A model generated the notes under the pieces. The model did not search any database, was not told the origin of the DNA, and saw only the letters and a program-made list of their open reading frames with translations. Below, piece after piece: positions 1 to 48,441 of a stretch of DNA of 48,441 nt; position 1 is the stretch's first letter; each line of letters opens with the position of its first letter. The position numbers and the translations under genes were made by a program. The DNA is from Euzebya rosea (GTDB lineage Bacteria > Actinomycetota > Nitriliruptoria > Euzebyales > Euzebyaceae). The DNA lies in NCBI RefSeq assembly GCF_003073135.1, contig NZ_PGDQ01000025.1, forward strand, positions 1 to 48,441. Direction: 5' to 3'.

Positions 1-2
1 CC

Positions 3-86
3 GAGGAAGCCCGCCGACAGACCGAACGGGCGAATCGCCTGGCCGAGGCGCTGCGCGCCGCCGGGATCGATCCCGACTCGATCTGA
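3..86 (+). CDS. C-terminal tail of a truncated protein, possibly Uma2-family
   Basis: The window opens inside a plus-strand reading frame that ends at a TGA four bases before the end of the convergent ATPase gene. The 27 visible residues are charged and helical (EEARRQTERANRLAEALRAA) and end in GIDPDSI. Uma2-family endonuclease-like proteins often finish with a charged helix followed by LRALGIDPD, so this is most likely the end of such a gene. The assignment rests only on that short tail; the catalytic part lies outside the window. Any gene with a helical C terminus could look similar. Confidence 0.4.
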   Translation, partial: EEARRQTERANRLAEALRAAGIDPDSI

Positions 87-89
87 CGG

Positions 90-1295
90 TCAGCCGCCCG
101 CCAGGCTTCGCGCCACCGCACGCGAGACGACGCGATAGCCGTCGGGGCCGAGCGCCAGCAGGCGCTTGGTGACCAGCGCCTGAAGGGTCGACCCGATGTC
201 GGAGGAGGCACGGCGGCCGACCGCCTGCGCCAGCGTCGTGCCGTTGGCCTGCTCGCCGTCAGCCCGCGCCGCCGCCGTCAGGACCGACAGCTGCAGCTCG
301 GTCAACCCGGCGGTGCGCTGTCGCACGTGGGCCCCGACCTCGCGCCGGACCCGATCCCAGCCCGTCCGCACGTCGGCCGCGGTCAGCACCGCCCCCGGAG
401 AGGCATCCCACGCCGCGGCACCGGCCAGCTGGAACAGGAACGGGTCGCCCAGGCACACCTCGACCAGCGCCTCGCGCGCCGCCACCTCCAGGTGCACGAG
501 CGCGGGGCCGTCGTCGGTCAACACCTCGTAGCCGTCGGCAAACGCGAAGGCCAGCGCCGCCCTGACCTCGTCGTCGGTGAACGGGTCGAGGTAGGTGGTC
601 GCGAACCGACGCGAGAACGTGGCACCGGCCGCTGCCGCCCGTTCGGGGAAGGCCGGCAGCCCCGACAGCAGCACCACGACGGGCGCGTACTCCATCACCC
701 GGTTGCCGGTCACGTCGGTGGCGGGCATCTGCATCTCCAGCGCGTCACCGAGGATCGTCAGCAGCTGCGACAGCCCGGCGCCCGACAGGTTCTGCACCTC
801 GTCGACGCGGATGACCAGCAGCCGGTCGGTCTCGGAGGCCAGCACCGCCAGCCCCTCGACCAGGTCCGACAACGAGGCGTAGCGGTCCTCGTCGGCGACG
901 GTCATCCCGACCCGTGCCCCCAGCAACCCGACCTCGCGCACGCGCTCCAGCGCCGAGGTGACCCTGCCGGCCACCCGCTCCCCCGCCGGCACGAGCGGGG
1001 CGAGCACGTCGGCCAGCGCCGCCAGCGGATCGCGGCCCAGCGCCATGCGCAACGGGCCGGCGACCAGGTCGCCGGCCCGTGCACGTTCCTCGGCGATGCG
1101 GTTGACGAGCACCGACTTGCCCAGCCCGGGATCACCGAGGTAGGTCCTGCCGCGCTCGAACAGTCCTGCCCGTCGACGAGGGACGAGCCGGCTGGAGATG
1201 TCCGCCAGCTCGTCGTCTCGCCCGACCCAGATCGGGGGGACCGCCCCCGACCCGGGTTCGAACGGGTTGTTCAGCACCGTCCTGACGTCAGCCAT
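90..1295 (-). CDS. AAA-family ATPase with C-terminal winged-helix-like region
   Basis: A predicted cytoplasmic P-loop ATPase of 401 residues. The Walker A motif GDPGLGKS is at about residues 54-61 and a Walker B strand LLVIRVDE at about 159-166. A short N-terminal segment with VGRDDEL precedes the P-loop, as in ORC1/Cdc6-like and STAND-like ATPases. The last 70 residues resemble a winged helix (SSDIGSTLQALVTKRLL, then DGYRVVS). The reading frame could extend to a GTG at 1331, but that extension would translate the 14-bp repeats upstream, so the ATG at 1295, which directly abuts the last repeat, is preferred. No Shine-Dalgarno is seen there, so translation may be leaderless. No partner gene is adjacent; the substrate is unknown. 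Confidence 0.8.
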   Translation of the reverse strand: MADVRTVLNNPFEPGSGAVPPIWVGRDDELADISSRLVPRRRAGLFERGRTYLGDPGLGKSVLVNRIAEERARAGDLVAGPLRMALGRDPLAALADVLAPLVPAGERVAGRVTSALERVREVGLLGARVGMTVADEDRYASLSDLVEGLAVLASETDRLLVIRVDEVQNLSGAGLSQLLTILGDALEMQMPATDVTGNRVMEYAPVVVLLSGLPAFPERAAAAGATFSRRFATTYLDPFTDDEVRAALAFAFADGYEVLTDDGPALVHLEVAAREALVEVCLGDPFLFQLAGAAAWDASPGAVLTAADVRTGWDRVRREVGAHVRQRTAGLTELQLSVLTAAARADGEQANGTTLAQAVGRRASSDIGSTLQALVTKRLLALGPDGYRVVSRAVARSLAGG

Positions 1296-1365
1296 GACGT
1301 CAGAGTACCGCTGAGGTGAGAGTGACGTCACAGTACCGATGTGCTGCGGCCGACGTCACAGTACC
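1296..1365 (-). promoter_or_regulatory. Three phased 14-bp direct repeats upstream of the ATPase gene
   Basis: Read on the minus strand, GGTACTGTGACGTC occurs at 1352-1365 and 1324-1337, and GGTACTCTGACGTC (one change) at 1296-1309. The starts are exactly 28 bases apart, and the copy nearest the gene touches the ATG at 1295. A further GACGTC lies just inside the coding region (1284-1290). Such regular spacing on one DNA face is typical of cooperative operators or iterons. The binding protein is unknown; autoregulation by the ATPase or an associated DNA-binding partner is an inference. Confidence 0.6.
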
Positions 1366-1398
1366 TCGCGAGAGGTCTTGCCAGTTTCAGGGAGGGAC

Positions 1399-3018
1399 CT
1401 AGGGGGCGCCGGTCTGGGCCTTGGGGTTTCCGGCCAGGCGGAACGCCTTGTTGAGCCCGTTCACGAAGGCACGGGCCGACGCCTCGACCACGTCGGTGGA
1501 CACGCCACGGCCGGTGTAGCGGCGGCCGTCGACCTCGACCTGGCAGGTCACGTCACCCAGGGCGTCGACGCCCGGGGTCACGGCCGCCACGTTGTAGGTG
1601 ACGAGCCGCCCGTCGACACCGCAGGCCCGACGGATCGCGCCGCAGACGGCGTCGATCATGCCGTCGCCGACGGCGGCCTCGGTGACCTCGCGTCCGTCGT
1701 CCATGTGCTTGACCCGCACGGTGGCGGTCGGCGCGGTGGTCGTGCCGCCGGACACCTGGGTCCAGACCAGCTCGTAGGCGTCCTCGGCCGCGCTGTACAG
1801 CTCGTCGGCCAGGATCGCCTCCAGGTCGGCGTCGGAGATGTCGGACTTGCGGTCGGCCAGCTCCTTGAAGCGGTCGAACGCCCGGCCGATCTCCTCCTTC
1901 TCCAGGGTGTAGCCCATCTCCTCCAGCGCCTGGGCGAAGGCGTGCCGACCCGAGTGCTTGCCCAGGACGATCTGCGCGCCGGTGTAGCCCAGGTCCTCGG
2001 CGTTCATGATCTCGTAGGTCAGCCGGTCCTGGATCACGCCGTGCTGGTGGATGCCCGACTCGTGGGCGAAGGCGTTGCGTCCGACGACGGCCTTGTTGAA
2101 CTGGATCGGGTAGCCGGTCAGCTGGGCCACCATGCGGGAGGTCCGGGCGATCTCCCTGGTGTTGATGCCCAGGGACTTGTTGATCAGGTCGCGGCGGGTG
2201 TTGAGCGCCATGACGACCTCCTCCATCGAGCAGTTGCCGGCCCGCTCCCCCAGCCCGTTGACGGCCACCTCGACCTGGCGGGCGCCGTTGCGTACGGCCT
2301 CCACGGAGTTGGCGACGGCCAGGCCCAGGTCGTTGTGGCAGTGCACGCTGATGGCTGCGTCGTCGCCGACCCGGCGGACGATGTCACCGATCAGGGCGCC
2401 GAAGTCGTGGGGCAGGGCGTAGCCGACGGTGTCGGGGATGTTGACGGTGGTCGCACCGGCCTCGACGACCGCATCGACGATCCGCAGCAGGAAGTCGGGG
2501 TTGGTGCGGGTGGCGTCCTGGGGCGAGAACTCGACGTTGTCGGTGTAGGACAGCGCCTGCTTCACCGCCTCGACGGACTGCTCGATGATCTGGTCCTCGC
2601 TGGCCCCCTTCAGCATGACGTTGCGGTGGATCTCGCTGGTGGACAGGAAGACGTGGATCCGGGAGGCGTCCGCACCCTTCAGCGCGTCGGCGGCCTTGCG
2701 GATGTCGTCGGGATGGCAGCGGGCCAGCGCGGCGATGACCGGCGCGGCGCCGCCGTCGGCGTACCGGTGCGTCCCCACGGTGTCGGCGATGGCCTTGACC
2801 CCGTCGAAGTCGCCCTGTGAGGTGATGGGGAAGCCGGCCTCGATGACGTCGACCCGCAGGCGCGCCAGCTGCTCGGCGATCTCCAGCTTCTCACCGACGT
2901 CCAGCGAGATGCCGGGGGCCTGCTCGCCGTCGCGGAGCGTCGTGTCGAAGATGGTGACGGGCTTGCCGTCGGGGGTGGTGGCGGGGACGTCGGTGACGGG
3001 GGTACCGGTCTGGGACAT
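1399..3018 (-). CDS. leuA: 2-isopropylmalate synthase
   Basis: Catalyses the first committed step of leucine synthesis, condensing acetyl-CoA with 2-oxoisovalerate. The 539-residue protein has the expected class length. The metal and substrate motif TTLRDGEQAPG is at residues 26-36, the metal-binding HCHND at 226-230 and NGLGERAGNC at 254-263, all in the (beta/alpha)8 barrel. The last 150 residues form the leucine-sensing regulatory domain, so feedback inhibition by leucine is expected. The ATG at 3018 is preceded by CAGGAGAAG, a good ribosome binding site. It is a single gene between the ATPase and malG. A hairpin lies about 55 bases upstream. The family assignment is secure. Confidence 0.96.
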   Translation of the reverse strand: MSQTGTPVTDVPATTPDGKPVTIFDTTLRDGEQAPGISLDVGEKLEIAEQLARLRVDVIEAGFPITSQGDFDGVKAIADTVGTHRYADGGAAPVIAALARCHPDDIRKAADALKGADASRIHVFLSTSEIHRNVMLKGASEDQIIEQSVEAVKQALSYTDNVEFSPQDATRTNPDFLLRIVDAVVEAGATTVNIPDTVGYALPHDFGALIGDIVRRVGDDAAISVHCHNDLGLAVANSVEAVRNGARQVEVAVNGLGERAGNCSMEEVVMALNTRRDLINKSLGINTREIARTSRMVAQLTGYPIQFNKAVVGRNAFAHESGIHQHGVIQDRLTYEIMNAEDLGYTGAQIVLGKHSGRHAFAQALEEMGYTLEKEEIGRAFDRFKELADRKSDISDADLEAILADELYSAAEDAYELVWTQVSGGTTTAPTATVRVKHMDDGREVTEAAVGDGMIDAVCGAIRRACGVDGRLVTYNVAAVTPGVDALGDVTCQVEVDGRRYTGRGVSTDVVEASARAFVNGLNKAFRLAGNPKAQTGAP

Positions 3019-3071
3019 GGCGGGGGTCTTCTCCTGGATCGATGCGTTGCGGCGTGGGAATCACGCGAGAT

Positions 3072-3106
3072 GCATCCACTGACGACTCCGCAGGGCGAGT
3101 GGATGC
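3072..3106 (-). promoter_or_regulatory. Inverted repeat in the leuA leader
   Basis: A perfect 9-bp inverted repeat, GCATCCACT at 3072-3080 and AGTGGATGC at 3098-3106, with a 17-base loop, lies 54 bases upstream of the leuA ATG. It could be an operator or a leader RNA hairpin. I found no leader peptide rich in leucine codons nearby (only a four-codon frame with one CTC), so classical leucine attenuation is not supported. No T-box features were recognised. Confidence 0.4.
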
Positions 3107-3151
3107 GACGCATCACCCTGCGGCGTCAAAGAAGAAGGAGGCCGAGCGCGC

Positions 3152-3213
3152 GCACGTCATCGGCGACCAGCGGCAGGCTGGTCAGCGGCGAAACGATCGT
3201 GCACGTCATCGGC
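3152..3213. repeat. 13-bp direct repeat pair upstream of leuA
   Basis: GCACGTCATCGGC occurs at 3152-3164 and again at 3201-3213, starts 49 bases apart, in the 264-bp gap between leuA and malG. The spacing is close to a whole number of helical turns. The pair could be a regulator site in the leuA promoter region; nothing else in the gap is recognisable. Confidence 0.35.
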
Positions 3214-3282
3214 ACAATGTGTACGTGCCCGACGGCGCCGCGTCAACTCGACCGTGCTGGACCGATCGGCCCGGACGATCCG

Positions 3283-4124
3283 TCACCCCTTGACCGAGCC
3301 CTGCGTCAGGCCGCTGACGATGTACTTCTGCAGGTACAGGAACAGCAGAACGGTGGGCACCGATCCGATGACGGCGCCCGCTGCGAACGGGCCCCAGCGG
3401 GCGCCGTAGCGATCGGCGACGAAGCGGAACAGGCCGATCGACAGGGTCCAGGAGTCCTCGTTGTTGGACAGCACGGCGTTGGCGATCACGAAGTCGTTGA
3501 GGATCGTCACGAACGCCAGCAGCCCGACCACCGCGAGGATCGGGGCGGCCAGCGGCATGATGATCCGGCTGTAGATCTGCCAGTGGGTGGCGCCGTCGAC
3601 GCGGGCGGACTCGTCGAGGTCGTGGGGGATGGTGTCGAAGAACCCCTTGATCAGCCAGGTGTTCACGCCCATGGCGCCACCCAGGTAGACCAGGATCAGG
3701 CCGCTGATCGTGCCGGTCCCGATCGACGGGGCGACGTCGCCGATGCGGATCATCATCAGGTAGATCGCCACGAACGCCAGCAGCTGGGGGAACATCTGCA
3801 CGAGCACGAGGCTCAGCAGCCCGGCGCGTCGTCCGGTGAAGCGCAGCCGGCTGAACGCATAGGCGGCGAGGGCGGCCAGCACCACCGTGCCGAACGCCCC
3901 GGCCCCGGCGACGACCATGGAGTTGCGGAACCACGTCCAGAAGCCGGTCTCGAACAGCCGCCGGAAGTTGTCCAGCGTCGGGCTGTCGGGGACCAGCTGC
4001 TGACCCGACAGGGTGCTGGTCGGGTTGACCGACGCCGAGACGACCCACACGACGGGGAACAGGGCGAAGGCGACGGCGAGCAGCCCGACGAGGTGGCGCC
4101 AGCCGAGGTCACGGAACCATCGCA

Positions 4125-4125
<1 letters not shown>
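3283..4125 (-). CDS. malG: Carbohydrate ABC transporter permease, MalG type
   Basis: Second membrane subunit of the importer; it would pair with the MalF-type protein to form the channel. The 280-residue length is typical for MalG. There are six membrane segments, and the cytoplasmic EAA loop (DESARVDGATHWQIYSRIIM) sits about 90 residues from the C terminus and contacts the ATPase. The start at 4125 shares one base with the malF stop (TGATG), giving translational coupling and fixing the start. The frame stays open upstream but would run inside malF. No ATP-binding gene follows; a shared ATPase of MsiK type encoded elsewhere is expected in actinobacteria. Confidence 0.9.
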
Positions 4126-5696
<1,571 letters not shown>

Positions 5697-5733
5697 CGGC
5701 GGCGCCTCCCTCCTCTCCTGCTGCGGGTCCTGC

Positions 5734-7125
5734 CTAGCCCTCGGCGATCAGGTTGCGGATCTGGTCGGCCGCAGCCTGGAAGTTCTCCGTGGGCGTGCCC
5801 TGCTGGTCGTAGATCAGCTCGTAGGCGTCGGTCCAGGCGGTCCACACCGAGCCCATCTCGGGGATGGCGGGCAGCGGGGCGCCGTTCTGGCCGGACTCAC
5901 CGAAGCCCTGGACGTCGGGGTCGTCGGCGACCTGCTCGAAGGCGGAAAGCAGCGCCGGGGGACGGCCGCCGGCCTCGAACAGCGCCAGCTGCACCTCCTC
6001 GGTGCCGATGAAGTCCTGGACGAACGTCTGGGCCAGCAGGCCCTGCTCGCTGAAGGAGGAGATCATCAGGCCCTGCACGCCGACGAACGGCTCGGGGGTG
6101 CCACCCTGGATCGAGGGGATCGGGCTGACGGCGTAGTTGACGCCCTGGGCGCGGAAGCCGGGCGGGTCCTCCTGGGAGACCGCCCACGGGCCGGTGATCG
6201 CGAAGGCGGCGTTGCCACTGGCGAAGCTGTCGACCATGACGTCGTAGGTGACCGACGGGTTGATCAGGCCGGACTCGACCCAGGCGCCGAACTGCTCAGC
6301 GGCGGCGAGGCCCTCGGGGGTGTCAAGGCCCAGCTCGTCGGGGTTGTAGGTGCCGTCCTCGTTGACGGCGAAGACGCTCGCGCCGAAGGCCGTGAACAGC
6401 GGGTAGTTGTGGTACGGGTCGGCGGCGTCGGCCTGCAGCGCGAGGCCGATCTCGACCTCGCCGGACTCCTGCAGGTCCAGGGCGATCTGCTCGAGCTCCT
6501 CGAAGGTGGCGGGCGCCTCGGGGACCAGGTCGGTGTTGCGGACCAGGGCGATGTTCTCGATGGCGTAGGGGACGCCGTAGAGCTGGCCGTCGTAGGTCAT
6601 CGCGTCGATGGCGACGTCGGCGTACTCCGCGGCGTTGGCCAGGTCGATCGGGGCGACCAGGCCGTTGGTGACCAGCTCACCGAGCCAGTCGTGGGCGCCG
6701 ACGATGATGTCGGGACCCTCGCCGGCGGGGGCGGCGGTGGAGAACTGGCTGCGGATCTCGTCGAACTCCAGCTCCTGCAGGGCGACGGTGATCCCGTTGT
6801 CGGTGCCGAACTGCTCCACGAACGGCTCGAGGGCCTGCACGCGGGTCTCGTCGGCCCAGATCACCAGGTCGGCGTCGGCGCGCGAGACGGGGGCCTCGTC
6901 CTCGGTGGGCTCGGCGGCGGCGTCCTCCTCGGTCGCCTCCTCCTCGGTCGCCTCTGTGGTCGCCTCCTCGGCAGGCTCGTCCTCGGTGGCGGCCTCCTCG
7001 GTGGCGTCGGTCTGGTCGACCGCAGCACCCTCGGTGCTGTCGTCGGTCGTGGTGTCGTCGCTGCTGCAGGCGGCGGCCACCATGGCCAGCACCACCATCA
7101 GCAGGACAAGAACGTGTCGCTTCAC
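5734..7125 (-). CDS. malE: Extracellular sugar-binding lipoprotein, MalE type
   Basis: Solute-binding subunit that captures a sugar outside the membrane and delivers it to MalFG; maltodextrin is the likely substrate given the MalF type. The GTG at 7125 (VKRHVLVLLMVV) gives a proper signal peptide with a lipobox ending AAAC and is preceded by GAGGAGA; the longer frame to 7164 would bury the signal. After the lipidated Cys comes a low-complexity Asp/Glu/Thr/Ala linker of about 65 residues, probably a wall spacer, then the binding domain starting near LVIWADETRVQALEPF. The mature domain has the usual length of about 370 residues. First gene of the malEFG operon, divergent from the LacI-type regulator. 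Confidence 0.88.
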   Translation of the reverse strand: MKRHVLVLLMVVLAMVAAACSSDDTTTDDSTEGAAVDQTDATEEAATEDEPAEEATTEATEEEATEEDAAAEPTEDEAPVSRADADLVIWADETRVQALEPFVEQFGTDNGITVALQELEFDEIRSQFSTAAPAGEGPDIIVGAHDWLGELVTNGLVAPIDLANAAEYADVAIDAMTYDGQLYGVPYAIENIALVRNTDLVPEAPATFEELEQIALDLQESGEVEIGLALQADAADPYHNYPLFTAFGASVFAVNEDGTYNPDELGLDTPEGLAAAEQFGAWVESGLINPSVTYDVMVDSFASGNAAFAITGPWAVSQEDPPGFRAQGVNYAVSPIPSIQGGTPEPFVGVQGLMISSFSEQGLLAQTFVQDFIGTEEVQLALFEAGGRPPALLSAFEQVADDPDVQGFGESGQNGAPLPAIPEMGSVWTAWTDAYELIYDQQGTPTENFQAAADQIRNLIAEG

Positions 7126-7190
7126 GGCTGTCTCCTCGTGCGTGTCGATCGGCGGGCCCTCCACCCGGTCGACGCGATGCTACGCAGCCA

Positions 7191-7220
7191 CTGCAAGAAC
7201 GTAAACCGCTTCTGCAAGAA
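7191..7220. promoter_or_regulatory. Paired operator-like motif between malE and the LacI-type gene
   Basis: The nonamer CTGCAAGAA occurs at 7191-7199 and 7212-7220, exactly 21 bases apart (two helical turns), in the 120-bp divergent promoter region. On the other strand each copy reads TTCTTGCAG. From memory, CTTGCAG-type repeats were reported for the maltose repressor Reg1/MalR of Streptomyces, which supports the adjacent LacI-family protein binding here to control malEFG and itself. Confidence 0.6.
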
Positions 7221-7245
7221 ATTTCAGTCGGGTATGGTGCGTGGC

Positions 7246-8253
7246 ATGCGGCCACGGCTGAAGGACGTCGCGACGCTTGCCGGCGTCAGCACCGCCACGG
7301 TGAGCCGGGTGGTCAACGACCGCCCGGGGGTCAGCGACGCCGTGCGCGACCGGGTGGTCGACGCGCTGCGGCAGCTTGAGTGGGAGCCGAGCGGCATGCG
7401 CGGCAGCCCACGACGACGGACGGTCGGGCTGCTCGTGCCCGAGCTGACCAACCCCATCTTCCCGGCGTTCGCGCAGGGCATCGAGAGCCGGCTGGGCAGG
7501 TCGGGGATGACGACGATCCTGTGCACGTCGAGCCCCGACGGGGTGGGCGAGCGGGTCCACGTCGAGGCGGTGGCCGACATCGGGGTGGCAGCCGCGGTGT
7601 TCGTCGCCGGGACCCACGCCGACACCGGGGCCGACCACGGGGTCTACGACGAGCTCCGGGAGCGAGGGGTGGCGGTCATCGTGGTGAACGGCCGGGCGCC
7701 GGGTCTGGAGCACCTGCCGGCGGTGACCACCGACGACGTCGAGGCCGGCCGGCTGGCGACCGAGCACTTGCTGCGGCTGGGACATCGTCGGATCGGCCTG
7801 GCGGCTGGCCAGCTGCGCTACATGGCGGCGTCACAGCGTCATGTCGGCTGGGCGGCCGCGTCGGAGGCGGCAGGGGTCCATGCCGACGAACTGGTGGTGG
7901 AGGAGGCCTACACGATCTCCGGCGGTCGTCGGGCTGGTGACGTGCTGCTGGACCGTGGGGTCACGGGGATCGTCGCGGCGTCCGACATCATCGCGCTGGG
8001 CGTGGTCCAGGCGGTGCGGGGACGGGGGCTGCGGGTGCCCGAGGACGTGTCGGTGGTCGGCTACGACGACAGCATGCTGATCCCCCACACCGACCCGCCG
8101 TTGACGACGGTGCGGCAGCCGGTCGACAAGCTGTGCCGCGCGATCGCCCGGTTGTGCGTGCAGGCGGCGGAGGGGGCCGAGCTGTCCACCACCGAGCTTG
8201 CGTTCCACCCCGAGCTGATCGCCCGCGGGTCGACGGGGCCCGCGCCGGCCTGA
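7246..8253 (+). CDS. LacI-family transcriptional regulator of the sugar importer
   Basis: DNA-binding repressor of the LacI/GalR family, 335 residues. The N-terminal helix-turn-helix (LKDVATLAGVSTATVSRVVN) covers residues 5-24, followed by the hinge and a periplasmic-binding-protein-like effector domain from about residue 60 (VGLLVPELTNPIF to the end). It is divergent from malEFG, the classic arrangement for a local repressor released by the transported sugar. An ATG at 7234 (MVRGMRPRL) is an alternative start; neither has a clear ribosome binding site, and 7246 gives the usual family N terminus. The gene ends 24 bases before the convergent acidic-protein gene. Confidence 0.9.
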   Translation: MRPRLKDVATLAGVSTATVSRVVNDRPGVSDAVRDRVVDALRQLEWEPSGMRGSPRRRTVGLLVPELTNPIFPAFAQGIESRLGRSGMTTILCTSSPDGVGERVHVEAVADIGVAAAVFVAGTHADTGADHGVYDELRERGVAVIVVNGRAPGLEHLPAVTTDDVEAGRLATEHLLRLGHRRIGLAAGQLRYMAASQRHVGWAAASEAAGVHADELVVEEAYTISGGRRAGDVLLDRGVTGIVAASDIIALGVVQAVRGRGLRVPEDVSVVGYDDSMLIPHTDPPLTTVRQPVDKLCRAIARLCVQAAEGAELSTTELAFHPELIARGSTGPAPA

Positions 8254-8277
8254 CCCGGCGGACCACCGCCCGACCGG

Positions 8278-9180
8278 TCAGTCGTCGGAGTCGTCGAGGT
8301 CCGGTTCGTGTTCGGGCTCGTCCCGTTCCCGCGCGTCGTCCCGCTCCTCGGCGTCGTCCCGCTCGGGCTCGTCGCGTTCGGGGGCCTCGACCTCGTCGCG
8401 TTCGTCCGGCTCGGGAACCTCGATCTCGTCGGGCTGGTCCGGCTCGTCCCGCTCGGGGATCTCGACCTCGTCGGGCTCGTCCTGCTCGGGGATCTCGACC
8501 TCGTCGGGCTCGTCCCGCTCGGGGGCCTCGACCTCGTCGCGCTCGTCGGACTCGTCGTCCTCGGGCTCGTCCCGTTCGGACTCGTCGTCCTCGGGCTCGT
8601 CCCGTTCGGACTCGTCGTCCTCGGGCTCGTCCCGTTCGGACTCGGCGTCGTCCGGGTCGTCGTCACCGGACCCCTGGCTGCCAGATCCCTGGGAGCTCGA
8701 GCCCGGGCCCTGGTTGTTCGGGCGCGACGTCGCGGGCTCGTCGTCGTCCTCGCCGGGGCCGTCCCGGTCCGGGGTGTCGGTGCCGGGCAGTGCAGATGTC
8801 GCTGGCCGGTCGTCGTCGGGGCCGTCCACGCCGGACAGGACACCGTCGTGTGACGGTTCCCTGTCCTCCTCCGTTGGCGTGTCGTCCCCCTCGTACTCCG
8901 TGGCCGTGGGGCGGTCCTCGACGGTGTCGTCGTCGGGGTCCTCGGCGACGGTGGCGGCGGCCGCGGGTTCCAGCCACAGCCCCTCCAGCGCGGAGCGGGC
9001 GGGGTCGGTCAGGAAGCTGCTGGTCAGCTGCGCGCCGGTCAGTCCGACGCCGACCACGAGGACCAGTGCGAGGACCGACGCGCCGGTCAGCCGCAGGGAC
9101 TCGCGAGCGCTCGGCGCCGGGCCGGTCGGTGACCGGTCGGGGTCGTGCAGGACGACGGTCCGGCGCTCGGGGTGGTCCAT
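8278..9180 (-). CDS. Membrane-anchored, extremely acidic repeat protein
   Basis: No family recognised. The 300-residue protein has a short basic N terminus, one membrane segment at about residues 31-50 (ASVLALVLVVGVGLTGA), then an external region composed mostly of Asp, Glu, Pro and Ser or Arg. The tail contains imperfect repeats of the type SERDEPEDDE (three exact copies, encoded by 8551-8640) and DEVEIPERDEP. The composition suggests an extended polyanionic surface chain that might bind cations or cell-wall material; this is inference. It lies 92 bases downstream of the acidic wall-binding-repeat gene on the same strand and could be cotranscribed. The opposite-strand frames here are shadows of the repetitive codon pattern. 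Confidence 0.7.
   Translation of the reverse strand: MDHPERRTVVLHDPDRSPTGPAPSARESLRLTGASVLALVLVVGVGLTGAQLTSSFLTDPARSALEGLWLEPAAAATVAEDPDDDTVEDRPTATEYEGDDTPTEEDREPSHDGVLSGVDGPDDDRPATSALPGTDTPDRDGPGEDDDEPATSRPNNQGPGSSSQGSGSQGSGDDDPDDAESERDEPEDDESERDEPEDDESERDEPEDDESDERDEVEAPERDEPDEVEIPEQDEPDEVEIPERDEPDQPDEIEVPEPDERDEVEAPERDEPERDDAEERDDARERDEPEHEPDLDDSDD
8551..8640. repeat. Three exact 30-bp tandem repeats in the acidic protein gene
   Basis: The 30-base unit beginning CTCGTCGTCCTCGGGCTCGT occurs without mismatch at 8551-8580, 8581-8610 and 8611-8640, encoding SERDEPEDDE-type decapeptides on the minus strand. A related 33-base unit is duplicated a little further along (about 8450-8515). The exactness suggests recent slippage or recombination, so copy number may vary between strains. 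Confidence 0.85.
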
Positions 9181-9272
9181 CGGATGTCAGTCTCCCACGG
9201 GCTGGTGGCGGTGGCCGCCGGGGCGAGCAGGGCCCCGGCGGCCTCCTCCTTCGTGGTGGTGTTCCCCGGCGG

Positions 9273-10166
9273 TCAGTCCTGGCGGGTACGGACCCGCACG
9301 CGGACCTGCTCGTCCTCGATTTCCGCACCCAGGTCGACACGGGTGTCACCGTTGCGGAACCGGACGTGGACCTCGTCGACCTCGTCGTCCTCGACGGTGA
9401 CCGTCCAGGTGTCGTCGACGGCGACCGCGTCGACCAGCGACACGCCGGTCTCGGTGCGCTCGATGGTCACGGTGCCGATCTCGGCGGCGTCCAGCGTGGC
9501 CTGCTCGCCGACGGCCAGGTCGAGGTAGGTGGTCTCCTCGGTGCGCGGCTCGTCGTCACCGATCTCGTCGTCGTTGTCGTCGTCATCGTCGTCGTCATCG
9601 TGGCCTCGACCGGCGCTGGCCGCAGCGATCGCCGCGTCGAGGATGTCGTCGCAGATGGCGTTGGGGCCACCGAGGGCGACGACCTTGTGCGGGTGCAGGC
9701 GGGCGACTTCCTCGGCCACGATCGGGGGCAGCTCACCGCAGCTGGGGACCAGCAGGACGGGACCGTGCTGCAGCGCACCAGCGGCGACGGCGTCGGCGAA
9801 GTTGTCGGCGCGGGCCAGGTAGACCTCGCTGGCACCACCGCGGAACTCGTACTGGCTGATGGCCACGGCGGTCGAGATGCGGTCGGCACCGAAGACCCGC
9901 GCGCCGCGCACCTGTCGGTCGTCGTCGGACTCGTCGTCATCCGATTCGTCGTCGGATTCGTCCTCGGACTCCTCCTCCTCCGGCTCGGACTCCTCCTCCT
10001 CCGGCTCGGACTCCTCCTCCTCGGGCTCGGACTCCTCGTCCGTCGGGTCCGTGGTGTCCTCGGCGGGGTCGTCCACCGGATCCTGGGCGAGGGCGACGGT
10101 CGAGACCCCCAGTACGAGCACGAGGAGCATGGACAGGAGGGTCTTGATCGCGGTCGGCGTGGTCAC
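9273..10166 (-). CDS. Secreted acidic protein with one cell-wall-binding repeat 2 domain
   Basis: A 297-residue exported protein. The GTG at 10166 (VTTPTAIKTLL) is chosen because AAGGA lies six bases upstream and it yields a clean signal peptide (cleavage near TVALAQD). After the signal comes an almost purely Asp/Glu/Ser stretch with ESEPEEE heptads, then one PF04122-type repeat at about residues 80-175 (ARVFGADRISTAVAISQ, ARADNFADAVAAG, VVALGG). Then follow a run of Asp residues and a beta-rich C-terminal domain. PF04122 domains anchor proteins to wall polymers in Firmicutes; a single copy is unusual because they usually occur in threes. Divergent from the sensor kinase. Confidence 0.75.
   Translation of the reverse strand: MTTPTAIKTLLSMLLVLVLGVSTVALAQDPVDDPAEDTTDPTDEESEPEEEESEPEEEESEPEEEESEDESDDESDDDESDDDRQVRGARVFGADRISTAVAISQYEFRGGASEVYLARADNFADAVAAGALQHGPVLLVPSCGELPPIVAEEVARLHPHKVVALGGPNAICDDILDAAIAAASAGRGHDDDDDDDDNDDEIGDDEPRTEETTYLDLAVGEQATLDAAEIGTVTIERTETGVSLVDAVAVDDTWTVTVEDDEVDEVHVRFRNGDTRVDLGAEIEDEQVRVRVRTRQD
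9966..10028. repeat. 21-bp tandem repeat encoding ESEPEEE heptads
   Basis: Units at 9966-9986, 9987-10007 and 10008-10028 are identical except for one base in the third. Each encodes seven residues of the acidic linker in the wall-binding-repeat protein. The period keeps the reading frame, so unit number can change without breaking the gene. Confidence 0.8.
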
Positions 10167-10290
10167 GCTGACGTCCTTTCGTTCGGCGAGTACAGCACGA
10201 TGATCCTGCGGGCGACCCGGTCGGGTCCCACCACTGGACCTTGGTCGTAGTACTCCGTGCTGACCCGGTGAATCGTGGTATGCCTCCCCC

Positions 10291-11631
10291 ATGTCGGCAC
10301 CCCCCGGCGAGACCTCAATAGCCGTTGTCCGATCCGTCGGCGTGCCCAGCGTCGTCGGGCTCGTCTGGCGTTTCGCGGCGGCGGGCCTGATCGCCCTCGG
10401 GCTGGTCCTCCTTGCGAGCGTCGCACTCAGCCAGTCCGTCGGCCGGGACGTGGCGCTGGACGAGGCCCGACGCATCGCCCGGCTGACCGGCGTCGGCATC
10501 ATCCAGCCCGCCCTGGACCCGGGCATCCTGACCGGCGACGCCACGAGCCTGTCATCGCTGAACCAGACGGTCATCGACGCCGTGCTCGGCGGGTCGCTGG
10601 TGCGGGTCAAGCTGTGGCAACCCGACGGTGACGGCGGGACGATCCTGTACTCCGACGAGAGCCGGCTGATCGGCGAACCACACCCCTGGGACGAGGAGAA
10701 GCAGGCCGCGATCGCCTCCGGTGACATCGTCGTGGAGGAGTCCGACCTGTCGTCGCCGGAGAACCGGTTCGAGGCGTCCCAGTCCGAGCTGCTGGAGGTC
10801 TACCTGCCCATCGACGGGCCCGACGGGGCCCCGTTGCTGTACGAGGCGTACTTCGACCTCCGCCGGGTCAACGAGGCCGGCCGGCGGGTGTGGACGGCGT
10901 TCGCCCCGCTGGTCATCGGCGGGCTGCTGGTCCTGCAGCTGGTCCAGGTCCCGCTGGCGTGGTCGATGGCCCGCCGGCTGCGTGACGGCGCGGTGCACCG
11001 CCAGCAGCTGCTGGTCCGCAGCCTCGAGTCCTCGGCCCTGGAACGGCGTCGGATCGCCGGGGACCTGCACGACGGGGTGGTGCAGGACCTGGCCGGGTTG
11101 TCCTTCGAGCTGTCCGCGGTCGCGTCCGCGGAGGATCCGGACCGGGTGCGGGAGACTGCTGAGTCGGCGGCCACCACGCTGCGGGCCAACGTCGGGGCGC
11201 TGCGGACCCTGCTGGTCGACATCTACCCGCCGGACCTGGACGGCCAGGGCCTCGCGTCGGCGCTGGAGGACCTGCTGGCCCGACATCGCGCGGCCGGACG
11301 GGACGTGCAGCTGGACGCCGACGTCCGGGTGCCGATCCCCCGTCCGACCGCCGAGCTGGTGCACCGCATCGCCCAGGAGGCATTGCGCAACGTCGACAAG
11401 CACGCCGGGGCGGGCCGTGTCGTGGTCACGCTGACCGCCGTGGACGACCGGCTGCGACTCCGGGTCGACGACGACGGCAGCGGCTTCGACCCGACCGGGG
11501 ACGACCGCGACGCCGACGGCCACTTCGGCCTCCGGCTGCTGGCCGACAGCGCCCGCGAGCTCGGCGGCCTGCTGACCCTCTCCTCCGGGGTCGGGGCCGG
11601 GACCGCGATCGAGCTGGAGGTGCCGCTGTGA
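10291..11631 (+). CDS. Sensor histidine kinase, NarL/DesK-type (HisKA_3)
   Basis: Membrane sensor of a two-component system, 446 residues. Two membrane segments (about 23-47 and 201-224) flank an extracellular sensor domain of about 150 residues. The dimerisation helix carries the phosphorylated His260 in ERRRIAGDLHDGVVQDL, the signature of the HisKA_3 class. The ATPase domain has an N box (HRIAQEALRNVDKHA) and a G box (VDDDGSGFD). Its stop overlaps the GTG of the response regulator gene by four bases, so the two are translated together. The signal is unknown; the divergent wall-protein gene is a plausible target. The ATG at 10291 lacks a strong ribosome binding site. Confidence 0.92.
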   Translation: MSAPPGETSIAVVRSVGVPSVVGLVWRFAAAGLIALGLVLLASVALSQSVGRDVALDEARRIARLTGVGIIQPALDPGILTGDATSLSSLNQTVIDAVLGGSLVRVKLWQPDGDGGTILYSDESRLIGEPHPWDEEKQAAIASGDIVVEESDLSSPENRFEASQSELLEVYLPIDGPDGAPLLYEAYFDLRRVNEAGRRVWTAFAPLVIGGLLVLQLVQVPLAWSMARRLRDGAVHRQQLLVRSLESSALERRRIAGDLHDGVVQDLAGLSFELSAVASAEDPDRVRETAESAATTLRANVGALRTLLVDIYPPDLDGQGLASALEDLLARHRAAGRDVQLDADVRVPIPRPTAELVHRIAQEALRNVDKHAGAGRVVVTLTAVDDRLRLRVDDDGSGFDPTGDDRDADGHFGLRLLADSARELGGLLTLSSGVGAGTAIELEVPL

Positions 11632-12248
11632 CCGTGCTGCGAGTGATGGTGGTCGACGACCACGCGGTGGTCCGCAACGGGCTGCGGATGCTGCTCGAGG
11701 CCGCCGGCGGGTTCGACGTCGTGCACCTGGCCGAGGACGGCCGGCGGGCGGTGGATCTGGCGGCCGACGATCCTCCCGACGTGGTGCTGATGGACCTGGC
11801 CATGCCGGTCATGGACGGGGTGGAGGCCACCCGGGCGCTGAAGGCCGCACACCCGGGCGTACGGGTGGTCGTCCTGACGTCGTTGGGCGAGCCCGATCGC
11901 ATCGTGGCGGCGATCGACGCCGGCGCCGATGGGTACCTGTTCAAGCACGCCGAACCCGCCGAGATCGCCGAGGCGATCCGCACGGCCCACGAGGGTGGGG
12001 CGGTGCTGGATCCCAAGGCCGCGAGGGCGATGCTGGACGCCCGGAGCGCCCCTTCCGGCCCGGCCCTGACCGACCGGGAGCAGCAGGTCCTCGACCTGGT
12101 TGCCGAGGGGTTGGCCAACAAGCAGATCGGCCGCCGGCTGGGCATCACCGAGCGGACGGTGAAGGCCCACCTGACCCGCATCTACCAGGCGATCGGCGTG
12201 CAGGACCGGACGCAGGCCGCGCTGTGGGTCCAGCGTCGTCGCGGCTGA
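11628..12248 (+). CDS. Response regulator, NarL/LuxR family
   Basis: DNA-binding partner of the preceding kinase, 206 residues. The receiver domain has the acidic pair D10-D11, the phosphoacceptor Asp56 (VVLMDLAMP) and a conserved Lys near 106 (YLFKHAEP). The C-terminal LuxR-type helix-turn-helix spans about 143-200 (LTDREQQVLDLVAEGLANKQ, TERTVKAHL). The GTG start at 11628 lies inside the kinase stop codon overlap. Targets are unknown; AGTACT-containing motifs occur on both sides of the pair. Confidence 0.94.
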   Translation: MTVLRVMVVDDHAVVRNGLRMLLEAAGGFDVVHLAEDGRRAVDLAADDPPDVVLMDLAMPVMDGVEATRALKAAHPGVRVVVLTSLGEPDRIVAAIDAGADGYLFKHAEPAEIAEAIRTAHEGGAVLDPKAARAMLDARSAPSGPALTDREQQVLDLVAEGLANKQIGRRLGITERTVKAHLTRIYQAIGVQDRTQAALWVQRRRG

Positions 12249-12404
12249 CCCGCCCCAGCCACATCACGCTCGATCAACGACATGACGGTCTGTCGATATC
12301 GGCTGAAATGGGTCTGGTCTCAGTAGTCATTCAGTACTAGTGTCCCGCGGATTCACGGCCCATCGCAGTCCGCTGGCGGGCCCCAAGGAGGAAAGGTCCT
12401 TGCC

Positions 12405-13949
12405 ATGCGCAGATACATGATCCTGCTTGTCCTCGCGCTCGCCGCGGTGGCGTTGCCGGCGGCCGGCGCCAGCGCCAGCGGCTGCGAGAGCCGCACCAAC
12501 AACACCTACAAGAAGCTGATGGACTGCGTCACCCTTGACGGGGCGCGGGAACACCAGGCAGCGCTGCAGGCCATCGCCGACCAGCACAACGGGATCCGCA
12601 CGTCGGGCACACCCGGGTACGACGCCTCGGCCGCGTACGCCGCTGACGTGTTCCGCGCCGCCGGCTACGACGTGACGGTCCAGGAGTTTCAGTTCCAGAC
12701 GTTCCTCACGCTGTCCCGGACCGTCCTCGAACAGGTGGCACCGGCACCCGCCGGGCCGGTGGCCACCAACATCATGTCCTACTCCGGCAGCGGCGACGTG
12801 ACCGCACCGGTCACGGCGCTGCCCGCTCCCCCGGCGGACGCGACGCCCGGGTGCGAGGCTGGCGACTTCGCCGGCTTCCCGGTCGGGAACATCGCGCTGA
12901 TCAGCCGCGGCGCCTGCGCCTTCGCGCTCAAGGCCAGCAACGCCGCGGCGGCTGGGGCTGCCGGCGTAGTGATCTACAACAACACGACTGGAACGCTCAA
13001 TGGCACGCTGTCGTCGTCGTTCACGCTGGACATCCCGGTCACGTCGGTCACGCAGGAGGTCGGGCAGCAGCTGGCCACCACCTCCGGACTGGTCATGCGC
13101 CTGAAGGCCGAGACATTCCGCGGCACCGCCACGACCGCCAACGTCCTGGCCGAGACGCCCGGTGGCAACCCCGACAACGTCGTCATGGTCGGCGCGCACC
13201 TCGACAGCGTGAACGCCGGCCCCGGCATCAACGACAACGGCTCGGGAACCGCGGCCATCCTGGAGACGGCCGAGGCGATGCAGAAGGTCAACCCTCGCAA
13301 CAAGGTGCGGTTCGCCCTGTGGGGCGCGGAGGAGTCGGGCCTGCTCGGTGCCCACCACTACATCGACACTCGCACCCAGGAGCAGCTCGACGACATCGCG
13401 CTGTACCTCAACTTCGACATGATCGGGTCGCCGAACCACGTGTTCTTCGTCTACGACGGCGATGACTCCGACGGCGTCGGCGCCGGACCCGGGCCGGCCG
13501 GATCGGCCGCCATCGAGACGCTGTTCGAGAGCTATTACCGGCAGGTCGGTGAGTCGTGGAAGGGCACTGACTTCTCCGGCCGTTCCGACTACGGGCCCTT
13601 CATCGCACGGGGTGTGCCGTCCGGCGGCCTCTTCACCGGCGCGGAAGGCATCAAGACGGCTGCGGAGGCCGAGACCTGGGGCGGCACGGCCGGTGATCAG
13701 TACGACCCCTGCTACCACCTGGCCTGCGACGACTACGACAACGTCAACCTGCACGCGCTGGACGTCAACGTCGACGCGGTCGCCTACTCGGTGCTGACCT
13801 ACGCGTACTCCACGCAGAGCGTCAACGGGGTACCGGGCAAGCCGGTCCCGGGCTCGGCATCGGTGGGGTCGGGCAGCTCGTCAGCTGCCGGGTACCCGGG
13901 TGGGACGTCCTCCGGGCTGCACGACGACGAGGACCACGTGACCAGCTAG
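12405..13949 (+). CDS. Secreted M28-family metallopeptidase with PA domain
   Basis: Exported zinc aminopeptidase of 514 residues. A signal peptide (cleavage near GASASG) is followed by a prodomain-like segment, a protease-associated PA domain at about 130-225 (GNIALISRGACAFALKASNA), and the M28 catalytic domain. The expected zinc ligands and catalytic residues are visible: GAHLDS, NDNGSG, the paired Glu in WGAEESG, Asp in NFDMIGSP, and a late His in CYHLACDD. The ATG follows AAGGAGGAAAGG, an excellent ribosome binding site. It lies 156 bases after the response regulator and could be part of its regulon, though it has room for its own promoter. The last 40 residues are a low-complexity Gly/Ser tail. 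Confidence 0.92.
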   Translation: MRRYMILLVLALAAVALPAAGASASGCESRTNNTYKKLMDCVTLDGAREHQAALQAIADQHNGIRTSGTPGYDASAAYAADVFRAAGYDVTVQEFQFQTFLTLSRTVLEQVAPAPAGPVATNIMSYSGSGDVTAPVTALPAPPADATPGCEAGDFAGFPVGNIALISRGACAFALKASNAAAAGAAGVVIYNNTTGTLNGTLSSSFTLDIPVTSVTQEVGQQLATTSGLVMRLKAETFRGTATTANVLAETPGGNPDNVVMVGAHLDSVNAGPGINDNGSGTAAILETAEAMQKVNPRNKVRFALWGAEESGLLGAHHYIDTRTQEQLDDIALYLNFDMIGSPNHVFFVYDGDDSDGVGAGPGPAGSAAIETLFESYYRQVGESWKGTDFSGRSDYGPFIARGVPSGGLFTGAEGIKTAAEAETWGGTAGDQYDPCYHLACDDYDNVNLHALDVNVDAVAYSVLTYAYSTQSVNGVPGKPVPGSASVGSGSSSAAGYPGGTSSGLHDDEDHVTS

Positions 13950-13984
13950 GGATGTCGGTCGGGCGCCACGCCTGACCATCGTGG

Positions 13985-14010
13985 CTGCCCGGGTGTGTTC
14001 ACCCGGGCAG
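13985..14010. terminator. Bidirectional terminator hairpin overlapping a stop codon
   Basis: A perfect 11-bp stem, CTGCCCGGGTG at 13985-13995 and CACCCGGGCAG at 14000-14010, with a TGTT loop lies between the convergent M28 peptidase and thioesterase genes. The stop codon of the thioesterase (13999-14001) and its last codons are inside the hairpin. Confidence 0.8.
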
Positions 14011-14439
14011 TTCGCCCTCCAGGACCGTACGCATGTCGTCGGGGATGGGGGCGGCCCGGCGGTCGTCGCCGAGGTGGACCATGACGTTGATGGCCGTGGT
14101 CTTGCAGGCGCCCTCGTGGAACACGCCGGTGGCGATGCGGAAGGAGGAGGTGCCGACGCCGACGATGCGCGCACCGATGTCGACGTGGCTGGGCCAGTAC
14201 AGGTCCTCGCGGAAGTCGACCTCGAGGCGGACGAACATGATGCGGCCGAAGGGCACCTCCACCCGGCCCGACAGCTCCATGGCGTAGGCGATCCGTCCCG
14301 TCTCGATCAGGGCGGTGTGCCCGACGTTGTTGACGTGGCCGACCATGTCGGTGTCGGAGAACCTGACCCGCTCGGTGGTGAACCAGTCGTAGAAGGACGG
14401 GTCGGTCAGGTCGTGGTCGGTCGTGTCGTTGGCAGGCAT
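13999..14439 (-). CDS. Acyl-CoA thioesterase, 4HBT hotdog family
   Basis: Small hotdog-fold thioesterase of 146 residues, expected to hydrolyse acyl-CoA esters in the cytoplasm. The motif VRFSDTDMVGHVNNVGH near the N terminus is the 4HBT active-site signature, with the catalytic Asp in SDTDMVGHVNN. The ATG at 14439 follows GAGGA and gives the normal family length; the frame continues upstream to 14607 but the extra residues are not family-like and overlap the divergent M23 gene. The substrate cannot be told from sequence. Confidence 0.9.
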   Translation of the reverse strand: MPANDTTDHDLTDPSFYDWFTTERVRFSDTDMVGHVNNVGHTALIETGRIAYAMELSGRVEVPFGRIMFVRLEVDFREDLYWPSHVDIGARIVGVGTSSFRIATGVFHEGACKTTAINVMVHLGDDRRAAPIPDDMRTVLEGELPG

Positions 14440-14529
14440 GGGCGTATCCTCGCTGATCGTCCGCCTTCGGGACCAGACGTGTGCACGACGTCCCACACTC
14501 GCACACGATCCGGTCGTAACGTTTCCGTC

Positions 14530-15651
14530 GTGCATCGAGACTTCCCCCTCGTCGGTGCCGTTGTTCTGCTGATCGCTCTGCCTGCCGTTCTGCTGAACGT
14601 CCCGCACGCGTCAGCTGCACCGGACCGCAACGCTGTCCTGGACCTGGCCTTCCCAGTGGCTGGGTCCGTCACCTTCGACGACACCTACACCGCCAACCGT
14701 GACGGTGGTGATCGGCGTCATCAGGCCACAGACGTCTTCGGCGTGAAGGGCCAACCGGTCCACGCCGTGGTGTCGGGCGAGATCTGCTTCGCACCGGGCA
14801 TCAACGAGCCGATGCCCGGCTACGGCTACATGCTGCGGATCTGCCGAGATGGGGTCACGTACTCCTACATCCATCTCAACAACGACACGCCCGGGACCGA
14901 CGACGGTCAGGGCGGCCACGAACGTGCCTACGCGCCGGGAATCCGTGTCGGCGTACAGGTCACCCGAGGTCAGCTGATCGGCTGGCTGGGGGACTCGGGC
15001 AACGCCGAGGACACCCCGCCGCACCTGCACTTCTCCATCTTCGACACCGCGTTCGAGGACCCCGAGCTGGAACGGGCGCCGTGGCGCCAGCACTACCGCA
15101 ACCCCTATCCCAGCCTGGTCGCCGCCGTGGCTCGCGGGGAGGTGCCGGGTCAGGGAGGCTCGGGTGCCATGCGGCTTGGGCATCGTGGTGAGGCGGTGCA
15201 GGCCTGGCAGGAAGCGCTGAACCGTGCCGTCGACGCGGGCCTCGGGGCCGACGGTGTCTTCGGCCCGGCGACCGATGCGGCGACCCGGGCGTTCCAGGAG
15301 GCGCGAGGGCTGGAGGTCGACGGCATCGTCGGCCCGGCCACCCTCGCGGCGATGGAGTCGGTGGGTGTCCCCGTGTCGGCGGCGGGAGGCGACCCGCAGC
15401 AGGTGTCGGACGGGACGTTCCCCGGCCGGCTGCTGCGCCTGACCGACCCGATGACCCGCGGCGAGGACGTCCGCGAGTGGCAGGCCCGCATGCGGGAACG
15501 CGGCTGGCGTGGCGCCGACGGTGCCCCGCTGGACGTCGACGGCATCTTCGGCCCGGACTCCGACCGGGCAGCCCGGCTGTTCCAGGAGGAGCGGGGCCTG
15601 ACCGCCGACGGCATCGTCGGCCCGGCGACGTGGGCCGCCGCGTTCGACTGA
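14530..15651 (+). CDS. Secreted M23-like protein with two peptidoglycan-binding domains
   Basis: Exported wall-active protein of 373 residues. The GTG at 14530 opens a signal peptide (cleavage near ASAAPD). The M23/LytM domain spans about 45-195, with metal-ligand-type HQATD and PHLHFSI motifs, which fits an active zinc endopeptidase. Two PG_binding_1 domains follow, at about 215-280 and 305-370, each with the repeated phrase DGVFGPAT or DGIFGPDS and DGIVGPAT. Role: cleavage or remodelling of peptidoglycan crosslinks. The frame is open further upstream, but that part overlaps the thioesterase on the other strand. No strong ribosome binding site precedes the GTG. Confidence 0.88.
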   Translation: MHRDFPLVGAVVLLIALPAVLLNVPHASAAPDRNAVLDLAFPVAGSVTFDDTYTANRDGGDRRHQATDVFGVKGQPVHAVVSGEICFAPGINEPMPGYGYMLRICRDGVTYSYIHLNNDTPGTDDGQGGHERAYAPGIRVGVQVTRGQLIGWLGDSGNAEDTPPHLHFSIFDTAFEDPELERAPWRQHYRNPYPSLVAAVARGEVPGQGGSGAMRLGHRGEAVQAWQEALNRAVDAGLGADGVFGPATDAATRAFQEARGLEVDGIVGPATLAAMESVGVPVSAAGGDPQQVSDGTFPGRLLRLTDPMTRGEDVREWQARMRERGWRGADGAPLDVDGIFGPDSDRAARLFQEERGLTADGIVGPATWAAAFD

Positions 15652-15661
15652 CGAACCAGCG

Positions 15662-15690
15662 CGCTGCCCGGTCCTCGTGGCCGGGCAGCG
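15662..15690. terminator. Bidirectional terminator hairpin
   Basis: A perfect 10-bp stem (CGCTGCCCGG at 15662-15671, CCGGGCAGCG at 15681-15690) with a 9-base loop lies in the 48-bp gap between the convergent M23 gene and the CapD-type gene. No T tract follows, as is common in high-GC actinobacteria. Confidence 0.8.
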
Positions 15691-15699
15691 ACTGGCCGG

Positions 15700-17619
15700 T
15701 CAGGTGGTGACGTCCACCGTCTGGCTGATGTCGGAGAGGATCAGGTCCGGGCGGGCCTCCGACGGCGTCTCGAACTCAGGCACCAGCCGGCGCAGGTAGC
15801 GCAGCATCAGCGGGGCGTCGAAGGGCACGGCGTCGAGCTGGGCGGCCAGCTCGGCGACCGGGACCTCCCCGGCGGTCTGCCAGCGGTAGATCTTGGGGTG
15901 CTCGGTGGACAGGGCGCGTTCGGAGGTCAGCCCGAGCTCCTCGTAGAGCTTCTCCCCCGGGCGCAGGCCGACGTACTCGATGTCGATGTCCTGGCCGACC
16001 CGCAGGCCCGACAGCCGGATCAGGTCCTCGGCCATCTGGGTGATCTTGATCTGCTCGCCCATGTCGAGGACGAAGATGTCGCCGCTGGTCCCCATGACCG
16101 CCGTCTGCAGGACGAGCTGGACGGCCTCCGGAATGGTCATGAAGTAGCGACGGACCTCGGGGTGGGTGACCGTGATCGGGCCACCCTGGTCGATCTGCTT
16201 GCGGAACAGGGGGACGACGCTGCCCGATGACCCCAGGACGTTGCCGAACCGGACCGCGGAGTAGGGACGGCCGATCTCGGCGGCCTTCGCCACCACGTAG
16301 CGCTCGGCGGCGCGCTTGGTGGCACCCATGACCGAGGTGGGGTTGACGGCCTTGTCGGTGGAGATCAGGACGAACCGGTCCACTCCCCCGTCGGCGCAGG
16401 CGTCGACCAAAGTCCTGGTGCCGACGACGTTGTTCTTGAACGCCTCGACCGGGTTGGCCTCCATCATCGGGACGTGCTTGTGCGCGGCGGCGTGCACGAC
16501 CAGGGACGGCCGGTGGGTCGAGATGACCTCCCGGATGCGCTGCCGGTCGACGACGTCGGCGATGGCGCAGACCAGCTCGGTCGTGCCCGCGTCGGGGCGC
16601 AGCTCCATCTCGATCTGGTACAGGGCGTTCTCGGCCTGCTCGACCATGACCAGCTTGGCGGGTCGGCGTGCGGCAAGCTGTCGGCAGAGCTCCGATCCGA
16701 TGCTGCCGCCGGCGCCGGTGACCATGACGACACGGCCGGCGACCAGCCGGTCGAGGCCGGCAAGGTCCGTCGCGACGGGATCGCGGTGCAGCAGATCCTC
16801 GAGCTCGATGGCGCGGGGGCGCAGCTCCATGCTGCCGGCGACGACTTGGGCGAGGCCGGCGACCTTCCGGACCTCGATGCCGGCGGTGGCCGCCATCTCC
16901 CCCAGATGCCGCACCAGGTCGGCGGGCGGGGTCTGGATGCAGATCAGTAGCTGCTCGGTCTCGTGGGCCTGGATCAGCTCCGGCAGGTCCGCGATGCCCC
17001 CGAGCACGTCGAGGTTGTGGATCCGCTGCCCCTGCTTGTTGGGGTCGTCGTCGACGAAGCCGACGGGGTCCAGGCCGAGGTCTGGCCGGAGGCGCAGCTG
17101 GCGAGCGACCGCCACACCAGCCTCGCCGGCCCCGATCAGGATCGTCCGGGTGACCGAGTCGCCGGTGGCCCGTCGGATCTCGGCAGACTCCGACAGCGAC
17201 CGACGGACGGCCCGTGCCCCACCCACCGCCACGAGGGAGGTGAAGAAGTTGATCGCCGTGACGCCCAAGGGGATGGACGTCAGCTCGCCTGGCAGTCCCG
17301 GCAGGTCGAGCGACGGGCCCAGCAGGCGCAGGACGGCCAGGGTGGCCGAGGCGATGTAGAGGGCCCGGACCAGCAGGCCGAGGTCGCCGATGGTGACGTA
17401 GCGCCAGCTGCCCTCCACGACGCGCAGGCGGACCATGAGCAGGTACTCCAGGCCGACGACGAACACGAGGACCTGCGCGAGCTGGGTGAAGGACCGGTCC
17501 GGGATGTCCCAGTCGAACCTGATCCAGTACGCCACCACGAGCGCCAACGCCAACAGCGCTATGTCAACCGCTCGTCGTGCCGCCCGCCGTGCCATCGGTG
17601 CTGTCGTGTTCTTCGTCAT
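15700..17619 (-). CDS. Nucleotide-sugar 4,6-dehydratase, WbpM/PglF/CapD type
   Basis: Membrane-bound short-chain dehydrogenase-type enzyme that probably acts on UDP-GlcNAc to start synthesis of a deoxy amino sugar for surface glycans. Its 639 residues match the long WbpM/PglF class: four N-terminal membrane segments (about 18-135), a first Rossmann-like domain (LIGAGEAG, 161-168), then the catalytic domain with the NAD motif TGAGGSIG at 301-308. The active site reads MGATK (431-435), where Met replaces the usual Tyr, typical of this class. The ATG at 17619 follows AGGAGGGG. It is the last gene of the minus-strand polysaccharide region, separated from its neighbour by a strong hairpin. Confidence 0.92.
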   Translation of the reverse strand: MTKNTTAPMARRAARRAVDIALLALALVVAYWIRFDWDIPDRSFTQLAQVLVFVVGLEYLLMVRLRVVEGSWRYVTIGDLGLLVRALYIASATLAVLRLLGPSLDLPGLPGELTSIPLGVTAINFFTSLVAVGGARAVRRSLSESAEIRRATGDSVTRTILIGAGEAGVAVARQLRLRPDLGLDPVGFVDDDPNKQGQRIHNLDVLGGIADLPELIQAHETEQLLICIQTPPADLVRHLGEMAATAGIEVRKVAGLAQVVAGSMELRPRAIELEDLLHRDPVATDLAGLDRLVAGRVVMVTGAGGSIGSELCRQLAARRPAKLVMVEQAENALYQIEMELRPDAGTTELVCAIADVVDRQRIREVISTHRPSLVVHAAAHKHVPMMEANPVEAFKNNVVGTRTLVDACADGGVDRFVLISTDKAVNPTSVMGATKRAAERYVVAKAAEIGRPYSAVRFGNVLGSSGSVVPLFRKQIDQGGPITVTHPEVRRYFMTIPEAVQLVLQTAVMGTSGDIFVLDMGEQIKITQMAEDLIRLSGLRVGQDIDIEYVGLRPGEKLYEELGLTSERALSTEHPKIYRWQTAGEVPVAELAAQLDAVPFDAPLMLRYLRRLVPEFETPSEARPDLILSDISQTVDVTT

Positions 17620-17679
17620 GCCCACCCCTCCTGGGTCCTTGCCCTCACTGGCTTGCTGTTCGGTCCCCACGACCGAACG

Positions 17680-17719
17680 CAACGAGCGCGGTGCGGCTGC
17701 TGCCACACCGCGCTCGTTG
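17680..17719 (-). terminator. Perfect 14-bp hairpin between the wall-binding protein and dehydratase genes
   Basis: CAACGAGCGCGGTG at 17680-17693 pairs without mismatch with 17706-17719 around a 12-base loop. It lies about 30 bases after the stop of the upstream minus-strand gene and about 60 bases before the ATG of the next. It is probably the terminator of the wall-binding protein gene, possibly with read-through into the dehydratase gene. There is no T tract. Confidence 0.7.
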
Positions 17720-17749
17720 GAGTTGCTGTCCTGGCTGTGTCGCTAGCCC

Positions 17750-19333
17750 CTAGATGGAGTCGGCGACCTCAGCTTCGACGTCCTCGCTGACGGCTGCGAC
17801 GCCACCGAAGATCACGGCAGAGTCGATGGTGTCGGCGTTGGCGTCGATGTAGTCGTTGACCTCGGCCGCAAGGCTGTCGGTCGGGGTCAGCAGCAGCGGT
17901 CCGTACCCACGGTCGGGATTGCCGACCAGGGCGCCACCGGTCAGGCCGTCGGCGAAGACGTCGTCCCGGCTGATGCCGATCGCGGTGGGGTTCGGGAAGT
18001 ACGCCTCGGCAACCAGGGCCGAGGTAGCAGCTGCGGAGTCGCCCGCGATGGAGGGACTGCCGGGCGAGGCGCCGGAGGCCATGGTGCCGATCGCGGTCAC
18101 GTCGTCACCGGTGATGGTGTCGAGGTAGGCCTGGGTCTCGGACGGGATGGTGTCGCCGTCGGTCAGCAGGAGCGCCGCGGCGTCGCCTTCGTCGGCGGTG
18201 CCGGCTGCGGTACCACCGACCAGGGCGTCCTGGAAGTCGCCACCGTCGGCGAGGAGGACCTCGTCGGGGGTGGTCAGGCCGTCGGTTGCGATGCTGACCG
18301 CCGTCGCGAAGCGGTTGGGACCGCCGTAGCGAACGGTGTCGTAGCCGAGGGCTGCGACAGCCAGGTCCACGTCGGCGGACAGGGCCGCTTCGCCACCCAG
18401 CAGCACGACGGTGCCGTCGTCACCAAGGACACGGCCGATCTCGGCGCTGGTCAGGTCCGACAGGCTGTCGGTCGGGGTCAGCAGGATCGGGGCGTCGAGG
18501 GAGATCGCCAGCGGGGTGCCGGCGAGGGCATCGGGGAACAGGTCAGCACGGGCCAGCACGACGGTGTCGGTCGACTCGTCCTCCCAGCCCTGCTGCGAGA
18601 TGGCGATGGCGGTGGCGATGCGCTCGCCGCCGGCCAGACGGGTGACGCCGTCGGGCAGCGCACCAGCGCCGACCGGGTCGGACATCCCCGTGTCGCCTTC
18701 GAAGACGGTGTCGAACGCCGCCACGCCGTCGGTGTCGGTGACCCGCTGGTCGTAGATGACGCCCGGGTTCACCGCGATGGTGTCGGGGCTGTCCACGCAG
18801 CTGGCCGGGAAGGTCAGCGTGGTGGTGCCGTCGTTGTAGGTCCAGCCGGCGTCGCAGGCCTCGGAAGCCGGCGTGGTGCTGCGGTCCTCGACCGAGGCGG
18901 TGAGCGCACCGCCTGCGGAGTCGGAGGACAGCTGTGCGAAGAACTCGCCAGCGCCGTCTTCATCGGTGTCGATGAAGATGCCCAGCAGGCTGTTCTGCCA
19001 GTTGGGGTCGGTGGCCGGGTCGGTCGCCTCGTCCACGGTGACGCTGAGGGTCACGGTGGTGGCGCCGTAGTTGACACAGTAGTTGGTGATGTCTGCGCGA
19101 CCCTCGTCGATCGCGGCGTCGTCGTTGTCCAGGTCGACCACGTCGCCGGTGCCGTCCACACCGCATGCCTGGGCGGCGAATGCGGACTGGGTGGCTGCCG
19201 GGCCGAAGCCGACGCCGGCGCCTGCGGCGAGCAGGCGATCAGCGGCAGAGGTCGATGCCCCGGCGGCGGCTGCCGGCAGCAGAGCCGTCAGCAGGGCACC
19301 GAGAACGATGAGTGCAGAAGTGCGCGTCTTCAT
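17750..19333 (-). CDS. Secreted protein with three cell-wall-binding repeat 2 domains
   Basis: Exported surface protein of 527 residues. The ATG at 19333 (MKTRTSALIVLGALL) follows GGGAG and opens a typical signal peptide ending near AAAGAS. An N-terminal domain of about 180 residues with Cys pairs and acidic turns (FIDTDEDGAGEFF) was not recognised. From about residue 240 to the end lie three PF04122-type repeats, starting at VTRLAGGERIATAIAISQ, VRYGGPNRFATAVSIA and the diverged PNPTAIGISRDDVFADGL. This triple set is the usual anchoring unit for binding anionic wall polymers. Its place inside the polysaccharide locus suggests that it is a surface-layer component coexpressed with the glycan, which is inference. 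Confidence 0.85.
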   Translation of the reverse strand: MKTRTSALIVLGALLTALLPAAAAGASTSAADRLLAAGAGVGFGPAATQSAFAAQACGVDGTGDVVDLDNDDAAIDEGRADITNYCVNYGATTVTLSVTVDEATDPATDPNWQNSLLGIFIDTDEDGAGEFFAQLSSDSAGGALTASVEDRSTTPASEACDAGWTYNDGTTTLTFPASCVDSPDTIAVNPGVIYDQRVTDTDGVAAFDTVFEGDTGMSDPVGAGALPDGVTRLAGGERIATAIAISQQGWEDESTDTVVLARADLFPDALAGTPLAISLDAPILLTPTDSLSDLTSAEIGRVLGDDGTVVLLGGEAALSADVDLAVAALGYDTVRYGGPNRFATAVSIATDGLTTPDEVLLADGGDFQDALVGGTAAGTADEGDAAALLLTDGDTIPSETQAYLDTITGDDVTAIGTMASGASPGSPSIAGDSAAATSALVAEAYFPNPTAIGISRDDVFADGLTGGALVGNPDRGYGPLLLTPTDSLAAEVNDYIDANADTIDSAVIFGGVAAVSEDVEAEVADSI

Positions 19334-19368
19334 GGTGTTGGTCTCCCGTTGCTCGTTGCGACCGCGGG

Positions 19369-19992
19369 TCACCGGCGGATCCGCCGGATGAGGGGCTGCC
19401 AGTTGAGCCCGACCAGCAGGATGGAGGCGATCAGCAGCGCCGCGATTGCGTACGCGGTGTTGCTGGAGGTCGCGCTGTCCGCCGTGTTGGGAGTGAAGGC
19501 CGCCGTGGGCGTCACGTTGTAGGTGTAGGTCTGGTTCTTGGCCTGACCGGAGAGGTCCTGGCCGGACACGCGCACCTCGTAGGTGTCGGTGTCGACGTCG
19601 GCAGGAACCTGCAGGGCCACGCTGAACGTGCCGTCCTCGGCGACGTCAGCCACGATCGTCGATTCCCTCGACGCCGCGAAGGCTGCTTGGCCTGACGGGT
19701 TCACCGGGTCCTGTTCGATGACGTCCGGCGCGCCGGGCTCGCCCGGGCAGTCGTCGGAGTCGAACTCGCGGTCGATGGTGACCGTGGAGCTCCCCCAGTT
19801 GTCTCCGGTGACGATGATCGTGCCGCACGGCGTCGTCTGACGGATCTGGCCCTCGGTGGGTTCCGGAGTTCCCTGAGGCGGCGGGCACGAGACATAACGG
19901 CCTGGCACGCACGGCGCCTGGGCCGACGCGGGTGCCAACACGCCGAAGGACGCCACCATGAGCGTCATGACGAGTAGGACTCTGTACAGCAT
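19369..19992 (-). CDS. Exported protein with C-terminal membrane anchor, function unknown
   Basis: A 207-residue protein with a signal peptide (MLYRVLLVMTLMVASFGVL, cleavage after ASAQA), a beta-rich external domain of about 150 residues with two Cys-containing segments near its start, a low-complexity Thr/Ser/Ala stretch, then a membrane segment (AYAIAALLIASILLVGLNW) and the basic tail RRIRR. This layout resembles wall proteins retained by a C-terminal anchor, but no LPXTG motif is present. ATG 19992 follows GGGGAG. It lies 35 bases upstream of the wall-binding-repeat gene on the same strand, probably in one operon, and its leader holds an 8-bp inverted repeat. Confidence 0.7.
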   Translation of the reverse strand: MLYRVLLVMTLMVASFGVLAPASAQAPCVPGRYVSCPPPQGTPEPTEGQIRQTTPCGTIIVTGDNWGSSTVTIDREFDSDDCPGEPGAPDVIEQDPVNPSGQAAFAASRESTIVADVAEDGTFSVALQVPADVDTDTYEVRVSGQDLSGQAKNQTYTYNVTPTAAFTPNTADSATSSNTAYAIAALLIASILLVGLNWQPLIRRIRR

Positions 19993-20007
19993 GTTTCTCC
20001 CCTAGCT

Positions 20008-20056
20008 CTTGGGATTTCGCGAAGCACAACGAGGCGAACCCGATTTGGATCCCAAG
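20008..20056 (-). promoter_or_regulatory. Leader stem-loop just upstream of the anchored surface protein gene
   Basis: CTTGGGAT (minus-strand left arm, 20049-20056 complement) and ATCCCAAG (20008-20015 complement) form a perfect 8-bp stem enclosing 33 bases, ending five bases before the GGGGAG ribosome binding site of the gene starting at 19992. The position suits control of translation or mRNA stability. No known riboswitch class was recognised. Confidence 0.35.
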
Positions 20057-20176
20057 CCCACCCGTGAGCGACCCGCAGCATAACGAATCGCCGGCCGCGA
20101 AGTACACCAGTATTTGATCCGATTAGCGAATCAGCCGGTGCATTCTCGCAACTACCCCTCAACTAGTCACCGTGCG

Positions 20177-22093
20177 TCAGCTGGACCGCACCAGACGTAG
20201 ATCGAAGGACGCCGTGCGTGACAACACCCCGTCGATGGTTGTTGACGCCGTGCGCACACCGTCCTCGGCCTCGAGCGCCCAGCCGAGAGGCGCATGGACG
20301 GTCAGGCTGTAGCTCGTGGGGTTGATCGTCGGCTGGTACCACAGGGTTGGGCTGACGCTGCCCTCCGCGCCACTTGCGTCCCAGAGATTGACCAGCTCGA
20401 AGTCGTGGACCACGGTGACCTGATCGCCTGCGGGTGCTCGCTCGACGGTGTTGGCGATCCGGTGGCCGAGCTCGTTGTCGTACCAACGCCCGAGCTCGAG
20501 CGCGTCCGGAGACCTGACCCCGGTGTAGTTGCAGGGGCCGCAGTACAGCGAGATCAGCGACACAGCGTCGCCTACCCGGAACCGGTTGTCGCCGTCGACG
20601 TTCGGGCCGATGAAGTAGGACGGAACGCCGCCGGTCGGGGCATCGTTGACGATCGTGATAGCCATCGTCCCGGTCGCTGACCCGTCGGGGTTCAGGAACA
20701 ACTCCAGGTCGAGTTCCTGATGCGTGAAGTAGTCCACGTGCGACTCGGAGGTGTTGAAGGCGATGGCCGCGAAGTTCCCCGGTTCCGGCGGCAGGAGCTC
20801 CCCGGCAACCCCGAGGCGGCCGAGGGACTCCTGCACGTCGGGGTTGGCGTGATGCATCAGGAGGTGACCGTCACCGACGACCTCTGCAAGGGCGTCGAAC
20901 CGAGCGCGAGGGGCAGCATCGCTGGTCAAGAAGGCCTCGAGGACGGTTTCCGCCGCGATCCCAACCGCTGCCCGACGTTCCCCTTGGCTGTCGAACTGCT
21001 CTGGGGCGTCTCGTATGACCTGTTCGATGACAGTGTCGGCTCGGAGGGTGCCAATCTCGGTCTCTACCGGGCCTGTGACCCGCAGGAACGTCTGAATCGC
21101 AAACGGGTCAACCACGATCACACCGTCGATGCCCTGCCCGACGGCCTCTGGGGCGAAGGCCTCGATCACGTTCGCGACAGAGGGGAAATGCGGAGAGCTG
21201 TTGACGTTGGACCAGCTGCCTCGTCCAAGGTACGCGGTGCCGTACCGATTGAGGAACTCCTCGGATGGCGCGGTGTCGGCGTCGAGGAGATCCCCTGGGA
21301 GGGTTCCAACGCTGATGAACTGTGACAGGCTTGCTCGTCCGTTGATCGCGGTCAGGAACCCGTAGGCACCCATGATTCCTCCGAGGGGACGCTGCTCGGC
21401 CGGGTTCTGGGCGCCCACGAAGTAGCGCTGCGTGCCGTCTTGTCCGAACAGGATGGGCAGGACGCCAGCCAGATCGACGCCGGCCTCGATGGTCCCGATG
21501 ATCTGCTCGAGTTCTGCCAGCAGTTGATCGCCAGCTTGATCGATCCGAGCAACGCGCGTCTGCTCCGGTGCCTGCCCGAACGCATCGCGGATGTCCCGGA
21601 ACTCGGCAAGGGCATCCGCGAGCGGGCTCTGCAGCGATGCAAGCTGATCCAGCCACCCGGAAGAATCAAGGTCGAGCGCTAACGTGGTCAGACCAGCCCC
21701 GCTGTCCAAGGCGGCCTGTAGAAGGGCTTCCCCGGTGCGTGCACTTCGGGCTGCAGTATCCGCCAATGCCACTGCTTTGCGCGCGGTGGAACCCACGAAG
21801 GGCATGACCTGCATCACGCTGAGCGGTTGTCGAGTGAGGAGACCGCTGGCCATCTCCGCATCGGCGCGAGCGCTGGCAACGCGGCTCAAGGCCGCGTCCA
21901 GATCGCCTGCAGAGACGGCGCCGCTGGCATCCTGGATGGCCGTTCGCGCCCGGGTCAATGCGGTTTCGGCAGCTCGGGCATCGCGCACCGCGAAGATGCC
22001 CAAGGCAGCAAGCCCGGAGACGACCAGGCCGACTGCGGCGACCGCCCCTAGCAGGTGTCGTCGACGCCGGGGAGTTCTCGACATAGTGGTCAT
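20177..22093 (-). CDS. DUF4012 family membrane-anchored protein
   Basis: A 638-residue protein with a basic N terminus, one membrane segment at about 15-35 (LLGAVAAVGLVVSGLAALGIF), a helical region to about 200, then the DUF4012 domain (from about FGQDGTQRYFVGAQNPAEQRPLGG through GTAYLGRGSWSNVNSSPHFP). It ends in a beta-rich tail. DUF4012 proteins are found repeatedly in actinobacterial polysaccharide loci; their function is unknown, though the extracellular orientation and context suggest a role in glycan assembly, transfer or attachment. The ATG at 22093 is used; an ATG nine bases further in is equally possible. It is divergent from the small zinc-ribbon gene. Confidence 0.85.
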   Translation of the reverse strand: MTTMSRTPRRRRHLLGAVAAVGLVVSGLAALGIFAVRDARAAETALTRARTAIQDASGAVSAGDLDAALSRVASARADAEMASGLLTRQPLSVMQVMPFVGSTARKAVALADTAARSARTGEALLQAALDSGAGLTTLALDLDSSGWLDQLASLQSPLADALAEFRDIRDAFGQAPEQTRVARIDQAGDQLLAELEQIIGTIEAGVDLAGVLPILFGQDGTQRYFVGAQNPAEQRPLGGIMGAYGFLTAINGRASLSQFISVGTLPGDLLDADTAPSEEFLNRYGTAYLGRGSWSNVNSSPHFPSVANVIEAFAPEAVGQGIDGVIVVDPFAIQTFLRVTGPVETEIGTLRADTVIEQVIRDAPEQFDSQGERRAAVGIAAETVLEAFLTSDAAPRARFDALAEVVGDGHLLMHHANPDVQESLGRLGVAGELLPPEPGNFAAIAFNTSESHVDYFTHQELDLELFLNPDGSATGTMAITIVNDAPTGGVPSYFIGPNVDGDNRFRVGDAVSLISLYCGPCNYTGVRSPDALELGRWYDNELGHRIANTVERAPAGDQVTVVHDFELVNLWDASGAEGSVSPTLWYQPTINPTSYSLTVHAPLGWALEAEDGVRTASTTIDGVLSRTASFDLRLVRSS

Positions 22094-22168
22094 GGTGCCA
22101 TCCCTAGGGGTTGATACAGTCACGCTGCGCCGAACCGGCGAATCCGAACGTGGCAGGGAGGTCGAAGC

Positions 22169-22462
22169 GTGATCAAGGTCGTGTGTGACGTCTGCGGGGC
22201 AGAGGAGGCGACCTCCGCTCTGACCGCTGAGTGGCGGACGATCACGTTCGCTGCCGCTCAATGGAGCGGAGAGAAGGACGCACATGCGCCTGCTCAGCTC
22301 TGTTCAGTGACTTGCGTGGCGCGTTGGGCGGAGGCACACGGGGCTGCCGCGACTTCCACGGCCAGCAAGAAGACGGAGAGGCGCATGTCGGATGATCTCA
22401 AGAGGGCGATGAAGCGACAGGTGGACCTGCGCACCCTGGAGGACGCCAATCCCGCCACCTGA
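22169..22462 (+). CDS. Small Cys-pair (zinc-ribbon-like) protein, function unknown
   Basis: A 97-residue cytoplasmic protein starting at a GTG preceded by GGGAGG. Cys pairs CDVC (residues 6-9) and CSVTC (about 45-49) could bind one zinc ion; between them lies a beta-like stretch (AEWRTITFAAAQW). The C-terminal half is charged and helical (KKTERRMSDDLKRAMKRQ). It is the only plus-strand gene in the polysaccharide locus, 75 bases from the divergent DUF4012 gene and 9 bases from the convergent BY-kinase stop. It could be a small regulator of the locus; the family was not recognised. Confidence 0.65.
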   Translation: MIKVVCDVCGAEEATSALTAEWRTITFAAAQWSGEKDAHAPAQLCSVTCVARWAEAHGAAATSTASKKTERRMSDDLKRAMKRQVDLRTLEDANPAT

Positions 22463-22471
22463 CTACTGTCG

Positions 22472-24214
22472 CTACTCGCTCATTGCAGTCTCAGCGGCAC
22501 TGCCGCGGTTGCGCCGACGCCCCTTGGAAGCCTTCGACCCACGGCGATCGGCCGGCGTCTCTCCGTACCCGTACGCGTAGCTGTACCCGTACCGATAGGC
22601 ATAGTCTCCATATCCACCACCGTCGAGCTTGGCCTTGGTGTAGATATAGCCCAAGACGGGAGTTCCAATCCTGTCGAGCCGCTCGCGCATCTCGGCCAGC
22701 AGTTTCAAGCTAGTGCCTCGCGCCACGACGACGACGATGCCGTCCACGTTCGTTGCGATTGCCGACGCGTCAGAGGCCAGCAGCAAGGGCGGACTGTCCA
22801 CGATGATCAGGTCGGCAACGTCCTTGAGGCGGCTGATAGCCTGTCGGAATCCCGGCGTGCGGAAGAACGCAGCCGTATCATCGCCCAGTGACTTCGCCGG
22901 GATGAAGGGGACGTGCTTCCCCTCGTCGGCGGTCAGGGGCACCACGATGTCCGCGAGGTCGTTTCTCGAATCTGCCAGGGCGGGCAAACCACCGGTGTCC
23001 TTGGCCGCGAGTCTTCGGGTCAGACCCCTCACGCGAGTGTCAGCATCGACGAGAACCACGGCACGGCCATCTTGAGCGGCTGCTACGGCAAGGTTCAAGC
23101 ACGTCACGGTCTTGCCATCCACGGGCGACGCCGAGGTCAAGACCACGGAACGCCCACCACTCTCAGCCAAGGCGAACGCGAGCGCGCCCACGAGGAACTG
23201 GTAGGCCTCACCAGCGGGCGACTTCGGTGCTTCCACCGTGGGGACTGACCCCTCGAGGCCGAGTTCGTCGAAGCTCGGCACAGTGCCTAACAATGGGGCC
23301 TTCAGCATCCGGGACGGATCGTTCCGATCGTCAGCGGTCGCCCTCTCATCTGCGCGCCACCACGCAAAGGTCCCAGCACCCAGGGCGCCGAGGATACCGA
23401 CTAAGAGAGCGTTGCGAATCGGGGTAGGCGCGGACGGAGTGCGCGGCGCCACAGCACGTTCAAATAACTCCACCCCCGACCCAAAGAGGACCGAGTCAAC
23501 AGCAATCTGATCTATCCGGCTGTTTATCGAGATCAGTTGGTTTACCGCCGCATCACGCTCCGCGCGGGAACTGGTATCGCTCGGCGCGGTCGACAACCGT
23601 TCGTCCAATCGATCAATAGTTTCCTGAAGATCCGATCGTTGCGCTTGCAGCTCAGATAGGGATGCCTGGGTTGAACGCGCCGACTCTTCGCGAACGACCG
23701 CTTGATACGCCTCCCCTAAAGCGTTTGCGAGACTCGCCGCCCCGTTCGCCGTCGAATCGGTCGCTTCGATGGTCAATTGATCAAGATCAGTGGCTGGGCG
23801 AATGAGGCTCTGATCCCGAATCGCCTGTACATCAAGGCGACCGTCCATGAGAATGCTAGCCCGATGAAGGACCGTGTTCGACTGGGCAAACTCCGCCTGA
23901 TTACGCACATACCGGGACGGATCCAAGAAGTTCACACCGGTCTCACCGAATAAACCTGTGTTCCGAGGGTCGGCGAGAAGGAGCGACGCCTCTGCTGTGT
24001 ATTCAACAGGTTGAAGAGCCGAGACGCCGAAAGCGAGCAGAGCCGCTGCAACTGTCACGAGCAGCACTCGACGCCACTGAGTTACCACGCTGGCTATCAC
24101 TGGACTCGCCGGCGTACCTGCGACGAGGGTCTCTGGCATCTCACTCAAAGGGTCCTCCGAAGTTCTAGAGACGAACCGTAGCCCAGGATGCTCCCGAACG
24201 TGGTATGAGGGCAT
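22472..24214 (-). CDS. Polysaccharide chain-length regulator fused to BY-type tyrosine kinase
   Basis: Controls polymer length and export in Wzx/Wzy systems. The 580-residue protein has a Wzz-type membrane part with segments at about 49-67 and 268-287 flanking an external coiled region. It is followed by the cytoplasmic BY-kinase domain: Walker A SASPVDGKT (361-369), Walker A' VVLVDAD (386-392), Walker B LIIVDSPPL (about 470). The C terminus carries a Tyr-rich cluster alternating Tyr with Gly or Ala (ending YGYGE), the autophosphorylation site. Start uncertain: the ATG at 24214 lacks a good ribosome binding site, and the ATG at 24139 (MPETL) would still keep the first membrane segment. No low-molecular-weight tyrosine phosphatase gene is visible nearby. 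Confidence 0.93.
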   Translation of the reverse strand: MPSYHVREHPGLRFVSRTSEDPLSEMPETLVAGTPASPVIASVVTQWRRVLLVTVAAALLAFGVSALQPVEYTAEASLLLADPRNTGLFGETGVNFLDPSRYVRNQAEFAQSNTVLHRASILMDGRLDVQAIRDQSLIRPATDLDQLTIEATDSTANGAASLANALGEAYQAVVREESARSTQASLSELQAQRSDLQETIDRLDERLSTAPSDTSSRAERDAAVNQLISINSRIDQIAVDSVLFGSGVELFERAVAPRTPSAPTPIRNALLVGILGALGAGTFAWWRADERATADDRNDPSRMLKAPLLGTVPSFDELGLEGSVPTVEAPKSPAGEAYQFLVGALAFALAESGGRSVVLTSASPVDGKTVTCLNLAVAAAQDGRAVVLVDADTRVRGLTRRLAAKDTGGLPALADSRNDLADIVVPLTADEGKHVPFIPAKSLGDDTAAFFRTPGFRQAISRLKDVADLIIVDSPPLLLASDASAIATNVDGIVVVVARGTSLKLLAEMRERLDRIGTPVLGYIYTKAKLDGGGYGDYAYRYGYSYAYGYGETPADRRGSKASKGRRRNRGSAAETAMSE

Positions 24215-25006
24215 CAACGCTCGCTCTCACGCATTGACAACCCCCCTCGTGCCTGCACGAATTCATCGGGTGCTACGAGTCCTAGTTGCTGCAGGCACAA
24301 CGGTGTCTCGTACCTACCGACCGAGCGGACGCTGCCCCATTCCGCGCCTAGCAAGGTTGCGGAAGGCGTCAACGTGAGACTCTTGGCCTCGGTGTGGTGG
24401 GGCCTAGTCAGCCCGATCATACCCTCCAGCATGCCGCTTTCGGCGCCGCCCCACCAAGATGTTCGAGGTTCGACCGCCCGCGACCCCAAGCGTGCGCGGT
24501 ACCCGGTGTACAAGATGAAGCCGGCCTGGGGTCCGCCACGCCTTGGTCGATCACCCCAACGCAAGAACGAGTGGCCGTAGTATTGCTGCCAGATGCGCCT
24601 GAGACGCAGCCTCGTCGGTCTGCTTCGATCTTCTCCTTTGCCGTCGCGGTTGGCGATCCGTAGCCCGCTGATTAAAACACCGCCACGACCCAGGGGGCCC
24701 TAGGCAACCGGGGCCCACCGACATGAGGCACTGGCCATCCCGCGCGCTATTGGGGGGGCTGCGACCTTGACGCAGTGTTCACGACCAGTACGAACGTGTC
24801 CAACTCCAAACATGCCCTCGATCGCATTCGCACCGATAGCTACCTCCGTTCGCTGTATGGTCGCCCCCCGCCACCCTCCCTTCCCGCACCCATCGGTCGC
24901 TAATGGTGGCATGATCACGCAAAACGCCTGAAACTCAGACAGGAGACCTAGCAAAACTAGTTGCTGCGAGCCCGCCAACTACCTACCGGACTCATCCCCC
25001 GTCCTA
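24215..25006. other. Gene-free interval inside the polysaccharide locus
   Basis: About 790 bases between the BY-kinase gene and the Wzx-type gene hold no recognisable gene. Short minus-strand frames (116 residues at 24214-24564 and 92 residues at 24700-24978) have no signal peptide, domain or good ribosome binding site. The first ends in a TGATG overlap with the kinase ATG, which may be chance. GGGCCC at 24695-24700 and 24711-24716 could form a short hairpin downstream of the Wzx gene, followed on the minus strand by GTTTTAAT. The interval probably contains the promoter of the BY-kinase gene and possibly decayed remnants. Confidence 0.5.
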
Positions 25007-26188
25007 TCAGACCTCGCTAGCGACTACCCGGGAGAGCCTCCGCACTGCATATAACGCCGCACTTGAGTAGACCAGAACAGACGCCAACGCAGCACCCTCT
25101 GCCGACCAGCCAAGTATCAGAATTGGGTAGACAATCAACCCGATCATCCCGCTAATAAGATCTGTCGACGCCGCCGCTTGTGTTTGCCCGAGAGAGATTA
25201 GCCGATTCACCCAGAGGCGGGAGACGGCGAACGCCTGACCTGAAACAGTGAGCCAGAACGCCAACCACCAAGATATGGCGAACTGTTCCCCTAAGATAAG
25301 CGGTACAAAGTAGAGTACAACTGGACCTATCAGCAGGAGGGCACCTAACAGGGCCAGCACTAGCCTACTCATGCCGAATCGCTGCACTGCCATTCCATCC
25401 GGACGCATGGACGCTTCTGACAGCATCTGAACGGGCCACCCAAGCATTTCCCCCAACGTTGCCGGAACCGAGTACACACCTAACGTGGCCAAATTCTGGA
25501 ATGCTGGCAACAATAGACGGTCGGCTCTACGCGTCGCAAATAGCGCTACTCCAGACATCGTGAGGCCGGCGTGGTAGGACCACGCTCTCCAGTGCCCCAG
25601 GAACTCAAGTCTGTTTGTACGTTCTATGACAAGGGTCGAGACGGCCAGACTAAAGGAGAGCAGAGATACCGCCCCAACGACACCATCAGATCGACCCCTC
25701 AAGAACAGTGAAATCGCGGCCAAGCCTAGGACTTGCCCGACGAATGCTTGCAGCAGGAGATCACGAGTTCGCCGCTCAGCAATCAGCAGTCCTCGCGCAA
25801 TGCTGTAGCCCGCAAAGCAGAGAGCGCCTCCGATGACCACAACTCCTTCCCGAAGCAAAGCGACCTCCGGAGACGGAGCGAAGCTTAGCCCAGCCAATAT
25901 CAGACCGACTGCGCTAAAAGCCCGTGCTCGGCCATGTTCGGATCCAAGAATCCTCGCTTCAACCAAGCTCGGCGCAAGCCGCTCGACGCCACCAGCGACA
26001 ACTATGGCAGAACCATATATGAGTTGCAGAAGGAGAGCATACTTACCACGCCCAGTCGGGCCCAAGAGTGCGGCGGTGATAAAGGTTATACCTAGACTTC
26101 CGAGCGCCGTCGCCCCCTGTGAGACAACCAGAACTGCGGCCAAGCGCCGGGCACCTCCCTCAGAACGTGGACTGATGGAACTCACCAT
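25007..26188 (-). CDS. Polysaccharide flippase, Wzx type
   Basis: Integral membrane protein of 393 residues with about 11-12 hydrophobic segments and the arrangement of the MATE/MVF-like oligosaccharide flippases. The N terminus has TALGSLGITFITAALLGPTG followed by GRGKYALLL, a typical Wzx start; a second repeat-like half begins around MSGVALFATRRADRLLL. Expected role: moving the lipid-linked repeat unit across the membrane for polymerisation. It is the last gene of the lower-GC operon, and its start overlaps the polymerase gene by 29 bases. Sequence divergence is normal for this family, so the call relies on topology and context. Confidence 0.85.
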   Translation of the reverse strand: MVSSISPRSEGGARRLAAVLVVSQGATALGSLGITFITAALLGPTGRGKYALLLQLIYGSAIVVAGGVERLAPSLVEARILGSEHGRARAFSAVGLILAGLSFAPSPEVALLREGVVVIGGALCFAGYSIARGLLIAERRTRDLLLQAFVGQVLGLAAISLFLRGRSDGVVGAVSLLSFSLAVSTLVIERTNRLEFLGHWRAWSYHAGLTMSGVALFATRRADRLLLPAFQNLATLGVYSVPATLGEMLGWPVQMLSEASMRPDGMAVQRFGMSRLVLALLGALLLIGPVVLYFVPLILGEQFAISWWLAFWLTVSGQAFAVSRLWVNRLISLGQTQAAASTDLISGMIGLIVYPILILGWSAEGAALASVLVYSSAALYAVRRLSRVVASEV

Positions 26189-27416
26189 GCGGTTGACCTA
26201 TCGCAAGAAGAAGCGTTGCATAAACAAACATTGCGCGGTTGTCCACAATATCACCCGAGACCTGAGCCCCTACCAACGCCAGAATGAACCACGACGATAG
26301 CAGCATGGAACTCGGACGAGAGGACCGAAATATCGCGACTCCGGCGGTACCAATCGTCAAAACAAGGACTACCAATCCTGCCACCCCTGCCTCACAACCG
26401 ACTTCGAGAAATACGTTGTGCGGATAGGGCCATCGCGACATACTAGCGAAGGATGTAGTACCTAGCCCGATCAAGCCAGATGTTCTCGCGCACTCGAGAC
26501 CACTCGTAAATAACACATCACGCTGCGATAGGTATAAGTTCTCGAACGTACGATCCACAATACGATCATCATACACATCCACCACACTTGCCGTGCTGGC
26601 GGGCGCATAGGACCATATAAGGAATACGGCGACTCCCACAACCGTTATGGCCACCAAAGCGGTCCGTGCACTCGGCCTCAACTTCACTACAAGAACCATT
26701 CCAGCCAATAGGGACGCAACTATTGCCCCCCTGGAACCCGTAGCTAGGACCAAAAGCCCTACGATGGGAGCGAACACACCAGCCCAAACCCTGTACGTCT
26801 TCCTTTTTGACCGAAGTGCCAAGTACACCAAGCCCATTAAGAGGGTCCCAAGATGACGGCCCAGTGTGTTCGGCCCCCCACCGAGCACAGCCAGCCGGCC
26901 ACCTCCCAAAGCCAACAGTCCGAAGAGCGCCAGGATGGACCCTAGCAGCAGCACCCCAACGAATAAACCCTGGAAGAAGTCACTCGACCTCCCGGACCAT
27001 ACACATATAACAACGGTCAACAAGACTAGGAGAAGGAGAACCAGCTCTGAAGCCCTCGCATGTGCCAGTCGAGGTTGGATCGCCCAAATGCCTGACAGCG
27101 CAACCCAAGCCACCAGAAGAGGCGGTAGCCAGGCGGTTCGTACAACGGGGGTCTTCTCCTGCCCCGACGCTGCTAGGACAGCCGACCCGAAGGCTAGAAG
27201 AGCCATTACAAGCATCGGCCTAGACAATGTCCGAAAAATGGGGTCCGGGTCGTCCTCGAAGGGATTCCACCGACCCACAAACGCATAAACGGCGGTTGCC
27301 ACGCCACTGACGACCGCGCTAGCACGATCCCTTCGACGCATCCGGACTCGCCAAGAAGTTGACATTCCTACTACGGATCTCCTACCAGCAGACTCACGCC
27401 GCGCTGGGAGGCTCAT
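26160..27416 (-). CDS. O-antigen ligase/polymerase-like protein, Wzy type
   Basis: Integral membrane protein of 418 residues with about ten hydrophobic segments. A long external loop before the last cluster contains YPHNVFLEVGCEAGVAGL, matching the Wzy_C/O-antigen ligase signature (PHN.fL...e.G..G). It probably polymerises the repeat units flipped by Wzx. The ATG at 27416 shares its first base with the stop of the methyltransferase gene (TAATG), fixing a coupled start; an internal ATG at 27365 is the alternative. The gene sits between the methyltransferase and Wzx genes in one operon. Its GC content is clearly lower than that of flanking chromosomal genes. Confidence 0.87.
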   Translation of the reverse strand: MSLPARRESAGRRSVVGMSTSWRVRMRRRDRASAVVSGVATAVYAFVGRWNPFEDDPDPIFRTLSRPMLVMALLAFGSAVLAASGQEKTPVVRTAWLPPLLVAWVALSGIWAIQPRLAHARASELVLLLLVLLTVVICVWSGRSSDFFQGLFVGVLLLGSILALFGLLALGGGRLAVLGGGPNTLGRHLGTLLMGLVYLALRSKRKTYRVWAGVFAPIVGLLVLATGSRGAIVASLLAGMVLVVKLRPSARTALVAITVVGVAVFLIWSYAPASTASVVDVYDDRIVDRTFENLYLSQRDVLFTSGLECARTSGLIGLGTTSFASMSRWPYPHNVFLEVGCEAGVAGLVVLVLTIGTAGVAIFRSSRPSSMLLSSWFILALVGAQVSGDIVDNRAMFVYATLLLAIGQPHGEFHQSTF

Positions 27417-28303
27417 TAGGGCCGCCTGAAAGCAAAGTGAGCATGAACCGTCAAAAGGTCTTCGAGCGAGTAGGGGGTCGGGCATGAAAATCTCCCAGAC
27501 AGGCGAGGAGGGAGTTCATCAACTGGGCGGATATCCGTGGTCAGAGTCTCAAGGTGAATGAAGCCCGCCTCCGAGAATGCACGGACAAAGTCAGAGGACC
27601 GCAGTCGATTCTGGTAGTGCAGGGGGGGGTTCCACAGTCTCCAGACCCTCTCTGAAGCCTGGTAGAACGAGAAGGGTCGGGCGGACATATAGTGATCTCC
27701 CATGGAGGCGTGCATGACCACCACACCGCCCGATCGGACGACCCGAAACAACTCAAGAAGGATGGCATCTAGATCCGCTGGCCGGAGATGCTCCAAAGTA
27801 TGCGCACTCGTGGCCCCATCAATACTTGCACTTGCTAGGCCCGTGCAACGAGCATCCATGGGCGCTAAGTACTCAATGCCCAAGTCAGTGAGAATTGCTT
27901 CCACATGCTTGACACTCGGCAGAGGTTCGGCGTCCAAGGCCAACGCGTTCACCCAATCGCGAGCAAGCGACAGGGAGGGTAGGTCCAAGTGGCGTTCTAT
28001 GTCGACCACCACCTGCCGCGTATACCCCATACGTGCCATCATCAATGGATTGAGCAAATCCCAACCCGCACCAAATTCGAACGTTCTAGTATCGCGTGTG
28101 CCAAGGTACTTGTGTAAAAGTCGTTCGTTCGCGGAGTAGACCTTGAGGGCCTCCTGACCCACACTCTCAGATCTAGGGACCGTGCGGGTGACGTGGCGTT
28201 GTACAAAATGGTAGACAGCCTTGCCGAAGGGAAACACACTAAAGATCCATGCTGCGGCGACCTTAATGTACGGTCGAAGAGAGGCGTACAAAAAGGGGGT
28301 CAT
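27416..28303 (-). CDS. SAM-dependent methyltransferase (class I) in the polysaccharide operon
   Basis: A 295-residue enzyme with a Methyltransf_11-like core: a hydrophobic N-terminal helix (VAAAWIFSVFPFGKAV), the SAM-binding motif TFEFGAGWDLLNPL, an acidic residue after the second strand (VVDIERHLDL), motif SIDGATSAHTLEHL, and VVRSGGVVVMHAS. Probably methylates a sugar hydroxyl or a lipid-linked intermediate; the substrate cannot be told. The ATG at 28303 overlaps the acetyltransferase stop by four bases (ATGA), which means tight coupling. Confidence 0.82.
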   Translation of the reverse strand: MTPFLYASLRPYIKVAAAWIFSVFPFGKAVYHFVQRHVTRTVPRSESVGQEALKVYSANERLLHKYLGTRDTRTFEFGAGWDLLNPLMMARMGYTRQVVVDIERHLDLPSLSLARDWVNALALDAEPLPSVKHVEAILTDLGIEYLAPMDARCTGLASASIDGATSAHTLEHLRPADLDAILLELFRVVRSGGVVVMHASMGDHYMSARPFSFYQASERVWRLWNPPLHYQNRLRSSDFVRAFSEAGFIHLETLTTDIRPVDELPPRLSGRFSCPTPYSLEDLLTVHAHFAFRRP

Positions 28304-28884
28304 GTACTACGCAACACCTTTGCGTAGCACCTCGGACGTGGACCTATAGCGGTGTCCGGGTCCAAGTCCCAACCTGCCCTTTCGTACAACGCATGCCCTG
28401 CGGTCTGATTCTGACCGCTTTCAGCGCGAATAAGCGTTACACCTCGCTGAGAGCAGATACGCACGACCTCATCCAGGAGGCGGCGCCCGATACCTTCTCC
28501 TTGGGCGTACGGCGCCACACTGATGGCATACAAATTGTACACCTCGGCCGAATGCTGTCCCGAAGCAGTCCCTGACAACCATCGCCGTCTGACCTCGACA
28601 GGGTGGCGAAGAAGGACGTAGGCGACGTCACGGATCAGACCAGTGTGGCCATGCCTGATAAGAAACGGGAGCGATTGAGTCCGGGCAGGTGACGCAACAG
28701 CAAATCCCTTAAGGGCACCACCGGCCCTAAAGCCAACTGAAACGGATTCCGGCGCGCGGATCAATGCACTATAAACCTTGGCCAGTGCCGAGGGTCGATA
28801 CATCACCAACAATCCCTCCGACATCGTTGCGGCATGTATCCCAGCCACTTCCCCTGCGTCGTCGATGGTAAGGCTTTCAATCAT
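28300..28884 (-). CDS. GNAT-family N-acetyltransferase
   Basis: A 194-residue acetyltransferase with the acetyl-CoA-binding motif A at about 122-145 (ISVAPYAQGEGIGRRLLDEV; QxxGxG) and the C-terminal NxxAxxLYERAGW strand. In a glycan locus with PLP aminotransferase-type enzymes, N-acetylation of an amino sugar precursor is a likely role, which is inference. It overlaps both neighbours by four bases. Confidence 0.87.
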   Translation of the reverse strand: MIESLTIDDAGEVAGIHAATMSEGLLVMYRPSALAKVYSALIRAPESVSVGFRAGGALKGFAVASPARTQSLPFLIRHGHTGLIRDVAYVLLRHPVEVRRRWLSGTASGQHSAEVYNLYAISVAPYAQGEGIGRRLLDEVVRICSQRGVTLIRAESGQNQTAGHALYERAGWDLDPDTAIGPRPRCYAKVLRST

Positions 28885-29630
28885 TCTGGCGGTAACCCCT
28901 CGTCCGGCTTTGATACCCTCCTCGAGGCAGCCTCGAGAGTCTCAGGATCCAAGCCCCTTTCGGCGAGTTGATTAACCAGCAGTCGAAGCACCAGCCGCCG
29001 ATTGATGGGGTTCATCCCGGTTAATGCCATTAAAACGAGATCATACTTTAAACTGCTGGTCGCGATATAGTGTAGCCCCAGTCTAGATTTCCAAGGTCGA
29101 ATACGGCGGTCGTACTCACCCTCAGGATCTGACCCGGCAATGATCTCGCCTTCGTCTGCAAACACGATTGATGACGCGTCGGTGATACCCGGGCGGACCG
29201 TCAGTAGCGTTCTCTCCGCACGTGTGTAGCGAGCCACATCAGCCGCCACTTGCGGTCGTGGTCCGACCAGCGACATCTCCCCTCGCAGGACATTCAGGAA
29301 TTGGGGGACCTCGTCTAGCTTTGTCTTTCGAATCACACCGCCAGCCTTAGTAATCCGTTTGTCACCTACACCGGTAGAGGCGACACCCGATTTATCGGCA
29401 TTCACGACCATCGAACGCAGTTTTATTAGGCGGAACGGCTTACCTCCCAGACCGATTCTATCGGCAACATACAAAGGATTATGCCTGTCTTCCCAGAAGG
29501 TAGCCAAGGCCGCGATGCCCGCCGCCGGCCCAAGGACCACCAGCCCTAGAGTTGCGCCTACTAAGTCCAGCAATCGTTTACGCTTCGACGACACGTACTG
29601 GTTCGTCGTTGTACCTTGGCATTGACCCAT
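28881..29630 (-). CDS. Sugar transferase, monotopic phosphoglycosyl transferase
   Basis: Starts repeat-unit assembly by moving a phosphosugar from a nucleotide sugar to undecaprenyl phosphate. The 249-residue protein is of the short form: one re-entrant N-terminal hydrophobic helix (LLDLVGATLGLVVLGPAAGI), then the catalytic domain with PFRLIKLRSMVVNAD, TKLDEVPQFLNVLRGEMSLV and GPRPQ. The C terminus is about 45 residues longer than the core domain. The ATG shares one base with the stop of the transketolase C-subunit gene. Confidence 0.93.
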   Translation of the reverse strand: MGQCQGTTTNQYVSSKRKRLLDLVGATLGLVVLGPAAGIAALATFWEDRHNPLYVADRIGLGGKPFRLIKLRSMVVNADKSGVASTGVGDKRITKAGGVIRKTKLDEVPQFLNVLRGEMSLVGPRPQVAADVARYTRAERTLLTVRPGITDASSIVFADEGEIIAGSDPEGEYDRRIRPWKSRLGLHYIATSSLKYDLVLMALTGMNPINRRLVLRLLVNQLAERGLDPETLEAASRRVSKPDEGLPPE

Positions 29631-30526
29631 TAGGCCAGAACCTCCCCTAAGACCATGTTTGAAACCGATTCGGCATCGAGACCGTAGGTCGAACGCATAT
29701 ATTCCTGGCTACCTACAACCGAACTCAGGACATTCGGCACGGACACGGAGAAGTGCGCGACCTTCCTTCGCAATCGACAGGAAATCGCCTCATATACCCC
29801 GCCGTCACGATTGTGTTCTTCCACTACGACGACGTTGGAGAAGCCATCCAAGAATCGGACGAATGACTCCGGCAACGGCTTAACTCTGCTCAAGTAGACG
29901 GGAGTCGCACCGCATGTCTTGGACGCACGTTCTACGATCTGCTGCGTCCCACCCACGCCAACCAAGGCGACAGCGTTCCCCTCACGCTGTGCAGCGTCCC
30001 CCGGCGACGCCCATCCCCCACGAAAGTCGCCAGAAACCTCCTCTGACGATCCGCGTTCCAATCTTATGTAGGCTGGCCATCCTTGCTCAAGGCATTCAGT
30101 CAACGCTTCTCTCGCTTGGGAAGCGTCCCCAGGCGCGTACACATTCATGTTGGGAATCGCCCGCATGATCGCGATGTCCTCAGTTGCATGGTGGGAGTAG
30201 CCGAGTGGACCGTAACCGAAACCCGCGCCCACCGCGACTACGATCACTGGTAGCTGATGGTATGCAACATCGTTGCGGATCTGCTCTAAGCACCGCATAG
30301 TAGCGAAGTTGCCTATGGAATACGTTATGACCTTGCAACCCTCCATGGCTAGACCGGCCGCGAAGCCCATCATGAATTGTTCGGCCACCCCTACGTTGAT
30401 AAACTGCTTAGGAATCTGATGTCGGTAGGCATCAAAGATGCCAAACCCAAGGTCTCCGGTCACTAGACGGATGCTGGCGTCATTCGTAGCAACTGACAGT
30501 AGTTGTTCGATGAACTCGTCACGCAT
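29630..30526 (-). CDS. Transketolase C-terminal subunit (pyrimidine and C-terminal domains)
   Basis: Second half of a split thiamine-diphosphate transketolase, 298 residues. It carries the pyrimidine-binding domain with the catalytic Glu in INVGVAEQFMMGFAAGLA, a substrate His pair (YSHHATED), and a C-terminal domain from about 185. It would pair with the N-terminal subunit encoded just upstream, overlapping by eight bases. Expected reaction: transfer of a two-carbon ketol unit between sugar phosphates. Its position in a glycan operon, with PLP enzymes next to it, suggests a dedicated role in building an unusual sugar. The ATG at 30526 gives the family N terminus (MRDEFIEQLL). Confidence 0.9.
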   Translation of the reverse strand: MRDEFIEQLLSVATNDASIRLVTGDLGFGIFDAYRHQIPKQFINVGVAEQFMMGFAAGLAMEGCKVITYSIGNFATMRCLEQIRNDVAYHQLPVIVVAVGAGFGYGPLGYSHHATEDIAIMRAIPNMNVYAPGDASQAREALTECLEQGWPAYIRLERGSSEEVSGDFRGGWASPGDAAQREGNAVALVGVGGTQQIVERASKTCGATPVYLSRVKPLPESFVRFLDGFSNVVVVEEHNRDGGVYEAISCRLRRKVAHFSVSVPNVLSSVVGSQEYMRSTYGLDAESVSNMVLGEVLA

Positions 30527-31328
30527 GCTGTCGTACCTCCCGCAAGGCCGCCTCGAACTCGTCCCCCTGGGGCGTTCTGTAATGCCAAAGGACCGAATTT
30601 TCCATGAAGGAAACACCTTTTCCCTTGGTGGTATGCGCCAGAATAACGTTTGGCCGATCAGGCGTTGCTTCCGCGAAGGCTGCCTTCAGCGAATTGAAGT
30701 CATGCCCGTCGGCCTCTGAGACATTCCAACCAAATGCCCGCCATTTTTCAGCGAAGGGTTCCAAGCCCACCGTCTCTGCAACGGCTGCGAGACTCTGAAT
30801 CTTATTATAATCAATTATCGCAGTAAGATTGCCTAACCCATTGTGGGCCGCGATGAGAGCTGACTCCCATGTGGTGCCCTCATCGCACTCTCCATCACTC
30901 ATCAGCACGTATACGCGGGGCCGTTGCCCCGTGCTCCGCAGGGCATGCGCCATCCCCACGCCCACGGGCAGGCCGTGACCTAGCGATCCCGTCGAGAACT
31001 CGATTCCCGGGAGGCCGACGTGAGAGACGTGGCCACTCATGAGGCTACCGTCGGCGTAGTGCCTGTGCAGGTAGTCAAGTGGGAAGTACCCGAACTCAGC
31101 AAGTACGGCGTAGAGGGCGGCGCCCGCATGGCCCTTAGACTGAATGAAGCGGTCTCGTTCCGGTGCCTGCGGGTCTTTGGGCCAGTGACTAAGTTCATCC
31201 GAATACAGCTGGACGAGGATCTCTACGATGCCGAGGGCAGAGCCAACGTGACTGCTCTTTCCCCGGTTCGTCATTTCAAGACAATGCTCACGGACTTTAC
31301 GTGCGAGATTAACCTTCTCCTGCGTCAT
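30519..31328 (-). CDS. Transketolase N-terminal subunit (TPP-binding)
   Basis: First half of the split transketolase, 269 residues. It carries the diphosphate-binding domain: GHAGAALYAVL, GSLGHGLPVGVGMAHAL, and the TPP motif DGECDEGTTWE through NLTAIIDYN. It forms a heterotetramer with the C-terminal subunit in known two-gene transketolases. The start overlaps the DegT-type stop by four bases. Confidence 0.92.
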   Translation of the reverse strand: MTQEKVNLARKVREHCLEMTNRGKSSHVGSALGIVEILVQLYSDELSHWPKDPQAPERDRFIQSKGHAGAALYAVLAEFGYFPLDYLHRHYADGSLMSGHVSHVGLPGIEFSTGSLGHGLPVGVGMAHALRSTGQRPRVYVLMSDGECDEGTTWESALIAAHNGLGNLTAIIDYNKIQSLAAVAETVGLEPFAEKWRAFGWNVSEADGHDFNSLKAAFAEATPDRPNVILAHTTKGKGVSFMENSVLWHYRTPQGDEFEAALREVRQHA

Positions 31329-32434
31329 GCGGGTCCCTCGTAGAAACTCCGCACAGCCGCTGCCACCTCTAGGACGTCCGCATCAGACATATAGGGGTTC
31401 ATCGGCAACATGAGGATACGAGAGAAAACCTCAGTCGTTCTCGGACAGTCGCCACTTAAACCAGGCAACCCAAGCTGGTGAAGTGCCTTCCCTCCCCAAG
31501 GGAGAAGAGTTCCAATCTTCTGGTCTGCCAACGCGTCCCTCAACTCATCTCGATCATGCGCTTCGATCTCATAGTTCTGAAAGACGTCAAACCTATTCGG
31601 TTCCTCGCCAGGGGGCGCAGGTAGGCGCAACTGGGGCAAGTCCCGCAACTCCTGATCATACAGGGACGCGATGTCCCGGCGACGGTCCACTGTCCGTTCG
31701 TACTTTTCCAATTGCACGGACAGGACCGCCGCCTGCACCGTGTCCATTCGACTGTTCCTACCCCACGTCCTGATCTCACCGGTTTCATCTCGTCCATGGT
31801 CGCGGAAGGCCCGCATGCGGGGCAACATGTCCCCATGGCGACTTACCAGTGCCCCCCCGTCCCCGAACGCTCCGAGCAATTTGGCCGGGTAGAAGCTATA
31901 GGCCCCGAAGTCACCGACTGTACCTGCGGTCAAACCGTCGACGCGCGCCCCGACGCTTTGCGCCGCATCCTCCACCACCCGAAGGTCATGCCGTTCGGCA
32001 AGCCTCTTGATGGCAGCGGGGTGGACGGCTCGACCATTGAGATGGACCGGCACTAGAGCGACCGTGCGGGATGTAATCAAACTCTCAGCGTGCTCTAGGT
32101 CGATAAGGTGGTCTTCCCCACAGTCTACCAGAATGGGTTTAAGTCCAGCCCAGTGGATAGCTTCGGCTGTGGCCACAAATGTATGTGACGGGACTAAGAC
32201 CTCGCCTCCCGCGGGCAGGCTCAGTAGTTCCAGAGCGATCTCCAAGGCGTCGGTACAGTTGTTGACGCCAACCACCGAAGGCACCTCGAGGTAATCCGAG
32301 AACGCCACTTCGAAATCCGTTAATGCCTTCTGCAGAATGAAGCCACCTGATTCGAGGACACCTTCGATTGCCCTCTGGTAACTGGCCCGGTCAACTTTGT
32401 AGTGTTCGGAGTAGGGAAAGTAGGTAACTGGCAT
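31325..32434 (-). CDS. DegT/DnrJ/EryC1/StrS-family PLP sugar aminotransferase
   Basis: PLP enzyme of 369 residues, the normal length for nucleotide-sugar aminotransferases. Motifs: NCTDALEIALELL (cofactor phosphate binding), EDAAQSVGARVDG (Asp for the pyridine nitrogen), and SFYPAKLLGAFGDGGALV with the Schiff-base Lys. Probably transfers an amino group from Glu to a keto-sugar, conceivably made by the transketolase. The ATG at 32434 follows GGAAGGAA; a TTG six codons earlier is less likely. It lies five bases after the second DegT-type gene. Confidence 0.93.
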   Translation of the reverse strand: MPVTYFPYSEHYKVDRASYQRAIEGVLESGGFILQKALTDFEVAFSDYLEVPSVVGVNNCTDALEIALELLSLPAGGEVLVPSHTFVATAEAIHWAGLKPILVDCGEDHLIDLEHAESLITSRTVALVPVHLNGRAVHPAAIKRLAERHDLRVVEDAAQSVGARVDGLTAGTVGDFGAYSFYPAKLLGAFGDGGALVSRHGDMLPRMRAFRDHGRDETGEIRTWGRNSRMDTVQAAVLSVQLEKYERTVDRRRDIASLYDQELRDLPQLRLPAPPGEEPNRFDVFQNYEIEAHDRDELRDALADQKIGTLLPWGGKALHQLGLPGLSGDCPRTTEVFSRILMLPMNPYMSDADVLEVAAAVRSFYEGPA

Positions 32435-32439
32435 AACGG

Positions 32440-33492
32440 CTATTCCTTCCAACTGCGGGCGAAACGTGCTATTCGGGCAGCCTCACCCAACGAGAGTCGG
32501 GGTGTGATGGGAAGCGACACGATGTGCTGAGAGGCTTCTCTTGCATTCCGAGTGTGAGCAATCTGGGAGTTGTAGATCTGGGGCACTAGGTCATCTGTTA
32601 GGGGGTCTACGGAGGTCGCGAACCAGTCTGCCAATTCGATAAACCGACGCCTGGCAGCCGAGAGCACTCTGGCCTTGTCGGCCACCCATATTGGGTAACG
32701 AAGAAGTTCTGCCTCGTCTTCATGGTCCACGGAGGCACCTACGACGGCGTCATAGATGGATCGGATGGCCCCAAGGTGCGGTTCGCGTTCGGCGCGTTTG
32801 CGCCCCACGGTTTCGATTCGCGCGACCGTGCCGGGTTCCAACCTTCTCCTGAATTCCGTATCATTGATGTCAAAGTTTCCCTTAGATGAAAATCTTCCGA
32901 TGAGGTTGAAACTCGCTTTTAGTGCCCAGTATGTCTCTGGCCGATAGGAGTATCTGAATGCCGCGGCCATTGCGTCATGAACTGGATCGGATGGGGCCAA
33001 CTCATAGGACGCCGCATAGACATCTGCTAGAAGTCGGCGATATTCTTCGTTGAGGACTAGTCCGCCTCCCCTGCCCAAGGGCAGTGGTTTTCCCCACTCA
33101 TAGGAGAAGACACTTGCGAACGCCCGACCCTCCTCAAAGTACGGTGCATCCGTTCGATGCGCGGCATCCTCAATAATTGGCACGGAGGACGGGAGCGCTT
33201 CCAGTGAAGTTCGGGGGAACGTCGCACCGAACGTGTGCTGAACAATAAAGGCGTCTAGGTGACCCGCAGATCTCACCTGCGCCGCACCAGGGAAGATGGA
33301 CCTCTCGGCCGTATCTACAAACACCGGATGGTGCCCGGCAGCAACCACCGCGTCAGGCACGGCACGACAGGTGTATGCCTGAAGACCGACCCGAGACTTC
33401 GGGTCAAGATTTAGAATTCTCAACGCGGTTGCCATAGCGACCCGACCGCGAGGAAACACGAACTGTGGCAACAGCACTTCCGTGGCGTTCAT
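32440..33492 (-). CDS. Divergent DegT-like PLP-dependent enzyme
   Basis: A 350-residue fold-type I PLP protein related to DegT/DnrJ. It retains IIEDAAHRTDAP (cofactor Asp) and SYEWGKPLPLGRGGGLV, where the Lys matches the Schiff-base position, but the usual GEGG or GDGG is GRGG. The substrate-binding half differs strongly from its neighbour. It could be a second aminotransferase, a 3-dehydratase-like enzyme, or an altered activity on a non-nucleotide substrate. It overlaps the glycosyltransferase gene by four bases. The PLP fold is well supported; the reaction is unknown. Confidence 0.78.
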   Translation of the reverse strand: MNATEVLLPQFVFPRGRVAMATALRILNLDPKSRVGLQAYTCRAVPDAVVAAGHHPVFVDTAERSIFPGAAQVRSAGHLDAFIVQHTFGATFPRTSLEALPSSVPIIEDAAHRTDAPYFEEGRAFASVFSYEWGKPLPLGRGGGLVLNEEYRRLLADVYAASYELAPSDPVHDAMAAAFRYSYRPETYWALKASFNLIGRFSSKGNFDINDTEFRRRLEPGTVARIETVGRKRAEREPHLGAIRSIYDAVVGASVDHEDEAELLRYPIWVADKARVLSAARRRFIELADWFATSVDPLTDDLVPQIYNSQIAHTRNAREASQHIVSLPITPRLSLGEAARIARFARSWKE

Positions 33493-34523
33493 CGACGTAC
33501 CACACGATCAAGTAGGCCAAGTAGCGAACCGGCACCGTAGGCAACGTGGTGGATCGGGTATAGAAGGGCTACAACAGGCAATACGTCAGACCGTCCCAAT
33601 CTGTCGGCACTTCGCTTCGCATAGACTAGGGACAACGCGACATAGGGGATCGGAGCATAGGTTAGTTTGGAGCACCTCCCTTTTAGGAGTCCGAGCCAAG
33701 TAAGACCCAGCAGCAAGAGGCTTAGAGGGGCGAAATTCCGTCGTGCCAGCAATCGAAAGTCTGTAAGTGAGTCGGCATAGAACAACCAACGTGCCCCGTC
33801 GAATGTCCATTTGATCGATTCCTTAACGGAAGACCTCGCGACGTACTCACAACGAATAGTAGGAGACATCGCTATTCGGCCCCCAGCATGACGAAGCCTG
33901 TAGTTAAACTCTCGGTCCTGCGCTCGAAGCAAACGCTCATCAAATAGACCTATTCGGTCAAATACATCCATCCGATAACAGCCCCCGAACACTGTATCGA
34001 CGTCCTTTGGTTCTGCGCTCCCAAGTCGATAGCTCGCATCACCGGCCGCAAACGGATCATTCAAGAGCGCAGCCAAAGCGGCCCCGACTAGCCTCGATGG
34101 GATATGGGTATCTCGGACGCCCCCCACGTTGTCTGCTCCACTATCCATGAGGAAGCCAACTAGGTCCTCCAGGTACGTGGAGGGATACGAAGCGTGAGCG
34201 TCTAACCGGACAAAAACCTCGTAGTTCTTTCGTCGCTGGAGGGCTAGATTCAGGGCCGCAGGCTTGGAGCCTCCCGGATTATGTAGAAGTTCCACAAAGT
34301 CATACTTGCGGCCGTAGTCCTCTACAAGGCCAACCGTGCCGTCCGTGCTGCCCCCGTCAAGGACAAGTACGCGAAGCCTAGACACTGGGTAAGTCCCCGT
34401 CCTCAAGCCCTCTAGGAGTCTGCGAATATGTGGCGCCTCGTTTAGTACAGGCATCGCTATCAGGACGCGCGGGGCCCTCGTGCCGGCGACAGTCTTCGAT
34501 TCTCGCAAGTCTTTGCTTTCCAT
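33489..34523 (-). CDS. Glycosyltransferase family 2 with C-terminal membrane segments
   Basis: Inverting GT-A enzyme of 344 residues. The domain starts at VLIAMPVLNEAPHIRRLLEG, has VLDGGSTDGT and the metal-binding DXD region (FVRLDAHASYP), and an ED-like motif (RAQDREFNYRLRHAGG). Two or three hydrophobic segments follow (about 265-335), so it is membrane-attached. It is the only glycosyltransferase seen in the locus apart from the phosphoglycosyl transferase, and the first gene of the lower-GC operon. The ATG at 34523 is used. Confidence 0.9.
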   Translation of the reverse strand: MESKDLRESKTVAGTRAPRVLIAMPVLNEAPHIRRLLEGLRTGTYPVSRLRVLVLDGGSTDGTVGLVEDYGRKYDFVELLHNPGGSKPAALNLALQRRKNYEVFVRLDAHASYPSTYLEDLVGFLMDSGADNVGGVRDTHIPSRLVGAALAALLNDPFAAGDASYRLGSAEPKDVDTVFGGCYRMDVFDRIGLFDERLLRAQDREFNYRLRHAGGRIAMSPTIRCEYVARSSVKESIKWTFDGARWLFYADSLTDFRLLARRNFAPLSLLLLGLTWLGLLKGRCSKLTYAPIPYVALSLVYAKRSADRLGRSDVLPVVALLYPIHHVAYGAGSLLGLLDRVVRR

Positions 34524-34760
34524 ACGGGCCTACAGATGACCGTGTTCTGGGGCATGCAGAGTCTACAAGAGTGAAGGTGTACCGCGCTTCTGCAAGGTGA
34601 ACCAGTACCGCGGACTCGCACGCTGGGTAGCCAAAGGGCCATCCGTGTTCTAGGAGATATGTCGGCACTATGACAGCATGTTAGTTCATGGACGTCGGCC
34701 AGTGGATCTCGGCTGAACCTGATTTTTGGTCAGATTCCCAGAGGTATAGGCACGTGTGGA
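34524..34760 (-). promoter_or_regulatory. Probable promoter region of the polysaccharide operon
   Basis: This 237-bp gap lies upstream of the first gene of the ten-gene lower-GC operon and downstream of the trpB-type gene. It must hold the operon promoter, but I could not place a convincing -35/-10 pair. An imperfect inverted repeat (CTGAACC at 34713-34719 with GGTCAG at 34728-34733) around an AT-rich loop is a weak candidate terminator for the upstream gene. The GC content changes sharply here. Confidence 0.4.
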
Positions 34761-36143
34761 CTATTCCCGTCTACTGACCGGACCTTCGATCGCCGGAACG
34801 CGACTCATCGCATCGGCGATCTTGGCCTCCGGGTAGTCATAGTCGCTCAGGTCGCCCGCGAAGTAGGCGTCGTAGGCCGCCATGTCGAAATGACCGTGGC
34901 CGCACAATGCCGTCAGGAGCACTCGTTCCTCCCCCTTGTCCTTGGCCTTCAGCGCCTCGCGGATGGTGCCCGCCAGTGCGTGGGAGGGCTCGGGGGCCGG
35001 GACGATGCCCTCGGTACGGGCGAACTGCACGGCGGCCTCGAAGCACTCGACCTGACCGATGGACTCGGCCTCGAACATGTCCTCCTCGTACATGTGGCTG
35101 ATCAGCGGCGACATGCCGTGGTACCGCAGCCCACCGGCGTGGATGGGGTCGGGGACGAAGTCGTGGCCCAGCGTGTGCATCTTCACCAACGGCGTCATGC
35201 CGGCGGTGTCACCGAAGTCGTAGCGGTACTCCCCCTTGGTCAGTGACGGGCACGCGGCCGGTTCGACGGCGATGACCCGCGGGCTGATCGACCCGCCCAG
35301 CTTCTCCCGCAGGAACGGGAAGGTCAGGCCGGCGAAGTTCGAGCCGCCGCCGGTGCAGCCGACGATCACATCCGGCGTGTCCCCGACCTTGGCGAACTGC
35401 TTCAGCGCCTCCTCACCGATCACCGTCTGGTGCAGCAGCACGTGGTTCAGCACGCTCCCCAGCGCGTACTTGGTGTGCTCGTCCTTCACGGCCATCTCGA
35501 CGGCCTCGCTGATGGCGATGCCCAAGCTGCCGGGCGAGTTCGGATCCTGCGCCAGGATTGCCCGCCCGGCTTCGGTCAGCTCCGAGGGGCTCGAGTGGAT
35601 CGTCGCGCCCCACGTGCGGATCATCGACCCGCGGTAGGGCTTCTGGGTGAAGCTGGCCGCCACCTGCCACACGTCGAGCTCAAGCCCGAACTGCGCACAC
35701 GCGAACGACATGGCCGACCCCCACTGGCCCGCTCCCGTCTCGGTGGTGATCCGCTGCACACCCTCACGGGCGTTGTAGTACGCCTGCGGCACGGCCGTGT
35801 TGGGCTTGTGCGACCCCGCCGGGCTGGTCCCCTCGTACTTGTAGTAGATCCGCGCCGGCGTCCCCAGCGCCTTCTCCAGCCGTCGCGCCCGGTACAGCGG
35901 GCTCGGGCGCCACAGCTTGTAGACCTCCCGGACCTCCTCGGGGATGTCGATGTAGCGCTCGGCCGACACCTCCTGCTCGATCAGCGCCATGGGGAACAGC
36001 GGCGCGAGGTCCTCGGGGCCGATCGGCTGGTGCGTGCCCGGGTGCAGCGGCGGCGGAGGCGGCGTCGGCAGGTCCGGCACGATGTTGTACCAGGCGGTCG
36101 GCAGCTCGGACTCGTCGAGAAGGATCTTGGTCAGGTCGCTCAT
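34761..36143 (-). CDS. trpB: TrpB-like (TrpB2 class) tryptophan synthase beta chain
   Basis: PLP enzyme that joins indole and serine to give tryptophan. The 460-residue protein is longer than TrpB1 and has the TrpB2 layout. The Schiff-base Lys is in [14 protein letters not shown], followed by [11 protein letters not shown], the phosphate-binding [11 protein letters not shown], and ALCGHGHFD near the C terminus. TrpB2 proteins often stand alone without trpA, as here, and may salvage indole or use phosphoserine-like substrates. The ATG at 36143 (MSDLTKILL) is chosen over one at 36152; neither has a strong ribosome binding site. High GC marks the return to core chromosome. Confidence 0.92.
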
Positions 36144-36210
36144 CACCCGCATGTATAGAGGTACCGGCGGTACGTGCGCCACCCCGTTGCCAGTCCTGTT
36201 GCGGAACCGC

Positions 36211-36786
36211 TCAGGAGCAGGCCGGGTCGATCAGCAGCGCGAGCAGCCCACCGGTCTCGTGGACCACCCACCCCGCATCCAGCCACGGCGTCTTCAGGTA
36301 TGGCGCGTGCACCACCGACAGCTCGGCGTCGGTGCACCCGGCGACGGTGGCCTCGGCCCGCCGGGCGTGGAAGCCGGCCGTGACGAGGATCACGTCGTCC
36401 CACCCCTCCTCCTTCGCCATCGCGGCGAACACCGCAGCCTCTCCCCGGGTGGTGTCGGGGTCGGGGTCCATACACCGCACGTGGGGAGGCGGGTCGGCAC
36501 AGATCCGGGCAGCAGAGGCCTGTCTCAGATCATCGGCGTCGTCGGCGATGAACGTGATGACCAGTTCCCGCGCCGCCCCGTGTTCAAGCAGGTCCATGCC
36601 TGTCACCGCGCGGTGGTCGTTGCCGGCCAGGACTAAGATCACGTCGGCGTCGCCGGGCAACGGGTCGGGTGAGGCGCCGAATACCCAGACCGCCCCCGCC
36701 GAGTAGGTCAGCACCCCTAGCAGGACGGCGACCACCACCGCCCGCCGCGCGCCCGCCCCTCCCCCGCTTGTGACCTCCTCCTGCAC
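36211..36786 (-). CDS. YdcF/DUF218-family protein with N-terminal membrane segment
   Basis: A 191-residue protein with one membrane segment (about 15-36) and a DUF218 domain: [24 protein letters not shown], a central [35 protein letters not shown], then the terminal strand. DUF218 proteins include SanA and YdcF, linked to envelope integrity; their reaction is not settled. GTG start. It lies 67 bases upstream of trpB on the same strand; no functional link is evident. Confidence 0.82.
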
Positions 36787-36897
36787 CCTGCCAACGCTAC
36801 CGGCGGAACGACATCTCCGTCACAGGCCCTCACCCACCGTGCCCCACCGATGTGACCCCTCTGGGCTCGCGGGAGTCCGACATCCGAAGGAAACCCG

Positions 36898-38539
36898 ATG
36901 TCTAGCCGTCCGACCCTGCTGGCCCTCATGCTGGTACCGGTCCTGAGGGCTGTCACGTGCGGCTTCGACACCGACAACCCCACCGCGGAGGTATCGACGG
37001 CTGGGGACAGCGCCACGTACTCGGACGTCGAACCGACCGAGTACGCCGACGCGGCCCGCCGACACAGACGCGGACACCAGAACGACGACCGACGAGCCAC
37101 CGCCTCGTAGACAGCCAACACCGACGAGGTCATCGCCGTCGCAATCGCCCTGGTTATGACCCTGCCCACGACGAGATGGACACGCTGCCGCTCAACTTCG
37201 GCGACGCCCCCGTCGCGCAGACTCTGTCCAACCTGCGCTTCTACGGGGACTCGTCCGCCTTTAACTACGTCGACGAACTCGGAACGATCTAGACTGCACT
37301 TAGCACCACCTATGAGTCAGCCGGTCCCGTCCGGTGACGCGGTGCGCTACACCACCGCGTTCGGGCTTGGATGCCAACAACGGCCGTTCCTCGGGGGACG
37401 GCACCGTTGCGACGGCCATCGCGGCACTGCTCGCTGCGGGTGGCCTGATTGAGAGCAGGGGCTGGGGACGTTCTCCTACTCCACCGGCATCGAGCTCCAG
37501 AACGTACTCATCCGGGATGCGGACAACGGCCGGACGACGCTGGCCTACACCGGTTCGGGTGGGTCGGCCATCACCCAGACGAGCGGTGCCCGCACCTATC
37601 GGCCAGGGGTTGTGCGACCTGCCCCTGTCGGGGCGGCGCGTCAGGCACGCCCGTCGGGTTGGAGGTGTTGAACTCCACGCTGGGCCGCTACGACAACGTC
37701 GCCACGACCAACCTCACCTACCGGTATCAAGCTCAACGACCCAGACGTTTCGGGACAGGCGTCGTTGTCCAACAACTTCACTGACGTCGCCGCCGAGACC
37801 TGCACCATCGGCTATGACCTCGGCTCGCGGGTAAACGAAACCCGGTTCTGCGCAGGTCAGGCCAACAACTGTCTCACCGGCTACAATATCGTGGACATAA
37901 ACGACGACGTGGTCATCGGATGTTAGGCGTTCACGTCGGCGTTCGACCTCTCGACCAGCTCGGCCTGGGGTGGCCGGGGCCACGTCATCGCGTTCTGTCG
38001 GATTGAGCAGGGTACGACCGGGATCGCCGACGGGTCCGGCGTCCCGGAGACCCAGGTCATTCTTACCCACTTCGAGACGACCACGACGCCCGACAGCGCC
38101 GTGGGCACTCGGACCATGATCTTCGACCCGACCGACAAGGGTGGCGGCGGACTTCGGTTCCCGATCAACTTCACCACCGACGTCTTCGCCATGCTCCTCC
38201 AACTCATCCACCCCTCGAACACCATCGGGCTCCATGTGGCGGACGCCAACACTGGCAGTGGTACGCCGACCACGATTCTGGCGACCACCGAACGGGCACT
38301 GAAGTCGTTCCTCCGCGCCGTACGGGGCTGGACAACCTACTTCGACGTGAACGCGCAGGGGCACACCACCGGGTTGGGTACAAGCAGGTCACGGAGGTGT
38401 CTACGCCAGGCACCCCGGCCACCGACCAAGTCGATTGTTCGTGCGCGACATCGCATCTGGCAAGACGCAGTTGTGCGCCCGGTTGGCGACCGGGTCCGTG
38501 CAGGTTCTGTCGACCGAACCGTCGGTCAGGACTTTATGA
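36898..38539 (+). pseudogene. Frameshifted gene for a secreted beta-helix-like protein
   Basis: A start with GAAGGAAA upstream opens a signal or lipoprotein-like N terminus (MSSRPTLLALMLVPVL). Coding-like sequence then continues for about 1.6 kb, switching frame at least eight times and crossing an in-frame TAG at 37924-37926. Pieces read in order are NFGDAPVAQTLSNLRFYGD, VRYTTAFGL, LDANNGRSSGDGTVATAIAA, GTFSYSTGIELQNVLIRD, LEVLNSTLGRYDNVATTNLT, IKLNDPDVSGQASLSNNFTD, then SAFDLSTSSAWGGRGHVIAF, and finally LFVRDIASGKTQL, ending at a TGA at 38537. The middle resembles pectate-lyase-type beta-helix proteins (GDGT...A..GG, NV.I.. turns). The original would be about 540 residues. Either a decayed gene or a stretch with sequencing errors. 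Confidence 0.6.
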
Positions 38540-39209
38540 ACACTACCGACCCGGCCGTATCCGGCAGCGGCAGGTAGTGGACCGCCTGCTCGGCCGAGAA
38601 CTTCTGGACTGCCGCCCGTGCACCCTTGAACTTCGTCGTACCGAAGTCGTGCACAAAGATGACACCGCCCGGGGCCAGTCGAGGCCAGAACCATCGCAGG
38701 CCCTCAAGAATCGGCTGGTACAGGTCGACATCGATGACCGCGAGGGCGAACTTGGCGTCGACGTCTCCAGCGCTCTCAGGGAAGAACCCTTTCACGGGGA
38801 TGCAGTGGGCAGGGTGGGGCATGCGGGCCATGACGGCGGCTTCGCTGGTGTCCTCGAACTCGACCTTGCCGTGGGAGTAGGCGTTGGCTCGCTCGACCGC
38901 GAGGTCGCGCTCGTCAAAGCCCTCGAAGGTGTCGAACAGGTACAGGGTCCGGTCTGGGCTGGTGGCGTTCATCAGCGCCGACGTGCGGCCTTGGTAGACG
39001 CCCAGCTCCGCGATGTCGCCGTCGATGCCGCGCTCGTCCAGAGAGGTCAGAGCCTCTCGGATCGTGGCAGCACGTATGTAGTCGAACGAATGCTCCGCCA
39101 GTGACAGGGCGTGCCCGTTCGGGCGCTGGAACAGGGACGGTGTCACCACCAGGTTCCGCCTTAGCAGCACCCCGTTGACAGCATTCAAGGCTCTGTACTG
39201 CAGTCGCAT
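38526..39209 (-). CDS. TylF/macrocin-type O-methyltransferase
   Basis: Metal- and SAM-dependent methyltransferase of 227 residues. Motifs: GDIAELGVYQGRTSALM (SAM binding), LYLFDTFEGFDERDL, FALAVIDVDLYQPILEGLRW with the metal-binding Asp residues, and APGGVIFVHDFG. Members methylate sugar hydroxyls in macrolides and also occur in polysaccharide loci, so it may act on a surface glycan. The ATG at 39209 follows GAGAGGGTGGG; a TTG ten codons earlier is unlikely. Its stop overlaps the convergent pseudogene end by about 14 bases. Confidence 0.88.
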   Translation of the reverse strand: MRLQYRALNAVNGVLLRRNLVVTPSLFQRPNGHALSLAEHSFDYIRAATIREALTSLDERGIDGDIAELGVYQGRTSALMNATSPDRTLYLFDTFEGFDERDLAVERANAYSHGKVEFEDTSEAAVMARMPHPAHCIPVKGFFPESAGDVDAKFALAVIDVDLYQPILEGLRWFWPRLAPGGVIFVHDFGTTKFKGARAAVQKFSAEQAVHYLPLPDTAGSVVFIKS

Positions 39210-39449
39210 GACCCACCCTCTCTCGGAAGCGGTGGTCAAGCTATCACGCGGCGTCGGAACGCGGAGGCGAGACGCAACTGATCGACGGGTAGGCCCAGTC
39301 CGGCGGCGGCCGTCACTACATCACAGAGGCACCCTCGCAAGTGCTGCCCGAGTGTCGCCAGCCCCGCCGAAGACTGGGGGACCCTCGCGTCCGAGTTCGG
39401 GCCCACCAAAGTCTGATGGGCCTCGTCGGGCGCTACTGGGGGAATGGGG

Positions 39450-40134
39450 CTAGGTGTCCACCGCCGGGTGGCGAGGGGTGTGGGACTGCCACACGGACAG
39501 GACGCTTGTCGTGGCGACCAGCGGGCCGAGGGTCACCAGGATGATCGCCGGGGTCCTGGATGACCTCGTGCGGGTCGAGGGTGGAGACGAACGGCAGGTT
39601 GAGCGCCGCCAGCGCAACGGATCCGGTGGCGAGCAGCCGGAAGGACCGCGTCCTCGCACCGTGGAGCGCCCACAGCAGGATCGCGGCTGGCAGATCAGGT
39701 AGAAGATGGACGGGTCGACCGCGCCTATTGCGACGAAGTTGAGGTTCAGGAACGCGCCGACGGCGATACCGGCCAGCAGGTTCCTCCCGGACAGCAGGGT
39801 GGCGGCGGCGAACAGCTGGGCCACCACCACGACGACGGATATCAGGAGGACGTTGGGCTCGACCACGACGTCCACGAACGGCTGGTACCACGGCAGCGCG
39901 GTCCCGGCGTGCTGGTCGAGGAACGTGGACAGCCACGTGCCGTTCCACCACTCGACGTCGATGATCTTCTCGATGGCGGCGCGGAGCCAGCCCGTGCCGA
40001 TGAAGAGCTGGACGACGAGGATCCACGGGGGGGACGGCGAGCCGGTCCTCGACGAACCGGCGGACGGCGTCGCGCCGGGTTGTGGCTGGTGGGGCGGCGG
40101 TGCTGATCTCTGGTGAGGGGTGGCGAATCAACAT
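39450..40134 (-). pseudogene. Frameshifted DoxX-like membrane protein gene
   Basis: From the ATG at 40134 (MLIRHPSPEIST) the frame is lost at a run of seven C on the minus strand (40027-40033) and continues in another as WILVVQLFIGTGWLRAAIEK, then WWNGTWLSTFLDQHAGTALP and LFAAATLLSGRNLLAGIAVG. It shifts again after VDPSIFYL to LPAAILLWALHGARTRSFRL and back once more near IQDP to AIILVTLGPLVATTSVLSVW before the TAG at 39450. Joined, this is a protein of about 225 residues with four or five membrane segments and the WLRAAIEKI pattern of DoxX/DoxD-like proteins. Three indels make it a pseudogene unless the sequence is wrong. Confidence 0.6.
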
Positions 40135-40316
40135 GCCACCACGTTGTGGAGCAACCGTGGGAGGGGCCTGATGGGCGGGCCTGTGAGACTCCTAACGCTG
40201 GGGTTCCGTGCGTGGTGCCCTCGTCCCGTGTCTTCGGCGGTCACGCGAGCGGTCCATCGTCGGTCACGCAACAAATCGTGCAGGAGTTCTGGGGCGTCGC
40301 GGCGTAGTAGGCGCCC

Positions 40317-42680
40317 ATGACCCTCTCGCGCGTCTCCCCGCCAGTCGCCCTCCTCGTCTCCTTCCTGCTGGCCGTCGGCCTGGTGCTGGCCACGCTGCCC
40401 GCCGAGACGACGGTGGCCTTCGACCCCCGCACGGCGATCGGCCCGCTGGCCGAGCCGGCGGACTGGATGAACGCCGCCCGGGGGTTGCCCGACGGGCGGG
40501 CCTACGCCGCGGCGCTGGAGGATGCAGGCGCGGTGGAGGCGTTGACGGCCGACGTCGACCCGGCGCTGGCGGCCGCCGAGTGGACGCTGATGGGCCCGAC
40601 CAACATCGGCGGGCGCGTGACCGACCTCGCGGTCGACCCGACCCGGCCGGACACGGTGTGGGTGGCGGCAGCCTCGGGAGGGGTGTGGCGCTCCGACGAC
40701 GCCGGGGCGACCGTGCAGCCGGCGTGGCCCGACGACCTGACCCCGGCGATCGGTGCGCTGGCGGTGACCGTCGACGGCGTGGTGTTCGCGGGGACGGGCG
40801 AGGCCAACCCCGGTGGCGGCTCGTTCACCTTCGGCGGGACCGGCATGTACCGGTCTGTTGACGCGGGGGTGACCTGGGAGCACGTCGGCCTGTCCGACAC
40901 CGCGGCGTTCGGGCGGATCCTCGTGCACCCGACCGACCCCGACGTGATCTGGGCGGCGGCTGCGGGCCATCTGTACCTCCCCGGCGGGGAGCGTGGGCTG
41001 TACCGCTCCGTTGATGGTGGGGACAGCTGGGAGCTGGTGCTGGCGGGGCTCAACGACACGACCGGTGCGGTGGACCTGGCTATGGACCCGACCGATCCGG
41101 ACCGGGTGTACGTGGCGATGTGGGACCACCTGCGCGAGCCGGAGATCCGCACCTACGGCGGCGAGGGGTCGGGCCTGTGGGTGACCCTCGACGGCGGCGA
41201 GACGTGGTCGGTGGTCAACGCCGCCGACTTCGGGCCGGGCAACGCCGACATCGGCCGGATCGGCGTGGCGGTGGCCCCCTCCTCCCCCGAGGTCGTATAC
41301 GTGTCAGTCATCGACACGTTCGGCCGGTCCTCGGGCAACGGGCTGTTCCGTTCTTCCGATGGCGGGGGGTCGTGGGAGCGGGTTGGGTCGGTGCCGTCGC
41401 AGTCGTCGTTCGGCTGGTGGTTCGGGCGGATCTTCGTCGACCCCGCCGACGCCGATCGGGTGTGGATCCCGGGTGTGTCGCTGAGCGTGTCGAGCAACGG
41501 TGGGGCGTCGTTCTCCTCCTCCGGTGGGGTGCATGCCGACCAGCACGCGATGGTGTGGGACGCGGCGGTCGAGGGGCGGGTGTACCTGGGCAACGACGGC
41601 GGGCTCTACCGCTCCGACGTCAACGGCGGGTCGTGGCAGAAGGCGACCGGTGAGGCGTGGACGCAGCTGTACACGCTGGACGTCTCGGACCTGGACCCCT
41701 CGAAGCTGCTGGCCGGGTTGCAGGACAACGGGTGCGTGCGCAACTACTCGTTGGGGTCGACGCCGGCGGTCGATGGGTGGGACAGCTTCGGGTGTGGGGA
41801 TGGGTTGGAGGTCCAGTTCAACCCCACGGTGGACACGACGATCTACGGGTGCTCGCAGTACGGGGCGTGCAGCCGGTACGCGCTGGGCGGTGAGCTGGTG
41901 GGGACGCCGTTCGTGGGGACGTCGGTGGCGCGGACGAACTGGATGGCGCCGGTGGAGTACCACGGGGGGTCGTCCACGACGATGTACTACGGGTCCGAGC
42001 GGGTGAACGTCTCGCACGACACCGGGTTGACGTGGCAGGCGATCTCGCCCGATCTGACGGGGGGTGGGGAGCTGGAGATCGACCCGGCGGGCTATCCGTA
42101 CCAGACCCTTACCACGATCGCGGGGGCGGCGAGCGACCCCTCGGTCGTGTGGGCGGGGTCCGATGACGGGTTGGTGCACCGGACCATTGATGGTGGGGAG
42201 ACGTGGGAGCGGGTCGGTGAGGGTGTGCTGCCCGGTGATTGGGTGACGCGGATCACGATCGACCCGGCGGATGCGGACGTGGTGTTCGTGACGTTCTCGG
42301 GCTTCCGGACGGGAGACGATGCGGCGCGGGTTCTCTTGACCCGTGATGGAGGGGAGACGTGGGCGGACGTGTCGGGCAACCTGCCTGCGGCGCCGGTGAA
42401 CGACCTCGTGCTGGTCGGGGACGGGCGAGTCGTCGTGGCGTCGGATGTCGGCGTGTTCGTGTCCCTGGTTGAGGGTGGGGGTGAGCCGGTGTGGTTGGCG
42501 GTCGGCGGGAACCTGCCGAAGGCGCCGGCGATGGACCTGGACGTGCAGCCCGGCGGCCTGCTGACCGTGGCGACGTTCGGTCGGAGCGCGTGGCGGGTGC
42601 AGCTGCCGCCGGCTTCGGCTTCGGGTCTCGTGGGGTCGGGTCTGGTGTGGTCGGCGGGGGGCCTGTGGACAAGCGGATGA
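40317..42680 (+). CDS. Secreted BNR/VPS10-type beta-propeller protein
   Basis: Exported protein of 787 residues. The signal peptide or anchor (VSPPVALLVSFLLAVGLVLA) is followed by repeated BNR/sortilin blades: WRSDDAGATV, YRSVDAGVTWE, YRSVDGGDSWE, WVTLDGGETWS, FRSSDGGGSWE, SSNGGASFSS, VSHDTGLTWQ, HRTIDGGETWE, LTRDGGETWA. These Asp-box motifs are spaced 40-70 residues apart and define one or two large propellers like those of VPS10/sortilin and xyloglucanase GH74 proteins. The catalytic acids of GH74 were not identified, so binding or scaffolding is as likely as hydrolysis. The start has only a weak ribosome binding site. Confidence 0.82.
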   Translation: MTLSRVSPPVALLVSFLLAVGLVLATLPAETTVAFDPRTAIGPLAEPADWMNAARGLPDGRAYAAALEDAGAVEALTADVDPALAAAEWTLMGPTNIGGRVTDLAVDPTRPDTVWVAAASGGVWRSDDAGATVQPAWPDDLTPAIGALAVTVDGVVFAGTGEANPGGGSFTFGGTGMYRSVDAGVTWEHVGLSDTAAFGRILVHPTDPDVIWAAAAGHLYLPGGERGLYRSVDGGDSWELVLAGLNDTTGAVDLAMDPTDPDRVYVAMWDHLREPEIRTYGGEGSGLWVTLDGGETWSVVNAADFGPGNADIGRIGVAVAPSSPEVVYVSVIDTFGRSSGNGLFRSSDGGGSWERVGSVPSQSSFGWWFGRIFVDPADADRVWIPGVSLSVSSNGGASFSSSGGVHADQHAMVWDAAVEGRVYLGNDGGLYRSDVNGGSWQKATGEAWTQLYTLDVSDLDPSKLLAGLQDNGCVRNYSLGSTPAVDGWDSFGCGDGLEVQFNPTVDTTIYGCSQYGACSRYALGGELVGTPFVGTSVARTNWMAPVEYHGGSSTTMYYGSERVNVSHDTGLTWQAISPDLTGGGELEIDPAGYPYQTLTTIAGAASDPSVVWAGSDDGLVHRTIDGGETWERVGEGVLPGDWVTRITIDPADADVVFVTFSGFRTGDDAARVLLTRDGGETWADVSGNLPAAPVNDLVLVGDGRVVVASDVGVFVSLVEGGGEPVWLAVGGNLPKAPAMDLDVQPGGLLTVATFGRSAWRVQLPPASASGLVGSGLVWSAGGLWTSG

Positions 42681-42799
42681 GGAGGGGGCGGGGTTCGTCG
42701 TAGCCTTCCCCGTGCACCGGCGAGCGGTCGGTGTGCGGCCAGGGGAGGTCAAGGGGTGCAGTCGGCAGTCGGTGCAGTGCGCGTAGGGGAGTGGACGCG

Positions 42800-43585
42800 G
42801 TGAGCGAGTGGGGCCAGCAGATGGTCGCGGTCGCCGTCATGGTGGTGATCGTGGTTGGGGTCGGGGTGGCCTGGGTGACGCGCGGATCGGGGGCCGAGCC
42901 CGAGCCGGTGGCCACCGCGGTCATGACGCCCGGGCCCGAGCCGACGACCGCGCCCGAGCCCACGGCGACTGAGTCCGAGGTGGAGGTGGAGCCGAGCGAG
43001 ACGGAGGGGGCGGAGCCGACGCCGTCTCCCTCCCCGTCGGTGTCGGCCGTGCCGGAGGGCCAGACCGTGCTGTTCCGCGGCGGCCCGGCGGAGGGCCCGT
43101 GGCGCACTATCGGGTCGGTAGCCGAGATCACCCACCCGGACGCGGCGCCGGGGTCAACCTTCGGCTACGCGAACTTCTGGGCAGATCCGGCGGAGGAGAA
43201 CCAACCGGACTGGCTGTGGGACCAGATCACCGCAGAGGTGGCAGCAGAGGCAGTCCAACTAGGCGAACCCGTGACCCGCCCCGCGTTCGGCGGAGCCGAA
43301 CTGTCCGAGGCGTTCAATGCCTTCGGTGGAGTCGAGGACATCTACCCAAGTCAAAGGGTCTACACGGCCCTGTGGAGCGCCACGTATCAACACGAAGACG
43401 ACACCTCCGCCACAACGGCCCATTGGGGGTACGTCATCTCATTCGAGGGTGAGATCCTGGCGACGTTCGGGCCCTTCCTAGTCGGTGAGTCAGACGTGGA
43501 GGATGCGTTGGCTCGAGGCGAAGTCGCCGTCGAGTGGCTTCGCCGATCGGCGTCGGAGGAGGGCTACTCATGCGAAGTCTGCTGA
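42800..43585 (+). CDS. Membrane-anchored exported protein, function unknown
   Basis: A 261-residue protein starting at a GTG (VSEWGQQMVAVAVM) eight bases after AGGGGAG. It has one membrane segment at about 8-26, then a Pro/Glu/Thr-rich linker of about 60 residues, then a soluble domain of about 160 residues (TVLFRGGPAEGPWRTIGSVA to the end) with a C-terminal CEVC. No family recognised. It overlaps the next gene by 16 bases, so the two probably work together outside the cell. The frame extends 23 codons upstream, but the residues there are not signal-like. Confidence 0.65.
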   Translation: MSEWGQQMVAVAVMVVIVVGVGVAWVTRGSGAEPEPVATAVMTPGPEPTTAPEPTATESEVEVEPSETEGAEPTPSPSPSVSAVPEGQTVLFRGGPAEGPWRTIGSVAEITHPDAAPGSTFGYANFWADPAEENQPDWLWDQITAEVAAEAVQLGEPVTRPAFGGAELSEAFNAFGGVEDIYPSQRVYTALWSATYQHEDDTSATTAHWGYVISFEGEILATFGPFLVGESDVEDALARGEVAVEWLRRSASEEGYSCEVC

Positions 43586-44313
43586 GCCGGCCAGCAGCCG
43601 TTTCCCTCATTGCCACCCTCTTGCTTGGCGCCGTCGACGCCGGGGACCCGACCGGCGGAGGAGGACACGGCGGGGACAACGGCGGGAACGCCTGCGTCCT
43701 AGGGCCGCTCGCTTGCGTCGGGGTGCTTGACGCCCTCCCGGGCTCTGCCACGCTCGGCGTGGTGGGCAATGCGGAGGGCTGCGCGGGCGGCCGGATCGTG
43801 GACGCCGGGGCGGAGCAGTCGGACGCCATCCCCTACTGCCCCGACGTCGACGGGGACGGAGTCGCCGACCCTCCCCCGACGCATGGCCAGATCGTCGCCG
43901 CCCTCTGCCCGACGGCTCCCGAGCCGGTGCTGGCGACCAGCCCGCCGGAGGAGGGCTACACCGGCCTCGAGACGTGGTTCTGGTCTGCCGGGCCGCATCA
44001 GGTGACCGAGACGGGCACCGTGGCCGGATACCGAGTGTCGTGCCAGCTGGAGGCGGTGGAGTTCGCCGTGGACACCGGCGACGTCCACGCCCAGGAGTTC
44101 GGCCACCCTCGGCACTACACCTCGACCGCCCCCGGCCACGACGGCGCCGACACCGACATCACCCACCTCTACGAACGCGTCGACACCTACACCCAGACGC
44201 TGGCCATCACGTGGGCTCGCCGAACGCACGCGGGCGCGGACCGGATCACCAGCAGCTCGACCCGCGACTACCCCGTCCTCGAGATCCGGGCAGTAGCCAC
44301 CACTCCCAGCTGA
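43570..44313 (+). CDS. Secreted Cys-containing protein, function unknown
   Basis: A 247-residue protein with a signal peptide (MRSLLSRPAAVSLIATLLLG), a Gly-rich stretch (DPTGGGGHGG), then a domain with four to six Cys residues, an EF-hand-like acidic phrase (CPDVDGDGVADPPP) and a beta-rich C-terminal half (GLETWFWSAGPHQVTETGTV). The ATG at 43570 lies inside the previous gene and follows GGAGGAGGG. The family was not recognised; the overlapping membrane-anchored neighbour is the likely partner. Confidence 0.65.
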   Translation: MRSLLSRPAAVSLIATLLLGAVDAGDPTGGGGHGGDNGGNACVLGPLACVGVLDALPGSATLGVVGNAEGCAGGRIVDAGAEQSDAIPYCPDVDGDGVADPPPTHGQIVAALCPTAPEPVLATSPPEEGYTGLETWFWSAGPHQVTETGTVAGYRVSCQLEAVEFAVDTGDVHAQEFGHPRHYTSTAPGHDGADTDITHLYERVDTYTQTLAITWARRTHAGADRITSSSTRDYPVLEIRAVATTPS

Positions 44314-44466
44314 TCCTCACTCGCTGTCACTAGCAGTCGATTCGTTATCAGGTTTCCTTGCTGACAGGGGCGATGCGGTTCTAGGGTTCTGCAATCACCC
44401 GACGCGGGCGATACAGGGGAGGCGGGGGTCGCAGCGGGCGCCCCGTCCGGAACGAGAGGGAACGCA

Positions 44467-45291
44467 ATGCGACGCTTGTCGATCATGTTGGGCTGCACGC
44501 TTCTGGCGGTGGTGATGGCGTTGCCAGCAGGCGCCGCGACCACCACGGTGGTCGTGGCAGGAGACACCGCAGCGGCCGAGAACGAACCAGGCTGGATGTT
44601 CAACCGTGACACAACCACCTCGACCCCGTATGAGTTCACCAACGCCAAGGCGAGCATCGGGGCCGGCAGCGTGTACATCGAACCCATCGGGGGCACGAAC
44701 CGATTAGACAAGTTCATCGCCGAGTTGTTCGTGCTGACCCCGGTGGCGGAGATCGAGTCGCTCTCCTATGACTTCCTCATCGGGGCCGGCGGGACAGCGG
44801 CTGACGAGAACGAGTTCTACCTGAACGTGTACGCCAACTTCGGCGGGACACCGGAGACCAACTTCTACGATTGCCGCTACGACGTCGTGCCGACGACGGG
44901 CTCGACCTTGGACTGGACGACCGTGACGTTCGACACCTCGGCGAGCTACCCCGTTCATACCCGAGGAACGTCACCGGAGACCTGTCCCACCACTCCAGCT
45001 GCGATGGACTCCCTTCTGCCCGGTTCAACCATCCGGGTGTTCGCGATCAACGTCGGCGACACGTCGACGAGCGACGTCGGCCTGGACGGCTACCTCGACA
45101 ACGTGGTGCTGACCGGAGGCGGCGACACGACCGTCTACGACTTCGAGGTCGACGAGGACGGCAACGGTGTGGCTGACACGGCGCCGCCCACGAACAAGGA
45201 CGAGTGCAAGAAGGGCGGCTGGGCCACCTTCGACAACCCCTCGTTCCGCAACCAGGGGCAGTGCATCCAGTACGTGAACACCGGCCAGTAG
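44467..45291 (+). CDS. Secreted protein with C-terminal Cys mini-domain
   Basis: A 274-residue exported protein. The signal peptide (MRRLSIMLGCTLLAVVMALP, cleavage near AGAA) precedes a beta-sandwich-like domain of about 200 residues rich in Thr and Asp (SLSYDFLIGAGGTAADENEF). The last 30 residues read NKDECKKGGWATF then FRNQGQCIQYVNTG. I know this two-Cys pattern (KxxCKxGGW...FxNQGxCVxYV) from the C termini of many secreted actinobacterial proteins; its job is not established. GAGAGGGAACGCA precedes the ATG. A strong terminator follows, so it is probably monocistronic. Confidence 0.75.
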   Translation: MRRLSIMLGCTLLAVVMALPAGAATTTVVVAGDTAAAENEPGWMFNRDTTTSTPYEFTNAKASIGAGSVYIEPIGGTNRLDKFIAELFVLTPVAEIESLSYDFLIGAGGTAADENEFYLNVYANFGGTPETNFYDCRYDVVPTTGSTLDWTTVTFDTSASYPVHTRGTSPETCPTTPAAMDSLLPGSTIRVFAINVGDTSTSDVGLDGYLDNVVLTGGGDTTVYDFEVDEDGNGVADTAPPTNKDECKKGGWATFDNPSFRNQGQCIQYVNTGQ

Positions 45292-45301
45292 CGTCTGCTC
45301 G

Positions 45302-45334
45302 GTTGGCCGGCCCGGTACCACTGGGCCGGCCAAC
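45302..45334 (+). terminator. Terminator hairpin after the Cys mini-domain gene
   Basis: A perfect 12-bp stem, GTTGGCCGGCCC at 45302-45313 and its complement at 45323-45334, with a 9-base loop begins 11 bases after the stop codon. There is no T tract, as is common in high-GC genomes. Confidence 0.85.
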
Positions 45335-45634
45335 GTCGCGCTCGGGGACGAACTTCGGCCGGCGCCGAGGCCGCACACCGGTGCCTCTGCCTCGTCGAAC
45401 GGTGCTGACGCCTGATCTGGGACGCTGATGACCAGCCGGACCCGCCGAGTCCGGGTAGCGGCGGACCGGACCACCTGATGCACGTCCCGGGACTCCGGTC
45501 TGGACAAGCGTCCCATCGACACGGCGAGCAGCCGACCGACCCCCGAACAGCCCTCCAAGAGCCCGATGTCACACCCCAGGCGTACCTTGATCCGTACATC
45601 GAGAACTGGATTCCGGGAGGAGGTGAACGCGACG
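45335..45634. other. Intergenic region upstream of the DUF222/HNH gene
   Basis: Three hundred bases with no recognisable gene, repeat or RNA. The only clear signal is the GGGAGGAGG ribosome binding site at 45615-45623 serving the next gene. Confidence 0.4.
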
Positions 45635-47779
45635 ATGACCACGGCGGTGGACCGGCGGGTGGCTGGTCAGGACGAGGTGGGTGCAGCCGGATCGGGCAGC
45701 TGGTGGGGTGGCCGGTTGGCTGAGGTGTGGCTGTCGGAGGAGGACGTCGTCGCCTACCTCGCGGAGGACCTGCCCCAGGGTGGCTCGGCGGCCGCTGGGC
45801 GTGAACGGCAACCGGCTGGCGGTGGTGACGTGAGGGAGGTTGGGGAGGCCTGCTGTTGGGGTGGCCGGCTGGCGGAGGTGTGGCTTGCGGAGGAGGACGT
45901 CGCGGCCTACCTCGCCGAGCCACCGGACGACGAGGGAGGGCCATCCGGCGGTCCGGAGGGTGCCGGTGGCCCCCAGGGGGCCGGTGCACCCGTGGCCGGT
46001 GACGCCGCAGATGCCGGTGCCCTCGCGTCAGCTCACGTCGCGACGGATGCCGACGAGGCCCGTGCCGACCACGCGGATACCAGCAGGACAGGCGCCGGCA
46101 GGGCGGACGCCGGCAGGGCGGACGCCGGCGGCACGGGTGATCCGGTTGTGCTGGTGGGTGAGGCGCTGGGTGTCCTGGGCCGGTTGAACGACTGGCTGGC
46201 GGGCATGGCTGCCGGCACCGCCTCGGGGGTGACCAGCGACGGTTCCTCAGGGACCATTGAGCCCTGGACGGTCCGACGCGCGATGGAGGGACTCGCCGGG
46301 ATCGACGCGGCGTTGTCGGCGGCGCGTTTGCGGGGGATCGTGGCGGCTGATGTGGCGGGGTTGCCGTCTTCGGACGGGGCGGTGTCGTTGTCGGCGTGGG
46401 TGGCGGGGGTGTTCGGCCTGTCCGGGGCCACAGCGGCACGTGAGGTGCGTCTGGCGGTCGGGCTGGCTGACGAGGCGGAGGTGCTGGACCGGCTGCAGGC
46501 CGGGGTGATCTCGCGGGATCATGCGGCCGGGTTGGTCGCGGCGGCGGAGAAGCAGGCCGCCGATCAGGACGCCGCCGCCCGGGCCGAGGCCGCACGGCAG
46601 GACGCCGAACGCCAGGAGCGTCGTCTGGCTGATGAGCGGGCCCAGGCAGAAGCCGCCACCCTGGCGGAACGGATGCGGCTGGCCCGGGAAGCTGCTGCAC
46701 GCGAGGAACAGCTCGCCCGCGAGCGGGCCGAGGCTGCGCGGGAGCGGGCAGCGGCGGACGAGGCGGCCCGGAGGGCCCGCCAAGAGGCCCTGTTGGGATC
46801 GGCGGTGGCGGGGGCGTCGCCTGATCGGGTGCGGACCGAAGCCAATGCGATGCGGGCCGCTGATGTGGCGGCGCTGGAACGGGCGGTCGCGGCGCAGCGG
46901 GCCCGCCGATCGGTGACGTTCGGGTCGGATCGGATCACCGGGCAGACGGTCCTGCGGGTGGTGCTGACCGACACCGACCGCGAACTCCTCCACGCCGGCA
47001 TCGAGGCAGCCCACACCTTCGACCCGCCCAACACCCCCGAGGACGAACGACGAACCCCCGAGCAGCGTCGCTACGACGCGTTCCTCGACCTGATCACCGC
47101 CGGGCTGCATGCAGGTGAGCTGCCCACGTCGCGTGGCATCAAGCCCCACGTGACGGTGACCGTGCCGCTGACGACGTTGACGGGTGAGGCCGAGGTGGCC
47201 GGGGTGGCAGGGTTCGGGACGGTGGTCTCGCCGGAGACGGCGCGTCGGTTGGCGTGTGATGCCCGGTTGACCCGCGCGATCATCGATGCTCGGGGGATGC
47301 CGTTGGACATCGGTCGGACCACCAGGGCGTGGACGACAGCCCAGCACACCGCCGCCAACCTGTTGTTCGGTGGCTGTGCGTTCCCGACTGCTGATCGGAG
47401 GCCGTGTGGCAGGCCGATCGGTTGGACTGATCTGCATCACGTCCAGTGGTGGCGTCACGGCGGCCCCACCGATCAGGACAACGGGGTGCCGTTGTGCCGC
47501 CATCATCACAACGCGGTGCACCACGACGGCTGGCTGCTGGACTTCGACCTGCCCACCGGCACCGTCACCATCACCCGCACCCGCGAGGGTGAAACCGTGA
47601 CACGGACAACCAGGTTCCCCGACGACAACCCCAGACCCAGCATCGCCGACCCGACCACCAGCGCGGGGCCGGTCAGCACGGCAGCCGAGCTCGTGGACGG
47701 GACTGGTCAGGACTGTTCCGACCCGGACCGGGCTGGGCTGGACCGGGGCGACCCGGGCGATGGTCGACTACCGATCTGA
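45635..47779 (+). CDS. DUF222/13E12-type protein with C-terminal HNH endonuclease domain
   Basis: A 714-residue protein. The N-terminal 170 residues are unusual: the phrase WGGRLAEVWLSEEDVVAYLAE (about 24-44) recurs almost unchanged at about 75-95 as WGGRLAEVWLAEEDVAAYLA, then a Gly/Ala/Asp-rich linker follows. The DUF222 domain starts near residue 165 and is interrupted by a long charged helix (about 300-395, repeated EA and RE). The HNH nuclease motif DLHHVQWWRHGG...NGVPLCRHHHNAVHH lies at about 590-630. Such proteins are numerous and repetitive in actinobacteria; their role is unknown, and mobility or defence has been suggested. ATG 45635 follows GGGAGGAGG; a GTG at 45623 is the alternative. 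Confidence 0.88.
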   Translation: MTTAVDRRVAGQDEVGAAGSGSWWGGRLAEVWLSEEDVVAYLAEDLPQGGSAAAGRERQPAGGGDVREVGEACCWGGRLAEVWLAEEDVAAYLAEPPDDEGGPSGGPEGAGGPQGAGAPVAGDAADAGALASAHVATDADEARADHADTSRTGAGRADAGRADAGGTGDPVVLVGEALGVLGRLNDWLAGMAAGTASGVTSDGSSGTIEPWTVRRAMEGLAGIDAALSAARLRGIVAADVAGLPSSDGAVSLSAWVAGVFGLSGATAAREVRLAVGLADEAEVLDRLQAGVISRDHAAGLVAAAEKQAADQDAAARAEAARQDAERQERRLADERAQAEAATLAERMRLAREAAAREEQLARERAEAARERAAADEAARRARQEALLGSAVAGASPDRVRTEANAMRAADVAALERAVAAQRARRSVTFGSDRITGQTVLRVVLTDTDRELLHAGIEAAHTFDPPNTPEDERRTPEQRRYDAFLDLITAGLHAGELPTSRGIKPHVTVTVPLTTLTGEAEVAGVAGFGTVVSPETARRLACDARLTRAIIDARGMPLDIGRTTRAWTTAQHTAANLLFGGCAFPTADRRPCGRPIGWTDLHHVQWWRHGGPTDQDNGVPLCRHHHNAVHHDGWLLDFDLPTGTVTITRTREGETVTRTTRFPDDNPRPSIADPTTSAGPVSTAAELVDGTGQDCSDPDRAGLDRGDPGDGRLPI

Positions 47780-47801
47780 TCCGCACCCCGCCGCCGGCGG
47801 G

Positions 47802-47965
47802 GCCCTCGGGCTGCCTACAGCCAGAGGACCACGGCGAACGCACTGGGCACACCGCCTACGGCGACCCGGCGCTGTCGAGCCCCGAGCGGCCCGGGTCGAC
47901 GCCCTCGGGCTGCCTACAGCCAGAGGACCACGGCGAACGCACTGGGCACACCGCCTACGGCGACC
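47802..47965. repeat. 65-bp direct repeat at 99-bp period downstream of the HNH gene
   Basis: The 65 bases at 47802-47866 (starting GCCCTCGGGCTGCCTACAGC) recur identically at 47901-47965. The period of 99 bases is a multiple of three, and the plus-strand frame through both copies is open (PSGCLQPEDHGERTGHTAYG twice). This frame differs from that of the HNH gene, which stops at 47779, and remains open to the end of the window. It may be a frame-shifted continuation of the HNH protein tail or a repeat of non-coding origin. Confidence 0.8.
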
Positions 47966-48190
47966 ATCCCGAGTGGGACGATCCCCAAGTGGTTCGTGAA
48001 GGGGCTCTGACCCCCTCGGTCGCCGACGAAGCCCCCGAGCTACCTGCATCCGACGACAGCCCTGGCTGGCCGCCCCATCGCCAGACCGCTGACCTTGGCC
48101 GGTCCGGGACCAAGCCGGACCTCCATTGCCTCAATCCGACGCCTCGAGCGCTCCATCGCCAGTCGCTCACTGCAACGGCCAGTCCTCGCG

Positions 48191-48441
48191 CCTGTCGTTG
48201 TGGTGCGACCAGCCCGATCCGACACTGGAGCGTGGCGTCGAGCATCGCGGACTGCCCCTCGCGCCCGCGCCCTGTCGCTGTGAGGTGCGACCACCCCCAT
48301 CTGGCACCCGACCGCAGGCGTCGCACATCGCGCACGCCAACCGCCTCGCCCCACGCCCTGTCGCTGCGAGGTGCGACCAGCCCCACCCGGCACCCGACCG
48401 CAGGCGTCGCACATCGCGCACGCCAACCGCCTCGCCCCACG
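48191..48441. repeat. Approximately 86-bp tandem repeat running off the window end
   Basis: A unit starting CCTGTCGCTG is found at 48271 and 48357, 86 bases apart and nearly identical (differences mainly near CACCCCCATCT versus CAGCCCCACCC). A diverged copy begins at 48191, 80 bases before. The third full copy ends at the window edge, so the array may continue. The period is not a multiple of three, which argues against coding. Each unit holds GTCGCACATCGCGCACGC, which is nearly self-complementary. Confidence 0.75.

Follow-up and report, generated by a model that had tools for sequence, protein, structure and literature searches.

The window analysed here, a stretch of 48,441 nucleotides from Euzebya rosea (contig NZ_PGDQ01000025.1), carries a polysaccharide-type operon that runs on the minus strand from 34.5 to 25.0 kb. 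Its first gene encodes a GT2 glycosyltransferase (33489..34523; Pfam PF00535, 1.4e-17) and is followed by DegT2, a divergent, shortened DegT-type PLP protein (32440..33492; PF01041, 9e-14), by the PLP aminotransferase DegT1 (31325..32434; PF01041, 8.8e-87, residues 25-368), and by the two subunits of a split transketolase, namely TktN, which binds ThDP (30519..31328; PF00456, 1.8e-40), and TktC, the pyrimidine-binding/C-terminal subunit (29630..30526; PF02779, 5.5e-31, and PF02780, 2.4e-5, the latter slightly under its cut-off). A check of the window found the last four genes all present at these positions, abutting or overlapping one another. On the basis of the sequence, TktC most likely starts at the ATG at 30526 rather than at 30616, with GGGAGGT upstream and an overlap with the TktN stop, and DegT1 most likely at the ATG at 32434 rather than at 32452, with GGAAGGA upstream and directly past the DegT2 stop. 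Further along the same strand are a monotopic sugar-phosphate transferase (Bac_transf) to a lipid carrier, referred to here as PGT (28881..29630; PF02397, 4e-45), a GNAT acetyltransferase (28300..28884; PF00583, 1.4e-9), a SAM methyltransferase (27416..28303; PF08241, 2.3e-6), a Wzy/O-antigen-ligase-like membrane protein (26160..27485; PF04932, 6e-11) and a Wzx-like flippase (25007..26188), the last without a Pfam match and named for its place in the operon and its apparent nature as a membrane protein. Since neighbouring genes abut or overlap, we consider GT2, PGT, GNAT, methyltransferase, Wzy and Wzx to form one operon with the transketolase and DegT genes. The preliminary description had noted a dedicated split transketolase beside a DegT aminotransferase in a Wzx/Wzy-type operon, and both the gene calls and the Pfam matches bear this out. 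Beyond the operon, also on the minus strand, lie a Wzz chain-length protein with a fused tyrosine-kinase-type ATPase (22472..24217; PF02706, 8e-6, and PF01656, 3e-7) and a PglF/WbpM-like UDP-HexNAc 4,6-dehydratase (15700..17706; PF02719, 5.7e-116).

TktN and TktC together belong to the transketolase superfamily in its split N/C form. The ThDP-binding and catalytic residues are retained as the equivalents of H26, H66, H100, D155, E160 and H261 in TktN and of E411 and H473 in TktC. We considered an identity resembling YerE, of the decarboxylase family, and rejected it, as the families to which Pfam and NCBIfam assign TktN/TktC (transketolase, DXS, pyruvate dehydrogenase E1) include none of the decarboxylase type. 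The substrate site of TktC departs from the canonical sugar-phosphate set (R358, S385, H461, D469, R520): R358 and R520 are retained, so a phosphorylated donor or acceptor is still conceivable, and H461 is replaced by G, D469 by L and S385 by G. Nearly all of the split transketolases that we found in glycan loci similarly lack H461 and D469 while their catalytic and ThDP residues are intact, whereas canonical split and full-length transketolases retain both in our alignment, and in the tree the glycan-locus class and the canonical split enzymes are separate. Residue 385 was dropped as a class marker because it proved variable and alignment-dependent. The residues altered in the E. coli enzyme to shift it from phosphorylated to non-phosphorylated acceptors were S385, D469 and R520 (PMC5073344). 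The preliminary description had allowed that the pair might be the only transketolase of the cell; two full-length transketolases on other contigs (G000:C20, 4.7e-146; G000:C4, 2.3e-141) show that it is not, and indicate that TktN-TktC is not a housekeeping enzyme.

Catabolic split transketolases encoded beside FGGY kinases, which we take to be of the apulose-4-phosphate type, also lack H461 and D469, and loss of these residues is therefore no proof by itself of a ketone acceptor. Like the window pair, these enzymes are split and have L at 469, but they carry S or N at 461, adjoin sugar kinase, transport or regulator genes, and form a clade of their own (100% support) from which the window pair is excluded. 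As a Pfam scan of the operon detected no kinase gene either, a catabolic role of this type was rejected.

DegT1 is a full-length member of the DegT/DnrJ/EryC1/StrS aminotransferases, with the PLP lysine and an SFYPAKLLG motif. Its subfamily is tight and distinct, and is marked by the motifs DVFQNYEIEA and LPWGG(K/R)xxHQ, the latter (LPWGGKALHQ in the window protein) replacing HYPxPxHxQ. The nearest solved relatives include 7b0d, 2oga, 3frk (QdtB) and 3nyu (WbpE), ahead of PseC and ArnB; scores are far under the PseC, WecE and ArnB cut-offs, and every NCBIfam equivalog falls below cut-off. With the usual motif replaced and the equivalog cut-offs missed, DegT1 was not accepted as a bacillosamine/PseC/ArnB-type 4-aminotransferase. 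Members of the subfamily occur in 5 of 396 genomes of the Actinomycetota, always alongside this transketolase class, and score 596-707 bits against at most 323 for other DegT proteins in the two families searched completely. Stringent searches of plasmids and phages found no DegT1 homologues. In DegT2 the PLP lysine lies in EWGKPLPLGRGGG, in the right stretch, and the PF01041 match covers residues 17-150 only. A single weak homologue and no close relative was detected in the 396 genomes of the phylum, nothing useful was recovered from 30 genomes of the order or from plasmids, and a single-sequence AlphaFold2 model (pLDDT 34) was unusable. DegT2 is probably an accessory DegT-type PLP protein with almost no relatives.

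This scarcity bears on the suggestion in the preliminary description that tktN-tktC-DegT-DegT is a four-gene set, which the comparison does not uphold. What four other Actinomycetota share with the window is instead the unit PGT-TktN-TktC-DegT1, often accompanied by PglF, the 4,6-dehydratase. In two of these loci (L069 and L071) PglF directly follows DegT1, the first of them also having a GT2 homologue, 35% identical to that of the window, within the same kind of module; another (L070) has the module without PglF, and in the last (L075/L090) it appears to be broken by a contig end. Outside this group, TktN-TktC adjoin rfbF/G(/H) in three phyla. The genes rfbF, rfbG and rfbH accompany the pair in four loci (L023, L066, L067 and L072) and rfbF and rfbG only in a fifth (L030), so that five relatives show a link with keto-sugar-nucleotide genes; DegT1 and PGT accompany the pair in four relatives besides the window. 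RfbH proteins score 631-712 bits, where the cut-off is 423; RfbH is present in 23 of the 396 genomes, and in all three genomes that have both, only a few kb separate it from the pair. The Paenibacillus protein is a fusion in which an SDR precedes TktN. Two members of the class (L073 and L074) do not adjoin sugar-nucleotide genes. The window TktN-TktC falls near the pairs of Methylovirgula and L072 and apart from the other pairs linked to DegT1; a single clade of DegT1-linked pairs was rejected by the AU test (p = 0.004), and two transketolase lineages would therefore have to serve the same DegT1. A further locus, in Azospirillum oryzae, combines a ThDP E1 alpha/beta pair with two DegT genes. 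We regard it as an analogy and not as a homologous module, since its DegT proteins keep the usual HYP motif.

No protein of the genome other than PglF is a full PF02719 member, and we propose that PglF supplies the 4-keto acceptor. It is situated 14 kb away and may serve other sugars. Its codon use is resident-like (GC3 of 0.93, versus 0.56-0.64 in the operon), and membership of a mobile cassette is doubtful because GC3 of PglF is resident-like in the window and also in L069 and L071.

We propose, with a probability of roughly one half (0.52), that the product of the operon is a C2-branched amino sugar, formed by a ketone-accepting split transketolase and DegT1. PglF would convert a UDP-HexNAc to a 4-keto-6-deoxy nucleotide sugar, and TktN-TktC, with a ketose as donor, would place a two-carbon ketol unit on the sugar ketone rather than on an aldose phosphate. 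The product would be a tertiary alcohol that bears a hydroxyacetyl branch. DegT1 is proposed to aminate the ketone of this new branch by transamination, the GNAT may acetylate the resulting amine, PGT would load the sugar phosphate onto its lipid carrier, and polymer assembly would fall to GT2, Wzx and Wzy. From the gene content, operon structure, residues kept and lost, constant association of DegT1 with the pair and recurrence beside keto-sugar genes, we infer the identity of the acceptor, the position of the branch, the order of the steps, the action of DegT1 on the branch and the role of the GNAT. We favour a branched sugar because H461 and D469 are lost in an enzyme that yet keeps its catalytic and ThDP residues, because its relatives adjoin CDP-4-keto sugar genes (rfbF/G/H), the setting of YerE in yersiniose, because PGT-TktN-TktC-DegT1(-PglF) recurs, because the DegT1 subfamily is confined to genomes with this transketolase class, and because PglF is the sole full UDP-HexNAc 4,6-dehydratase present. 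Precedents are provided by ThDP-added acetyl branches, by transamination of a branch in kibdelomycin and by proposed ketone-accepting split transketolases (PMC12247030). The combination of a non-housekeeping split transketolase with a DegT enzyme supports the original impression that the locus hints at an unusual amino sugar.

The gene content would also suit a route like that of bacillosamine, the core of which is PglF, an aminotransferase and a PGT. All three are present here, DegT1 being a full-length DegT aminotransferase with its lysine; PglF and DegT1 would then give an ordinary amino sugar, aminated on the ketone of the ring, to be acetylated by the GNAT and loaded by PGT, and the transketolase would make a separate, possibly branched or chain-altered sugar. 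We think this unlikely, given that DegT1 scores far under the cut-offs of PseC, WecE and ArnB, has closer solved relatives by sequence in QdtB and WbpE than in PseC and ArnB, has HYPxPxHxQ replaced, and is never found without the transketolase class in the 396 genomes. An ordinary sugar-phosphate transketolase, raising the supply of pentose or sedoheptulose phosphate for heptose or another precursor, would be in keeping with the retained R358 and R520 and with the closest solved relative of the pair, but the genome already has two full-length enzymes, the class is separated from the canonical split forms, and no heptose gene was seen among the scanned genes of the operon; we consider this improbable.

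The preliminary description had favoured an AHBA-like scheme, in which transketolase cleavage of an amino-ketose phosphate moves the amino group into a shorter sugar. A transketolase step and a DegT enzyme are indeed combined in rifamycin-type clusters, but the AHBA route also requires UDP-glucose 3-dehydrogenase, UDP-kanosamine phosphatase, kanosamine kinase, an isomerase and aminoDAHP synthase (PMC8788734). Counterparts of RifL, RifM, RifN, RifH and RifG are absent from the genes scanned at 15.7-34.5 kb, the operon included, TktC has lost H461 and D469, and its relatives adjoin keto-sugar-nucleotide genes instead, leaving this scheme with very little probability.

Returning to the branched amino sugar, compounds of this kind are apparently not yet described in polysaccharides in the literature that we searched, which held nothing relevant on transketolases in polysaccharide loci or on branched nucleotide sugars beyond a ThDP review and octose papers. 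If the proposal is true, bacterial surface glycans would gain branched amino sugars as known components, and the LPWGGK motif of DegT1, together with G461 and the absence of D469, would serve as a search signature. More broadly, and with rather less than even odds, a widespread and unrecognised class of split transketolases in surface-glycan loci may build hydroxyacetyl-branched nucleotide sugars, which an LPWGGK-type DegT would aminate in one branch of the class. Ketone-accepting transketolases are sought as biocatalysts for chiral tertiary alcohols and none has been demonstrated (PMC12247030). The candidates described here come from several phyla, and their predicted acceptors, UDP-4-keto-6-deoxy-GlcNAc and CDP-4-keto-3,6-dideoxyglucose, can be made enzymatically, so that acceptance of a ketone is directly testable.

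In architecture the pair is closest to the two-subunit transketolase of Carboxydothermus hydrogenoformans, its nearest solved structure (6yak/6yaj), which however retains the equivalents of H461 and D469 that the window pair has lost. Yersiniose A, a sugar of a surface polysaccharide, receives its C2 branch from YerE, likewise of the ThDP type, which acts on the ketone of CDP-4-keto-3,6-dideoxyglucose (PMC12247030, PMC4753412), much as we propose for the keto sugar of the window; YerE is a single-chain flavoenzyme of the decarboxylase family that uses pyruvate and forms an acetyl branch, whereas the window encodes a two-subunit transketolase and a putative hydroxyacetyl branch. Split-gene transketolases have been proposed, though not demonstrated by assay, to move hydroxyacetyl onto a keto sugar in miharamycin and amipurimycin, and a 2025 review lists 13 further putative ketone-accepting examples, all from Streptomyces (PMC12247030). 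Compared by description only, those enzymes belong to Streptomyces antibiotic clusters, and the window type to surface-glycan operons of several phyla. In kibdelomycin, a two-subunit ThDP enzyme of the alpha-KADH2 type introduces a branch whose ketone is then transaminated (PMC12247030), the same succession that we propose here; the kibdelomycin enzymes differ in belonging to another ThDP superfamily, in forming an acetyl branch from pyruvate, and in serving an antibiotic rather than a polysaccharide.

The four genes singled out in the preliminary description are present where it placed them, all on the minus strand: DegT2 (32440-33492) and DegT1 (31325-32434), both DegT-type PLP proteins, and TktN (30519-31328) and TktC (29630-30526), the N- and C-terminal subunits of a split transketolase. 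The most likely starts of DegT1 and TktC are the ATG codons at 32434 and 30526, each with a good ribosome-binding site. The genes belong to a single minus-strand polysaccharide operon, from 34,523 down to 25,007, with overlapping or abutting reading frames in the order GT2, DegT2, DegT1, TktN, TktC, sugar-phosphate transferase (PGT), GNAT, methyltransferase, Wzy and Wzx. Beyond it the same strand encodes a Wzz/tyrosine-kinase protein, a DUF4012 protein, a CWB2 protein and then a PglF/WbpM-type UDP-HexNAc 4,6-dehydratase (15,700-17,706, minus strand), the sole full-length PF02719 protein of the genome. Since GC3 is 0.56-0.64 in the operon (0.56-0.76 over 22,400-34,523, which includes the two genes after it) versus 0.88-0.93 in most flanking genes, the operon looks horizontally acquired. 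The DUF4012 gene adjoins a Wzz/tyrosine-kinase-like gene both here (20,177-24,217) and in another actinobacterial-survey locus, L070 (12430-15776), so DUF4012 may be a component of this type of polysaccharide locus.

TktN-TktC is not the cell's only transketolase, a possibility raised earlier, as two full-length enzymes are encoded elsewhere in the genome. In an alignment with full-length transketolases (E. coli numbering) every catalytic or ThDP residue that was checked is kept (H26, H66, H100, D155, E160, H261, E411 and H473), as are R358 and R520, but H461, D469 and S385 are replaced by G, L and G. Architecture and catalytic residues place the pair in the split transketolase family, but its substrate residues set it apart from canonical sugar-phosphate transketolases. 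H461 and D469 are both present in canonical split transketolases (Omnitrophota, Clostridia and others) and in full-length ones, and are missing in nearly all split transketolases from glycan-like loci. The exceptions are the Azospirillum B510 pair, which retains D469, and catabolic pairs adjoining an FGGY kinase, with S or N at 461 and L at 469. S385, D469 and R520 are the residues that were altered in E. coli transketolase in order to shift it from phosphorylated to non-phosphorylated acceptors (PMC5073344), an analogy for the substitutions seen here and not proof.

In an even sample of 396 Actinomycetota genomes, the TktC profile gave high-scoring matches (310-411 bits) in 14, that of the window counted, and the next matches reached at most 299 bits. 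Two recurring modules emerged when the surroundings of the matches, up to 20 kb each, were compared. Type A combines TktN-TktC with rfbF and rfbG, in most cases also with rfbH and with an SDR, and was found in Methylovirgula (L023), Paenibacillus (L030, without rfbH) and three Actinomycetota (L066, L067, L072). In the rfbF/rfbG locus of Paenibacillus cellulosilyticus (L030, 8097-10001) TktN is fused behind an SDR in a 635-residue protein, and TktC comes next. RfbH exceeded its curated cut-off in all four type A loci possessing it, as did RfbF in L066, the one locus tested; the RfbG-like proteins of the Actinomycetota type A loci fell under theirs. RfbH occurs in only 23 of the 396 genomes, and lies within a few kilobases of the transketolase in all three that have both. 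Type B has the order PGT-TktN-TktC-DegT1. PglF follows DegT1 directly in L069 and L071 and is missing from the stretch fetched for L070; in L075/L090 a contig end apparently divides the module. Sugar-nucleotide or glycosyltransferase genes accompany 17 of 24 loci with G461 versus 2 of 19 others (Fisher p = 0.0001), which is indicative only, as the choice of loci was not blind and they had themselves supplied some of the reference proteins.

Some neighbourhoods were more varied. On a Solidesulfovibrio plasmid (L031, 1130-2898 and 11000-13002) two different split transketolases, one H461/D469 and one G461/L469, flank pseB-pseC. Some glycan-type pairs (L008, L015, L029) have as neighbours methyltransferases and radical SAM proteins, B12-binding or other, which may C-methylate the same sugar. 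In a large-genome actinobacterium (L081, 6239-11445) a DegT gene precedes TktN-TktC (H461, L469), adjoined by a BtrH_N protein and 2OG-Fe oxygenases; the arrangement resembles a secondary-metabolite cluster that may be of the proposed ketone-accepting kind.

Five of the 396 genomes contain the DegT1 subfamily (scores of at least 596 bits), and all five carry this transketolase class; other DegTs score at most 323 bits against DegT1 (two families searched completely). The subfamily has the motifs DVFQNYEIEA and LPWGG(K/R)xxHQ in place of the HYPxPxHxQ of other DegTs. This co-occurrence of a subfamily set apart by score and motifs argues that DegT1 and the transketolase work in one shared route. 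The best solved relatives of DegT1 by sequence include QdtB and WbpE, ranking before PseC and ArnB. DegT2, which retains the lysine at the expected position, had no close relative in the 396 Actinomycetota genomes or in plasmids, and is likely accessory. On an Azospirillum oryzae plasmid (L085, 5789-11101) two DegT aminotransferase genes come directly after a ThDP E1 alpha/beta pair, and SDR, PfkB kinase and SIS genes accompany them; the ThDP-plus-DegT arrangement is alike, but its ThDP enzymes come from another superfamily and the likeness is one of analogy.

The best reading of the TktN-TktC reaction is carboligation onto a nucleotide-sugar ketone; the donor, branch position and order of steps are those we infer. 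For type A the predicted acceptor is CDP-4-keto-3,6-dideoxyglucose or CDP-4-keto-6-deoxyglucose, with the SDR as the proposed reductase of the new branch; yersiniose and paulomycose are known to carry C2 branches in reduced form (PMC4753412). In type B, PglF would supply UDP-4-keto-6-deoxy-HexNAc as acceptor and DegT1 would transaminate the branch, and a ThDP-made branch undergoes transamination in kibdelomycin (PMC12247030). Two points complicate carboligation in the window. Its transketolase lies near type A members in the tree and does not group with the other DegT1-linked pairs, a single clade with these being rejected (AU p = 0.004). Either DegT1 has come to work with two transketolase lineages, in which case the functional link would be the stronger for it, or the window pair does something else. 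PglF, moreover, lies 14 kb away, resembles the resident genes in composition and may be used by the locus as a whole; in L069 and L071, too, PglF has a high GC3 and adjoins a low-GC3 cassette.

Among known systems, identity with the rifamycin-type AHBA module, to which the preliminary description had likened these genes, was rejected on the genes scanned between 15.7 and 34.5 kb, as was the catabolic FGGY-linked type for TktN-TktC. Ketone-accepting split transketolases are so far proposals only, for miharamycin, amipurimycin and 13 putative Streptomyces sequences (PMC12247030). The window pair would act similarly to YerE, although it lies outside the YerE family.
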